A stretch of 64,000 nt of DNA from the NCBI GenBank assembly GCA_029706075.1, contig JAINUG010000178.1:226929-290928 (forward strand), given 5' to 3'. Origin of the DNA: Aldrovandia affinis. Lineage: Eukaryota > Chordata > Actinopteri > Notacanthiformes > Halosauridae. Made by a program: the position numbers and the translations under genes. The notes under the pieces were generated by a model that saw only the letters and a program-made list of their open reading frames with translations, did no database searches and was not told the origin of the DNA. How positions within the stretch are numbered: position 1 is the first letter of the stretch; every line of letters begins with the position of its first letter. Below, in pieces: positions 1-64,000 of the stretch.

Positions 1-970
1 TAAATAATGCATGTCCTGTCCAAGAAATGAATTCCCTTGGAAGAAGAGGCTTTTTTTTGCGTCTATTAACTAATGAAATGGGAGGAAGGCTTTTTGCAGG
101 TCTTGCCGTTCCCGGAGTGGTGCTTGTTTGTCCGTGATTCGGACACTGTGCCTGCTTCCGTCCCAGAATTCCCAGAGAACAGCACAGGAGGTCTGCCTCG
201 TTTCACCGGCTGGCCTTCGGGCACGGGCCACGGCCTCGTCGGCTTCAACCGTCGACCTCAACCGTCGACCTTAAGGGTCTGCGACTGTAAGGCGTGTGGA
301 CTCGTGAGGGCTTTGACGCCGAAAACGCCAGATTAGTCAGGGAGGTGAAGCCGAAGGGCTTGGAACAATCTCGGATTGTTCCTGTAAGGCTTCAACCCTT
401 TGAGGAGTGCTGTCACACTATGATGTCACGCTGTGATGTTTATTCCAGAACGTGCCGTGTCATTCTAGTTGATTCTAATCGACGACGTCACAAAGGGCTG
501 CTAACGGCATCCCCAGAGAACCGGAATACAATACAGTTACGGAATAGAACACCGTGAATTAGACCTCGAACACTCACTCCTCAAAGTTGTTAATAGTCAA
601 TGTCATGAGTGGGGAAACAAAACAAAAAACACTAAATGAAAATGTGAAATCCCTGCGAGTCCGTTCTTAGGGTCCGCTTCCTTGAGTGGAAAGATCAAGC
701 CCCGGGATTAAGCTTTGGAACCGTTCCTCTTGGGCAGGGTGGGGGTGGGGGGGGTGTGAAATGGAGGTTAAGGGAAGATCATTTCACAGAGCACGGACTT
801 CCAGTCTGCCACCGGGCTCGGAACAATCTGAATAAAGTTTTTTGGCAAACAGCTATCAACACCAGGACCGTTTAAGCTCCTTCTGTTTTACTGTAATATG
901 TATTTGCGCAGAGAGCATTGTCTGCCATTTGTGCACTTGGCATCTTATTTCATTCTCTTGTGTTCTGGCT
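1..970. other. Non-coding flank, no gene recognised
   Basis: Unique-looking sequence with short ORFs only and no homology I recognise. A G-rich run sits near 738-756. Nothing here resembles the missing 5' exons of VANGL1. Confidence 0.4.
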
Positions 971-1143
971 GAGTCTAATCAGCTTTGCACTAAATACATA
1001 TTACAGATGTATAAAGCCATGTTTTAAGTGAGAGTTGGAGTTGGCAATAAGGAAACTGCAGGGAGATTGCCAACTCCAACTCTCACTTAAAACATGGCTT
1101 TATACATCTGTAATATGTATTTAGTGCAAAGCTGATTAGACTC
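971..1143. repeat. Perfect 78-bp inverted repeat (hairpin)
   Basis: The left arm 971-1048 and right arm 1066-1143 are exact reverse complements over all 78 bases. They are separated by a 17-base loop (1049-1065). Similarity stops abruptly at both outer ends. Such a perfect palindrome is either a very recent foldback duplication or a sequencing/assembly chimera. Confidence 0.95.
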
Positions 1144-1228
1144 CATCTGTGTCGTGACAGTGCGTGCTGCTACCCCGCTCTGTCCTGAGGCTTGTAGTTA
1201 CCCTTCTTAAAAAGAATAATAATAATTC

Positions 1229-1470
1229 ACCCAATTTACATTACATTACATTACAGGCATTTAGCAGACGCTCTTATCCAGAGCCACTTACACAGTTTCA
1301 CATTTCTTTGCATACAATCCATTTATACAGCTGGATATTTTTACTGAAGCAATTCAGGTTAAGTACCTTTAGCTCAAGGGTACAACAGCAGTGCCCCCAC
1401 CTGGGATCGAACCGGCAACCTCTGAGCTACAAGCCTAGTTCCTTAACCATTATACCACACATGCCGTCTA
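1229..1470 (-). mobile_element. tRNA-derived SINE, family A
   Basis: On the - strand it reads: tRNA-like head (ATAATGGTTAAGGAA), box-B-like GGTTCGATCCC, conserved middle (AGCTGTATAAATGGATTG) and tail containing AGAGCGTCTGCTAAATGCC followed by TAATG repeats. This family recurs at least eight more times in the window. Confidence 0.85.
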
Positions 1471-1578
1471 TTCTCTTCTGAGACACGCGATGTCAGCAGC
1501 CGCTTCACACGCCAGTTTTCACAAATTCAGCTTCACGGGCATGAGTTGGAGGAAGACACTTCACGTGCCTCTTGATTG

Positions 1579-2998
1579 CCACACACTAGAACAGTGTCTT
1601 AACAGGATGCAGACCGTGGGGCTCATCCACACACTAGAACAGTGCCTTAACAGCATGCAGACCGTGGGGCTCATCCACACACTAGAACAGCGTCTTAACA
1701 GGATGCAGACCGTGGAGCTCATCCACACACTAGAACAGTGCCTTAACAGGATGCAGACCGTGGGGCTCATCCACACACTAGAACAGTGCCTTAACAGGAT
1801 GCAGACCGTGGGGCTCATCCACACACTAGAACAGTGTCTTAACAGGATGCAGACCGTGGGGCTCATCCACACACTAGAACAGTGCCTTAACAGGATGCAG
1901 ACCGTGGGGCTCATCCACACACTAGAACAGTGTCTTAACAGGATGCAGACCGTGGGGCTCATCCACACACTAGAACAGTGTCTTAACAGGATGCAGACCG
2001 TGGGGCTCATCCACACACTAGAACAGCGTCTTAACAGGATGCAGACCGTGGGGCTCATCCACACACTAGAACAGTGTCTTAACAGGATGCAGACCGTGGG
2101 GCTCATCCACACACTAGAACAGTGTCTTAACAGGATGCAGACCGTGGGGCTCATCCACACATTAGAACAGTGTCTTAACAGGATGCAGACCGTGGGGCTC
2201 ATCCACACACTAGAACAGTGCCTTAACAGGATGCAGACCGTGGGGCTCTTCCACACACTAGAACAGTGTCTTAACAGGATGCAGACCGTGGGGCTCATCC
2301 ACACACTAGAACAGTGCCTTAACAGGATGCAGACCGTGGGGCCCCATCCACACACTAGAACAGTGTCTTAACAGGATACAGACCGTGGGGCTCATCCACA
2401 CACTAGAACAGTGTCTTAACAGGATACAGACCGTGGGGCTCATCCACACACTAGAACAGTGTCTTAACAGGATGCAGACCGTGGGGCTCATCCACACACT
2501 AGAACAGTGTCTTAACAGGATGCAGACCGTGGGGCTCATCCACACATTAGAACAGTGTCTTAACAGGATGCAGACTGTGGGGTTCATCCACACACTAGAA
2601 CAGTGCCTTAACAGGATGCAGACTGTGGGGCTCATCCACACACTAGAACAGTGTCTTAACAGGATGCAGACCGTAGGGCTCATCCACACACTAGAACAGT
2701 GTCTTAACAGGATGCAGACCGTGGGGCTCATCCACACATTAGAACAGTGTCTTAACAGGATGCAGACCGTGGGGCTCATCCACACATTAGAACAGTGTCT
2801 TAACAGGATGCAGACCGTGGGGCTCATCCACACACTAGAACAGTGTCTTAACAGGATGCAGACCGTGGGGCTCATCCACACATTAGAACAGTGTCTTAAC
2901 AGGATGCAGACCGTGGGGCTCATCCACACACTAGAACAGTGTCTTAACAGGATGCAGACCGTGGGGCTCATCCACACACTGGAACAGTGTCTTAACAG
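1579..2998. repeat. 48-bp minisatellite, 30 copies
   Basis: Thirty tandem copies of a 48-bp unit; the first and thirtieth AGAACAG/GGAACAG motifs are 1393 bases apart, which is 29 x 48 + 1. Copies differ mainly by single transitions (GTGTCTT/GTGCCTT, CACTAG/CATTAG). A 1-base insertion near 2342 accounts for the odd base. Because 48 is divisible by 3, the array stays open on both strands (16-residue repeats such as HTLEQCLNRMQTVGLI). I see no signal peptide, splice context or homologue that would make it a gene. Confidence 0.95.
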
Positions 2999-3559
2999 AA
3001 TTAGCCTTCTCTAGTTACCCCTCTTAATTGGACTTGCTGTTGTTTGCCATGATGGCAATGTAAGCCATTTTGGACAAAAGCCTTAAATGAAGACATTTCA
3101 GACAGGGAAAGCCTCTGTAGGCCTCTGATATGGAACTTTTAAAACAGAACTGTCACAATATCATGCATATTACCCATCTGCAGCAGGTTCCTGGGAGTGA
3201 ATTTGGTAACTTGGCAACGGTGTCCTGGCATCATATCACATAGCCACGCAAGTTTTCTGAGGTAGCTAACGTTAGCTCGCAACATGCCATTTCACCAACG
3301 TGTCAAAGAGGCCCCCACAAACGGCTGCAGCAAAAGCCACAAGAAGCCAAGTTTGCTTGTCAAAGGCAAGTTTGCTTGCAAAAGCCAAGTTTGTTTGTCA
3401 TCATTCAGCTTTCACATTTCATTGTTAATATGTATAATTAAGCATTTTTAATTGGAAAAAAAGAATCTAAATAACAATGTCATGTTTTCTTTTCTTTTTT
3501 TTTCCTGCAAAAAATGGAAATCCGGACATTTTTTACTGAGAAAGTGGAAATCTGGATTT
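2999..3559. other. AT-rich non-coding stretch
   Basis: No gene recognised. A short local duplication of a GCAAGTTTGCTTG-like motif occurs at about 3348-3390. Confidence 0.4.
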
Positions 3560-3783
3560 TCAGGGATGTGATTTTCTTGATTATTCAGGAAATGCTGATT
3601 TTCTGGTGCAAAATGTATCTGGCTATTTGGCTTTATTTGCTGAACATTCTCTCCTGCTATCAGCTGTCAAAGAGTGCAACATTTCTTAATGTGTATGCTT
3701 ATAACATACACATGTCCACAAGATATCTATGGTCTGAAAATAAACATTTCCTGATTAACCAGGAAGAAAATCACATCCCTGAT
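3560..3783. repeat. Imperfect inverted repeat, MITE-like
   Basis: The sequence around 3560-3603 (GGGATGTGATTTTCTT then CAGGAAATG) is mirrored at 3735-3783 (CATTTCCTG then AAGAAAATCACATCCC). Arms are about 45 bp with small indels. This looks like a short foldback or non-autonomous DNA transposon remnant. The ORF inside it is not convincing as a gene. Confidence 0.55.
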
Positions 3784-3900
3784 TTGTAAAAAACTAGAAA
3801 ACGGAGATCAGAAAAAAAAAAAAAAAAAAAAAAAAAAACTTAACGGAAAACTGAAAATTAAAAACGAGATTTCAGACGGGGTCGTACCTCCGTGCCTGCG

Positions 3901-4000
3901 NNNNNNNNNNNNNNNNNNNNNNNNNNNNNNNNNNNNNNNNNNNNNNNNNNNNNNNNNNNNNNNNNNNNNNNNNNNNNNNNNNNNNNNNNNNNNNNNNNNN
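3901..4000. other. Assembly gap (100 N)
   Basis: Exactly 100 unknown bases, the usual placeholder for a scaffold gap of unknown size, preceded by a poly-A run at 3811-3838. Genes could be missing here. Confidence 0.99.
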
Positions 4001-4249
4001 ACTGCCCTTAATTGGCCTGTTATTCCGTTTGCCCTCTGCCCCAAAGGGGCACATCTGTGTATTTAATGGAGGGTTAACCTACATAACCCAAACCAGCCCA
4101 CACCCTCTCTCACCCTCCACTCCCTGCTTTAGTGCTTGGGCATCTTATATGCCATTGTTTTGTGGAGCGTGGGGTGTGGGGGTGTTCTTAAATGACAAAC
4201 GCCCTGCGTACACCGCTGCCGTGGAGCGTTTGTCATAAACGCAGTGGTG

Positions 4250-4428
4250 GCTGTGTCCGGGGGAAGGACAAAGCCCGGATGAGGAGGGCTGCTGAAGATA
4301 ATGCGCCGCTTTCCTTCTCGCCGGAGCATTTGAGCTCGCTGCGCTCTGGAGGACAGACGGAGGAGCAGCCCCTCTCCGGAGCCCCGTCCACCATGCGCCA
4401 CACGGACGCTCAGCCCGGCCTGGAGCAG
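4250..4428 (+). other. Possible GC-rich 5' untranslated exon
   Basis: A CpG-rich block ends at a good donor (GAGCAG then GTGAGCC at 4429) and lies upstream of VANGL1 on the same strand. It has no coding similarity I recognise. It could be a first, untranslated exon of VANGL1 or simply a CpG island; no acceptor or start was assigned. Confidence 0.22.
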
Positions 4429-4626
4429 GTGAGCCACGCAAAGCGCCGTCCGGTTACCCCGGCGGCCCCTCCAGCGCCCCGGCTTCCTGTGCGCTGTCGC
4501 TGCGCTGTTTTCAGCGTTGCCGAGTGATGGCGTCGCGCCTCTGGAGAATGTCCTTGTGTTGCTCATCGAGACGCGTCTGTGTCTCTGAATTGGGGATCAA
4601 AAGATCTTCAGAAGACCGCGCGGAGA

Positions 4627-4695
4627 GAGTGTGCGTGCGTGCGTGTGAGAGTGAGTGCTTGTTTGTATGAGTGTGCGCATGTGTGAGTCAGTGAG

Positions 4696-4731
<36 letters not shown>

Positions 4732-4990
4732 TGAGTGTTTGTTTGTTTGTGTGCGTGCTTCTTTGTATAAGTCTGCGTGTGTGTGTGTTGTGTGTGTGTG
4801 TGCATGCGTGCGTGCGTGCGTGCGTGCTTGTATAAGTGTCTGCGCATGTGCGTGTGAGTGAGTGTTTGTTTGTTTGTTTGTGTGCGTGCTTGTTTGTATA
4901 AGTCTGCGTGTGTGTGTGCGTGCGTGCGTGCTTGTTTGTATAAGTGTCTGCGCATGTGCGTGTGAGTGAGTGTTTGTTTGTTTGTGTACG
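4627..4990. repeat. GT-rich microsatellite/minisatellite
   Basis: (TG)n and (CGTG)n runs with repeated longer blocks containing TTGTATAAGT and CTGCGCATGTGCGTGTGAG. ORFs here are repeat artefacts. Confidence 0.9.
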
Positions 4991-5307
4991 TGTGTGTTGG
5001 GGGTGGGGGTAGGCGAGCGAGACCTGCTCTTCTGGCGTTATATTTGCTGAAAGTGTACCGTTTGATGGCGTCTCTGTGGAGTGGCAGTATTTCAGAGGTC
5101 TGTGTACAGGAGCTAATGACTGTCCGATGGCAGTAATGTCGCCGTGCTTTGCTTTATGGGCTTGTAAATAATCTCAAGTGCAGCTTGACCTTGAAAGCAT
5201 TCCAGAGTGGCAGTTTGAGGTCTGAGAGCTCGTTATCTGCACCGCCGTGAGAAGTGATGCTGTGTGACAGACAGACAGACGGACAAAGCTGTTCCACCAT
5301 ATGTACA

Positions 5308-5625
5308 CGCACGCACACGCACACGCACAAACAAATACTCACACTGACTCACACCTACACACTCATACAAACAAGCACTCACACACACACACACACACAC
5401 TCTCCACCCACCCTACACACACATACGCACACACGCATGCACACACACACCGTCCGCCCCCTACAAACACATACACGCACACGTGCACACACACACACAC
5501 ACACACACACGCATACGTGCACGTACCCACACATTCTGAATCCATAAGCTGTTGCACACATGCAACACACGTGCACACACATACATACACATATATACAT
5601 GCACATACACATACACACAGAGGCC
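5308..5625. repeat. CA-rich microsatellite
   Basis: Imperfect (AC)n with TAC and GCAC interruptions; no coding content. Confidence 0.9.
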
Positions 5626-5820
5626 CTATAGCATTATATCACATTACCATAACACTGTTGGGTCGAAGCTACTCTCGATCGTCTCCGCTCTCCTCCCTGC
5701 AGGGAAAGGGCTCTCCTCTTCTGACTGCTGTGTGTCTCTGGCGCTCTCCGACAGGGCTTCATTACCCTGCTCTCGCTGGACAGGTCTTCCGGCCTCAGGC
5801 CAACGCTCTCTGCCTTGGAG

Positions 5821-5832
5821 TGAGAGAGAGAC

Positions 5833-5900
<68 letters not shown>
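5821..5900. repeat. (GA)n microsatellite
   Basis: Near-perfect (AG)n of about 80 bases with one ACAT interruption near the start. Confidence 0.95.
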
Positions 5901-5903
<3 letters not shown>

Positions 5904-6029
5904 ACCGGTTCAGTCTGAAAAGGAGGAGTGAAATCCTCCAACGCGGCAGAGTTCCCGCCTAGCCATGTGCCACCTGTCCTGGACAGATGCATCTAAAGCT
6001 GGCAAATGGGTTCCAAATGTGACCTCCTC

Positions 6030-6402
6030 GGGGGCCTCAAATAGCGCAGCGGTCTAACGCACTCGCATTGACCGGTGCTTTGCGAGTGTGAGCTGCCTAT
6101 TGCAGTCGTGGTTCGGACCCGACTGCGTCAGACCGGCCGTGGCCGGGAGCCCCGATCCAGGGCGGCATTTTGATGTCAGCCCCAGGGGGAGGCGGGAGGG
6201 TGAGCCGGCACAAGCTTGTCGAGAAGTGCGAAGGGCGTTCCTGAAGAGCTGGTGGGCGAAGTTCTGTCTCGGAAGAGGTGGATCATTGCCGGCCTCGGGA
6301 TATTAGCTTGACTCGGACGGACGGCTCGTGGGGGGAGGGCAAATCAAAATAAATAGAGGGTTGAAATGGCTACTAAATTGGGAGGGGAAAAATTAGATTT
6401 TT
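6030..6402 (+). mobile_element. tRNA-derived SINE, family C
   Basis: The head TAGCGCAGCGGTCTAACGC resembles a tRNA A box and GTGGTTCGGACCC a B box. It is followed by a GC-rich body and a tail containing GGCTACTAAATTGGGAGG. A reverse copy lies at 15044-15393 and 3' fragments at 23282-23412. Confidence 0.75.
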
Positions 6403-7384
6403 TTAAAATTATTATTATTTATTTTTTTCTCTCCTCTCCTCCAAGTGACCTCCTACAGATATGTCACATCAAGCATGTTGTGGCGGCCATGTTGTGTACA
6501 ATGAATACACGCTGACGCTGCGGACAGCTCTTTCTCTCCCCGCGAGCTACTCATGCACGCTCCAAACTTTGCCAAGCTCATTTTAATTGTGATATCCTTT
6601 TGTGATTTTAAGCTCTTTGGGAAGTTTTTTTATTGTCGATCGGGGCTTGGAAGCTTCCGAGATTGCCTGCGGCCTCGAGTTTATTAAAAAAATAGATATA
6701 TTTATGAATTTATTAAGAACTTTAACCTCTGCATCACCAGGAAAGTCCCATTGAGATGGCAGCGCTCGTTGCGAAAGAGATACTTATGTTGTTTGTTTCC
6801 TCCTGGTCTCGGAAACCCTCTGTACAGCCCGGGGGGGGCTGTGGAGGCCGAAGGCTAGCCCCGGGCGGCTCGCAGCCCTGTGCGGTGGAGCGCAAACCCG
6901 CCCCCCTCTTTGCTCATTAATGATTCACGCGGCAGAAGCGTTTATCCGGTCATACCTGTCGAGTGTTGCGCCGCAGAATACAAAAATGGCTAATGGCTAA
7001 AAGGAAAAGGAAGTTGAAACAGGCGAGCGACCACTTACGCTTGACAAACACGTGCTTGTCTGGGTTACTGTACGTGCGCTCACCGAGTTAACACAAACGC
7101 AGAGGGCCCACATGCGGACCGCAGGGGAGGAGTGCAACCCGCTTGTGCTTTCAGCATTGTTCTCTCTGACCCGTGTCTCGGCCGGGATGGTAGTGAGGCG
7201 TGAAGTGTGCCCCTCCTCTCCTCCTCCTCCTCCTCTACCTCCTCCCTCTCTCTCTCCCTCCTCCCTAACCCTGGCGTTTTGACAGGTAGTTGATGGTCTC
7301 TGGTTGAGTTCCTCCTTTCTCCGGTTGTGTGCGTTAGTAAGGTATGTAAGCTGATGAGTTCACTCGAGCACTGCGTCGACACAC
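6403..7384. other. Non-coding stretch, no gene recognised
   Basis: Mixed AT-rich and GC-rich sequence with a CCTCCTCC pyrimidine block near 7210-7265. No exon with good boundaries was identified. Confidence 0.4.
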
Positions 7385-7672
7385 ACCACGTAAACACACG
7401 CACGCACACACACACACACACACACACCACATAAAACCACATTCACACTCACACTCCACATAAACACATACATAAACACATATATATATATATACACACA
7501 CACGCACGCACGCACGCACGCACACTAACCACATAGATAAACACACACAAACACATGCACGTACACACCACATAAAAGCATGTACACACACCACAGGAAC
7601 ACGCACACCGCATAAACGCAGGAGCGCACACACACACACACACACACACGCATACACACATACACACATACA
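7385..7672. repeat. CA-rich microsatellite
   Basis: Imperfect (AC)n with (GCAC)n and (TA)n patches and repeated ACACCACATAAA blocks. The long ORFs through it (cysteine/valine-rich) are repeat artefacts. Confidence 0.9.
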
Positions 7673-7980
7673 GCAGGCTCTCACTCCCCCCACCTCCTGA
7701 GCATCAGATCCCAGCAGTCTGCAGGGTGTATCTGCGAAGTGTGGGGGGGGTCTCGTCCGGGATACTGACACGACGCGCTCTTGCACAAAGCAGCCAACAG
7801 AGAGCCCTGCACAGGCAGCCCCCGCAGCCTGCGTGTGCGTTTGGCACCGGCGTGTGGAGGTTACGCTGGCAGAGTTCATTATGACCACAACTGCCTTCAT
7901 ATCATCATGAGTATGGAGCCCATTCTGTGGCCGTGGTACAGACATGAATTTCTCCTTAAACTGAACATTTACATGCTGAA

Positions 7981-8006
7981 ACATACACAAACTCTCACAC
8001 ACACAC

Positions 8007-8049
<43 letters not shown>

Positions 8050-8150
8050 TCACATACACAGCTCTTACCAACACATGCATGCACACACTCACAGATACGC
8101 ACACACGTACGAACACACACACACACTCACACACGCACACACGCACAGAT
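7981..8150. repeat. CA-rich microsatellite
   Basis: (AC)n with CACG interruptions; no coding evidence. Confidence 0.9.
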
Positions 8151-8600
8151 GGCAGTGCCATGCGTGCAGAGCTGGTGCTAGGTGCCGGAGTGGGGGGGTT
8201 CAGTGTGGACTCCCGTGCTCCTGGCTCCGTTTCCCTCCCTCCTCCAGGGGGGTCTCCGGTGATGACAGTGCGTCTGGCAGCTGTGCACCTGCGCCGTGAC
8301 TGAACCAGCGACGGCCCGGACCCGTGAAATGGGCGACAGGCCTTCTATTTCAATCAGCCCCGGCCCCTGGTGACTGCCCCCTCGGGGGGTTCTGGGAAAC
8401 GGTGTTACTGACACCATCGCTATGGAGAGCCGGCGGTGACGGACGGGGGCCGTGCGAGGCATGGCAGCGCCGCCATTGTCAGGCCCCTTGTTCCACGCTC
8501 CTTTATGTGCTCCTTCTGTTGTCCCTCAGTCTGTTCAGATTTCACACGATTACCCACCAAGGAAAAATGTGAGCAGACCACACCCCGGTGTCATGTGACG

Positions 8601-8605
8601 GGAGT

Positions 8606-8657
<52 letters not shown>

Positions 8658-8890
8658 TCGAGAGAGCGAACGAGAGCAAGAACGAAAGAACGAGAAAGAA
8701 AGGGAAAGAGGAGAAACAGCATGAGAGGGGAGGATGTTGTGAAGGTTAGGTGGTACTGAGAGATAAAGGGAGAGGGAGATGGGCCCTGATCTCTCACACA
8801 CACACACACACACATAACACACCCCGCGCTCACACACACTCACACAACACACCCCGCGCTCACACACGCACGCACACACACACTCGTTCA
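8601..8890. repeat. (GT)n, (GA)n and (CA)n cluster
   Basis: (GT)n at about 8605-8641 runs into (GA)n and a purine-rich stretch to 8715. A second (AC)n block at 8793-8890 contains a duplicated ACACCCCGCGCTCACAC unit. Confidence 0.85.
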
Positions 8891-9063
8891 CACTCCCTCG
8901 CCCATATCACATATAACGCACCCTGTTCAGAAGCTCCCTGACAGATCTTGGCATCGTTCCTGGTAAAAAATTCCACAGGCAGCCCGTTTTAATGTATGGA
9001 TACGCATTCCATATCATACGGTCCAGGATCGTCTTCAGTGCGGACGCACGAGACCTTTGATAC

Positions 9064-9102
9064 TGGAGGGGGAGGGGGAGGGGGAGGGGGAGGGGAGGGG
9101 GT
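9064..9102. repeat. GGAGGG tandem, G-quadruplex-prone
   Basis: Repeated GGAGGGG/GGGGGA units give many closely spaced G-runs on the + strand. Confidence 0.7.
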
Positions 9103-9840
9103 GTGGGGAATCTGGCATGTGACTCGGCTCTGAACCCCACACAGCTCACTTCACTCAGCATGCATACAGGCTGCGATCATGTCCCCCTGACATGTGGGCA
9201 GGTGCGGTTGGGGAGGGGGGGGTTTGAATGAATATTTACCCCCTTAAAGTTTTCACACCCCGCCCCCGGGAGGGAGTGCGTCTGTGGCCGGGCCGCGCCG
9301 GGGTGAGCGAGGAGCGCTGAAATGACTCGTGTGGTTTTTGCCGGTTGAACGTTGCGCGGCGCTGTTGCGTTCATTCCGACGCGTTCGGACCCGCTCGCTC
9401 GCGAGAGGAAAGTGAAGGATTCGGGGGTGTCGTGATTTAGCGTGACCTAGCGGCAGCACACCTGCACAACCTCCGCCCGTGTCTACTCAGTCGGCCACGA
9501 AGGACCTCGTTGTGAAGGTCGTTCGTTATCGTGTGCGTCGGTGTGTTTGAGACGAAACAAAGCAGCGTTCTGATGAATAAATGAATATTGTGTTCCTCGT
9601 CCCCCATCACTCACGGTGCTCCTGTGTCTGCGACAGTGTGCAGAGATTGTTCTTTCCTGCTCTCTCTGTGTGTGTGTGTGTGTGTCTCCCATGTGCTGTG
9701 GTGTGTTCATTAACACTTCCCAATTCATCATCCTGTAATGTCATAATGAGCGCACCTCTTTCCGTTTGGCCCACATATGTCTGAATCACTTTTTTTTTAT
9801 ACTTTTTTTGGGGGGGGGGGTGGCATTTCGCTTGCGAACC

Positions 9841-10140
9841 ACACGTCTACCCCACATGTCTACCACAGATTTACCACACATTTCCACACGTGTACCACAC
9901 ATTTCAAATCCGATCAAATTTATTTGTATAGCGCTTTTCACAAATGCATTGTCACAAAATGCTTAACAAAAAAGGGCCTAGACCCCCCAAAAGCAAGCCT
10001 ACGGCAACAGTGGCAAGGAAAAACTCCCTTGATAGGGAGAAACCTTGGGAGGAACCAGACTATGAGGGGGGCGTATCCTCTTCTTTCATCCATTTCCACG
10101 CGTATACCACACATATACCACACATTTCCACACGTTTGTA
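9841..10140. repeat. TACCACACAT array split by a fish interspersed repeat
   Basis: Short TACCACACATTTCCACACG-like units occur at 9841-9905 and again at 10088-10138. Between them (about 9906-10075) is a widespread fish repeat: TTTATTTGTATAGCGCTTTT, then GGCAAGGAAAAACTCCCTT and AACCTTGGGAGGAACCAGAC. The arrangement suggests the repeat inserted into a pre-existing short tandem array. Confidence 0.7.
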
Positions 10141-10262
10141 CATTTACTCCGTCGGTATTGTCATGTGATCACATATACGATGTGTTCTGTGATTTGTCTC
10201 AGGGTGAACTGAGAGAGACCAGTCCTGGTCCAGGTGAAGGTACACCTGAGGTGCCTTGGGCG

Positions 10263-10446
10263 TCAGTGTAGCGTCATGGTCAGGGAGCTGGGCTCGCAAC
10301 TCAAAGGTTGCAGGTTCGATTGCGGGCACTGCCGTTGTACCCTTGAACCAGGCACTCAACCTGAGTAAATCCAGCCGTACAAATGGATTGTGTGTAAGAA
10401 ATGTAAAACCATGTCGTACTGGATAAGCAAAAATGCTAAATGTAAA
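10263..10446 (+). mobile_element. tRNA-derived SINE, family A (diverged)
   Basis: Head CGTCATGGTCAGGGAGCTGG, B box GGTTCGATTGC, middle CCGTTGTACCCTTGAACC and a decayed tail ending in AAATGCTAAATGT. Confidence 0.8.
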
Positions 10447-11240
10447 AATGTAGGGAATGTAAGTGGGGTACAGGGAGGTATAGTTGAACCCGTGCTAGCG
10501 TGATCACAGCTACACCTAGCAGAGTGGAATTATGCGATGTTAAAAAGGCAGTTTCCACGTTTAAACGGCAGGGAAATTCTAATTGGCTCTACTGGCATGA
10601 CAAGCACAAGACGTTGTGTTGCCAAAGCATACAAACAGTAATGATTAATAAAGAGTTCTAACGATCTGTCTGGCACTCTGAGGTTACCCGCGTGCACAGA
10701 CAGCAGCGGTTAAAGTTGGTGACGTTCATATCTTGGTTTTTGATTGAATGATGGTGGTGTTGCATGTGCCACAAATTCTAGTTCTAAAAGAAACATTCTA
10801 AATTAATCTGCCACTAATTCAAATAATTATAAATGTTTTTATAAATGTGAAATCCTGCCATGGAGTTGGGCTGAAATGCACCGCAGCGAGTGTCATCCGT
10901 CAGGTGACGTGGTCAGGTGTGGCCGCGACCACAGTCGGTACCAAAGCGGACAGCGTTGCGTTAGTTGTGTTTGTCCTGCCGTGCGCTGTGCTACGCACGC
11001 TCGGAGGGCTTTGCGCTCAGACAGCCTGCTCGTCTGCAGAGGGACACCGCCTGATTGACGCTGAGTTAATGTGGGAGATGGAAGCACTTAAAGTCATTGG
11101 AAATGCTCAGATGTAAGAGCTTTAATGAAGAGGGGGTGTGTGCGTGTGCGCATGTCCTCAGACATCCTGTGATACGGGTGGAACAGATTGAGCCGGGCGT
11201 CCTTTCACTCCAGGGTTTAGACGACGAGACCGCCGCTCTT
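10447..11240. other. Non-coding stretch
   Basis: AT-rich then mixed sequence with no recognisable gene or repeat family. Confidence 0.35.
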
Positions 11241-11254
11241 GTTCAGCTGTGGCC

Positions 11255-11510
11255 TGGATCCGGTGTGTGAGCAGCACTGTACTGATTGGGCGTGTGTGAG
11301 TGTGAGCAGCACAGTGCTGATTGGGCGTGTGTGAGTGTGAGCGGCGCAGCGCTGATCGGGCGTGTGTGAGTGTGAGCAGCACTGTACTGATTGGGCGTGT
11401 GTGAGTGTGAGCAGCACAGTACTGATCCGGTGTGTGAGTGTGAGCAGCGCAGCGCTGATCCGGTGTGTGAGTGTGAGCAGCGCAGCGCTGATCCGGTGTG
11501 TGAGCGCGGG
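11255..11510. repeat. 33-35-bp minisatellite
   Basis: About seven units of GTGTGAGTGTGAGCAGCAC followed by a variable GTRCTGATTGGGC or GCGCTGATCCG segment. The first units are 35 bp and the last ones 33 bp. Confidence 0.85.
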
Positions 11511-11784
11511 AGTTCAGGTCTGCACACCTCACTGAAATGGAGGCTACTCAGCAGCCCGCTGATCGCTGATCGCTCCGCTCTCTCTCCACATTCGCCCGTG
11601 TTCTGAATGAAAGGAAGAGGATGAGGGTGGAGGCTCCGGATCCTGAGAGAGCAGCCATTTCACACGCACACTTACAGACCGCTCCTTTCAGACGCTTTGT
11701 GCTCCTGCTTGCGTTTGTTCTCAGGTCACGTTTGTGCACATTTGACGTTTGTGGCTGAGGGTGCTTCCTGTATACAGTTAGTGG

Positions 11785-12242
11785 GGTTTAATGTGAGTGT
11801 GAGGGTTGAGTGTGAGGGGTTTAATGTGAGTGTGAGGGGTTTAATGAGTGTGAGGGTTGAGTGTGAGGGGTTTAATGTGAGTGTGAGGGGTTTAATGTGA
11901 GTGTGAGGGTTGAGTGTGAGGGGTTTAATGTGAGTGTGAGGGGTTTAATGTGAGTGTGAGGGGTTTAATGTGAGTGTGAGGTTGAGTGTGAGGGGTTTAA
12001 TGTGAGTGTGAGGGTTGAGTGTGAGGGGTTTAATGTGAGTGTGAGGGGTTTAATGTGAGTGTGAGGGGTTTAATGTGAGTGTGAGGGTTTAATGTGAGTG
12101 TGAGGGTTGAGTGTGAGGGGTTTAATGTGAGTGTGAGGGTTGAGTGTGAGGGGTTTAATGTGAGTGTGAGGGTTGAGTGTGAGGGGTTTAATGTGAGTGT
12201 GAGGGTTGAGTGTGAGGGGTTTAATGTGAGTGTGAGGGTTGC
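11785..12242. repeat. GTGAGTGTGAGG-type minisatellite
   Basis: Two interleaved units: a 20-bp GGGGTTTAATGTGAGTGTGA and a 13-bp GGGTTGAGTGTGA, often combined as a 33-bp unit. There are more than fifteen copies. Both strands are open by composition only. Confidence 0.9.
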
Positions 12243-12411
12243 TTCTGACAGCACGTGTGTTCCACTGAGGGAGGCATCTGTGGAATTCCACTCGTATGAA
12301 TCAGCTTTTCTCTTCTTTTCTTTCTCTGTTCACTTTGTCTTCCCATCAGCCTGAAGTGTCGGAGATGTCTGGAGTGCTCATTTACATTGTCCAGTATTCC
12401 CTTACCATATA

Positions 12412-12413
<2 letters not shown>

Positions 12414-12458
<45 letters not shown>

Positions 12459-12476
12459 TCACACATACTCACACAT

Positions 12477-12524
<48 letters not shown>

Positions 12525-12652
12525 TCACACATATACACACACATACACGCACACGTATACACACACGCACACATATACATACACACGCACACATATACAT
12601 ATACATACACACACACACATGCGCACACACACACACACACACACACACAAAC
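12414..12652. repeat. CA/TA-rich microsatellite
   Basis: (AC)n with ACATATAC and ACTCACACAT interruptions over about 240 bases. Confidence 0.92.
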
Positions 12653-14457
12653 GTAGTCACCAGGCTGGGCTGTCCGTGTGTCCCCCCTGGCCCTCTTTCA
12701 GTCCAGATAAGAGTTTCTTGAGTTACAGGCTCTGGGAAATCCTATCAGTTTATCCCTCGGAGAGGTCATAGGGCACGTTTATGTGCATTTTTAGCGAAAC
12801 GAACGACCGTGTTACTTCTACCTGCCCCAGGGCACCCTTTCGGGGGAAGGGGGAGGTGGCTGTTTCAGAAGCAGTTGGGCGCTGCGATCACAGGCACAGT
12901 CTTGGCACTCAGGCGCAGAAATGAACACCCCCTCTGCCGCGCCGTCCGGGCTCGTTAAGCGGCATACGGCCGACGTTGCAGCCAATTAATTTAACCGCAG
13001 AAAATAAACGCCCCCTCCCCCCGTGTCTCATGGAGTGTAGCGATCCGTAGCCCGGCCCTGCTAATGGCCGTCCCATTTTACCCGACAGCCTGTGATTTAC
13101 GAGGGGTGTCTGGTTCCGTGCCAGTTCGGTTAGGCATGCTAATTGCGGTATCTGTGAACGGAGAGAGGCGGAGTGGGGGTGGGCAGTCCTTACATGTTTT
13201 ATGTCGGGGAGATATTCGTCACTGTCTCCCTCGGGATCTGACCCCGTGACCCCCTGACCCTGTGACCCCCCCCCCTCACAGGTCAGGCCGCCCGAGTGAT
13301 TGACTGCTCCTGTTGGCGCAGAAGGAGCGGAGAGAGGACAGGGGCTGGGTCACCGTGGTGACAGTCGTCGTGACCCCCTCGCTCTTGGTTTATGGCGGTA
13401 ACCTGAACCGCTGACGCGTTAGTTCCGCGCGGGAGGAGCCTGCGCGGTTTCGTATCCGCCGCTGTAGAGCGACCAGAGCTCCGGCCACCGGCCTTGGGGC
13501 TCCATGCATGGAGCTCTCCCTGTGTGGAGGCTCCTGTGGGGTTGGGGGTGTCTATGGGGGTCCGGGCAGGGTGGTCTGTGCCTTCCTAACCCTCTCCTTG
13601 CGGACCCCCAGCCGGTATTATATTGCATTGTGAATTGAACATGTATTTGTTCAATTCCAAAAAATAAATGTTCACAGAAACGATGCATTTCCGGTTTCTT
13701 TGTGTGGGAGGGTCAGAAGGTGTCTCTCTTCCCTCCCTGGGGTGCAGGCTATGCCCATTGGCATTGGGGGTGGGGCTGCTGCCAAACGCACGTTTGCCTG
13801 GTTCTCACCGGGCCGCCTTACTCTCATACGCTACTGACTCCAGCCAATGTGGCGCTTTCCATCGCAGCCTGCTCGAGTGCAGCCGACGCCAAGAAGTCTT
13901 TGTGGCGTTCCCATCGGTGCCGCCCCCACACCCACCTGTGCAAATAAATCAACGCCGTTCCACAAATGAGTGCGCTTTTCCCACGAGCTCAGGGTGGCCG
14001 AACACGTCCTGATGCTCACGCTGCGCTTCTTCCTGCTTCGGTTCTTCCTAGACCACAGCAGCAGGAAACTTTCCATTTTTTTTTTTTTTTTTTTTAATGT
14101 TTTATTTATTTATTCTTTTTTTTCTTTTTCTTTTTTCCTTTTTTATAAACCTGTGGATCAGGTGAAATGTTTATTTTGTTCAATGAACTGTCCATGAATG
14201 TGGAGCAGACGGTGGGTGCTGGTTGGGTGTACGCGTGGAGAAGGGCGTGCTTTCTGTGCCATTGTGTCACGCAAGATAAACGTGCTCCCACCTGATTCTG
14301 CTAGGCTCTGGGGGCGGCCTGCTGTCGTGTGAGGTCAGCTCCCGGTGAAAATACCTCTGGCCTGCCTGAGATGCAGCTGACCTGCAGCTACGCTGGGAGC
14401 TCTGGTGGCTGGGAGAAGGCCACACACACTCCCAGCCTGTCAGTGTCTCGTATAACA
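12653..14457. other. Non-coding stretch, no gene recognised
   Basis: Moderately GC-rich sequence, poly-T at 14078-14096 and a T-rich patch to 14140. No exon-like segment with homology was recognised. Confidence 0.35.
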
Positions 14458-14752
14458 CCACACACGCACACACGCACACACTCACACACTCACTCCGCCA
14501 GTATGTGTCTCATGTAACATCACTCACTCACTCACTCACTCACTCACTCACTCTCTCTCACACACAGACACACTCACCATCACTCACTCACTCACTCACT
14601 CACTCACTCTCTCTCACACACAGACACACACACACACACACACTCTCTCTCTCTCTCACTCACTCACTCACTCACTCTGTCTCTCACTCACTCACTCACT
14701 CACACACACACACACACACTCTGTCTCTCTCTCACTCTCACTCTCCCACAAT
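14458..14752. repeat. (CACT)n / (CA)n / (CT)n microsatellite
   Basis: Alternating blocks of (ACTC)n, ACACACAGACACAC and CTCTCT. A block of about 70 bases is repeated at 14521-14580 and 14581-14640. Confidence 0.92.
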
Positions 14753-15043
14753 AACCATGTGGCTAAGGACCCCCTCACCTATAAAACGTGCTACAGGCTG
14801 CAGTGCAGTGGCTGTTTCAACACACGAGTCTAAACCGTGATTTATTTTTATAATGTATCTGCGCAGAGCCTGTAGCTATTTAGTACAATACAAATATTTA
14901 ATAATTACACACAATATTATCAGACGTATGGTTTATTTTTATATGAATGTTTAAGTTTAGGCTAATAGAATATGTGAAATGTGGAACCATTCAACAAAGT
15001 TTTTTTTAAAAGTTTTCTTTATTTTATATTTCAGCTTTTTTTC

Positions 15044-15393
15044 TCCCGATTTGGTAGCCAATTTGGTACCCTCCATTTGTTTTCAATTTTACTCTCCTCC
15101 ATGAACTCGCCGCCCACCTCCGTTGGACGAGCTAATGCCTCCTCCGAGACGAAACTTGGCCAACCCTGTTTACAAGGTCACCCTAACGATTCTCGGGGAG
15201 TTCGTGCCAGCTCTCCCTCCCCCCTCCCCCCTTCCCCTGGGGCAGACAGCCAAACGCCACCCCCGATCGGGACTCCCGGCCAGGGCCGGTCTGGTACAGT
15301 CGGGTTTCGAACCGCGACCGCGATAGGCAGCTCACACTCGTAAAGGACCAGCCAATACGGGTGCGTTAGACCGCTGCGCTATCAGAGGCCCCC
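15044..15393 (-). mobile_element. tRNA-derived SINE, family C (reverse copy)
   Basis: Read on the - strand it begins TAGCGCAGCGGTCTAACGC, has the B-box-like GGTTCGAAACCCG, a GC-rich centre and a tail GCTACCAAATCGGGAG. It matches the 6030-6402 copy at both ends. Confidence 0.78.
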
Positions 15394-16009
15394 AATGTTC
15401 CTGTTTTAACCTTTGCGTGCAGTTCATTCAGCAGATAAACACTCCGGCTGAGAAGAATGAGTCTTTGTTACTGAACGGCTCTGGCCCAGTCACAGAGGCT
15501 CTCGTTCTGTCTGGTTCCGCCCCAGATAGAGTCACCGTGCACCCGCCCCCCCCGCCCTGCACCGTTTCCTGGCCCCCAGTTTCCCGTACGTCCAGGAAAG
15601 GAAGAGAACGGGGTCACTCTCCTGGGTCTGTCGTGGGGTGGGGGGGAAGCAGGAGTCCATTTATAGCTCCATGATTGCGACGGGACTTTTTTCGTTTCGT
15701 TTCGTTTTTTTATTGTCAGTCATTCTTCTCTCCGTCAGAAGCGATGATGTGTTTATGAATCGACGCCCCTACTTTCCGCTCTGGCCGGCGGCAGAGCCGG
15801 GGGGGTCCCCGAGGCAGCGGTGGGCGGTGGGGGGCCTTGTTATCACTACTTTGTTAGGGGGTTTATCTTTATTATTTTAGGGGACTTCAGTTTCGACGCG
15901 CGGCCTTTTTTTATCGGCACATCTCTGCGCGCACACACAGACGTCAGCGTGTTTCATGCCCGCGTTGACATTTTCGTCTCTTTCTCTGCTCTCTTCTTCT
16001 CCCACCCTA

Positions 16010-16165
16010 TATACACACACAAACACACACACACACACACACAAACGTATATATTCACACACACACAAACACACACAAAAGGGGGAATAGAATGCTTTCT
16101 TAGGCCAGCATTCATCATCAAATGTAAAGGGCGAGCATGTTACTAGTTTAAAAAAAGCATACACA

Positions 16166-16205
<40 letters not shown>
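16010..16205. repeat. CA-rich microsatellites
   Basis: Two (AC)n blocks (16010-16078 and 16159-16205) separated by about 80 bases of unique sequence. Confidence 0.9.
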
Positions 16206-16207
<2 letters not shown>

Positions 16208-16446
16208 GCATACACAGGTGGCAGGTTCGCTGGTGTACGTCTTCATTTAGGGCCGCGCTCTCTTTACCCTGCGTGTCATTCATGGTGAAGTGAGGTTTTA
16301 CCCTAATGAGCTGTTTACCTAACCGTGGTAGAGAAGTGTTAGCCTGAGGGAGTTCTGTGAGTATTGGCTGCCCCTCCCCGTGTCTCTTCCCCCTCTGCCC
16401 TCTGCCCGTTTAGACAGTGTTAACGTCATTCGGACAGTGCTTGCGT

Positions 16447-16582
16447 TGAGTGTTCATGGTAACGGAATAATGTTAATGGTAACGGAATAATGTTAAGTGT
16501 TAATGGTAACGGAATAATGTTAATGGTAACGGAATAATGTTAAGTGTTAATGGTAACGGAATAATGTTAATGGTAACGGAAG
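16447..16582. repeat. 20/27-bp tandem repeat
   Basis: Seven copies of TAATGGTAACGGAATAATGT, alternating with and without an extra TAAGTGT, so the true higher-order unit is about 47 bp. Confidence 0.9.
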
Positions 16583-18812
16583 GGAAGGCTGACAGGCGGA
16601 CTGACGGTCCTGGGAATTAAGATTTTCATATTTATCCTCTGATATGTTTTACTTTTCCCACTTCGGAATGATCTACCATAGTAGCTTTTTTTCTTTTTAA
16701 TGTAATTTCTTTCTTTTTTTTCACGGTTACTATCCTGTACCAGCGCGACTCTGAATCTCAACCCCAATTTCCCCCAGAAATGATTTCACAGACTATACTA
16801 ATGGAACACAATTAGGATATGAAAATAGCATAATTAATGCCAGGGCCTAAGAAAATAACTAAACAAACACACTGCGTGCTACAAATCTGCATGCCTGGCG
16901 AGCGGCCACGTAGAGCCTTTAATTTAATCAGTCCCCAAGCTATTTCTATTATTTACCGTCGCATTTCGTATGCGGGATTGTGTCCAGATCGCCGATAATG
17001 TGTTTAGACCTAATTTGTTGTGATGGGACTTTTCTTAAATTGGTGGACTTATTTCCATTCAGATTTATGCACGCGCAGTGTCCATCATTCTTAGGAGTGT
17101 ATTAGCGTTCCTCGCGGAACACATATGGAGTGTCAATCCACATTATGTTCAGACGGGGATTTGAAAGGACTCCGATGCGCTGTGGGAAGAATTCCATCAG
17201 ACCGCCGACGACCTCATTACTTTGCAGTTTTTTTGTTGTTGTTTTTTTCACCCAACTTGTGCGATTTTTGTTTCGTCGGCGATATCTGCGTTGTTGGAGT
17301 CTAAATAGACGACGATTGTCACTGACGACAACTACTAGGAAGTGCTGTCCAAAACTCTTTCTTATGTCATTATATAATTTTTATGAAGGACGTTGAACAC
17401 ACTAGCAGAAAATCTTCAACAGTTTTAGACTACTTTGTGTGTTTTTTTACCAGCATTTTGACGTTTGAGCTGTGCCTTTTTCAATAGCTCATTTTGGACA
17501 CGTACCCAAAGCAGAACATATAACCACAATTGTTGGACGCGGGGACTTTTGTAATGACTGTTTGTCAGCTTGTAGCCGTATTTTCCTTATGAACATGCAA
17601 ATTCAATATGTATGTAGTATTTTTACACAGTTGAAAATTCATCTCGACTGTCTCTTCCAATGCGCGATTTTCTTGGGGCGTCTTTGGAAACTTTTGGGTA
17701 TGACCTCGCGTACGTAACATGTCTGTGGGTCAGCAAGCTGTTTCCATCCACTTTCACTGAACGTCTCAAACACATTTATTGTAACCTAATTGTCTATTAT
17801 AATTCCTCCGAGTGCTGTGTGTAAGTTCTGAACAAAAAACACATGTAAAATGTAATTTGCTCTGCCGCGATTGGCTGTTGCGCATCGGAAAGCCCGTGGG
17901 TCGTGGCTAAATAGTAACCATATTTTCCCCTACTTTGTCCAACTCCCGCGAGGTTTTACTGAGTACCCATAGTAACGAAGGAGAGCGTCCAACCCTCGTT
18001 CCAGTTGCCTTACACTCACTGGCACCACGAAAACAGTCTCCAAAACCAAAACCCCACTCTCTATGACACTTTTGAAGATTTAAGTCAAATTCAAATCATC
18101 TAATATACTGAGGTTTTTTTTGTTCGCTCTTCGTATTGTTTCATGTAAATATTAAATTAAATTAAATATTATTTAAAATATTAAATATATGGCGGCTGCG
18201 TACCCGTGCCCGTGGGTGACTTCCTGTGACGTGCGCGCGAGTCTTGTCGTGTTATTGGCTGCATTCCTTTCCAGTAAATCATATTAGCTCATTGAGACGG
18301 ACTGCCCTTTTGATTGAAGTGTTTGCCGTGACGTCGGTCTGTCCTGTCCCTGTCGCTCAGTGAAATTGAGGTTTTTTTTAAGTTTTAATTTCCCTGCTGA
18401 AGTGTGTTCAGATTTTCCACCCTTTGATTTGGGTCTCCTTGTCTGTTCACTCACTGCGTGATTTTAATTTAAGTTCAATTATGTAATTTTTTTGACCATT
18501 CATTTTGTTAATGGTTAATGTTCAGTTATTGAAAATGTAATAAGTATGCATTTAAGGGTGATTTGGAAATGTCCTTTTTGGACAAAATGTCCTTCTATAT
18601 ATCAGCAGTTGGTGGAATAGGATACTTAAAAATTGTAATGGCTCAAACAGCTATGGTATTATCATCTCTGGGTATGTAATGTCTCTCTGTCTCTCTCTCT
18701 CAATTCGATTTAATTTTTCAATTTGGCATGTCATTTCACTGTGTTGCCAAAGTGGTTACTAATAATAAGTAAAAGACTGAACGAAACTATTGCTTAACTA
18801 AGATCTAAATAA
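16583..18812. other. AT-rich stretch with few repeats upstream of VANGL1 exon
   Basis: About 2.2 kb of mostly non-repetitive AT-rich sequence with no gene recognised. A CGTCGGCGATATCTGC / GACGACGATTGTC patch at 17270-17335 may be a small DNA-transposon remnant. The rest may hold intronic regulatory sequence of VANGL1. Confidence 0.3.
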
Positions 18813-18850
<38 letters not shown>

Positions 18851-19137
18851 TCCTCCTTATTTCTCCCTCTCTCCTTCTGCCCTCTCTCTCCCTCTCTCTC
18901 CCTCCTTACCTCCCACTCTCCCCCCTCTTTCCCCATCCCTCCCTTCCTCTCTCCCTCCTTATCTTGTGCTCTCCCCCCTCTTTCCCTCTCTTCCCATCCC
19001 TCCCTCTTTCTCTCCCTCCTTATCTCTCCCTCCCTCCCGCTGTCTCTCCTCTTGTCCACCTCTCTCTCGTCCCCCTCTTTCTTGTCCCCCCCTCTCTCTT
19101 GTCCCCCCCTCTCTCTTGTCCCCCCCTCTCTCTTGTC

Positions 19138-19201
<64 letters not shown>

Positions 19202-19205
19202 TCTC
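18813..19205. repeat. Long polypyrimidine (CT)n tract abutting VANGL1 exon
   Basis: Nearly 400 bases of C/T-only or C/T-rich sequence, with repeated TCTCTTGTCCCCC units at 19040-19140 and pure (CT)n at 19141-19200. It runs straight into the CAG acceptor at 19205-19207, so the microsatellite itself serves as the polypyrimidine tract. Confidence 0.92.
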
Positions 19206-19207
19206 AG

Positions 19208-19639
19208 GATGATAACTGGGGCGAGACGACGACGGCGGTGACGGGCACGTCGGAGCACAGCCTGTCCCAGGAGGACATCGTGCGCATCACCAAGGACATG
19301 GAGGACAGCGTGGGCGTGGACTGCCGCCGCTACCTGGGCCTGACGCTGGCGGGGGCCCTGGGCCTGCTGGTGTTCCTGACGCCGCTCGCCTTCCTGGCCC
19401 TGCCCCACCTGCTGTGGCCCGAGCGGCTGAAGGCCTGCGGCACGGCCTGCGAGGGCCTCTTCATCTCCGTGGCCTTCAAGCTGCTCATCCTCCTCCTCGC
19501 CGTGTGGGCGCTCTTCTTCCGGCCGGCCCGCGCCGGCCTGCCGCGCCTCTTCGTCTTCCGCGCGCTGCTCATGGTGCTGGTGCTGCTCTTCGTCGTCTCC
19601 TACTGGCTGTTCTACGGCGTGCGCATCCTGGACTCTCAG
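19208..19639 (+). CDS. vangl1: VANGL1 exon with TM1-TM3
   Basis: 432 bases, phase 0 at both ends, 144 codons from DDNWGETTT to RILDSQ. It carries the Ser/Thr-rich [11 protein letters not shown] segment (the cluster phosphorylated in Vangl proteins), KDMEDS, then three membrane spans: [40 protein letters not shown] and [20 protein letters not shown]. The acceptor is CTCTCAG at 19207 and the donor CAG/GTGAGG. It is very GC-rich at third codon positions, unlike the flanking intron. Confidence 0.95.
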
Positions 19640-19860
19640 GTGAGGGCGGCTCTTCACCTGTTGCATGCGTGCGTGCGTATCTGTTTGTGTGTGTGTGTGT
19701 GTGTGTGTCTGTCTGTGTCTGTGTCTGTGTCTGTGTGTGTGTGTGAGTGTGAGTGTGTGTGTGTGTGTGTGTCTGTGTGTGTGTGTGTGAGTGTGAGTGT
19801 GTTAATACTGTCTCTCTCTCTCAGGATGAGAACTACCATGGCTGTGCATGTGCGTGCGTA

Positions 19861-19896
<36 letters not shown>

Positions 19897-21132
19897 AGTG
19901 TGAGAGTGTGTGTGTGTGTGTGTGTGTGTGAGTGTGAGTGTGTTAATACTGTCTCTCTCTCTCAGGATGAGAACTACCATGGCATCGTGCAGTACGCCGT
20001 GTCGCTGGTGGACGCTCTGCTGTTCATTCACTACCTGGCCATCGTGCTGCTGGAGCTGCGGCAGCTGCAGGCCTCCTTCTGCGTGTGCGTCACGCGCTCC
20101 ACCGACGGGGAGATCCGCCACTACAACCTGGGGCAGCTCAGGTGAGCGGGGTCGCAGGCACTTCTGCCTCCTCACCACCGGGGGGCGCTATCTCGGAACC
20201 CTGTAGTGTTCCCACATGGTTCCAGAGATGCTCTGTATGACTTGTCTGTCCTGTGATTGGGACGGGTGCTTCCTGTAACCGTAGCGCATAAACAGACAAC
20301 CTCTATGTGGCTCAGCAGGTAGAGCATGGCGCTGACAAAGCTTAGGCTGTGGGTTTGATTCCCATCGGGACCGCATGTACTGAGAAATGTATGCGTTCAC
20401 TACTGTACATTACATTACAGGCATTTGGCAGACGCTCTTATCCATGTTATTTAATTAACATCCTCAAGGGGTCAATAAACCTTCCCATCACACATATGGC
20501 TGCACACGGTCACGCACGGTCACATGCACAGTCCGGCACATGCATGGTCACACACGTGTGGCAGGGGTGGAGGTGGGTGGAGAGGAAGGAGCCCATGTCT
20601 GGGAACGGCAGAAATGCCGGGATTGTTTGATTTGCGATCGCCGTCGTTATCAACAAAACGGAGATGAAATACTGGCGCGTCTGGCTGCCAGGCTGCAGTG
20701 GGTGTAGTCATTTGTATTATCATAATTACAGCATCTGTCGGCCCTGGGCCTTTGCGTCTGGCCTTTTGATGCCGTTCTGACAGCGGGAAGCTCATCAGTG
20801 TCACAGAACTCTGCCACACGCCCTCGACGCGCCCCCGACACGCCCACCGGCCCAGCGCCGTCAGAACAAACACGGGAAGGAGCCTGGTCACGTGACCGGC
20901 TCCGCTCTCCGGGCCTTTGCTGTCCTCACACGCCCCTCCCCCGTCCCTGCAGGAGAGGAAACGCAAGGGGCTCTCATTAGGGCCTGAATCAGCCTTTAAT
21001 TTAATCCTTCTTTTCTAAACTGTTTTAATATTTCATCAAAGCGAGTACAAGCCCTAATCAGATTTAGCTTCTAAACTTTTCTTTCCGTTTCTTTTCAAAA
21101 CTCAGTGTGTGTGCGTGCGTGCGTGCGGACGC

Positions 21133-21163
<31 letters not shown>

Positions 21164-23647
21164 TATTCTCCATAGCTGTGTCCGTGCACAGCACCACAAC
21201 GAGACTCCTCCTGCCCGGTTTCCAGCCAGTCCCTCCCAGAGCCACAGATCTGGGGTCAGTAAGCAGTCGTGGGCTTCTTACCTTTCCTTTACTGTCATTC
21301 GTTTAGCCAACGCTTTCGTCCAAAGCGACTTACGAGGCCATTGTGGCAAACAACGGCAAATGCAAGGGTAACCGCAAGGTCCAGGCCAAAGTAGGCTGCA
21401 GCATGATGTCAGTAAATCCAGTGCAAAGCCGATTGGACTGAGGGAAGTGAGGTACTGAGTGCTCCGGTAGCTGAGCTTTGAGCTGAGCAGTGTGACAGGT
21501 GGCCAGCGTTGGCACACTACCAGACAGGCTCCTGCTTGAAGTGGAGGCTGTTTCATCTCTCATTCCCCCAGACAGGTGAGCAGAGGACAGGGCCTGCATC
21601 TTGGCTCTGGCTCTTTCACTTCAACAGGGGCCACACGAGGAGAACACGACTTGGGCCAAGATGCATTCCACTGCACTCTTAAAGGATTTTCTAATCATAA
21701 GACAAACCCATGAGTCCACAGTGAAATATTAAAACACCTCTTTACAGTCCCTGTTTTGGTGTGGAGGTGTTTTTGTTTTGTGTGTCCATGTGTGTGTGTG
21801 TGTGTGTTTTTGTGCGTCTATGTGTACCCGCACACATTATTTTGTGTCATCACAAGACATCTAGTCTGAAGAGAACAAAATGGAGACTCAGGGCTGTAAA
21901 ATTGAAGCATTATATGCACTTATTATAAGCACTATGTCTGGCTATGTCATATTTAGGTGGGGAGGTTCATTGGGGATTGGAGGAGGTGAATACACCCCAC
22001 CCATTTCAAGGAGTGGAGATGTCTGTGCTCCCATAGACAATAACACACTGTGCTGGCCTTTGGAAATAGGAAGCACATGTTCCCAAGTGAGCACATGCTG
22101 AGGGCAACGATTAAGTTAGAGCAACTTAATCAATTATCCAAATGCCAGGGCCTGCTGTTTTCACCAGGGCTACTCTTGGAATGTGCGAGGTATAAACTCG
22201 CTCTACACTTGATCTGCATTCTTGCCACTTACTTGTTTTTTTTCTGGGGTTTTTTTCTCACCTCTTTTAAAGGAGAACTCACTTGAGAATGTGGAATCCA
22301 GGCTCTTTCTATGGCATAGTAGCATTTTTCTTCTTTGTTTTATTTCCTATTGTTTTTCTTTCCCTCCTTTCTTTCTCCTTTCTAATTTTTGTCTTTTTTT
22401 TGTTTATTTTTCATGCGTGCACTTGTAACACTTGTTGAAAAGTGCATGCATGATTCTGTGTGTACAATTTTATAGTTATATATACAGTATATGTATATGT
22501 ATTATATATGTATAATTTAATACACACACAATATACAACATACACAAGTCCTGATATAGCAATGCGCTCTGGGAGGTCATGACGTTAGTAACGTTTACGC
22601 TTCACCTTAAATCACTCATTCAGCCGTGACATACACATATGCGGCCTTCTGGCTCACATATCTGTTCATGTGTAGTGTTGTGCCAGAAAACGTCGCGTTT
22701 CATCAAGACCATAACCAGTCATCCTAAAATTCACCCTCAAATCTATTTAGCTTAGGAGAAGCAATGCTTTGTGGGAAATGTTAAACATTATTTCTCTCTT
22801 TGGCTTTAGTACATGCATGTATTTCACAAACGTATAGAAAGAGGACGTACTGGGCGCAGCAACGACATGAAAAACATTCATCATATTTTTTGTATATTTT
22901 TATCTTATATTGTATAGTCGGTAGGAAAGAACAATAGCAGAGGTCAACAATGAAATACAGAGGGGTGTGAAAAGCAAAACAAAAAACATTTTATGGAGAA
23001 TACCAAGAAAGCAGTTCAATAACAACATTCCTCGCTTATTTAAATAAAGAGGGAAATCCGTGTCTTGGGCACAGTGGTGTAATGTTTGGAAACACTTCCT
23101 CTTATCCACTGCTGTGGGATGTGGAGCAGTTGTGTTGGATATTGGTTGGACTGCGGGAATAATGCATTTCCCTGTTGCAGGACTGTTAATGACTATCAGA
23201 GAGTGCTCCTTGTTTGCGCCCCTTGTCACACACTAATTTTGAATTCTTTCTTGAATTATTGTTTTTGTTTTTTCTCTTTCCGGTTTTTCCTCCCAATTTT
23301 GGTAGCCAATTTAACCCTCTATTTAGTTTGAATTGCCCTCGCCCACGAACTTCGCCAATTGCTGCCTCCTTGTGGCACTCCTGGCCGGAGCCGAAACTGT
23401 GTTTGAGAATTTTTTAAGTGCTTTTCGTTTGGCTGACTATTAGGGCACCACCTGTGTCTCACTTCCTGAAAGACGATGTTTACTCGATCGTGATTGGTCG
23501 TATTAAATCACTTACAGTGGGGGGGGTTGAGGGGATCAGCAGTGTACCTCTCTTCAATGCGGGCAGGTGGGCTAGTGGGCGGGAAAGCAGGGCTTTCAAG
23601 GCCTGGCTCGCGATGCTACTTTTTCTTATCCAGGCCCTCTCTTTCTC

Positions 23648-23681
<34 letters not shown>

Positions 23682-25217
23682 CCTCCCTCTCCAGTATCCA
23701 GCGGGCTGCCCTGGCCATCCTGGAGAACTACTACCGGGACTTCCCCGTGCACAACCCCGCCCTGCTGACTGCCTCCAAGTCCCGTGCCGCCAAGCACCTG
23801 GCGGGGCTCAAGGTCTACAACGTGGACGGTGAGTTCTGCGCCCGCCAGTTGGGGGTAGGGGTCTGGTGCCAGGGTATCCGCCCTCATGCCCAAATGATAC
23901 CATCTTATACCTGGGCGCACTACCCACCTGTGGAGGAGGGTTGCCCTGGTGATAGTCAGGATATCTGCCCTCTTACACCCGACACTGACCACCTGGCACT
24001 GTGACGTCACAATGCTGTGTGTTTCTCTCCTGTGTTTTATGTCCCGTTCTTTCTTCTTCCTTTCTTTCTTTCTTTCTGAGGTGCTGACGTTATTTTGTGG
24101 CACTCTCTCTCTCTCTCTCTCTCTCACGTTTCATTCCCTCTGTCTGATACTTTCCCCTCTCTTGCGTCTCCCTGCTCTCCAAAGCCTTTAAAGCGAAACT
24201 GAAAGTGTACCTGCTGGACGGTGAGTAGAAAGAATACATCCTGTTAATGATCTCCTCACTCCCACCGCCCCACTTCCTCACATTGGTTTCTTACGGCGTC
24301 TGCTGCCCCACACACACACACACACACACGCGTGCGCACATGTTGCCCCTCCTCCAATTCTCCTTGAGCCTGTTATTACACCATATTAATTACACCATAT
24401 TTACTGATTAGAAGGATTCATTTAATGTTTTTTGGCGTGTTGTTGGTCCAGAAAGCTTCCCAGCATGCACCTGTGCAGGTTTCGTTTGGAGGCATTTTGG
24501 CCGTTCTCCTTGGCCCCTGGGCATTGGCACGGTCACAGCATGTGGTTTCACAGTCAGCTCTTTCCATTATGGAGTTTAAACACAGTATCCCAAACTATTA
24601 TCACATGAACGACAAGCAACATACATACAGTTATGTGCTTAATTTCTGGTACTTACTTACTTACATATATATACAGTACCAGTCAAAAGTTTGGACACAC
24701 CTTACATCTGGATTACGGCTAACCGGGCACTCCTTCATTCTTCAGCAAGATAATGACCCGAAACACGCCTTGAAGTTGTGCCAGAACTATCTGGTGAAGG
24801 AGGAGCGTGAAGGACAACTAATTACCTGGCCTGCCCAGTGTCCAGACCTCAATCCCATAGAACTTGTATGGGACAAACTGGAAAGGAAGAGTCAAAGCAA
24901 AGCAACCCACAAGTGTCTCTGGGAATTGCTGCAGGAGAGCTGGGAAGACATGTCGGGTGATTTTCTCCTGAAACTTATTAACCGAATGGCCCATGTTTAT
25001 GAGGCTGTTATCATGGCAAAGGGTGGCTATATTGAGGAATCCAAGATTCAGTTTTCAATTCAAATTTCTTGAGCATTGCTTTGATGTTCCTTTTGTTTAT
25101 TGTTACATGCGTTTTTTGTAATTTTCAAGTATTTACAGAAACGTATATGGTGTAAAACATTGTCAATTATGAGATAAACCTAGTTTCCAGCAGGTGTGTC
25201 CAAACTTTTGACTGGTA

Positions 25218-25263
<46 letters not shown>

Positions 25264-28200
25264 ATCGAACAAAAAGTTCGGAAATTTGTGTTTGGTAGAT
25301 TATTTCTCTGTTGTAACAATGCTTCTTGGCAATAAATTGTATACCGTTGGAAAGCCTGTTTATTTCCCTTTTAAATGGTGCCCCATTTGTAAGGAACATG
25401 CATTTGTGGGATGAGCAGCACAGCTGAGTATGTGGGTTGCGCCCATGAAAAATTTGCCAAATCTTCTCTGCCAATGCCAAACAGCTTATTCTGCTGTTGC
25501 TATTGACTCACGTTTGTCTGATCTCCATAAGGCCCGTGCGATAGGGCAACTTCAAGCTGGTGTTCCGCAAAAGCAAGTTGCAGCATTATTTGGAGTGAGC
25601 CCTAGTACCATCTCCAAACTGAAGGCCAAGTTCCATGAAACGGGGGATGTCAGAGACAGACCGCGAAGTGGGGGTCCCAAGAAGACGACACCCCAAGAAG
25701 GCCGGTTCCTCACCCTTTCAGCACTTAGGAACCATAGGCTGTCTTCTACAGATTTGCAGTCAAGGTTTGCAGGACGATATGGCACACGGCTCGGCCCAGA
25801 CAATCCGGAACAGACTGCACGCAGCCAATCTCCGGGCTCATAGGGCCATGACTGCCCTTCACCATCAGGCCCGTTTGCGCTGGTGTCGGCAACACCTGCA
25901 CTGGAACCTGAACATGTGGAGGAACGTTATGTTCAGCGATGAGTCCAGATTCTGCCTACGGAAGTTGGATCATAGGGTCAAAGTGTGGAGAAGACGGGGA
26001 GAACGCTATGCTGCTTGCTGCACCGATAGAGTAACACCTTTTGGTGGAGGCAGTGTGATGGTGTGGGGCGGCATCTCCATCACTGTAAAAACGAGGCTTG
26101 TCATCATTGGAGGCAATCTCAATGCAGAGAGATATCGAGATGAGCTTCTGCAACCAGTGGCAATCCCATATCTCCACAGTCTGGGACCGAACTCCATCCT
26201 CCAAGATGACAACGTTCGCCCCCACAGAGCGGGGTTTATCAGAGACTACCTCCAGAATTTGGGAGTAGAGAGAATGGAATGGCCTGCCAACAGTCCTGAC
26301 CTCAACCCAATTGAACACTTGTGGGATCAGCTTGGGCGTGCTGTTCGTAATAGAGTGACCAACACAACCACGTTGGCTGACTTGCGACAAATCCTGGTTG
26401 AGGAGTGGAACGCCATCCCACAGCAGTGTGGTGACCAGCATGAGGAGGAGGTGCCAGGCTGTTGTGGCTGTGTATGGTTCTTCCACACGCTCCTTGTTAC
26501 TGATAGACTTCAATCATCCAATCCACCAAACAACACCAAACAAGAGTCAATAGCAACAGCAGAATAAGCTGTTTGGCATTGGCAGAATGCCAAATGGGCG
26601 CAACCCACATACTCAGCTGTGCTTCTCATCCCACAAATGCATGTTCCTGACAAATGGGGCACCATTTAAAAGGGAAATAAACAGCCTTTCCAACGGTATA
26701 TCATTTATTGCCAAGAAGCATTGTTACAACAGAGAAATAATCTACCAAACACAAATTTCCTAACTTTTTATTTGATGTTTATATAAACACACACACACAG
26801 TCAACTCCAAAATTATTCACATCCATGGTTAAGATGAGGAAAAAAGGCTGTATAAAATAAACAATAAACACATTTTTTGAGCATACAATATAGCTCATTG
26901 TCTGTATTGTTTATTTTATAGTTTTGCCGTTTACTGTACAGGTAACTGCCAAAATAATGGCAACACTTTGGGAGGGGGGGCACTCAAATTGTCCCAGCTG
27001 GGTGCTTGTGGGCTTGTTGGAAAGGGGAGGGCCGGGCCTATACGCGAGTACTGGCATTGGCACCCCCCAACAGACACTCGCGGTACTGCACCCGTTTAAA
27101 GGATCCCTCATTTACTCAAGCGTTGCCTTTATTTAGGCAGTTACTTGTATATATTTCTGTGTAGAATGTATATCACCAGTTCTATCTTCTTAGGATAGAT
27201 TTAGTAGACTTCTAATGGGCAGAGAATGGGGCTAGCTCAGTCGTACCTGTTTGCGTTTATATTTCTGTAATCGTGACAGTCATAGTCTTCCTGCCCCCAA
27301 CTAATATTTGGAAGTAAAAGGGCTTTGGGCTACAGGGACCCTGAATTATGGAACCACTTTTCTCACCACGTTCAGCAAAGCGGCGTAATCTCATCACAGT
27401 TCCCCTGGCTCAAAATCTCCTTCATTCTGTTTTTAATTCTTTATTCTTTTTTTGGCCACTACTTTGCCGATAAAAAAAATAAAATAATAAGTTGAAGTAT
27501 TTTATCCTATGGATCCTCCCTGTGGATGCGTCCTATGTGTTATCTTTGAATGGATGACGTACGAGAAGTAAATAAGTACGCTTGAGCAGAGAGGGAGACT
27601 GAGGAACGGGGGAATTAATAGAGGGGGAGGGGGAGGGGGAGGAGGAAGAGGAGGAGGAGGACAAGGATGAAGATGAGGAGGAAAAAGAAGAGGAAGGTGA
27701 TGAAGAGAAGGAGGAGGGGGAAGAAGAAGAAGAAGAGAAAGAGAAGGAGAAGGAGGAAGAGGAGGGTGATGAGGAAGAGTAGGAGAAGGAAGAGTAGGTC
27801 CAGCTCCAGCCATCGAACCCTGCCGGGGACTCTTAAACTTCTAACCGAGTTTTAATCAGCAGAATTCTAAAACTACCCAGAATCCCCAGGGGTAGCTGGG
27901 GCTTTCTCAGGATTCTGTGAGTGAGTGGGGTGGGGTGGGGGGGATAGATCCCTGGGACCGGTGTGTGCTGAGTGTGTGTCCTCATAGCACCCTGATTAGG
28001 GGGGGTACTCCCTCCAAGCAGAGTTTAATTAAGAGGTGAACTCTCCTCAAAGTTGAATGAAGTTGAAAACGTCTCTGCCTGGGAGGATGGGAGGATGGGG
28101 GAGGTAATCCAGTCTAAGTAAGTGAAGCTCCCCCCCAGGGGAGGTTTGTGTGTATATCTGCAGTGTATTCTCCATACCGTCCTTAATTCAGCCAGACACG

Positions 28201-31200
28201 GTGTGCGTGTGTTTGTGTGTGTCTCGGTCTGTTTGTCTATCTGTCTGTGTGTCTGTCTGTGCGTGCATCAAAAAGAAGCAAGAAAACATACTGGTTTATT
28301 CACCACAGCTTTCCAAAGAAGGGAAAATGTGTCTGTAGATTGTGTTGGTCTACATACGGGTATGCGCATACATATACATACAAGTAACTGCCAAAATAAA
28401 GGAAACACCAACCTAAATTGTCTTAACAGCGCATTGTCCCACCACAAGCTACCAGAACAGCTTCAATGTTCCTTGACATAGAACCTACAAGTGCCTGGAG
28501 CTCTTATTAGACGGATGCAACCAAGGGATGCACCAAATTCCATCATTTGGTGTTTTGTTGATGACGCCGCTCCAGAATCTCCCATAAGTGTTGAGTTGGG
28601 TTGAGATCTGGTGACTGAGACGGCCATGGCGTATTGTTTACATACTTTTCATGCTCATCAAACCATTCAGTGCCCACTTGTGCCCTGTGCATGGGGGCAT
28701 TATCATCCTGGAAGAGACTACTTCCATCAGGATAGAAATGCTTCACCACAGGATGAATACAATGGCTTTGTATTTATTGGTGTTTACCTTGCCCTCTAAG
28801 GGGTTGAGTGGACCTAAACCATGCCAGGAAAATGCACCCCACACCAGAGCAGAACCGCCAGAACCCTTATTTTATTGAAGTGTTTACTTTATTATGCGTA
28901 TGCACAGAAACGTGCTGTAACCAGCCCTGGCCTTCATCCGGCGACTGCTCCTGACTATTTCCTACATTTCCGTGGCTCAGCTGTAACTCCAATTTATTTA
29001 ATGTTTCAGGTTACAATTAGTGCAGCGACTACCCTATGAATATCAAATTTTAACCGAAATTGTAATTTGCCCTGTAGTCTAGAACCACAAAGTGGGGAAA
29101 AAATTTCAGAAAGAGAATGCAAAAATTAATACACAGCTCGTAAGAGAAAAAAAAAAAAAAAAAAAAAACGAATTTGGCGAGAGAGAGATTTGAAAGTGCT
29201 TGCGCAGGCGGTAATTCCCTGTCAGACCAATTTAATTCTAACACCTCACCTGAGAAAGGAATGAGGTATGGAACGCAATCGCACAGAACATTAGTTTTTG
29301 TTTGAGCCACAAAGAAAAGACGTGGGCAGGACGTCAAATTGTGAAATGAATTGGAGGGGAGGGGGACTTCTTCAAGTTGGTTCTGTGTGGCTCAGCAGGT
29401 AGAGCACGGCGCTGACAAGCGCTTAGGTTGTGGGTTCAATTCCCACTGGGACCACATATACTGAAAAATGTATGTATTCACTACTGTAAGTCGCTTTGGA
29501 TAAAACCGTCTGCCAAATGACATATATTATATTATATAGGTCACGCAAGCGTCAGACAGGTGTGTGCCCACCTGAGAAGTAGCAGCCAATCAGAGGCAGA
29601 GCAGCTAAGAGCGGGCAAGAGTGGGTGGTGGGAGTGGATGGCGGGGTGTGTTGACGATGTGTTCTTCACGCCGTTGGAAATGTGAACCTGTCTCAACCTC
29701 TCTCCAGCTCCGAAGCTCATTTTGGTTTTTGCCGAATCTTCCTTGGGTTGAAATGTCAGGTAAATGGGGGCCTTAGTGAATTAGCCTGAATACATAATGA
29801 ACCTCGTCTCCACAATCTCCTCCTTGTTTTCCTGCGAACCCCTCAGGCATCCATATTCATGCGTAAAATTACATATGTATTCATACCAGAGGCCCGGGGC
29901 TCGAGACAAAACTCACTTGGCGCTCTTTGTGCTTTGAGAATCACGTGTCCGCTTCTCTCGGTGAGGGCAGCTCGTGCGCCTGTCCTTCAGTGGTCCCTGA
30001 GCGATCTTTCCCCAAAGAAGAAGAGAGATCCTTCCCCCTCTTTTCTGAGAGACCCCTCCTCTCTCTGTAGGTTTTACACTATGTTTCAGAGTGGCGTCTC
30101 TTATCTATCCGTCTCCAACTGTCCCGCTCTTTCTCTCCAACTCTCTCGCGCTCTCTAATATCACTTTTACTCCCTCTCTCCCTCTCTCTTTCTCTCTCTC
30201 TCTCTCCATCTCTCTCCCGCACTCGTAATATCACTCTTGCTCCCTCTTTCTCTCTCTCTCTCGCTCTCCATTTCTCTCTCCCTCCCTCCCAGTGTGCTCC
30301 CAGTAGCAGATTAAGCTGCAGAGACAGCAGTGGCATTAAATCAATACCTTTCCGCCCACTGGCATTCCCCCCCGGCCCCCAGCCCCCAGCCCCCCGCCCC
30401 CCAAAGGCCACAGAGAGGTCTCTCCCCTCGTCGCCGTGGCAGCTGCAGCAGGGGGGTGTCGCCCAGCAGTCTCAGAGTTCATCACGGCTCAATCGCTCAC
30501 AGCGGCGTGAGCTCAGCCCAGCGCGGTCACGGCGCCACCTGTGGCTCTCTGGGGAAACGACACGGTCAGGAAAGTGCGCCATCTGGTGGAGAGCTTCACT
30601 CTCACACACCTGCATTACAGTGAGCCGACTGCTGTTAGGAGCAGGACAGGACAGAATAGGGGATCAATAGACGATATTGAATATATAATTTATTAATGGA
30701 TAAAATATGTATGTGTATGTATGCATTTATATACAGTGGGGAAAATAAGTATTTCACCCCCTGCTGATTTTGTGAGTTTGCCCCCTTACAAAGAAAGGAA
30801 CGGAACGGTCGGTCTATAAATTTCATGGTAGGTTCATCTTAACAGTGAGAGACAGAATATTACAAAAAAATCCCAGAAAATCACATTATATGAATTTTAA
30901 ACATTTATTTGTGTTTTATTGAGGAAAATAAGTATTTCACCCCTAGCAAAACAGCAAGAATTCTGGCTCCCACAGACCAGTTATGTGACCAGGAGGCACA
31001 CAGATTAGTCCTCTTACTTAATTAGTACTCCTAATTAAGTACTCTCATTACCTGTATAAAAGACAACTGTCCACAGAATCAATCAATGAATCAGATTCCA
31101 ACCTCTCCACAATGGGCAAGACCAAAGAATTGTCTAAGGACATCAGGGACAAAATTGTAGACCTGCACAAGACTGGAATGGGCTACAAGACCATTGGCAA

Positions 31201-32499
31201 GCAGCTTGGTGAGAAGGAGTCAACTGTTGGTGCGATAATTAGAAAATGGAAGAAACACCAATTGACCATCAATCTCCCTCGGTCTGGGGCTCCACGCAAG
31301 ATCTCACCTCATGGAGTGAACCTGATCATGAGAAAGGTGAGGGAACAACCCAGAACTACACGGCTGGAGCTTGTTGATGATCTCAAGGCAGCTGGGACCA
31401 CAGTCACCAAGATGACCATTGGTAACACACTACGCCGTAATGGATTGAAATCCTGTAGTGCCCGCAAGGTCCCCCTGCTCAAGAAGGCACATGTACAGGC
31501 CCGTCTGAAGTTTGCCAATGAGCACCTGGACGATTCAGAGGAGGCTTGGGAGAAAGTGCTGTGGTCAGATGAGACTAAAATCGAGCTCTTTGGCATCAAC
31601 TCGACTCGCCGTGTTTGGAGGAAGGAAAAAGCTGCCTTGGACCCCAAGAACACCATCCCCACCGTCAAGCATGGCGGTGGAAACATTATGCTTTGGGGCT
31701 GTTTCTCTGCTAAGGGCACAGGACGACTTCACCGGATCGAGGGAGGATGAATGGGGTCATGTACCGAAATCTTGGTGAGAACCTCCTTCCCTCAGCCAGG
31801 ACACTGAAAATGGATTTCTAAGGATTTGGAGAGGATCTGCAAGAGGTGGGCCAAAATCCCTCCTGGGATCTGCAAACTTGGTGACCAACTACAAGAAACG
31901 TCTGACCGCTGTGCTTGCCAACAAGGGTTTCTCCACCAAGTACTGAGTCATGTTTTGCTAGGGGGTGAAATACTTATTTTCCTCAATAAAACACAAATAA
32001 ATGTTTAAAATTCATATCATGTAATTTTCTGGGATTTTTTTAATATTCTGTCTCTCACTGTTAAGATGAACCTACCATGAAAATTATAGACCGATCCTTT
32101 CTTTGTAAGGGGGCAAACTCACAAAATCAGCAGGGGGTGAAATACTTATTTTCCAATGCTGGCACGGTAAAACCCTAATGTGCAGTGGTTGGGTATGGGC
32201 TGTGATTACCATTTCATCTGAAATATGACCTGATTTAGGTCCTGATATAGCGATTAATTCAGCCCTGTATGAGTAAGTTGTGTGTGTGTGTGTGTGTGTT
32301 CGCGTGTGCTTGTGTGTACGTGTGTGTGTTCGCGTGTGCTTGTGTGTACGTGTGTGTGTTCGCGTGTGCTTGTGTGTACGTGTGTGTGTTCGCGTGTGCT
32401 TGTGTGTACATGTGTTTGCGTGTGATTGTGAATGAATGTGCTTGATTCATGTGTATGTGTGTGTGTGTACGTGTGCTTGTGCACGTGTGTGTGTGTGTG

Positions 32500-32541
<42 letters not shown>

Positions 32542-35500
32542 TGTGCATGTGTGTGCGTGTGAATATTAGTATTTGAAATTTTCCAGTCAGTGAATCATGA
32601 CGGTGGATATTGGCTGTTCTGTCAACCTTGAAGGGTGTGATCAGGGGCCCTGGTGCTGTGGACGAGTGGAGGCTGGGGGGGAGGGATGCATTATTCAACA
32701 GCCCTGGCCTGGATATGCGCCGCCTGCTCCGCCAACATTAAAAATCATCTCCTGGAAAAATATAGGTTGCCTTGCATATTAATGCTAAATTTCAATTTTG
32801 ACATCTCAACAAATGGCAACGCCGAACGTCTTAGACAATTTTGGTGAGGATTAATTCCTGGTCTGTCATTTCCGAAGGCGTAAGTCATGGTTGCCCAAGT
32901 TCGGTCCTCGAGATCCACTGGGCATCCAGGCTTTTGTTCCAGCCCAGCACTAACACACCTGATTTGAATATTCATTGTTTTGATGAGCAGTTGATTAATG
33001 AAATCAGGTGTGCTAGTGCCGGGCTGGAACAAAAGCCTGCACAGGCAGTGGATCTCATGGGCCGACATTGGCCACCCCTGGTATAAGTAGTGGGCCAGGC
33101 GAGAGGTGTCTCGTAGACCGTCTCTATTGATACTGTGGGGGTGGGAGAGACTGGGATTTACACCTGAGCAAGGCCCTCTGAGCAACTGGCGCTCTGTTCC
33201 CGTGACAATTCCTCCCAACGTCACGGACGTCCCGCTGCCAACACGTTGCGGCAGCGTTAAGACGACGTTAAGTCAACGTTCTGTGTTCACTGGACACTCT
33301 CTCAATGCTTTTGGGTTTCCGCTAAATGGCGGTCAGCTGTGAACTGCAGAGTGAACCGTCAGTCCACTGTGCGAAGGCCGAGGCTAAAGCGGGTTAGCAC
33401 TGAGACCGGAAGTGACAAAGATTTAAAACATCGACAGCAGCAGCCCATGTCCGTCCTCTCTCCCGAGGTTTGTCCTTTTCTTCCCTGTTTGATTCACGTG
33501 CACACATCAGCATTCGGAGATCACACTGCACGCGATTCACGGGGCACGTTCGTACCACCTTTTGTAAATCGCAGCCTCGAGTACATTTCGGCGAGTAGCT
33601 GTTAAACGCTACAGCCCGATCGATCGACCGCACGATGACGTGTCGAGGCGGCCCAGACCGTGTTCATCGGTCAGCTGGCCACACCGTCGGCACCCTGTCA
33701 CGACACCTGTCACACAGTAAATCACCTCTCCCGTTATCCGCAGCTTGCCGGAGCGGTTTGTCTGCACATCGTGAAAGCCTCTGTGATGTCACAATGGCCT
33801 TTTTCAAAAATGAGTCATCTCGTCGATCTGCACCGTGACGTTCTGCACCGTCGCTGCCAGCTGTGGCTCAGTTCCCATCATGCCCCTCTCCTTTGTGTCC
33901 CCCAGGCCCGGGGAACAACGGCGCGGGGCAGTCCCGAGCCATGATCGCGGCCGCCGCCCGCCGCCGGGACACCAGCCACAACGAGCTCTACTACGAGGAG
34001 GCGGACCACGAGCGGCGCGTGCGGAAACGTCGGGCCAGGTGGGCGGGCAGGGTCACGTGACCTGCACACAGAGCAAGAGTGGCCGTTGTGTCTGATACAG
34101 CAGGCAATGGCTGCTTGTGCTTGTGTCGTTTGTCTTGACACAATTACAGAGTGTTTTTTTGGAATTTGCACGTGACTACGTCCACTTGAAAAGGTGTTTT
34201 AGTGACTGTGCAGTTTAATGTGGCTTTGGGCAGCACTTAGAGAACAAAAGAAGGGATGTTTGTATAGATTAGAGGATGAGTTTGGAATGGGTGGATAAAT
34301 GAATACATGGATGGATGGATTGGAGGAAGGATGTATGCAGGGTTTGGGGGCCAGTGCAGTTTTAATTCAGTCGATTTAGGACATTTATGTCAATTTATTT
34401 CAGTGGAATTCAGTTCAGTTCGATACAGAATGTTATGGGCATTTTCTATTTCCGGAATTGAAGCGGAATTGACCCAAAACCTGCATGTTTTAATGGATAC
34501 CATAATGGATTGATGTATAGACATATGGATGCATGGATTCTAGTATGACATGGTGATAGGTACAGTGTGTAAATATGGTGTGATAAGTAGTGTACATTTG
34601 TTGATTTGATGTACAGTGTAAATATGATCTTGATGATGATAGGCAATGTGTAAATATGATGATGTGGAGTGTAAACGGCTCTGTCTGTGCGCAGGCTGGT
34701 AGTGGCGGTGGAGGAGGCGTTCACCCACATCAAGCGCATGCAGGAGGAGGAGCAGAAGAAGGCCCCCGGTGAGGTGATGGACCCGCGAGAGGCCGCCCAG
34801 GCCATCTTCCCCTCCATGGCGCGCGCGCTGCAGAAGTACCTCCGCACCACCAGGCAGCAGCACTGCCACACCATGGAGAGCATCCAGCAGCACCTGGCCT
34901 TCTGCATCACCAACAACATGACGCCTAAGGTGCGCTCCCACCACACTGTCCGTGTGCTCTACGCTACGCGGGTTTCCAGGACCACCGCGGTCGCCACAAA
35001 CCCGTCGCGCCAGTTTTAGACCGTCGTAATCGTTATTGGGTTCTTCACTCTGAGTTATGCAAGTGTAAGGATTTCTGTCACGTCGTCACTAGATTGCCAC
35101 GGGTTCACAGCTGAAGTGTGAGTCAGATGACTGTGCGAAGGCCTCCGCCCCCTAAAGCTTGCGCTGCGTCCGTGCCTCTGACTGCGTGATGCTCTCCTTC
35201 CGTCGAGCGCAGTTCATTGGTCTGCACGCTTGTGTGCGTTCAGTATGAGAGCGTGTGATAACTGCAGTGATTTTGCTCTGAAGATTCCCATGGAAAATGT
35301 CCACTGTGAAGTGATGTCACAACCACACTGTACACGATCGAGAGATTTATTGATGGATTTATTTAATCATTTAGTGATTGATGGAATTGTAGATTGATGG
35401 ATTGACCGATTGGTGGATGGACGGATGGATTTACGATGGAGTGATTTAGTGACCGAGTGATCAGATTATTGATTGACTGACAAACTGTTTGATTGAACTG

Positions 35501-35782
35501 TGTGTGTCTGTGTGTGCCCAGGCCTTCCTGGAGAGTTACCTGACCCCGGGGCCCACGCTGCAGTACGGGCGGGAGCGCTGGCTGGCCAGGCACTGGACGC
35601 TGGTCAGCGAGGACGCGGTCACCAGCGGCCTGAAGGAGGGCTCCATCTTCCTGCTCAAGTGCATAGACTTCAGCCTGGTGGTGACCACCAAGAGGATTCC
35701 CTACATCAAGCTGTCCGAGGAGTTCATCGACCCCAAATCACACAAGTTCGTCCTTCGGCTGCAGTCAGAGACCTCCGTGTAG
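19208..35782 (+). CDS. vangl1: VANGL1, planar cell polarity protein (3' six coding exons; 5' end missing)
   Basis: Van Gogh-like four-pass plasma-membrane protein of the core planar cell polarity (non-canonical Wnt) pathway, which recruits Prickle and opposes Frizzled/Dishevelled. Exons: 19208-19639, 19966-20141, 23695-23828, 33906-34038, 34695-34929, 35522-35782. All introns are GT-AG and phases join exactly, giving 456 residues. Four hydrophobic segments lie in the first two exons and the protein ends in the PDZ ligand ETSV. Residues such as [22 protein letters not shown] in part, GQSRAMI and ELYYEEA match VANGL1 rather than VANGL2. About 68 N-terminal residues are absent; the full protein is normally about 524 residues. 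It converges on CASQ2, as in human. Confidence 0.93.
19680..19960. repeat. (GT)n-rich intron with internal tandem duplication
   Basis: The whole 326-bp intron after the first recognised exon is (GT)n with TCTGTG interruptions. Two similar halves (about 19668-19842 and 19855-19983) each begin CGTGCGTATCTG and end with the acceptor motif. Confidence 0.85.
19798..19842 (+). repeat. Duplicated 3' splice site and exon start (decoy)
   Basis: GTTAATACTGTCTCTCTC followed by CAG and the 18-base exon start GATGAGAACTACCATGGC is repeated exactly at 19942-19983, the genuine acceptor. After base 19842 this copy runs into GT repeats, so it is a decoy made by tandem duplication. Confidence 0.85.
19966..20141 (+). 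CDS. vangl1: VANGL1 exon with TM4
   Basis: 176 bases, from DENYHGIVQ to LGQL plus two bases of a Ser codon. It contains the fourth membrane span ([20 protein letters not shown]) and the start of the cytoplasmic tail ([14 protein letters not shown]). The donor is CTCAG/GTGAGC. The segment [13 protein letters not shown] is more cysteine-rich than the mammalian sequence I remember. Confidence 0.95.
20299..20450 (+). mobile_element. tRNA-derived SINE, family B
   Basis: The head TGTGGCTCAGCAGGTAGAGC and GGTTTGATTCCCATCGGGAC resemble tRNA A and B boxes, followed by ATGTACTGAGAAATGTATG. After 20408 the sequence switches to an inverted family-A tail (CATTACAGGCATTTGGCAGA). Confidence 0.75.
23282..23412 (-). 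mobile_element. Family C SINE, 3' fragment
   Basis: Resembles the 15044-15180 part of the reverse family-C copy (TTTTGGTAGCCAATTT, GAATTGCCCTCGCCCACGAA, then GCTGCCTCC). Truncated, head missing. Confidence 0.6.
23641..23694 (+). promoter_or_regulatory. (CT)n polypyrimidine tract of VANGL1 intron
   Basis: (CT)n directly precedes the acceptor CTCCAG at 23689-23694; the second case of a microsatellite acting as the polypyrimidine tract in this gene. Confidence 0.8.
23695..23828 (+). CDS. vangl1: VANGL1 exon, cytoplasmic tail part 1
   Basis: 134 bases: one base completing Ser, 44 codons ([13 protein letters not shown] ... LKVYNVD) and one base of Gly. The stretch [18 protein letters not shown] is diagnostic for VANGL1. 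The donor is GGACG/GTGAGTTC. Confidence 0.95.
24185..24220 (+). CDS. vangl1: Candidate 36-bp in-frame VANGL1 microexon
   Basis: A strong polypyrimidine tract and CCAAAG acceptor precede 24185, and a consensus donor (GACG/GTGAGTAG) follows 24220. The 36 bases preserve the phase of the flanking exons (1-1) and would insert [12 protein letters not shown] between VYNVD and GPGNN. The translation resembles the end of the preceding exon (LKVYxxDG), suggesting a partial exon duplication. No transcript evidence is available; inclusion is inference. Confidence 0.5.
24674..25220 (+). mobile_element. Tc1/mariner element, internally deleted (547 bp)
   Basis: Terminal inverted repeats CAGTACCAGTCAAAAGTTTG (24674) and its reverse complement ending at 25220 are flanked by TA target duplications (24672-24673, 25221-25222). 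Between them only the C-terminal part of a Tc1 transposase remains (24716-25071: [16 protein letters not shown]-like [14 protein letters not shown] with the second Asp and the Glu of the DDE triad). The N-terminal DNA-binding domain and first Asp are gone, so it is non-autonomous. Confidence 0.92.
25221..25260. repeat. (TA)n microsatellite
   Basis: Twenty TA units between two Tc1 elements; TA is also the Tc1 target site. Confidence 0.95.
25261..26780 (+). mobile_element. Tc1/mariner element with ~240-bp inverted repeats
   Basis: Long inverted repeats, 25261-25509 and 26544-26780, are imperfect reverse complements (for example GAGTCAATAGCAACAGCAGA at the inner right end). They enclose one transposase gene. 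Total length about 1.52 kb, usual for Tc1 elements. The left repeat has picked up extra bases around 25446-25470. Confidence 0.9.
25500..26450 (+). pseudogene. Tc1 transposase, frameshifted
   Basis: The N-terminal helix-turn-helix region ([37 protein letters not shown]) reads in one frame up to about 25790. The catalytic part continues in another frame ([53 protein letters not shown]). All three DDE-type acidic residues are present (SDES, QDDN, PIEH). A few residues normally found after LRAHRA also seem missing. It is a dead copy. Confidence 0.85.
26800..26925. mobile_element. Small palindromic MITE-like segment
   Basis: 16-bp perfect arms at 26851-26866 and 26905-26920 (TATAAAATAAACAATA), next to CAACTCCAAAATTATTCACA, which resembles another Tc1-family end. 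Confidence 0.5.
26939..27147. mobile_element. Tc1-type MITE (209 bp)
   Basis: Starts CAGGTAACTGCCAAAATAAT and ends with the related inverted end TTTAGGCAGTTACTTG, flanked by TA on both sides (26937-26938, 27148-27149). No coding capacity. Confidence 0.85.
27580..27800. repeat. Polypurine (GGA/GAA)n tract
   Basis: About 200 bases of almost uninterrupted G and A on the + strand, a candidate triplex-forming sequence. The lysine/arginine-rich ORF inside is a composition artefact. Confidence 0.9.
28381..28865 (-). mobile_element. Tc1 element fragment, same family as the MITE
   Basis: The end CAAGTAACTGCCAAAATAAA at 28381 matches the MITE at 26939. On the - strand, 28749-28543 encodes a C-terminal transposase piece ([37 protein letters not shown]). 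The 5' half of the transposase and the other terminal repeat are missing. Confidence 0.85.
29382..29545 (+). mobile_element. tRNA-derived SINE, family B
   Basis: Head TGTGGCTCAGCAGGTAGAGC, B box GGTTCAATTCC, then ACATATACTGAAAAATGTAT and the tail GTAAGTCGCTTTGGATAAAA. Confidence 0.85.
30734..32160 (+). mobile_element. Tc1/mariner element with ~200-bp inverted repeats
   Basis: The left end CAGTGGGGAAAATAAGTATT at 30734 follows a TA. The right copy ends near 32155 (GTGAAATACTTATTTTCC), the last few bases being altered. Both inverted repeats also contain the inner AAGTATTTCACCCCTAGC motif. About 1.4 kb. Confidence 0.92.
31112..31945 (+). pseudogene. Tc1 transposase with catalytic-core deletion
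   Basis: Starts [20 protein letters not shown], with the helix-turn-helix ([18 protein letters not shown]), the GRPR-like linker ([10 protein letters not shown]) and the first catalytic Asp ([11 protein letters not shown]). The reading frame changes near 31748. The segment carrying the second Asp and the Glu (QDNDPKH ... SPDLNPIE) is deleted, going directly to a C-terminal remnant near 31826-31940. Cannot be active. Confidence 0.88.
32280..32570. repeat. GT-rich repeat with 30-bp units
   Basis: Four almost identical 30-bp units (TTCGCGTGTGCTTGTGTGTA then CGTGTGTGTG) at about 32299-32410, then (GT)n to 32560. Confidence 0.9.
32886..33080. mobile_element. Non-autonomous hAT-type MITE
   Basis: Starts CATGGTTGCCCAAGTTCGGT and ends GGCCACCCCTG, with a long internal palindrome (GGCTTTTGTTCCAGCCCAGC against GCCGGGCTGGAACAAAAGCC). 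Flanked by a near-identical 8-bp target duplication (GCGTAAGT / GTATAAGT), the hallmark size for hAT. Confidence 0.78.
33089..33905. other. VANGL1 intron end, non-repetitive
   Basis: No gene or repeat recognised; ends with the acceptor TGTCCCCCAG. Confidence 0.5.
33906..34038 (+). CDS. vangl1: VANGL1 exon, cytoplasmic tail part 2
   Basis: 133 bases: two bases completing Gly, 43 codons ([20 protein letters not shown] ... RVRKRRA) and two bases of Arg. It carries the conserved [15 protein letters not shown] and [19 protein letters not shown] stretches. Acceptor CCCAG, donor CCAG/GTGGGC. Confidence 0.96.
34695..34929 (+). CDS. vangl1: VANGL1 exon, cytoplasmic tail part 3
   Basis: 235 bases completing Arg and encoding [20 protein letters not shown] through [20 protein letters not shown] to NNMTPK. 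This is the part of the tail known to bind Prickle and Dishevelled. Acceptor GCGCAG, donor AAG/GTGCGC. Confidence 0.96.
35522..35782 (+). CDS. vangl1: VANGL1 last coding exon
   Basis: 261 bases, 86 codons plus stop [23 protein letters not shown] leads to [11 protein letters not shown]. The final ETSV is the class I PDZ ligand that binds Scribble/Dlg-type proteins. Acceptor TGCCCAG. Confidence 0.97.
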
Positions 35783-35848
35783 GGACCCTGGGTTTCTTCT
35801 TTATTAATACCTTTTAAAAATGTGTTGTTTTTTGTTGTTGTTTTTTTT

Positions 35849-35920
35849 GGTTTTGGTTTTGGTTTTGGTTTTGGTTTTGGTTTTGGTTTTAATTTTAATT
35901 TTAATTTTAATTTTAATTTT
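35849..35920. repeat. (GGTTTT)7 then (AATTTT)5 in VANGL1 3' UTR
   Basis: Seven perfect GGTTTT units switch at 35891 to five AATTTT units, 67 bases after the stop codon. The GG runs could form a two-tier G-quadruplex in the mRNA. Confidence 0.95.
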
Positions 35921-36486
35921 ATTTTTTGTCATTTATGCATTTTTTTCTTTTATTTTTAGAAAATATCTCTAAATGTAAAGAGAAAATATATAAAAGTAAC
36001 ACAAATGATGAGCTGGACATATCTATGTATGTTTGACAGGGAATCAAACCCTATAGAGTGTGTGAGTGTGTGAGTGTGTGTGTGTGAGTGTGAGTGTGAG
36101 TGTGTGCTTGTGCGTGTACGTGTGCGTGTTTTTCCCCCAAGAATGATCTGGACAGGAAAGAGGAATAGTTTTAAATATTTTTTTATTTTTTTATTTTATT
36201 AATATTTGTATGTCCTAAAGCTCAGAAAGAACACTCAAACATGCTGGCTTTATCAGCACCGTAAGTCTTCTTTCACCGTTTTTATTATTTTTATTGTTTT
36301 GTTTGTTTGTTTTGTTGACCTTGCTTATAGGAATCATCTGATCCCTGTGTTGTTACCGTGTCACATGCTTCTCCCGGGGTTGTCATAGCAACATGTTTGT
36401 CGTTGATAAAACAAATATTCAGGTGCATATTTTTCAAACAAAATGACATTTTACCGACTATGAACTTGTACATGTATATATGCGTT

Positions 36487-36518
<32 letters not shown>

Positions 36519-36712
36519 CAAACGTATATGTACAAACATACTGTATTTGCCTGTGTGTAAATATAAACCTATATAAAGGTGATAATTTGATACGGTTTCA
36601 TTTTCTACTTTGCCTGCCTGCACATACAATTTCTGACTGTGGAATTCAGACGCTAACAAAAACACTCCTCTTCGTATGTTGTCATTCCGGGATGTGAACT
36701 TCTTTTTGAACG

Positions 36713-36718
36713 AATAAA
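36713..36718 (+). terminator. Candidate VANGL1 polyadenylation signal
   Basis: AATAAA about 930 bases after the stop, followed within 40 bases by GT- and T-rich sequence. The true site is untested. Confidence 0.4.
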
Positions 36719-36720
36719 AC

Positions 36721-39262
36721 AGTGTAGAAAACCGAGCTGATGTATCACATTTTCACTGCGTTTTCCCATAACGATGTACGATGTTAACGTGTTGCCTCGG
36801 CATCGTAACAACTTTGAGGGAATGCTGCGCGCTAGCTTGGAGTATCGTTTGCTTGTGAGCTTTAGGCTCTAGGCAGGCCCAGAGAATCAAAGTAAATCGA
36901 TTTTGCATTGATTTTCACATCCTTGTTTTTGTAAACACTCCTACTTGAATGCTGTCATAAAGGGGGCGAGTGATGGACTCATCTTTGTTTCCAGGATTAA
37001 TTTAGATGCAGTTTATGGTTGTTGTTTTTTTCCTCTCTTTGTTCATTGATAGCATCACTCTGTACCTTATTTGCCATTTTTATTTTTTCCAAACTTGCCG
37101 GTTGAGTTGGGTCCCGTTACTGCCTCGTTTTCTGGTCCGTAAGACCGTTTCCTGGATCGTTTGGATCCCGCTGAACCTTTTTCCTTTATGTCGTGAGCAG
37201 AGGCCAAAGACACACCCCTAAAGCTCCCATGCCTGTCATCATTTCCTGCCCTTTTTCTGCTGTGTCAGAGGGTTAATGAACTCCGCATGCTCCGGCCTTA
37301 AAAGCATTTCCTGTTTTTGTGTTGCTCTGTACGAGGTGTGAACATTTAATGCCGAACCTGACACCTTCGCTAAAGGATATTACTGTGCAAGGCCAGCCCA
37401 CACCTGGAGGCCAAAGGTAGAGTCCAAGTGGATAACTGAGACCAAAGTCCCAGGCAGGTCAAATCAAACTGCAAACATTTCGGTTGTTAACTCCCAAAGT
37501 GTGCCGGGGGAAAATAAATAATTGTGAGAATCTTTAGCATGCATACAGGTAGTGTATTCTTCCTTGCTTAAACACATTTCCTCGTAACAGAACGTTTAGC
37601 AAACGTTACCAGTGAAGCTACGTGAGAGAAGGTCGGCCTAGTCCATACAGAAGAAGAAAGCCCTGTTCAAGCAAAGGCCTCTCTTTGAATGACACCTTTG
37701 AACCCTGTGGTGACACGTTAACACCGATGTTTCAATATCGTGCCCCCTTAAAACATTACGTTTGCAGCGTGTGAGTGGTTACGTTGTGGATTAGGCTCAG
37801 AAATTCTGCTTTTGTGCTTACTTCCTGCTGGTTCTGGTTTGATTTGTCTATGTTTTGTCGTCTTGGAATGGAGGGATTCACCTGGAAACGTTCTCGCGCA
37901 GAGACAAGCGTGTTGAACGTTATTAACTTTTTCCAGAAAAACTACGGGTCACAGCTGGATTTCAAACCCGCACGAGATGAGTGACAAATGACAAGCCGCC
38001 GTGCCGTGGAGAGTGCACTTTTCCTCTCCGGTATTGACGTGCGTGGCTTCAATTGAAAGGACGCGATCCCTGAACGTCTTTCGTTGCCGTCGTCAGAGAT
38101 GTCTATTTCCTGTGGGATTGTAGGCGCCCAAGGGGCTTTGGCTTTGAGTTTACACTTTTGCTGGCTTTTCTGGGACAATTTGGTACACAGGACGATTTAC
38201 AGTCGCTGTCTGTTCACAGACACCAAATGGGGGCACATTGGCAAAGAGGCCAGCACCACCGAGGAATATTTGCAATATGACTGCAATAGTGATTAAAAAA
38301 ATAATAAAAGTTTTTCGTTTTTTTTTTTCTCCCCTGAAGTCTAATCACTTAACATGCATTCAATAAATGCAGTTTAAATGATTTTTATTTATCTGAGAAA
38401 ACCTATGAAAATAACCTCCAGGGGTGTTGCTCATGTGGTGTATAAGTCCAGGATAGTAAAATGAACAACATAAAAAAATGGCTGGTAGCGCCATCTAGCA
38501 GATGTACGTGGCAGTGCGTGGAAATTGGACAGCTGAAAAATTGAGAGCAACGGTATTGAAAGCGGCAGTGAGTAGATTTTATTGAGAAAAGAAAAGGAAT
38601 GTTATACACTTTATTAAAGTAACCCCTTCATTTTTTTTTTTTTTTTTTGCATAGAGATATTAAATATGGAAAATACCTTTTATGCATTGTCTGTAGATGG
38701 TCGGTTATTTTTACTGTCCCTTAAAAAAAAAAAAAAAAAAAAGTGATTTTTATGCAAGTTGCTGTTTGGATTTGGATTTTGACAGATAAGTTGTGCATTG
38801 TATGTACCTCTCTCACAGTGTGAATACGTGCCTCTGTTTGAACACAGTGTGTGTGGACTCACTCCCTGCATTACACGTACACGTACACACACACACACAC
38901 ACACAGGTTTCACTGGTCCATTTTTTAAGCCTTTTCTTGTTTTAGATCTGACATTTTATTGTAACAAATTGTTTTCAAATTCATAACATGAATATTTGTA
39001 TAAAATAAACATTTTTACAAAAATTTGTAAATGGTGTTCAAAAAGGACTATTTTATCATTTGTTCTCAGCCAGGTAAAAATGTATTTCCGTGTGTTGATA
39101 CGCTGCATGGAGTGACTGTGAGCGAGTCAGGGTCTCAGTTTAACATCTCACCTGAAAGATTATCAATTCGATTTTATTTGTGTCGTGCTTTTTACAGAAC
39201 ACTGTCATGAAGAGGCATTACAGAAAATATGAAAAGACGAAAATAGCAGGACTGAACCCCCG
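36721..39262. other. Intergenic sequence
   Basis: AT-rich, with poly-T at 38632-38648, poly-A at 38724-38742 and a short (AC)n at 38880-38905. No gene recognised; short ORFs lack homology. Confidence 0.4.
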
Positions 39263-39475
39263 ATTTACATTTTAGCAGACACTCTTATCCAGAGTGACCT
39301 AGTGTTTACATTTTTCTTCACACACAATCCATTTATACAGCTGGATATTTTACTGAAGCAATTCAGGTTAAGTACCTTTAGCTCAAGAGTACAATGGCAG
39401 TGTCCCACCTGGGAATCAAACCTACAACCTTGGCATTACCAGCCCAGTTCCCTAACCATTATACTACACTGCCAA
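39263..39475 (-). mobile_element. tRNA-derived SINE, family A
   Basis: Reverse copy with tail TTTTAGCAGACACTCTTATC, middle TCCATTTATACAGCTGGATA and head CCATTATACTACACTGCC. Confidence 0.85.
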
Positions 39476-39925
39476 CCTAAAAGCCAGAGAGTGAGGCAGC
39501 CCCCCAGTGGGGAGGAGCCTGTATTTGGGGGGGGGCGGGCCCGTCCTCTGCTGGCCGGCCCGGGTGTTAGCAGTGGGCTCTACTCTACTCTCCAACCCCT
39601 CAGCTGCCCACCAAAAGAGCTGGAACAACACAGCAGTCCTTTCTCTGGGCCCAATCTGCCCATCCACCATAGTCACAGTCCTGCCCCAGTCACAGTTATT
39701 AGCCAGTCACAGTCAGGGGCGGCTTTATGGGCTTAAGCCCCGAATGTTTTTAATCTTTTGAGAAAAAAAAAAAAAAAAAAAATTTAAATAACCACACGAT
39801 GCGTGATATTTTTCCTCCCTAGTCTTTCTTCTGACTCTGTAATCGTAAGAAATTACCGTGATGTAATGGAACGATAAACCGCTGGACACCACAGTCCCAC
39901 GTCGTGTAGATATATAGATAGACAT

Positions 39926-40290
39926 ATGCCATTTAGCAGACGCTTTTATCCAAAGCAACTTACAGTTGTGAATGCATTTTTACAGTTTTAGGCATTTAGC
40001 AGACGCTCCTATCTAGAGCGACTTACACAGTTCACATTTCTTTACATACAATCCATTATACAGCTGGATATTTTACTGAAGCAATTCAGGTTAAGTTACC
40101 TTGCTCAAGGGTACAACAGCAGTGTTCCCACCTGGGAATCGAACCTGCAACCTTGGCGTTATAAGACCAGTTCCTTGACCATTATGCTAACACTGCCGCC
40201 CCAGTGAATGCATACATTTTTTAGTATATGTGGTCCCAGCGTTGCCCACACCATGCTCTACCTACTGAGCCCCACACAACCACCGAACCA
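39926..40290 (-). mobile_element. Family B SINE interrupted by a family A SINE
   Basis: The tail of a reverse family-B SINE (CCATTTAGCAGACGCTTTTA) lies at 39928-39982 and its head (TATGTGGTCCCAGCG, then CTCTACCTACTGAGCC) at 40228-40275. A reverse family-A SINE occupies the middle. The duplicated GTGAATGCAT at 39968-39977 and 40204-40213 is the target duplication of the inner insertion. Confidence 0.85.
39985..40203 (-). mobile_element. Nested tRNA-derived SINE, family A
   Basis: Reads on the - strand as head GGCAGTGTTAGCATAATGGT, B box GGTTCGATTCCC, middle and tail; inserted into the family-B SINE. Confidence 0.88.
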
Positions 40291-40717
40291 CAGACAGAGC
40301 CTTGTCCGTGGGTTAAGCTCCAAATGTCTTCAGCCCCTAGCACCGCCCCGAGGCCACAGTACCGCTCCAGTCACAGTCCCTGGTTCACATGTGAGGAGAA
40401 ATAAATACAAGGACGTGTACCTGTCAGACAGAGTCTGCACCCCTTCTTCGGCTCATGCCCTGGGCCCACACTTCCTGCTTTCACTCATGAGCCCGTACCT
40501 CACTCTCGGTCTTCCCGACCTGCTAAAGAAGCACGTGTTTTCTAGACTAGACGGTTATTGTGGGACTAATGGCTCGTCTAGGCATGTCTGGTTAATTAGC
40601 AGTTAATTACGCCGCCATCGATCACACCTGACACATTCTATTGCCCCCTTGAGAGCGATATATTTTTTTGACAGACCTACATGTGTGGAGCTGTGAGATA
40701 CGGGCCAGGGAAGAGGT

Positions 40718-41025
40718 GCACACGCTTCCCGATTGGCTTTCATGCCTAGGCTCCTTCCCGATTGGCTTACGTGCGTAGGCTCCTTCCCGATTGGCTTACG
40801 TGCGTAGGCCCCTTCTTCATTGGCTTACACGCATGTGCCCCTTGCACACGCTTCCTGATTGGCTTTCATGCCTAGGCTCCTTCCCGATTGGCTTACGTGC
40901 GTAGTCTCCTTCTTCATTGGCTTACACGCATGTGCCCCTTGCACACGCTTCCTGATTAGCTTTCATGCCTAGGCTCCTTCCCGATTGGCTTACGTGCATA
41001 GTCTCCTTCCTGGTTGGCTCAGACC
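40718..41025. repeat. ATTGGCT minisatellite (~29-39 bp units)
   Basis: Ten units built on CCTTCCCGATTGGCTTACGT; eight keep ATTGGCT exactly. A higher-order block of about 98 bases (TTGCACACGCTTCCTGATTR then three sub-units) is repeated. Confidence 0.88.
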
Positions 41026-41793
41026 CCTCCCACACCGTTCTGCTCATTATTGACTTTATTTGTTCGCTGGCTTGTTTTGCGTGTTCTCCATTAAAGATCT
41101 GTCGATCGCGCAGCCAGATTATCTCCTGTTCGGTGCCAGCTTACCTTGATCTCCGGGGAGCTGTGAAGCCTGTGCCGCCGTCACTCAAAAGACCAGGGCG
41201 CACACAGTAGGGTCGATCACGTGACACATCTCCAACAGATCAATAGTTCTTGAATGGAAAAATCGAGTTTTCCTTTTATTTATTTATTTATCATCGTTAT
41301 TTTATTCTCATTTATTTTATTTAACCTTGCATTTTATTTGCCAGGGATTTCGGCAGAACGCCACCCCAACGATCCCTCACAGTCTCACTCTCACCACGCT
41401 TAGCTATCCCATCATCTGTTGTGCTCCTGCTGTGGCGTGCCGTCATCGTAACTTGTGAATGACTCTCGGTCCCAGGCACTGATCGCGAGGGCGTGTTCAG
41501 CATTGGCAAAAAGCTCCTCCCCTTCTCCGTGGCTCGCCTCAGCCTCTGCACAGGCGATTTAAGTGGACGGTCCCATCGGTAATCCATCCACGGTGGCATG
41601 GAAGCACTCAAATATATACCATTTACCATGTCTCCCGAGGAGCCTTTTAATGTTATTAACTGAATAAGAATAAGGAAGGCGAACATTACTGAATTATTAA
41701 AACTGTGCAGAATAATTCAAGGTTACAGAGCTCAAAGTCTAATGCCAGGGAGAGAAGCGATCCTGATCCACTAATGAGCAGCCTTGAGCCCCC
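41026..41793. other. Intergenic sequence with an unexplained - strand ORF
   Basis: The - strand is open from 41686 to 41321 (121 codons, with RRATEKGRSFLPMLNTPSRS and HSQVTMTARHSRSTTDDG). I do not recognise it; no splice or promoter context supports it. Confidence 0.25.
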
Positions 41794-42090
41794 AACACAC
41801 ACACACACACACACATACACGCACATACTCTCACACACTCACACACACACGCACGCACACGCTCTCACTCTCATACACACACACACTCACGCACACGCTC
41901 TCACTCTCATACACACACACACATACACACACACACACACTCACACATACACGCACATACTCTCACACACTCACACACATACGCACACACACTCACACTC
42001 ACACGCACACTCACACATACTCTCACTCTCATACATTCACACACATGCATGCACACGCTCTCACTCTCATACACACGCGCGCACACACTA
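41794..42090. repeat. CA-rich microsatellite
   Basis: (AC)n with CTCTCACTCTCATAC and GCACGC interruptions repeated several times. Confidence 0.92.
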
Positions 42091-43119
42091 ACAATGTGTC
42101 AATTGTTTATGTTTATTCACAGGGAACAAAGACTCCACTCTCACCTCAGGTTTAAAGCCAGAATGCATTTATTAATGTGTTCATCTTTATCACTATTTTG
42201 TTGATAATTGTTTTGAGACTTTTCAATTGATAATATCTGACATCTTTGGTGTAAGTGTGTAACATCGGACAATTGTTATGACCAAAAGAAAGAAAATAAA
42301 TTCAATGATACAACTATATTTACACATTGTAATTATCATATTCAATTTCTCATTAGATAGAGTATGATTTATGAGTTACCTGTAGCAGCAAATATACCCT
42401 TTGGCACAACTGTCCCAGGTTGCAGCATCCTGTTTGTCGTGTAACGTCACAGGATTATGATGTAATCAGAGATCGACATTGCTTGGCACTCATTACATCA
42501 CACATTGCATCACACATTCAGAAGGCCTATGTCGGCTTAGTTCCAAGCTCCCTAAAGAGCTTTGAATCTATAGGGCTTGTACCATGAGTTTACTGTTTAA
42601 GAAAAGCTGCCATATATTTCACAGATATCCCACCAGTTTTCCACTCGCATACACGTTGCATACACAATAAGGCACTTCATTCCATAACACATTCAAGGCA
42701 TCACAAAAAAAACAAAAAACTCCACTATCCGATGTTACCCACAACTGACTGTCAAGTTGACCGTGTTTTAGCAATTTTTTTGGGCTGAGTTTCGGTTTTC
42801 AGTGGGCGGTTTAGTCCCTGTTATAGGACCGTATCCGAATGTTCCCAATTAGCAGGGGATGAACTGCAGCAGAAGAGCGCATGGGAGAGGGATTTCGAGA
42901 GGGCAGCTTGGCAGTGTGTGCACAAGACTCTTACAGGAACCTGCAGGTAGTGACAGTGAGACTCCCAGTTCAACTCAGAATAATATTATAGCTATATTCA
43001 TGTATATTACATGAATCACGATGGGACACCTGTGCTGGAAGTCTCTCGCGTAAGAGCGCTGAGAAAAGTAGCCTCTCTCTTACACTGTCAACTGTTCCTG
43101 TAGAAAGAAAAAAAAATCC
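42091..43119. other. Intergenic sequence
   Basis: AT-rich with no gene or known repeat. It lies just downstream of CASQ2 and could include part of its 3' UTR if the proximal signal at 43120 is not used. Confidence 0.4.
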
Positions 43120-43125
43120 TTTAAT
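43120..43125 (-). terminator. Candidate CASQ2 polyadenylation signal (ATTAAA)
   Basis: The - strand reads ATTAAA about 190 bases after the stop. A canonical AATAAA is further away at 42168-42173. Neither is verified. Confidence 0.3.
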
Positions 43126-43311
43126 GTTATTTTTTACTTCACATTTACGTACAAAGCGTACATAATTCTATAAGAGCGTTCAAGGTAGATTTTCCTCTCT
43201 GCCTTGTGTTGCCCATTAACTTGTTGCTCCTGGTAACTGCAGAATCCAGGGTGAGATGAGTTACTCCGACGAAGTCATTAATGCTGGCTCCATGAATTTT
43301 CAGTTCATAAA

Positions 43312-43599
43312 TTAATCGTCATCATCATCGTCATCATCGTCATCATCATCGTCATCATCATCGTCATCATCATCATCATCATCATCATCGTTGTCGTCGT
43401 CATCATCGTCGTCGTCATCGTCGTCGTCATCATCGTCATCATCGTCATCATCATCGTCGTCATCATCATCGTCGTCATCATCGTCATCATCATCCTCAGT
43501 GTTGACCTTCCCAGACAGCACATCCTCAATCCAGTCCTCCAGCTCCTCTGCAGAGGGCAGGTCCTCATCGTCAGGCATGTCCAACCACACGCTGTCAGC
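43312..43599 (-). CDS. casq2: CASQ2 exon 11 with poly-aspartate tail
   Basis: 288 bases, 95 codons plus TAA. Begins [20 protein letters not shown], continues [15 protein letters not shown], then 60 residues of which 59 are Asp and one is Asn (AAC near 43391). GAT and GAC codons are mixed, showing expansion of a GAY trinucleotide repeat. The tail is the calcium-sensing and polymer-stabilising part of calsequestrin. The acceptor is CTGATAG. Confidence 0.96.
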
Positions 43600-44778
43600 C
43601 TATCAGAGAGGGAACACAGTAGGGTCAAGGGTCGCAACCACTTCCTGCTGATGACATCACTTCCTTTGTAATAAACACACAGCCTTATTAATGAATTTCC
43701 ATTAAGGTGCCCCTTCTTCAATTAACATAGAGACTCGATCCGACCTCAGTCATTCACAAAAGCATCATCTGTTGTGCGGAGGTTATTATGTCACATCATT
43801 TTGATTCATCTTTGGCTTACATCTGTCACGTTTACCACTCCAATCTGAGGTTTGAAAAGGTCCAGCTTGAAGGTCTTCTCCCAGTATGGAATCAGCTGAA
43901 CAGGAGACACAAGAATCCCTCATTGACACAGAAAATCACAACAGAAGACTTTGCTAAACATATTCATGTGTGGACTGTTAATGCTCTATGGAGGAGCAGC
44001 TTTGAGGAATGGCTTGTGTTTCTTTTTTTTTCTTTTTTTTTTTTAATGGCTGATTAGATTCAGCAGATGGACGTGAGAAGGGTACAGGGTGTTATAGCTG
44101 CTTAGCTTTAGCAGTTTTGCATGAGAGGGTTACAGGGTGTTATAGCTGCTTAGCTTCAGTAGATTTACGTGAGAAGGGGGATACAGGGTGGTATGGCTGC
44201 TTGGCTTCAGCACTGTGATGTGAGAAGGGTACAGGGTGGTATGGCCGCTGGTTTTAACGAGTGTCAGAAGACCTAGTTCCCCATGTTCCTCTCACCAGTG
44301 GGAAGTCATCAGGGTCGATCCACACGATGCTGAGGTCTGGGTTGTGGGTGTTGTCTCTCGCCACCTCCTTCAGGACCTCCAGGAACTCGAAACCGTCTGG
44401 AGAAAGCACATTTTCGGATGATTTAGTCTCTAGGATGCAGGCGCCATTTCGACAAAACAACGAGAGGAAGAATGAGAGAAGCTCCACGAACGGCTTACCC
44501 GGATCCTCTTCCTCGGCAAAAGCAACGATGTGGATCCCATCCACGTCGTCCTCCTGGGAAGCGGAACGTTGAGGGGGCATTAGAACATTCAACAGTTATG
44601 ACATGGCCTGTGGATCTAGTTCAAGCTTCATTTGACATTTCCACTGGTTTCCAAAGCTTTTATCCGTTCCACCCGACTGAATGTACATAATCAGCTTCTG
44701 TGGCCTCTGCAAAACTACTATACCGAGAGGAAAAAAATAAATAAAACAGCCTATGAATTACTCCAGATCGAACAAAAC

Positions 44779-44830
<52 letters not shown>

Positions 44831-46168
44831 CAGTATCAGAGGCGTACCGAGTGGGCGGGACATGTCCCCCCCAGTATTCAAAACAATCATATCTATCCTC
44901 CTCCCCAATAATTTATAGATATAAAACATTCCCTTTCATTATGTCCCCCCAATATTTAATATGTGGTTACACCTCTTACATACACATATACTGTATATAT
45001 AATCACGTGTTTCAAAATGGACTGACAGAGAAAAGCCCAGAACATTCTGCTCACCCAGGTCTCAAACATGTCTTCAGCTCGCAACTTTCTCAGCGTTGGC
45101 CTGGGAAAAATATAACACTTCACATACCGGATATGAGGACAGACAAATTGAGCAGGGAACCAGTGAGACACACCCTACCAGTGATAGAGTCAAGAACAGT
45201 GTTCCTGAAACCAAGAAGATGTGAGTAAAAATCTGCTGCCCAGAATGGAAGCAAGGCCCCACTATGTCCATATATAATGGGAATTAGTCCATCTTTGAGA
45301 CCTGGACCGCCAACGAGTGGCTTTCGATCAGAGACCAAGACTACGACCGTTTATAACAGCCAGATAGTCAACGGAAGGAATTCAGGTTAAGTACCTTTGC
45401 TCAAAAGTACAACATTAGCGCCCCCACCTGGGAATCGAACCCAGGTGGGGCCGCTTGCTGCATTCCTCTCAGCTGCGAGCGCAGATCCTTAACCACTGCC
45501 CTACATTGCCGGATTTATGCAGGTGTGAACAGCGTGGGCGGGCGGCGGCGTTACCGTTTGTGCTCGTTCACAAAGTCCACGATCTCCTCCTCAGAGTGAG
45601 GCTTGTCGGGGAGGGTGACGGGCTCGTCCATGAAGGGCTCGTAGAAGTCCACCTCGTTCATCTTCAGCGTCAGCTGCTTGGCCACCTGCAGCAGGTAACA
45701 CACCTCAACTGAGCAAAACTAAAGAGCCAGCAGTCAGGTAACACACCTCACCTGAGCAACAACATTGAAATGAAGCCATCTGCCCTCCAGATAAAAAGGG
45801 ATGAATTCAATGAACATTATCGGGGAAGAGAGCTCATTGGCCTGGATTCAATCAACATTTGTCCTTAACTCAAATTTGCCCTGACTCACAATTGTGTTCT
45901 TTTTTTTCCCTTCACAAACAACGTTTGTGGCACAGTTCACTTTGATGCCGGCTGAACTCAAAAAACGATCAAACACTTATGTCAACGCTGATTTGTAATT
46001 CAACGCAGGGACACATGTTGATTGAATCCAGGTCATTGTGTCATTAGTGAACAGATCGTCACATGGTCGCTGTGGAATAAAGACACGGGACTCACTGCTT
46101 TATTGAAGGTGGCAAAAACCTGATGTAGGGCTGGAAGTGCTCTGCAGCTTCCTGGAAAGCATCAAAGT

Positions 46169-46221
<53 letters not shown>

Positions 46222-49200
46222 AAGGGAGGAAATGGAAAGGAGAAGGAGAGCCAAAGAGAGGGATAATGGAAATAATTGGGGGAATTTACCGGGGGGTGGG
46301 GTGGGAAGATGGTGAGATGGAGGTAGAGGTGAGAAAGAGAGAACACAAGGGAAAAGAGGAGAGGAATGGAGAGAGGAAGGAGTTTTCATTTAGATTTATT
46401 TTCATCTTCTCTGCCAATTCTTAGTCAGTGGCAGGCAGAGACATTACATTACAGGCATTTAGCAGACACTCTTATCCAGGGTGACGTACAGTAGTACAGT
46501 ACAACTCTTTACATACAATCCATTCATACAACTGGACATAGTATGAATGTACAGTACCTTGCCCGAGGGTACAAAGGCAGTGCCCCACCTAGGAATCGAA
46601 CCTGCAACATCTCCATTAGAAGCCCAATTCCCTAAGCATTATACTACACTGCCACCCATAGTCAGCTAGAGACAGGCAGAGACTCATAGAGGTAGATAGA
46701 GACGGACAAAGACAGTCAGAGACAAAGACAGGCAGATACAGTCAATACTGACACGGGTTCGAGTTTTACGTCAAAGTGAATCAAGATACATGACCCACTG
46801 GCAGCCACAGTAAGAGCCTGTTCCACTTCTGTGTGACCAATGTCTGCGCGTGGCTTTCTGATGCCAACAAGATCACTGCCTGGCCAATTTAAACTCTGCC
46901 TAAATTAATCACCTCGCCATTGAAATAAGGTGGTAACAAACGTAGGAGTGCAGTAGTGGTCCAAGAGAAGACGATACACCCCCTCGTTCGTCTCTGTTTT
47001 AGGAAGAGCACAATAATTGCTCTCGGTATAGCTGACCGCGGAGTGAGGCTATTTTAAGGCCGACGAGTCACAAGAGGGCCTTGCCTGGCAGGGACCGTGT
47101 CTATGAACTCTGTTGTGCAGTGTGCGCTGCTGGCCTCTGTTAGCCAATGTGCAGTCAGATGCCTTTGGGGAATGCTAACCTTACTGGGAGACAGTGGGGA
47201 GCTGAAATATCTCAACTTTTGACCCTGCTCTGTAGCTGACCAACGCTGAGATATATATGCAAGGCTTGAAGGGACTCAGCACAGAGCCTGAAATATCGAA
47301 TAACATTGAAACATTTGTTCCTATCATCTGCAGCTCAATTCATGCAAAAGCCCCAATGCTGCAATACTTTCAGATTGAGGTGGAACAAAGTGCTATCTGC
47401 TAGATGTGCACAATATTCACCGGAGCAGGTTTGTGACTGTAGATTGTTAGAATGTTGGTAGTATGAATGGCAAAGTTTTGAACAATCTCTGTCTGAGAAT
47501 AGTGAGGAGCCCGCAAAGGCTGCGATGGTGACTGACAGATCTGTGACTCAGTGACTGTACTGTGACTCTGTAACTATGACTGCACTCTGACTCTGTGACT
47601 CTGTGACTGTTACTGTACTGTGGCTCTGTTACTGTTCGAGTACTGTGGATCCTTGATGACTCCATGACCGAGCGGTGAATCCTCTGTGACTGTGACAGTA
47701 CTGTGACTCCGTGACTGTGACTCTACTGAAACTGAGACCGTCACTGTACCGCGACTGTGCAGGACCGGGCAGCTCTGTGAGGCTCCAGCAGGGCTACAAT
47801 TGCCCCTGCACTTCGACAGGAATGCGAGGGACGTCATTCTCTTGGCGGAAGGTCAACAGCTCATTTTCCCTAATTGCACTGGGCCCGGTCACTCACGCTC
47901 AGACTCCTCGTTCTTGAAGTATCCGATGAGCCTGATGTCCTCCTCCATGCGGTCGAAGGCGCGGAGCTCCAAGGCGTTGCTGATCAGCTCCACGGGGTCC
48001 TCCAGCAACTAGGGGGCAGCATAGCACTGTCACTCTCGCATGCTGCACACCGGGGACGATGCACTAGACTCTGGTCCCTAAGGGCTTAAATATACTTCAC
48101 TTAAGCACGGGTACGCGTACCCGACGCGAGCAGCATTGTTCACATACTCCACTGCGTACTTTCCGTCTGTCTGGATGTTTAAAAGCCATATCCACGAGGG
48201 GGCAGGTCAGAACTGTGGGGCCGAAACAAAGTTGTCTCTGGCGGCATACAGTGAGCCAGTGGGTGAAGCAGAGCGGCTTGCCATTACCCTCCGCTTTCTT
48301 GCCTGCCCCCGTGATTTATGTCAGTATTGCACCTCGCGTGCGTGTAACGTTAATTTCTCGAGGACGTGCACAAAGCTTTTTTGCTGAAATACTGCTGAGA
48401 AAAAAACCCAGGAAAATAATTTAGTGCCATTCTCATTTACCATTTAAGAAAAAAATCTCACCATTAAATCTAATTTAATCCAATCTAATTGAATCTTTTA
48501 TGTAACACCTGTAAAACAGCAGACCCATAAAAGCAATAAAGGAGAACCGCCCTAAGAGTGAAAAATGAGCTCAGTCAACAGAGGATGAGCAGAGTATCTG
48601 GCAAGTGTACGCAATCTGTGGCACGAGCACCCCCCTTCGACTCGAGCGGTTTCATACTCACGTCCAGCAGGAACTCCACCAGGGTGTCTGCGGAGAGCTC
48701 TCCGTCGTACTCGATCACCCGATCGTTCTTAAAGATGTACACACTTCCCTCCTCCTTCAAGCCTAAGAATCCGAGGACACTCGTTTCAGTAAGGGTTCGT
48801 TTAGATGACTCGTTTCAGTAGGGGTTCATTTAGATGACTCGTTTCAGTAGGGGTTCATTTAGATGACTCGTTTCAGTAGGGGTTCATTTAGATGACTCGT
48901 TTCAGTAGGGATTCATTTAGATAAGACTCGTTTCAGTAGGGGTTCATTTAGATGACTCGTTTCAGTAGGGGTTCATTTAGATAAGACTCGTTTCAGTAGG
49001 GGTTCATTTAGATGACTCGTTTCAGTAGGGGTTCATTTAGATAAGACTCGTTTCAGTAAGGGTTCATTTAGATAAGACTCGTTTCAGTAAGGGTTCATTT
49101 AGATAAGACTCGTTTCAGTAGGGGTTCATTTAGATGACTCGTTTCAGTAGGGGTTCATTTAGATGACTCGTTTCAGTAGGGATTCATTTAGATAAGACTC

Positions 49201-52200
49201 GTTTCAGTAGGGGTTCATTTAGATGACTCGTTTCAGTAGGGGTTCATTTAGATAAGACTCGTTTCAGTAAGGGTTCGTTTCGATGAGACTCGAGGAGACT
49301 CGTTTCAGTGGGGGCTCCATGGCCATTTCCAATTTCATATGCTACGAATAAGTGGCCTGTTCTGACAACGCAGGCCAATATAGAAAAGTATGCTCGTTCC
49401 TTCAGGTTATTTTCCAGGTTTGACTTTGCCATCCATTTGTGAACAAAATTAATTTCTTGGTGCAACCAGTTCTCTCGCTTAAAGCAAAACTGCTGTAGGG
49501 AGAAATTGCTTTACGACACTTCATGCATATCTATGGATATTGAACTTCATGGAAACTTCCAATATCCATATATCCGTATTCATGAAGTGTCGTTTAAAAA
49601 CACTTAAAAAAAAAAAAAATCACCTGTGTTCAGTCACCAGATCTCAACTAATTTGAACACTCATTGGAGATTCTAGAGTGGCGCCTGATACAGTGGTTTC
49701 CACCACCATCAATAAAACACCAAATGATAGAATTTCTCGTGGAAGAATGGTGCTGCATCCCTCCAATAGAGTTCCAGACACTTGTGCAATCTATGCCAAG
49801 ATGCACTGATGCTGTTCTGGCGGCTCGTGGAGGCCCAACGCCAAATTAAGACACTTTATGTTGGCGTTTCCTCTAGTTTGGCAGTTACCGGTATAAGAAA
49901 ATATTATAAAATACGATGGTCTGTATGACCTCACTTCCTGAGCTCACCCAGTTTCTTGGCGACTTTGACATCTTTGTGTGAATCGACCATCCCAAACCCG
50001 ATGTCCTTATCTTCCAGGACCTGTGCGGCCAGCTGTGAATGAGGGGGAGAGACAAGGATGAAACCATGACGACAGCACTTACCAGCCAATACAAAACACC
50101 CGAGACGGCAGTATAATGGTTAAGGAACAGGGCTTGCGATGCAAAGGTTTCAGGTTCGATTACCAGGTGGGGCACTGCCGTTATACATTTCAGCAATGTA
50201 TTCTTAATGAAGGTCTGAGTCTAAAGGGGATAACCTCTTTAAGCTATTCTCCATCATGAGCAACTTCCCACACCCCAAAAACATACACCTTTAGTGGGAC
50301 GGTAATTGTAAACTCTCCTTTGACAGTGCTTTCTCAGTCAAATTCACATAATTCAAATATGCTTTATTGGCATGACCACACATTGCACAGTGTTGCCAAA
50401 GCAATTGTTTACATAAAATTCAGGTAACAATAACAATTACAAAAAGGATTAATTAATTAATTATAAACTATATATATATATATATATATATACTGTATAT
50501 ATTGTGGTGTCCCTTGGGGTGGGGGTGACACTCAGACCTTTTCAAAGGGCACAGGCAAGAAAATAATCCGGAGGAGGCAGTATTTTAAACAAAACAATCA
50601 TTTTATTAAATAAAATTCTTGACAAAACATACAAAAGGATGGGTAATCAGGGAAACTCAAATACATACAGGCCACAATCAGTTTCAGAAGTCCATAATCC
50701 AAAGTCAAAATCCAATGCAGTTCCTCAATCAATCCAAAGTCTGTACACAATCAGCAATCCAGAAAACAATTCTTCCAAACACTCTCCAAAAACACTATCC
50801 AAAAACACCAACCTACTCCCTCCCCCATGTGACATAAAACGGTCCTTTAAATACACTTCCAAATTGACTTCAGCTGCCCGCAGTCCTCGTTTCTTGACTT
50901 GGTTCAGGTGTGGGACTGCAGGCTGCTGGGAACTGTAGTCTTTTGGGCCTTAGTGGCTCCCAAGAGTTAAAGAGGCAGGCAGCCATTTCCTCATCCTGCC
51001 CCTTGGGATGCCACACACCCTGCTCCTCAGCTCTGACCTAGGGAGGGCTGAGCAGCACATGTCCAATGGCCACCAGCAGAGCCACCATCTCCAGGTCCAC
51101 TCAGGAAGTGTCCCCCCCTAGATCGAATGTCCATATTCCATCGCCACCACTCACCTCCTGTAAAAGCATCTGCAAACCGTTAGTGAAATGGTTGCTCACC
51201 TGCGACCAAATGGCCACCTGTGGGTACAGGCTCTGGGCTCCACGGATAGACCGATCACCCCTCGGGCTCTGTGCTTCACCAGTGAACTTTGTGCCATTTC
51301 AGAATCCGTGCTCCTCTTTTCTGCCTTTTCTGACACTTCCATTTTGCTTCCAGGTGTTCACGTTCAGCCATCGGGGGAAACATTCTCTTCAAATGACAGT
51401 TAGCTTTATCCTTTGATTTCTTTTCCACATTTAAATTTCTTGTCCATAAACATTTTATACAGTCATTCCTTTTAAATTTACGCCTGTTCTTTCTCTTCAG
51501 GTGAGAACCTCTAGTCTCCTTTTTCCTTTGTGGTCTTTTCAACTTTAGGGATGGAGATGGACTCACCACATCAGGAGATGGTCGGGTGTTCCACCCGGCC
51601 TCAGCCTTCGCCAAGAGTCTTGACAAAACATAAAAAAGGATGGGTAATCGGGGAAACTCAAATACAGTCCACAATCCGTTTCTTTGTCCAAGTCCGTAAT
51701 CCAAAGTCAAAATCCAATGCAGTTCCTCAATCAATCCAAAGTCGGTACACAATCAGCAATCCAGAAAACAATTCTTCCAAACACTCTCCAAGAACACTAT
51801 CCAAAAACACCAACCTCCTCCCTCCCCCGTGTGACATAAAACGGTCCTTTAAATACACTTCCAAATTGCCTCCAGCTGCCCGCAGTCCTCGTTTCTTCAC
51901 TTGGTTCAGGTGTGGGACTGCAGGCTGCTGGAAACTGCAATCGCGTCGCGTGGAGATCCTCGGTTATAAACTTGCTGCAGGCAGAACCAACTCTGTTATA
52001 TTGGTTCCGTGACTCGGATGCTACGACTGATGGTAATCGGCCAAGGAAACCAAGGAATAGCATCTCCTCAGCTGATTACCTTAATTTATCTTGTGTCCTC
52101 TATGAACATGGCGAATCCAAATGATCTTTTATAGTCAATGTATCATTTGCATATATTTGTATATACAGTGAGCACCATAATTCATTGGACAATGACACAT

Positions 52201-55200
52201 TTTTTGTTATTTTGGTCCTGTACTCTAGCACTTTGAGATTGAAAGGATACAGTGATAATGAGGTGCAGACTGTCAGCTTTAATCTGAGGGTATTTTCAGA
52301 TGAACTGTTTAGAAATTATAGAACCTTTTGTACATAGTCCCCCCCCATTTTCAGGCACCATAATTCAATATTTTAATATTTGGTCGCATATCCTTTGCAT
52401 GCAATGACTGCTTGAAATCTGCAATGCATAGAAATCACCAGACGCTGGGTATCTTCTCTGCTGATGCTCTGCCAGGCCTGTACTGCAGCCATCTTCAGTT
52501 CCTGCTTGTTTCAGGGACTTTTTGCCTTCAGTCTCCTCTTCAGCATGTAAAATGCATGTTCAATTGGATTCAGATTCAGTGATTGACTCGGCCAGTCAAG
52601 GATTTTCCACTTTTTGGTTGTCCCCTTCGTTGCTCTAGCAGTATGTTTCGGGTCATTGTATTGTTGCATGATGAAGTGCCGTCCGATGAGTTTGGAGGCA
52701 TTTGGTTTTATGTGAGCAGATAAAATATTTCTGTAGACTTCAGAATTCATTGTTCTACTTCTGTCTGCAGTCACATCATTGATGAAGACAAGTGAGCCCG
52801 TTCCACTGGCAGCCATACAGGCCCAAGCCATAACACCCCCTCCACCATGTTTCACGGATGAGGTGGTATGCTTTGGATCATGGGTATTTCCTTTTTTTCT
52901 CCACACTTTCCTCTTTCCATCACTCTGGTACATGTTAATCTTTGTCTCATCTGTCCACAAGACTTTGTTCCAGAACTCTTGGGGCTCTTTTAAGTGCTTT
53001 TTAGCAAACTGTAATCTCGCCTTTCTGTTCTTCAGGCTTATCAGTGGTTTGCATCTTGTAGTTTACCCTCTGTAGTCCTGCTGGTGTAGTCTTCTACGTA
53101 TGGTAGACTTTGACACATCTACACCTGCATCCAGGAGCGTGTTTTTGATCTGTTGGGCCGTTGTCAGGGGGGTTTTCTTTAACATAGAGTATTCTCCGGT
53201 CATCCACTACAGTGGTCTACCAGGTCTTTTGACATAATTGAGTTCACCAGTTGTATTTTTCTTGTTAATGATGCACCAAACTGTGGACTTGGCTGGGTTT
53301 TTGCAATGTTCCTGATTGATTGATTTTCATTTCTGAACCTTATGACGGCCAGCTTAATTTGCATCGACACTGCTGTCTTCCTCATGTTGTCACACCCCAA
53401 CAACAATCTCCAAAGACAATTGCAAAGTCTAGAATCAAGACTAGACATCAACAGCTCTCTTCTGCATTCACTAACAACACAAATTAATACACCTGCCTAA
53501 CGAAACACATCCGTGAAGCCAATTCAACAAATACTTGTAGTACCTTAAAATGGGGGGACCATGTACAAAAGGTGCTGTCATTTCTAAACGGTTCATCTGA
53601 TATGGATGAAAATACCCTCAAATGAAAGCCGACAGTCTGCAGTCTGTGTCCTTTCAAACTCAAAGTGCTAGAGTACAGAACCAAAATAACAAAAAATGTG
53701 TCACTGTCCAATGAATTATGGTGCTCACTGTACATAATTTGTTAGAAATCATGCAATCAATCATCAATCATGGGGGAATGCTGTGAGGCTCAGTAGGTAG
53801 TGGACGGTGCTGACAACGCTTAGGTTGTGGGTTCGATTCCCATTGGGACCACATACACTGAAAAATGTCACTACTCTACTGTAAGTTGCTTTGGATAAAA
53901 GCATCTGCTAAATGGAATATGTTATGTAAGACAAACATTGCATCACCTGCAGCTCAATTATTAAAAACCCAACACTGCAATGCTTTCAGTTTGAGGTACA
54001 ACCAATTTCTCTTTGCCCAGATGTACACAATATTAACCCAAAAAATGCATTTTCAATTGAATTATAATCTATTTAAAATTAATCAAGCCTCAGGTGACAA
54101 TGGCAAGGAAAAACATTGCTTGGCTGAGAGTACAGGAATGAAGGAATGAAACCGGTTGTATAATAGTGTATACGTCCCCTCCTCTTTAAATAGGCCCATC
54201 GGACATGTCAATAAAGAGGCCAGGTCTTCCTGACAAATGAAACACAAGAGCTGTGTTTAAGAATAAGGGGATCACTGCCTGCATGGCTGCTTCCAGAGAG
54301 TGTGTCTCCCCCCTTTTATAATGAAATGGTACAGCTGGTCATCATTAAAGAGCAAAACCGTTTGGGGGTGTGGGGAGGATTGGTCAATTTTTTTTGTTGA
54401 CGGGTGTGTGGGTGGGTTGGTGGGGGGGGTGCAGAACTGTATAAATACTTTGGCAATTTTGCCTGCTCAGCGATACTGTGTGCATCTTTAGCCCTGGCAT
54501 GAAAAAAACCGTCACCAAGTTGTCAGTAAACAGCAGCACATATGGTCTGGCGAAAGCCTTGTGTAAGCCGATAGGGTGGGGGAATAGCCACGGCAGCTGA
54601 GCACTTTCAATAAATAGCCCAGGAAGAGTCCGATTGTTCTCAAGAGCTGCTGGAAAACGTTCAAAGTGCACCGAGCCAACTTAAGGGCAGTAAATGAATT
54701 CCTTCCGACAGCCTGTAAGCAGGGCAAGACTTCAACTGTATTTTACGAGCAGCGAGACTTGTCATTTTTATACATTTTTGTAGGAATTTGTGCAATGCTA
54801 TTGAGTCAGAAAATGTGAATCAGTGCTCATTCACTAACCTGAAACTGTCATGTCATGGTATTGTTACAGGTAACCTAATTCATTCACGATTAAATTCACT
54901 CCGAAAGCGGCAGTATGCAGAATGGAAAGAGGGGCTGAGAATAGAACCATGTGGGACACCTCCATTAAAACAGGACAGGGTCAAGTGGTATAATTCCCTG
55001 CTGCTTGCTTGACCACGCTGAGCTATATTTGTTAATGTCACTCCCCTTGGGATGCAATATAATCTCTGACTTCATTAATCCATCATCTGCACACAACTCA
55101 ATTAAGAACTTTAAATGTCAGCACAAAGCCAAATTGTGTTCAAGTAGATGAATGTTCAAAACAACTACCACTTACAACTAATACGAACTACCAAGCTACA

Positions 55201-57891
55201 CATTGTTTGCCTTGAGCCAGTGGTTGTTCGGGGATTCCCAGAAGATTGCATCGCATTTCAAAGCTCTTAGAATCTGTCAGCTTTTATTTTTTTATTTTTT
55301 TGTAGCAAACACATTGCTCACAGAGAGAAATTTCAACTGGTTAGTTGGATGAATGATTCTGTCACATGATGTGTGGCATCACAAAGGCCATTGAAATAGT
55401 TCAATCCAAAGAATGCCGCAAATCCGAAAATCTACACGTGTGACAGATGAACTCAGACTTTATGAATTCAATGAAAAATCTGCTGTAGCAATATTTTTAC
55501 CACCCCCACCCCCTTGCATTGATTGTAAGATTTTTTCTTTGCCTAAATCACATCTGTTTGTAATATACAATTCTGACAAGCCGTGAGCACTTATATAGGT
55601 AGGCAGTATGGTGTAATGGTTAGGGAACTGGGCTTGTAACGTTAAGGTTGCAGGTTCAATCCCCAGGTGGGACACTGCTGTACCCTTAAGCAAGGTACCT
55701 AACCTGAATTGCTTCAGTTAATATCCAGCTGTACAAATGGATTGCAAAGAAATGTAAACTGTAAGTCGCTCTGGATAAGAGCGTCTGCTAAATGCCTGTA
55801 ATGTAATGTAATATAACCTGGCTAATCAGAGGAAGTACATATAAAACAATGAACACAGACATGTCATACTTCAGTCAATGCTGAAGCAAACATTCCTCCA
55901 AGAATAATTATTTAGCATTCAGATTTTCATATCAGTAGATTTACTGACATCTCGTAATATTAATGTGATTCCCTGTCAGTCATACCCACATCACGGGCGT
56001 GAAGGTTCGATCGCAGGGCGTGCGCATTGTGTGCTCTCGGATCTAACCTCAGCTGTTGGTGCTGCTGTGTGCTGAACATTTGGGTTTGTGCACTTGGGTG
56101 ATTTCAGATTTCTTGGCCTTCCACAGGCAGCCTAACCTGGTTCAGAACCTGTTATGACCACGAGAACGTAATCGTCAGTTACCTTGCACTCATTGTCATG
56201 ACGAAATCCAGCACTCTTAAAAAAGGAAATAACCCCCCCAAAAAAAAAACAGTGAAGAGTGTAGCGCCATTATAATTTTCAATGAGCGAGAAAGACAGAT
56301 TTTTTACCAGTTTTTTACCAGTTTTTTCCGATCGCACCAAAATGAGGATCCCTCTTCATCTGGGCGGTGTGAAAAGGTTGTCTCTGCTGATGAGGCTCGT
56401 TACGGAGAGTGGGAGTGATGGGGAATGACTGGAATGGGAGATGTAATAAATCTGGATGTCTGTATTCTCCGCTCTGGGGAGTAACACTCGAAAGGGCGGG
56501 GGGGGGGGGCAGCATCTGCACCGTGCAGTCTATTCCTGACGAAAGTCTGACTCTAAACCTGTTTAAGCTATTCTCCATCAACAGCAACTTCTCACACCCC
56601 AAACCCACACACCTTCATTTGGGCACCATTACAGTATAATGGTTAGGGAGCTGGGTTTCGAATGCAAAGATTGCAGGTTCAATTCGAGGTGGGGCACTGA
56701 ACAAAAGTGTCGAACCTGAAGTGCTTCGGTAAAACATCCAGCTGTACAAATGGATCGTGTGTAAAGGCGTGCAAAACTGTAAGTCGCTCTGGACAAGAGC
56801 GTCCGCTGAATGCATGACGTGCAAATGTTTTAAAAAATAAACGAAAGCCGTTTTCGTTTTCAAAAGCGTACTTCAGATCTGTTCCTCAATAACTTTAAAA
56901 GCGCTGGCCCTAATAATGACTCCACTGCCAATCACAAGTGGCATAAATTCTAACGCATGGATGAGTGAATATAAATAACCGGAGGAGGCCTGCCTGACCT
57001 TGGGACTGAACTCAGCGGCTCTCTCTCTCTGGCCGTGGCTGAAAGTCACCGAGACCGCTCTGTGCAGGGGAGGCTGATTACACCATTGGACATTCAATTG
57101 GCAAACACTAAGGAGGACTGTGTATGCTCTGGTTTTGGTAAAGGTTTCGCAGTTAGTTCTGTGCATTAGAGACTGGGATCATTCGAGATAAAGCTACTGT
57201 ATTACTGTATGGACTGTCTTTGATGAATGTTACTATATTACAACAATGTTACTATGTTACAGAAACGTTACTATATTACAACAATGTTACTGTATTATTG
57301 CAGTGTTACTATATTACAGCAGTGTTACTAGATTACAGCAATGCTGCTTGATTGCACCAATGTCGCGAGAGCCTGTTTACCCATCTGTGTATGAATGATT
57401 AATCAATGAATGACTTTCCACACTTGAAAATGTTTCTATTTTAAACAAGGGAACCTCCCGCCTGCTCCAATCCACGCACCCCTAACCTCCAACCCTGCTC
57501 CACCTGTCCCACTGTTCCCACTCGCATTGCTCCTGCATCTGCCCCTCCACCTTCCACCCCCTCCCTCAACCACTGCTCCTGATCCTACCCCCCACCCCAT
57601 CCCTATTCCCCCCTCCTCCTCCTCCTCCTCCTCCTCTTCCTCTCCCCCCTTTACCTCCAGAACGAGCTCGATCATCTGGTACTGCTTGTGCAGCTCCTTG
57701 CTGTCGGAGAGCGGCTCGTGGTAGAGCAGGCACAGCATGTCGTACTTCTTCAGGGCCTTCCTGTAGTTCTTGTCGTCAATGTCGATCACGCGGTCCTTGC
57801 CGTCGAAGCTGGGGAACTCCAAGCCCTCTTCGGCGAGGCAGAGGGAGGCCAGGTGCAGGCAGGGCAGGACGAGGAGCCACAGGGCCTTCAT
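43312..57891 (-). CDS. casq2: CASQ2, cardiac-type calsequestrin (11 coding exons)
   Basis: High-capacity, low-affinity calcium buffer of the sarcoplasmic-reticulum lumen; it polymerises with calcium and works with triadin, junctin and the ryanodine receptor. All eleven exons are found with GT-AG junctions and matching phases, predicting about 434 residues (human CASQ2 399). There is a signal peptide, three thioredoxin-like domains spread over exons 1-10, an NVT glycosylation site and an aspartate tail. [21 protein letters not shown] and [10 protein letters not shown] match CASQ2 rather than CASQ1. Oddities: a missing base in exon 5 and a greatly lengthened acidic tail. It is convergent with VANGL1. 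Confidence 0.93.
43821..43895 (-). CDS. casq2: CASQ2 exon 10
   Basis: 75 bases, 25 codons, phase 0: [20 protein letters not shown] then VNVTD. NVT corresponds to the glycosylated Asn of cardiac calsequestrin. Acceptor TGTTCAG, donor GAT/GTAAGC. Confidence 0.95.
44060..44255. repeat. ~55-bp tandem repeat, four copies
   Basis: Units of GTGAGAAGGGTACAGGGTGT followed by TATAGCTGCTTAGCTTCAG, in the intron between exons 9 and 10. Confidence 0.85.
44296..44396 (-). CDS. casq2: CASQ2 exon 9
   Basis: 101 bases; completes Asp and encodes [20 protein letters not shown] then [13 protein letters not shown]. Acceptor TCTCCAG, donor CTG/GTGAGA. This is the most conserved part of the third thioredoxin-like domain. 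Confidence 0.96.
44499..44553 (-). CDS. casq2: CASQ2 exon 8
   Basis: 55 bases: [18 protein letters not shown] plus one base. Acceptor TTCCCAG, donor CCGG/GTAAGC. Confidence 0.95.
44779..44832. repeat. (CA)n(TA)n microsatellite
   Basis: (AC)n followed by (AT)n in the CASQ2 intron between exons 7 and 8. Confidence 0.93.
45055..45100 (-). CDS. casq2: CASQ2 exon 7
   Basis: 46 bases, completing Arg and encoding [15 protein letters not shown]. Acceptor TTCCCAG, donor TGG/GTGAGC. Confidence 0.95.
45377..45511 (-). mobile_element. Family A SINE fragment
   Basis: Contains AATTCAGGTTAAGTACCTTT, CCCACCTGGGAATCGAACCC and a head ending CCTACATTGCCGG. The 3' tail is missing, and an extra CCCAGGTGGGG makes a small local palindrome at 45424-45450. 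Confidence 0.75.
45555..45685 (-). CDS. casq2: CASQ2 exon 6
   Basis: 131 bases: [43 protein letters not shown] and two bases of Arg. Acceptor TGCTGCAG, donor AACG/GTAACG. Confidence 0.96.
46096..46168 (-). CDS. casq2: CASQ2 exon 5 with a 1-base deletion
   Basis: 73 bases where 74 are needed. [18 protein letters not shown] reads correctly from the acceptor CTCTCAG; then a run of five T (A at 46114-46118 on +) is one short, and ATFNKA follows only in a shifted frame before donor GCA/GTGAGT. As written the frame reaches a stop at the donor. A homopolymer sequencing error is the simplest explanation because every other exon is intact; a true null allele is the alternative. Confidence 0.9.
46171..46216. 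repeat. (GA)n next to CASQ2 exon 5
   Basis: On the - strand this is (CT)n forming the polypyrimidine tract of the exon 5 acceptor. Confidence 0.9.
46442..46657 (-). mobile_element. tRNA-derived SINE, family A
   Basis: Reverse copy: CATTACAGGCATTTAGCAGA tail, CAACTGGACATAG-variant middle, and head CATTATACTACACTGCC. Confidence 0.88.
46658..47896. other. CASQ2 intron 4
   Basis: No gene recognised. An array of GTGACTCTGTGACTGTACT-like units lies at 47530-47760. Confidence 0.6.
47897..48008 (-). CDS. casq2: CASQ2 exon 4
   Basis: 112 bases: [37 protein letters not shown] plus one base. Acceptor GCCCCCTAG, donor GAGC/GTGAGT. Confidence 0.95.
48662..48762 (-). CDS. casq2: CASQ2 exon 3
   Basis: 101 bases completing Gly and encoding [33 protein letters not shown]. 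Acceptor GGATTCTTAG has a poor polypyrimidine tract because a minisatellite starts about 15 bases upstream; donor GAC/GTGAGT. Confidence 0.95.
48776..49300. repeat. 29/31-bp minisatellite beside CASQ2 exon 3
   Basis: About 18 copies of ACTCGTTTCAGTAGGGGTTC followed by ATTTAGATG (29 bp) or ATTTAGATAAG (31 bp). The two lengths are interspersed. Confidence 0.93.
49512..49594. repeat. Imperfect hairpin
   Basis: ACGACACTTCATGCATATCT pairs with the reverse complement at 49560-49594 (ATCCGTATTCATGAAGTGTC), with a short central loop. Confidence 0.75.
49622..49893 (+). mobile_element. Tc1 transposase 3' fragment
   Basis: Encodes decayed C-terminal Tc1 residues ([39 protein letters not shown]) and ends with TTTGGCAGTTACCGGTA, the inverted end of the same AAGTAACTGCC family seen at 26939 and 28381. 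Confidence 0.8.
49948..50032 (-). CDS. casq2: CASQ2 exon 2
   Basis: 85 bases: [28 protein letters not shown] plus one base of Gly. Acceptor ATTCACAG, donor CTGG/GTGAGC. Confidence 0.95.
50106..50195 (+). mobile_element. Family A SINE, 5' part only
   Basis: GGCAGTATAATGGTTAAGGA head, GGTTCGATTACC and GTGGGGCACTGCCGTTATAC; truncated before the tail. Confidence 0.8.
50617..50935. repeat. Direct repeat, left copy (~319 bp)
   Basis: Starts TCTTGACAAAACATACAAAA and ends GGACTGCAGGCTGCTGGGAA. A highly similar copy in the same orientation lies at 51618-51938. The pair could be terminal repeats of a small retroelement (about 1.3 kb), but no primer-binding site, coding region or clean TG...CA boundary was identified. 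Confidence 0.85.
51618..51938. repeat. Direct repeat, right copy (~321 bp)
   Basis: Matches 50617-50935 with scattered substitutions and small indels (for example around CAATCCGTTTCTTTGTCC). The 680 bases between the copies have no recognised coding content. Confidence 0.85.
52166..53730 (-). mobile_element. Tc1/mariner element with ~200-bp inverted repeats
   Basis: CAGTGAGCACCATAATTCAT at 52166 and its reverse complement ending at 53730 are flanked by TA (52164-52165, 53731-53732). Total 1565 bp. The inverted repeats extend about 200 bases inward (shared TTTGTACATRGTCCCCCC region). Confidence 0.95.
52511..53440 (-). pseudogene. Tc1 transposase, degraded
   Basis: The catalytic part reads on the - strand from 52960: [20 protein letters not shown] (first Asp), [31 protein letters not shown] (second Asp) and [20 protein letters not shown] (Glu). 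The N-terminal part lies in other frames toward 53440 with indels. Confidence 0.85.
53783..53930 (+). mobile_element. tRNA-derived SINE, family B
   Basis: TGAGGCTCAGTAGGTAGTGG head, GGTTCGATTCCCATTGGGAC B box, and tail GTAAGTTGCTTTGGATAAAA. Confidence 0.85.
53931..55596. other. CASQ2 intron 1, no gene recognised
   Basis: Ordinary AT-rich sequence. A GACAATGGCAAGGAAAAACA patch at 54095-54115 is a relic of the repeat seen at 9906-10075. Confidence 0.45.
55600..55812 (+). mobile_element. tRNA-derived SINE, family A (near full length)
   Basis: GTATGGTGTAATGGTTAGGG head, GGTTCAATCCCC, AACCTGAATTGCTTCAGTTA middle and the complete tail GTAAGTCGCTCTGGATAAGA to GTAATGTAATGTAAT. Confidence 0.92.
56624..56825 (+). 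mobile_element. tRNA-derived SINE, family A
   Basis: ACAGTATAATGGTTAGGGAG head, GGTTCAATTCGAGGTGGGG, and tail GTAAGTCGCTCTGGACAAGA. Confidence 0.88.
57205..57355. repeat. ~20-bp tandem repeat
   Basis: Seven or so variants of GTTACTATATTACAACAAT in CASQ2 intron 1. Confidence 0.8.
57655..57891 (-). CDS. casq2: CASQ2 exon 1 with signal peptide
   Basis: 237 bases, 79 codons. The start ATG at 57891 has an A at -3. [20 protein letters not shown] is a typical signal peptide cleaved before [19 protein letters not shown], the usual mature N terminus. It continues [18 protein letters not shown] to IELVLE; donor GAG/GTAAAG. The intron just inside contains a (CCT)n tract (57608-57650). Confidence 0.96.
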
Positions 57892-58178
57892 GTTCTGCTC
57901 TCCTCAAGGACGCGAGACCAGGAAGGAGGGAGAGGAGGGAGGGAGGGGGGGAAAGCTAAAGGCTGGAGCCGAGCAGGGGTCGGACCGGGCCTTTGAGGAC
58001 AACCGGGCCACGGGAAAATGGACACCAAGTGGAGGAAAAAAATGCGATTAAGATTGAAAATAAAATGGCTCGAACCCACGCTTCTTTTCTTCCCGGACTT
58101 TTCCCCCTCCTGTCTTTTCTACTCCCCCGGTTCTCCCTGTCTGCGGCAGAAACAGGAAAGCGTGGCAGGTACTCTCCT

Positions 58179-58217
58179 TCTCTCTCTCCTGCTCTCTCTC
58201 TCTCTCTCTCTCTCCGT
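58179..58217. repeat. (CT)n microsatellite
   Basis: Short (CT)n upstream of the CASQ2 start. Confidence 0.85.
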
Positions 58218-58349
58218 CCCTCTCTTCTCTCCCCGAGACAAAGAAGACGACAAAACGGGCAGAGCGGAGGGATCGCCGTCGGGATGTGGGGGCTTTGCCG
58301 GCGGATACCTTACATAGCGCTGCCCCCTCTCCCCTGCTATGTCACAACC

Positions 58350-58386
58350 ATTTTTAGGAAGCCAGTTGTTTCTGGGCTAAAAATAA
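58350..58386 (-). promoter_or_regulatory. Candidate CASQ2 muscle promoter elements
   Basis: CTAAAAATAA at 58377-58386 is a perfect MEF2 consensus; a CArG-like CCATTTTTAGG at 58348-58358 and an E-box CAGTTG near 58364 are close by. They lie about 460-490 bases upstream of the CASQ2 ATG. MEF2 and SRF sites are known in mammalian CASQ2 promoters; function here is inferred. Confidence 0.5.
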
Positions 58387-59074
58387 CCTCCCCCCCCCTA
58401 CCCCCACCCCCCTCCTCCGTGAGCCCTGGAGAAGAAGAGGACAGACAAGAGCACCATCGGGGGGACTCACCGGCCCAGCGCCAAATACAACGATCCCTCT
58501 CGGAGATTCTCCCCAATACGGAAAAAAGAAGCTTTTGTAGGATTTTAATATGGGGGGGGGGAGATTCGGGACAGAGGAAAAAACACAGATTAGAGACTCG
58601 GTTTGACCAAAAGCCTTAATAAAATAATGGCCGGGGGGGTTTTGTGTCTAATATTACAATCGGATCTCCCGTCCCGTTCACCCCCCGTCCCGTCGAGCTT
58701 TCAGCATTACTGGACTAAAATATCAGCGAGGGGAACTTCAGACTGACAGATCGCACGCTATTATTAACGCTATTGCACATTACTGTTATTATGATTATAT
58801 AAGGGAATGACTGGTGCGTAAAGCAGAATGCCAATATTGACACTGTCGCTGGCCTTCACCTTCACGCTGATATGAGAGGCTGAGGGCGGGATTGTCCAGT
58901 AGAACATACTGTACATGGCTGCTCTGTGTAACCGGAGCTCAGGGAGGAATGGACAGCCCGGTCGGTGCTGCCCGCTGAGGCTGCCAGCTCGGCCAGAGAT
59001 CCGTGATATCGGCTGCACCCGCAGCGCCCGGCCAGCCGCCCTACACCCAAAACCCACTGCGCCCACACTGCACT

Positions 59075-59190
59075 ACCAACCATCCTGCAGCCCAAACTCA
59101 CTGCACCACCACCACCAACCCGCTCTACACCCCAAACTCACTGCACCAACACCACACCACCAACCCGCTCTACACCCCAAACTCACTGCA
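59075..59190. repeat. Short tandem repeat CCAACCCGCTCTACACCCCA
   Basis: About four imperfect units of AACTCACTGCACCAACACC plus CCAACCCGCTCTACACCCCA just before a SINE. Confidence 0.8.
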
Positions 59191-59205
59191 CCTGGCAAAG
59201 TGCTG

Positions 59206-59428
59206 GCAGTGTAGTATAATGGTTAGGGAGCTGGGCTTGTGACTCAGAGGTTGCAGGTTCAATTCCCAGGTGGGCCACTGCCGTTGTACCCTTGAGCTAA
59301 AGGTACTTAACCTGAATTGCTTCAGTAAAAATATCCAGCTGTATAAATGGATTGTATGTAAAGAAATGTAAACTGTGTAAGTCACTCTGGATAAGAGCGT
59401 CTGCTAAAATGCCTAAAATGTCAATGTA
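59206..59428 (+). mobile_element. tRNA-derived SINE, family A (near full length)
   Basis: GGCAGTGTAGTATAATGGTT head, GGTTCAATTCCCAGGTGGGC, TATCCAGCTGTATAAATGGA middle, and tail GTAAGTCACTCTGGATAAGA. Confidence 0.93.
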
Positions 59429-60814
59429 AACCTACACCACACTGAAATCTACTGCACCAACACCGCACTGCTACCCGTTCTACACACACAACTCACAGCA
59501 TACAGGACTACAGTGCACCAGCAGTTACCAGGTGCACATCCACTTTAACTAGAGGCTAAAATGTCAGCCATGGAAGTGGACAGCTGGCGGGCGGGACATT
59601 GGGGACGGCGCCTCACCCAGGCTAGAGCGGGAGAGGCAGTGGAGCGCCACACTAGAGCCCAGAGATTTGTCTAAAGCTCCTACTTCACACTGTCGTTCAT
59701 TCCCTGCCGTCTTTGCTTCTCTCTTCCTCTTTATAGCAGTCTAACATCAATGTCAAAGGAACTTCGCCTGTCCTTCATGCTCTTTCCCTCCCTCTCTTTC
59801 CCCCTCTCCCTCACTTTCTTGTGTGTGCGAGAGAGAGAGGGAGAGTAAACAACGCTATCATCTGATGCAGCACCCCAGTGCTCAAAGCCCTTCAGAATCA
59901 TGCGTCCAACACAAACATTTAAAGCGTTTGTCTGTTGACCAGGCCCCAGACCATGTTCCCCACGTATCCAATAAGGCCACGCTCCTCCTAAAACCACAGA
60001 GGAAGACCCAGAAAGGCCAAACCTGTAAATAGATATTCCATGGGGAGATGGGGTGGTAATTCGGGCCTTTAATTAGAACGTGAAAGTAAAGTAGTAGCAG
60101 AACCTGTGACACCCCATATGGGACGACCCCCATGACCCCTAGGACCCCTGTCCATGACCTTTGACCCTTGAGGTGCCCCCCAGGGACGGTGCTGATCAAC
60201 TCCCCGACAGCTGCAGTCTGTCCGTCTGTTGCCAAGCGTTTACCGCAAAGCCAAACATTTTTTTATAAATAAAAAAATAATGCTAATATTAAAAATCTGC
60301 AACACCTCTTGTAAGCTGCGCCATTAGCATAGCATAGCTCTCTTTGGAAGGAAATGAATCACATTTAGCGATAGATAACGGATTGGCTGCTCTCTGCTCG
60401 TCTAACTACAACATGGGTTTTACTGTCACAGTGAAGGGTAGGAGGCTGTATGCAGGGGGGGGGGGGGAGAAAGTGCAGAAAATCATTACGCTCCCCCCCT
60501 TCCCGAACCAATAAATAGGCCCCCAAAGTAATGCCTCTTTCTTAGAAATTGGAGGTTACATCTGGGGATGTCCAGCTTCGAACAGCCGGACTGCAGGAGG
60601 AGCAGGAAGGTTTTGCGGGACACTGTGGGAAGGGAAAGGGATAATGAGAGATAAAGGGAGAGAGAGCCGATTACTCATTATTGTTTATCATTATTTAAAA
60701 GTGCGAGGCAGCTTCTGTTCCCAGGCTCCTGAAGACTGACACACACTGTAACACTTGCCGTCCTTCTGAATTTGAATTTATGTCTGTGGAGATGTTCCTT
60801 TTTATTAGATCTTT
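59429..60814. other. Upstream flank of CASQ2, no gene recognised
   Basis: Mixed sequence with a G-run at 60458-60469; short ORFs only. Confidence 0.4.
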
Positions 60815-61032
60815 TACGTTTTTCTCCCAATTTGGAATGCCCAATCACATTCGCCCGAGTCGTGCTCGCCGCTGCACTCAAGCACTGTGTCTCACTCCGG
60901 GAAACCCAAGGGCCAATGAGATCCCTCCGATGGACCTCTGCACATTCATGAACCCTTCCACTCTGATTCCCCAGGTCGCCACTGTAAAGTAGGACTCTCA
61001 GTCGACCTACCTGGTTAAATAAAAGTGAAATG
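60815..61032. mobile_element. Decayed fish SINE/LINE remnant
   Basis: TTTCTCCCAATTTGGAATGC at the start and CTACCTGGTTAAATAAAAGT at the end resemble widespread fish repeat ends. The centre is not recognised. Confidence 0.45.
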
Positions 61033-61835
61033 AAGTAGAATAATGACCAGCCTTTCTTGGATGCAGCGCATGCTTGCCCATGCCTGGCGCAGCGATAGGG
61101 AGTGTTTTAAGCATGAAATGGCTCTGGCCTTCACTGAAGCGCTAATGAGACTCACACCACGAGATCTTTGCTCAGAATTTGCTCATAAATATCTAAATTC
61201 AGAAGAGTCTTGCGTGTGACCTCGGCGACCTCTCTCAGACAGTCCGTTCGGAAAGATTGCGCCCCGTGTAATTACCATGACGATATGATTATCTGTCTCC
61301 CTGGGTAACCGCTCCAGTCTGTGAAAGAAAATGGCCACATTGTTAAGTGGATAAGGGACAATTATAGTCAGGCATATATATTCTATTAATATAAAGATAG
61401 TCAGGCCCGTCTCTTTTCAATATAATTACAATAGGATCCCAGCTACGTTGCTGATACAGAACTTAGAAAGAAACCCCAGTAGGGTGAAGATGTTTTAAAT
61501 ATGAAGTATTTAAAATCTCAATGCCACCATTAAACCCTGCTGGCCAGTATTTCAGCCCTGACTTTGAAAGGTCGAGGTCCATGCTTTGTCTTAGTCACAC
61601 TACATTAATTATACATGTTGAATCCCTTGGTAATTCAGCAGGAAATAGGGGTAAAGCAATGGCGTCGCTGATGGAGGTGTTTATCCGTCTGCGTTGGGTC
61701 TCCAGGAACAACGATTAATCCATGACGGTCAGCTCTGAAGGCTTGAGCCTGGCTCTTGTTTAAACTCGATAAAGCTGACCTCCTCAAGGGCAATCTGCGT
61801 GCACACCTGAAGACAGCGGGACCAGGGCCCAGCTC
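61033..61835. other. Non-coding stretch
   Basis: AT-rich, no gene or repeat recognised. Confidence 0.4.
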
Positions 61836-61837
61836 CA

Positions 61838-62195
61838 TGCTGTAGGTCTCTCTCCCCAGAATACAGGCTCCACGCTGTAGGTCTCTCTCCCCAGAATACA
61901 GGCTCCACGCTGTAGGTCTCTCTCCCCAGAATACAGGCTCCATGCTGTAGGTCTCTCTCCCCAGAATACAGGCTCCATGCTGTAGGTCTCTCTCCCCAGA
62001 ATACAGGCTCCATGCTGTAGGTCTCTCTCCCCAGAATACAGGCTCCATGCTGTAGGTCTCTAGGCCCAGAATACAGGCTCCATGCTGTAGGTCTCTCTCC
62101 AGAATACAGGCTCCATGCTGTAGGTCTCTCTCCAGAATACAGGCTCCATGCTGTAGGTCTCTCTCTCCAGAATACAGGCTCCATGCTGTAGGTCT
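61838..62195. repeat. 35-bp minisatellite
   Basis: About ten copies of GCTGTAGGTCTCTCTCCCCA followed by GAATACAGGCTCCAT; later copies lose two or more bases (TCTCTCCAG) or carry TCTAGGCCCAG. ORFs through it are artefacts. Confidence 0.92.
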
Positions 62196-64000
62196 CTAGG
62201 CCCAGGGCTCAGCCCTGTATTGCTGGTCTCTTGGCCCAGCAGGGTTCTCTCCTCAGACAGCTGACTGACTGAGGCCTCGCCTTGCTCTGAAAACAGGGAT
62301 TACATGTACAAAGTATAAAAGCGACTGGGAGTCATCACCTCTTTTGTGTGAGCTAATGAGAAAACACAATACGCCCTTTGATAGTCTAATAATTGCCAAA
62401 GGAAAGCCAAACAGAAATTGCTCTTTTTCTCCTTCAATGGGTTCTGACTTGGTTTATCCCTTTTGAAAAAGAGAAAAGAAAACCCACATGTGGTAATTAT
62501 AAGATTAGTTGAATGCATTCTGAATATGACACTCTTGGTAGGCTCAAGGCTTATCCTGCTAAGAAGAGAAGAGTTTGACTGTATTACTTCGGGTTGTGCA
62601 GTGTTTCTTTGTCCAGATATTCCATTTAAATTAGAGGAATCTAAAGCCCAATATGTTTTTGTTCGCTGCATAGTAAGATTATGTTTTGTAAAAGTACTAC
62701 TGCTGCCAATTCAACGTGGTTTATCCATTCCGCTTTCTGCTGCCCTCTACTGGACGATAAGAATAGCTACGCCTTCTCTCGGGTGCAAAGCAGCGCGGGT
62801 GCATTGAGCTGAACCAAGTTCATAAAAGTCAAAACTGCCGATGTTTTTTTTTTAAAGGGGGATTCCAGGAATGAAAAATAAACTTTGTGCGTTTCCTGGA
62901 TGGCACTTATATTGAGACAGAACGGTTCATTGTGATGCCTTTAGAAGCAGGTGTAATTAGAATCAGAAAAGCTTTAATTAGCAGTTTGAGGCTGTTCAAA
63001 GCAACCCAGTCAATATGTAGTCCGTTATTTCACGTGCGTGCATGCTCCCTCCACGGCTTTAGTGTGGCATGGTGCACAGTCTGCACGCTATAGTCGCCCA
63101 CCTCCAGAGCAAGCACGTTATTAATATCTACAGTTCAACATAGGAATGACAGGGCGGAAACAACAGCAAGGAAAGTTGAAAATATCACGGTTCAAGGGAC
63201 ACTGAGTCGTGAAACACGCAGTGCAATCGAGCCAACCAACTAAGAGCAAGATTTTCTCCACTCACCTGCACACTTAAAAGTCTTTAAAATACTCCAATGT
63301 CTGGCTAGCAAAGAAAGCAAGCTTAAGACGACAAAGGTCGTTGTGACGATGCTGGCCGAATGCATCCTCTATTAAAAACAGAATTAGCCTCTTTAGAAAC
63401 ACACAAACTATTTCTTTTTTTTTTAAGAATCCCAAACCAGCACGAAAGTACTCTTATTGTCCATACTCATAGCTTGTCAAGATTGATTCACCTTCAGCAG
63501 CCGCACACTTGCCATCCTAAACTGTCTCACAAGTCACTGGTTCTGACGCTCGCTCACACACTCAATTAGGCACAATCAGTGAAATTAAATGGTTGGTGTA
63601 GATCAACTTCCAGAGATCAGAGATTTGTAAATTGAACACGGAGCGAAACAGAAGCTCCTGCACATTTGACAAACATACAATTGCTCAATTAACGTCCATT
63701 CCAATTTAAATAGTTTGACAGATGTAAACATTTGGCGTTCCTAGCCAACAATGTGCATTTTAAAAGATAGAAAGCTCGTCCTTCATAGTCGTATTGCATT
63801 GTAGTGTGCAGTGGATCGTCAGGTCACAGTGAAACACAGTTACATCTCCTCTGTTTACATAATTAAGCAAAATAATGAAATGTCGCTAAACTGCAAAACT
63901 GTGATTGGATTGTAGCTAGATAGCTTGCTTGTGTTGCTTTGATTGTAGTGATAGAAAAAAAACCAGGCAACTAAGAGAAAACACTGATCTCGCCACATTT
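62196..64000. other. Non-coding right flank
   Basis: AT-rich sequence with no gene recognised. It lies upstream of CASQ2 and could contain distal regulatory DNA. Confidence 0.4.

Follow-up and report, generated by a model that had tools for sequence, protein, structure and literature searches.

A candidate 36-nucleotide cassette microexon in vangl1 of Aldrovandia affinis and its likeness to the end of the preceding exon

The intron between two exons of the planar cell polarity gene vangl1 in Aldrovandia affinis holds 36 bases that can be read as a small in-frame exon, which raises the question of whether these bases are spliced into the messenger, and of where they came from. The locus was followed up in a 64-kb stretch of contig JAINUG010000178.1 (226,929-290,928), hereafter the window, with vangl1 on its + strand. 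An earlier note made from the same letters had proposed a microexon with an excellent pyrimidine tract and an AAAG acceptor, born by partial duplication of the preceding exon.

The host gene and the frame of the candidate exon

Six exons of vangl1, from 19208 onwards, were examined (Table 1). All six matched the Pfam family PF06638 (Strabismus), collinear with the profile. The exon before the candidate matched human VANGL1 chains (PDB 8zxd and 9jk6) at an E-value of 1.2e-17 compared with 6.2e-10 for VANGL2 (9jk7), and the exon after it is also nearer to the VANGL1 than to the VANGL2 chains. The last vangl1 exon scores slightly closer to VANGL2, which counts against the VANGL1 assignment. The exons flanking the candidate encode VANGL1. 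Exon 34695-34929 includes an 11-residue stretch whose equivalent in human VANGL1 is MESILQHLAFC. Farther along, at 43315-43599 on the - strand, a calsequestrin gene (PF01216) ends with Asp repeated over a very long stretch, an arrangement that fits the human VANGL1-CASQ2 neighbourhood.

Table 1. Positions of the features discussed, numbered from the first base of the window
Feature	Position	Strand	Remarks
VANGL1 exons examined (n=6)	19208-19639, 19966-20141, 23695-23828, 33906-34038, 34695-34929, 35522-35782	+	
VANGL1 exon before the candidate	23695..23828	+	134 nt, ends GAC/G; matches PF06638 and PDB VANGL1 chains; presumed source of the duplication
3' tail of the preceding exon with its donor	23801..23834	+	in register with 24193-24226
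CU repeat tract	24103..24124	+	upstream of the candidate
Branch-point-like CTGAT	24144..24148	+	A lies 37 nt before the acceptor G
UGC motif	24163..24165	+	-22 from the exon
UGC motif	24173..24175	+	-12 from the exon
Candidate acceptor AG (AAAG/C)	24183..24184	+	weak, 5.4 bits
Candidate in-frame cassette microexon	24185..24220	+	36 nt, phase 1-1, 12 residues
Corresponding end of the candidate with its donor	24193..24226	+	repeat search: 28-nt pair 24199-24226, 75% identical
Candidate donor GTGAGT	24221..24226	+	strong, 9.9 bits, equal to the donor of the preceding exon
VANGL1 exon after the candidate	33906..34038	+	starts GC CCG, 13 residues read from its start; matches PF06638

The candidate is bracketed by CCAAAG on its 5' side and by the donor on its 3' side, contains no stop, and reads (G)CC TTT through to GAC/G, so that both junctions are in phase 1. 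If it is spliced in, a stretch of 22 residues can be read across the junctions, in which the insert is followed by the G of GPGNN. The insert carries three Lys and one Asp among its 12 residues. The coordinates, length, phase, peptide and GTGAGT donor that had been given for this exon were all recovered as claimed. Skipping the preceding exon while keeping the candidate yields a stop right after GQLSL, indicating that the candidate is workable only as an added cassette; a mutually exclusive exon pair was ruled out on the same ground, since translation would end at once if the candidate took that exon's place. A poison exon in the form of a simple cassette was likewise ruled out, because the insert is open and the frame is kept.

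On the protein, the insert would come after the residue aligned to position 315 in 8zxd (human VANGL1), and the next exon resumes at 317. In the PDB chain alignments VANGL2 is two residues longer than VANGL1 across this junction (316, then NN at 323). The same place counts four positions in the Pfam profile and three in the VANGL1 of A. affinis. As the lengths of VANGL2 and of the profile differ at the junction, the linker there is variable in length and could plausibly accommodate an insert. No insert is present at this junction in the Pfam consensus or in the human VANGL1 and VANGL2 chains.

Several mobile elements were noted in the window. Five 3' tails of the LINE UnaL2 (RF00436), an element first described in eel, lie at 1251-1304, 29473-29526, 39923-39976, 53868-53921 and 55748-55801. 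Together with two tRNA-like hits they make up the seven Rfam matches in the window, none of which falls at the candidate. Open reading frames revealed transposase remnants, which we take to be Tc1/mariner-like, at 24700-25070 and 31022-31747 in the intron that follows the candidate.

Likeness to the end of the preceding exon

When the candidate and the preceding exon are aligned from their donors backwards, 15 of the last 22 bases, 18 of 28 and 18 of 36 are identical. The comparison set comprised the 8,128 GT sites of the two strands other than that of the preceding exon itself, and among these the 15/22 match is the best, with a runner-up at 13. Permutation gave p values of 4e-5 (22 bases), 3e-5 (28) and 0.001 (36), which became 6e-4, 4e-4 and 0.007, respectively, when the three donor-adjacent bases were omitted. 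The candidate is also an outlier among 141 strong GTRAGT donors (18/36, the next at 15). Over 36 bases, one other GT site of the 8,128 does better (20/36) and four tie; once the donor anchor is dropped, 142 of 127,927 positions reach 18/36.

Over nine codons, AGLKVYNVD in the exon and AKLKVYLLD in the candidate, there are 10 base differences, five of them in third positions, and six residues are kept. In 20,000 trials in which equally many differences were placed at random, as many residues were kept without a stop in 1.3% (seven codons), 0.55% (nine codons) and 0.07% (12 codons) of cases. The base differences spare the encoded residues.

Outside this stretch the likeness fades. Identity in the flanks is low (9/40 downstream and 21/72 upstream), and the upstream two thirds of the exon are not recognisable. 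At the protein level, the exon end is matched within the window with an E-value of 0.49, which ranks first among the hits once the exon itself is set aside. A local alignment of the two regions with gaps allowed recovered the CT run alone and no longer homology. The lack of similarity between the flanking introns suggests that the duplication is old. The comparison thus points to a probable partial duplication in tandem, of old date, that took in the 3' tail of the preceding exon together with its donor and of which the coding part was kept, although the stretch concerned is very short. The birth by partial exon duplication that the earlier note had suggested gained support from the 15/22 match, subject to the same shortness of the homologous stretch.

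Origin of the candidate as a copy of a repeat was considered as well and rejected within the window. A repeat search of 23600-24500 returned the 28-nt match to the preceding exon. A tandem-repeat scan of 23000-26500 reported CT, TA and one 14-nt unit, none of them over the 36 bases, and tblastn of the insert within the window gave no good second copy, the next best match having an E-value of 1.1.

A separate duplication was observed elsewhere in the gene. Positions 19774-19842 are an exact 69-bp copy of 19915-19983, 141 bp apart, and the repeated unit includes the acceptor of the VANGL1 exon at 19966 as well as its initial 18 nt (DENYHG). Use of the acceptor in the upstream copy would keep the frame, the 141 bases being 47 open codons, and would insert a Cys/Val-rich peptide derived from a GT repeat. 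This copy represents either a second, recent partial exon duplication in vangl1 or an assembly effect at a microsatellite.

Splice sites and the layout upstream of the acceptor

Splice sites were scored with weight matrices. The candidate acceptor reached 5.4 bits, compared with 11.8-14.8 bits for four other vangl1 acceptors; it has A at -3, -4 and -5 (the base before AG being -3) and C at +1. The acceptor, credited with an excellent pyrimidine tract in the earlier note, is weak at the AG itself. Inside the intron the donor ranks second among 665 GTs and the acceptor 49th among 628 AGs. Pairs of AG and GT scoring at least as high as both candidate sites and lying 9-60 nt apart number one on the + strand, namely the candidate, and three on the - strand, two of the latter being open in the tested frame. 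Because the control strand also yields pairs at the same cut-offs, the splice-site scores alone are suggestive and not decisive. If 60 nt or more free of AG are required as well, the candidate is the only pair left on either strand of the window.

The sequence before the acceptor was compared with that of exons controlled by SRRM4 and its eMIC domain. For eMIC-dependent exons of the fly, the 3' splice site is reported to be very weak, with UGC nearby and a long AG exclusion zone; long alternating UCUC tracts, strong branch points and short surrounding introns are reported as well (PMC8797185). These features recur in mammalian targets, two excepted: a weak 5' splice site and a downstream branch point of unusual strength (PMC8797185). 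For zebrafish, the layout is described as a UGC and a UC repeat, or a tract of like kind, immediately upstream (PMC12626420).

The candidate shares much of this layout. It is short, a multiple of three and open in frame; its weak 3' splice site is preceded by an AG exclusion zone of 104 nt; and UGC lies near the acceptor together with a UCUC-rich tract. The CTGAT element fits the branch-point consensus YTNAY, a motif common enough to occur at 18-45 nt from 2,816 of 8,106 AG sites. The short surrounding introns of fly eMIC exons are found upstream of the candidate (356 nt) and not downstream (9,685 nt).

How often the combination occurs was counted over the 8,106 AG sites of both strands, with cut-offs picked after the site had been seen, so that the counts are descriptive and do not constitute a test. 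At 40 of the sites an AG exclusion zone of at least 60 nt coincides with a branch-point-like motif and with a UGC no more than 25 nt away; asking in addition for at least four CT units leaves two, and only 24185 has a GTRAG 9-60 nt downstream. With four CT units, 24185 stays the sole donor-bearing site for AG exclusion cut-offs from 30 to 100. Lowering the CT requirement to two units gives 5 to 89 qualifying sites depending on the cut-off, 1 to 7 of them with a donor. At the loosest settings 81 to 89 AG sites qualify and seven have a donor. The whole layout is absent at all six regular vangl1 acceptors tested. A CT run taken by itself is present at three of these six, and CT runs are common in the window.

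Competing explanations and comparison with known systems

These observations led us to favour, with about an even chance of being right, a cassette microexon of fish vangl1 that was born by partial duplication and is under neural control of the SRRM4 (eMIC) type. On this account the 3' tail of the preceding exon and its donor would have been partially duplicated in tandem long ago, and the 36 bases would now be used by the spliceosome. The weak AAAG/C acceptor may cause skipping in most tissues, and SRRM4 acting at the UGC motifs may bring about activation in neurons. The predicted Vangl1 isoform would carry the 12 additional residues, with their three Lys and one Asp, in the length-variable cytoplasmic linker, and the insert could tune the binding of partners such as Prickle. 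Recent cryo-EM work is cited as defining PRICKLE motifs that are rich in negative charge and bind VANGL (PMC12859043), so that a positive insert might alter Prickle binding.

The nearest competitor is a chance pseudo-exon that is never spliced, in which 36 open bases of a CT-rich intron lie by accident between an AG and a strong GTGAGT, and the short likeness to the neighbouring exon is coincidental. The weak acceptor, the three control pairs on the - strand at the same cut-offs, the weak protein-level E-value (0.49) and the abundance of CT runs in the window all speak for coincidence, which nevertheless is rather unlikely given a donor-anchored match that is the best of 8,128 (for the last 22 bases, p between 4e-5 and 6e-4) and the gathering of UGC, AG exclusion, CU tract and branch-point-like motif at the same site. 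Another alternative is a dead relic, in which part of an exon was indeed duplicated but the copy has lost its splicing, or never had it, and has been kept by chance. Such a relic would account for the probable homology to the preceding exon, for the weak acceptor and for the exon's unrecognisable upstream two thirds, and the clearly recent partial copy at 19774-19842 shows that such copies arise in this locus. It is nonetheless improbable, as the frame is open, the strong donor is intact and the differences spare residues despite the decayed flanks, and as the eMIC-type layout is present.

A further possibility is a small exon that is broadly or constitutively included in the vangl1 of this lineage, free of neural control. 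The strong donor, the long AG-free pyrimidine tract and the kept frame would suit such an exon. It is nevertheless very improbable, since the acceptor is far weaker than the four neighbouring acceptors and the insert is missing at this junction from the Pfam consensus and the human VANGL1 and VANGL2 chains.

For the favoured cassette microexon, a bolder version can be formulated, in which an undescribed SRRM4-controlled neural microexon derived from the duplicated last ~28 bases of the preceding exon would give rise to a neuronal isoform with a repeated LKVYxxDG and extra positive charge, and neuronal planar-polarity complexes would differ from epithelial ones. As a prediction from sequence this version is doubtful. 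The in-frame microexon reading of the earlier note drew partial support from the frame, the duplication match and the acceptor layout, with its description of the acceptor corrected; the two Lys-rich turns that it placed ahead of the Prickle-binding tail are a prediction. If the exon is used, a core planar cell polarity protein would possess a neural splice switch by which VANGL complexes are altered without a second gene. If the proposed origin is true as well, a microexon would have arisen from the tail of a neighbouring exon while fitting the SRRM4 layout, which bears on the birth of such exons.

In the open-access literature, VANGL1 and microexon together gave no match, nor did four peptide strings. 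VANGL1 combined with cassette exon retrieved only a giant panda cataract paper, in which the terms were unrelated (an abbreviation list and a gene list). The remark in the earlier note that no such cassette was known in mammalian VANGL1 fits this literature, where none was found.

Among known systems, the candidate resembles the vertebrate neural microexons controlled by SRRM4 (nSR100, with its eMIC domain), which are likewise short and in frame and have a weak 3' splice site, a long AG exclusion zone, UGC and a UCUC-rich tract (PMC8797185); the UGC and upstream UC repeat are also described for the SRRM4-type layout in zebrafish (PMC12626420). In size, its 36 nt exceed the 27-30 nt limit of some authors and lie below the 51-nt limit of others. 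Tandemly duplicated homologous exons offer a second parallel, as the candidate follows its presumed source at a distance of 356 nt and has the same phase and donor; unlike them, it is recognisable as a copy in its last part only and cannot replace the source. A third parallel is Vangl2-Long, in which an extra in-frame segment also makes a second VANGL isoform (PMC11065751). That segment, however, is described as extending the N-terminus by initiation at an AUA codon and is reported absent from Vangl1 (PMC11065751), whereas the candidate would be an internal splice insert in vangl1.
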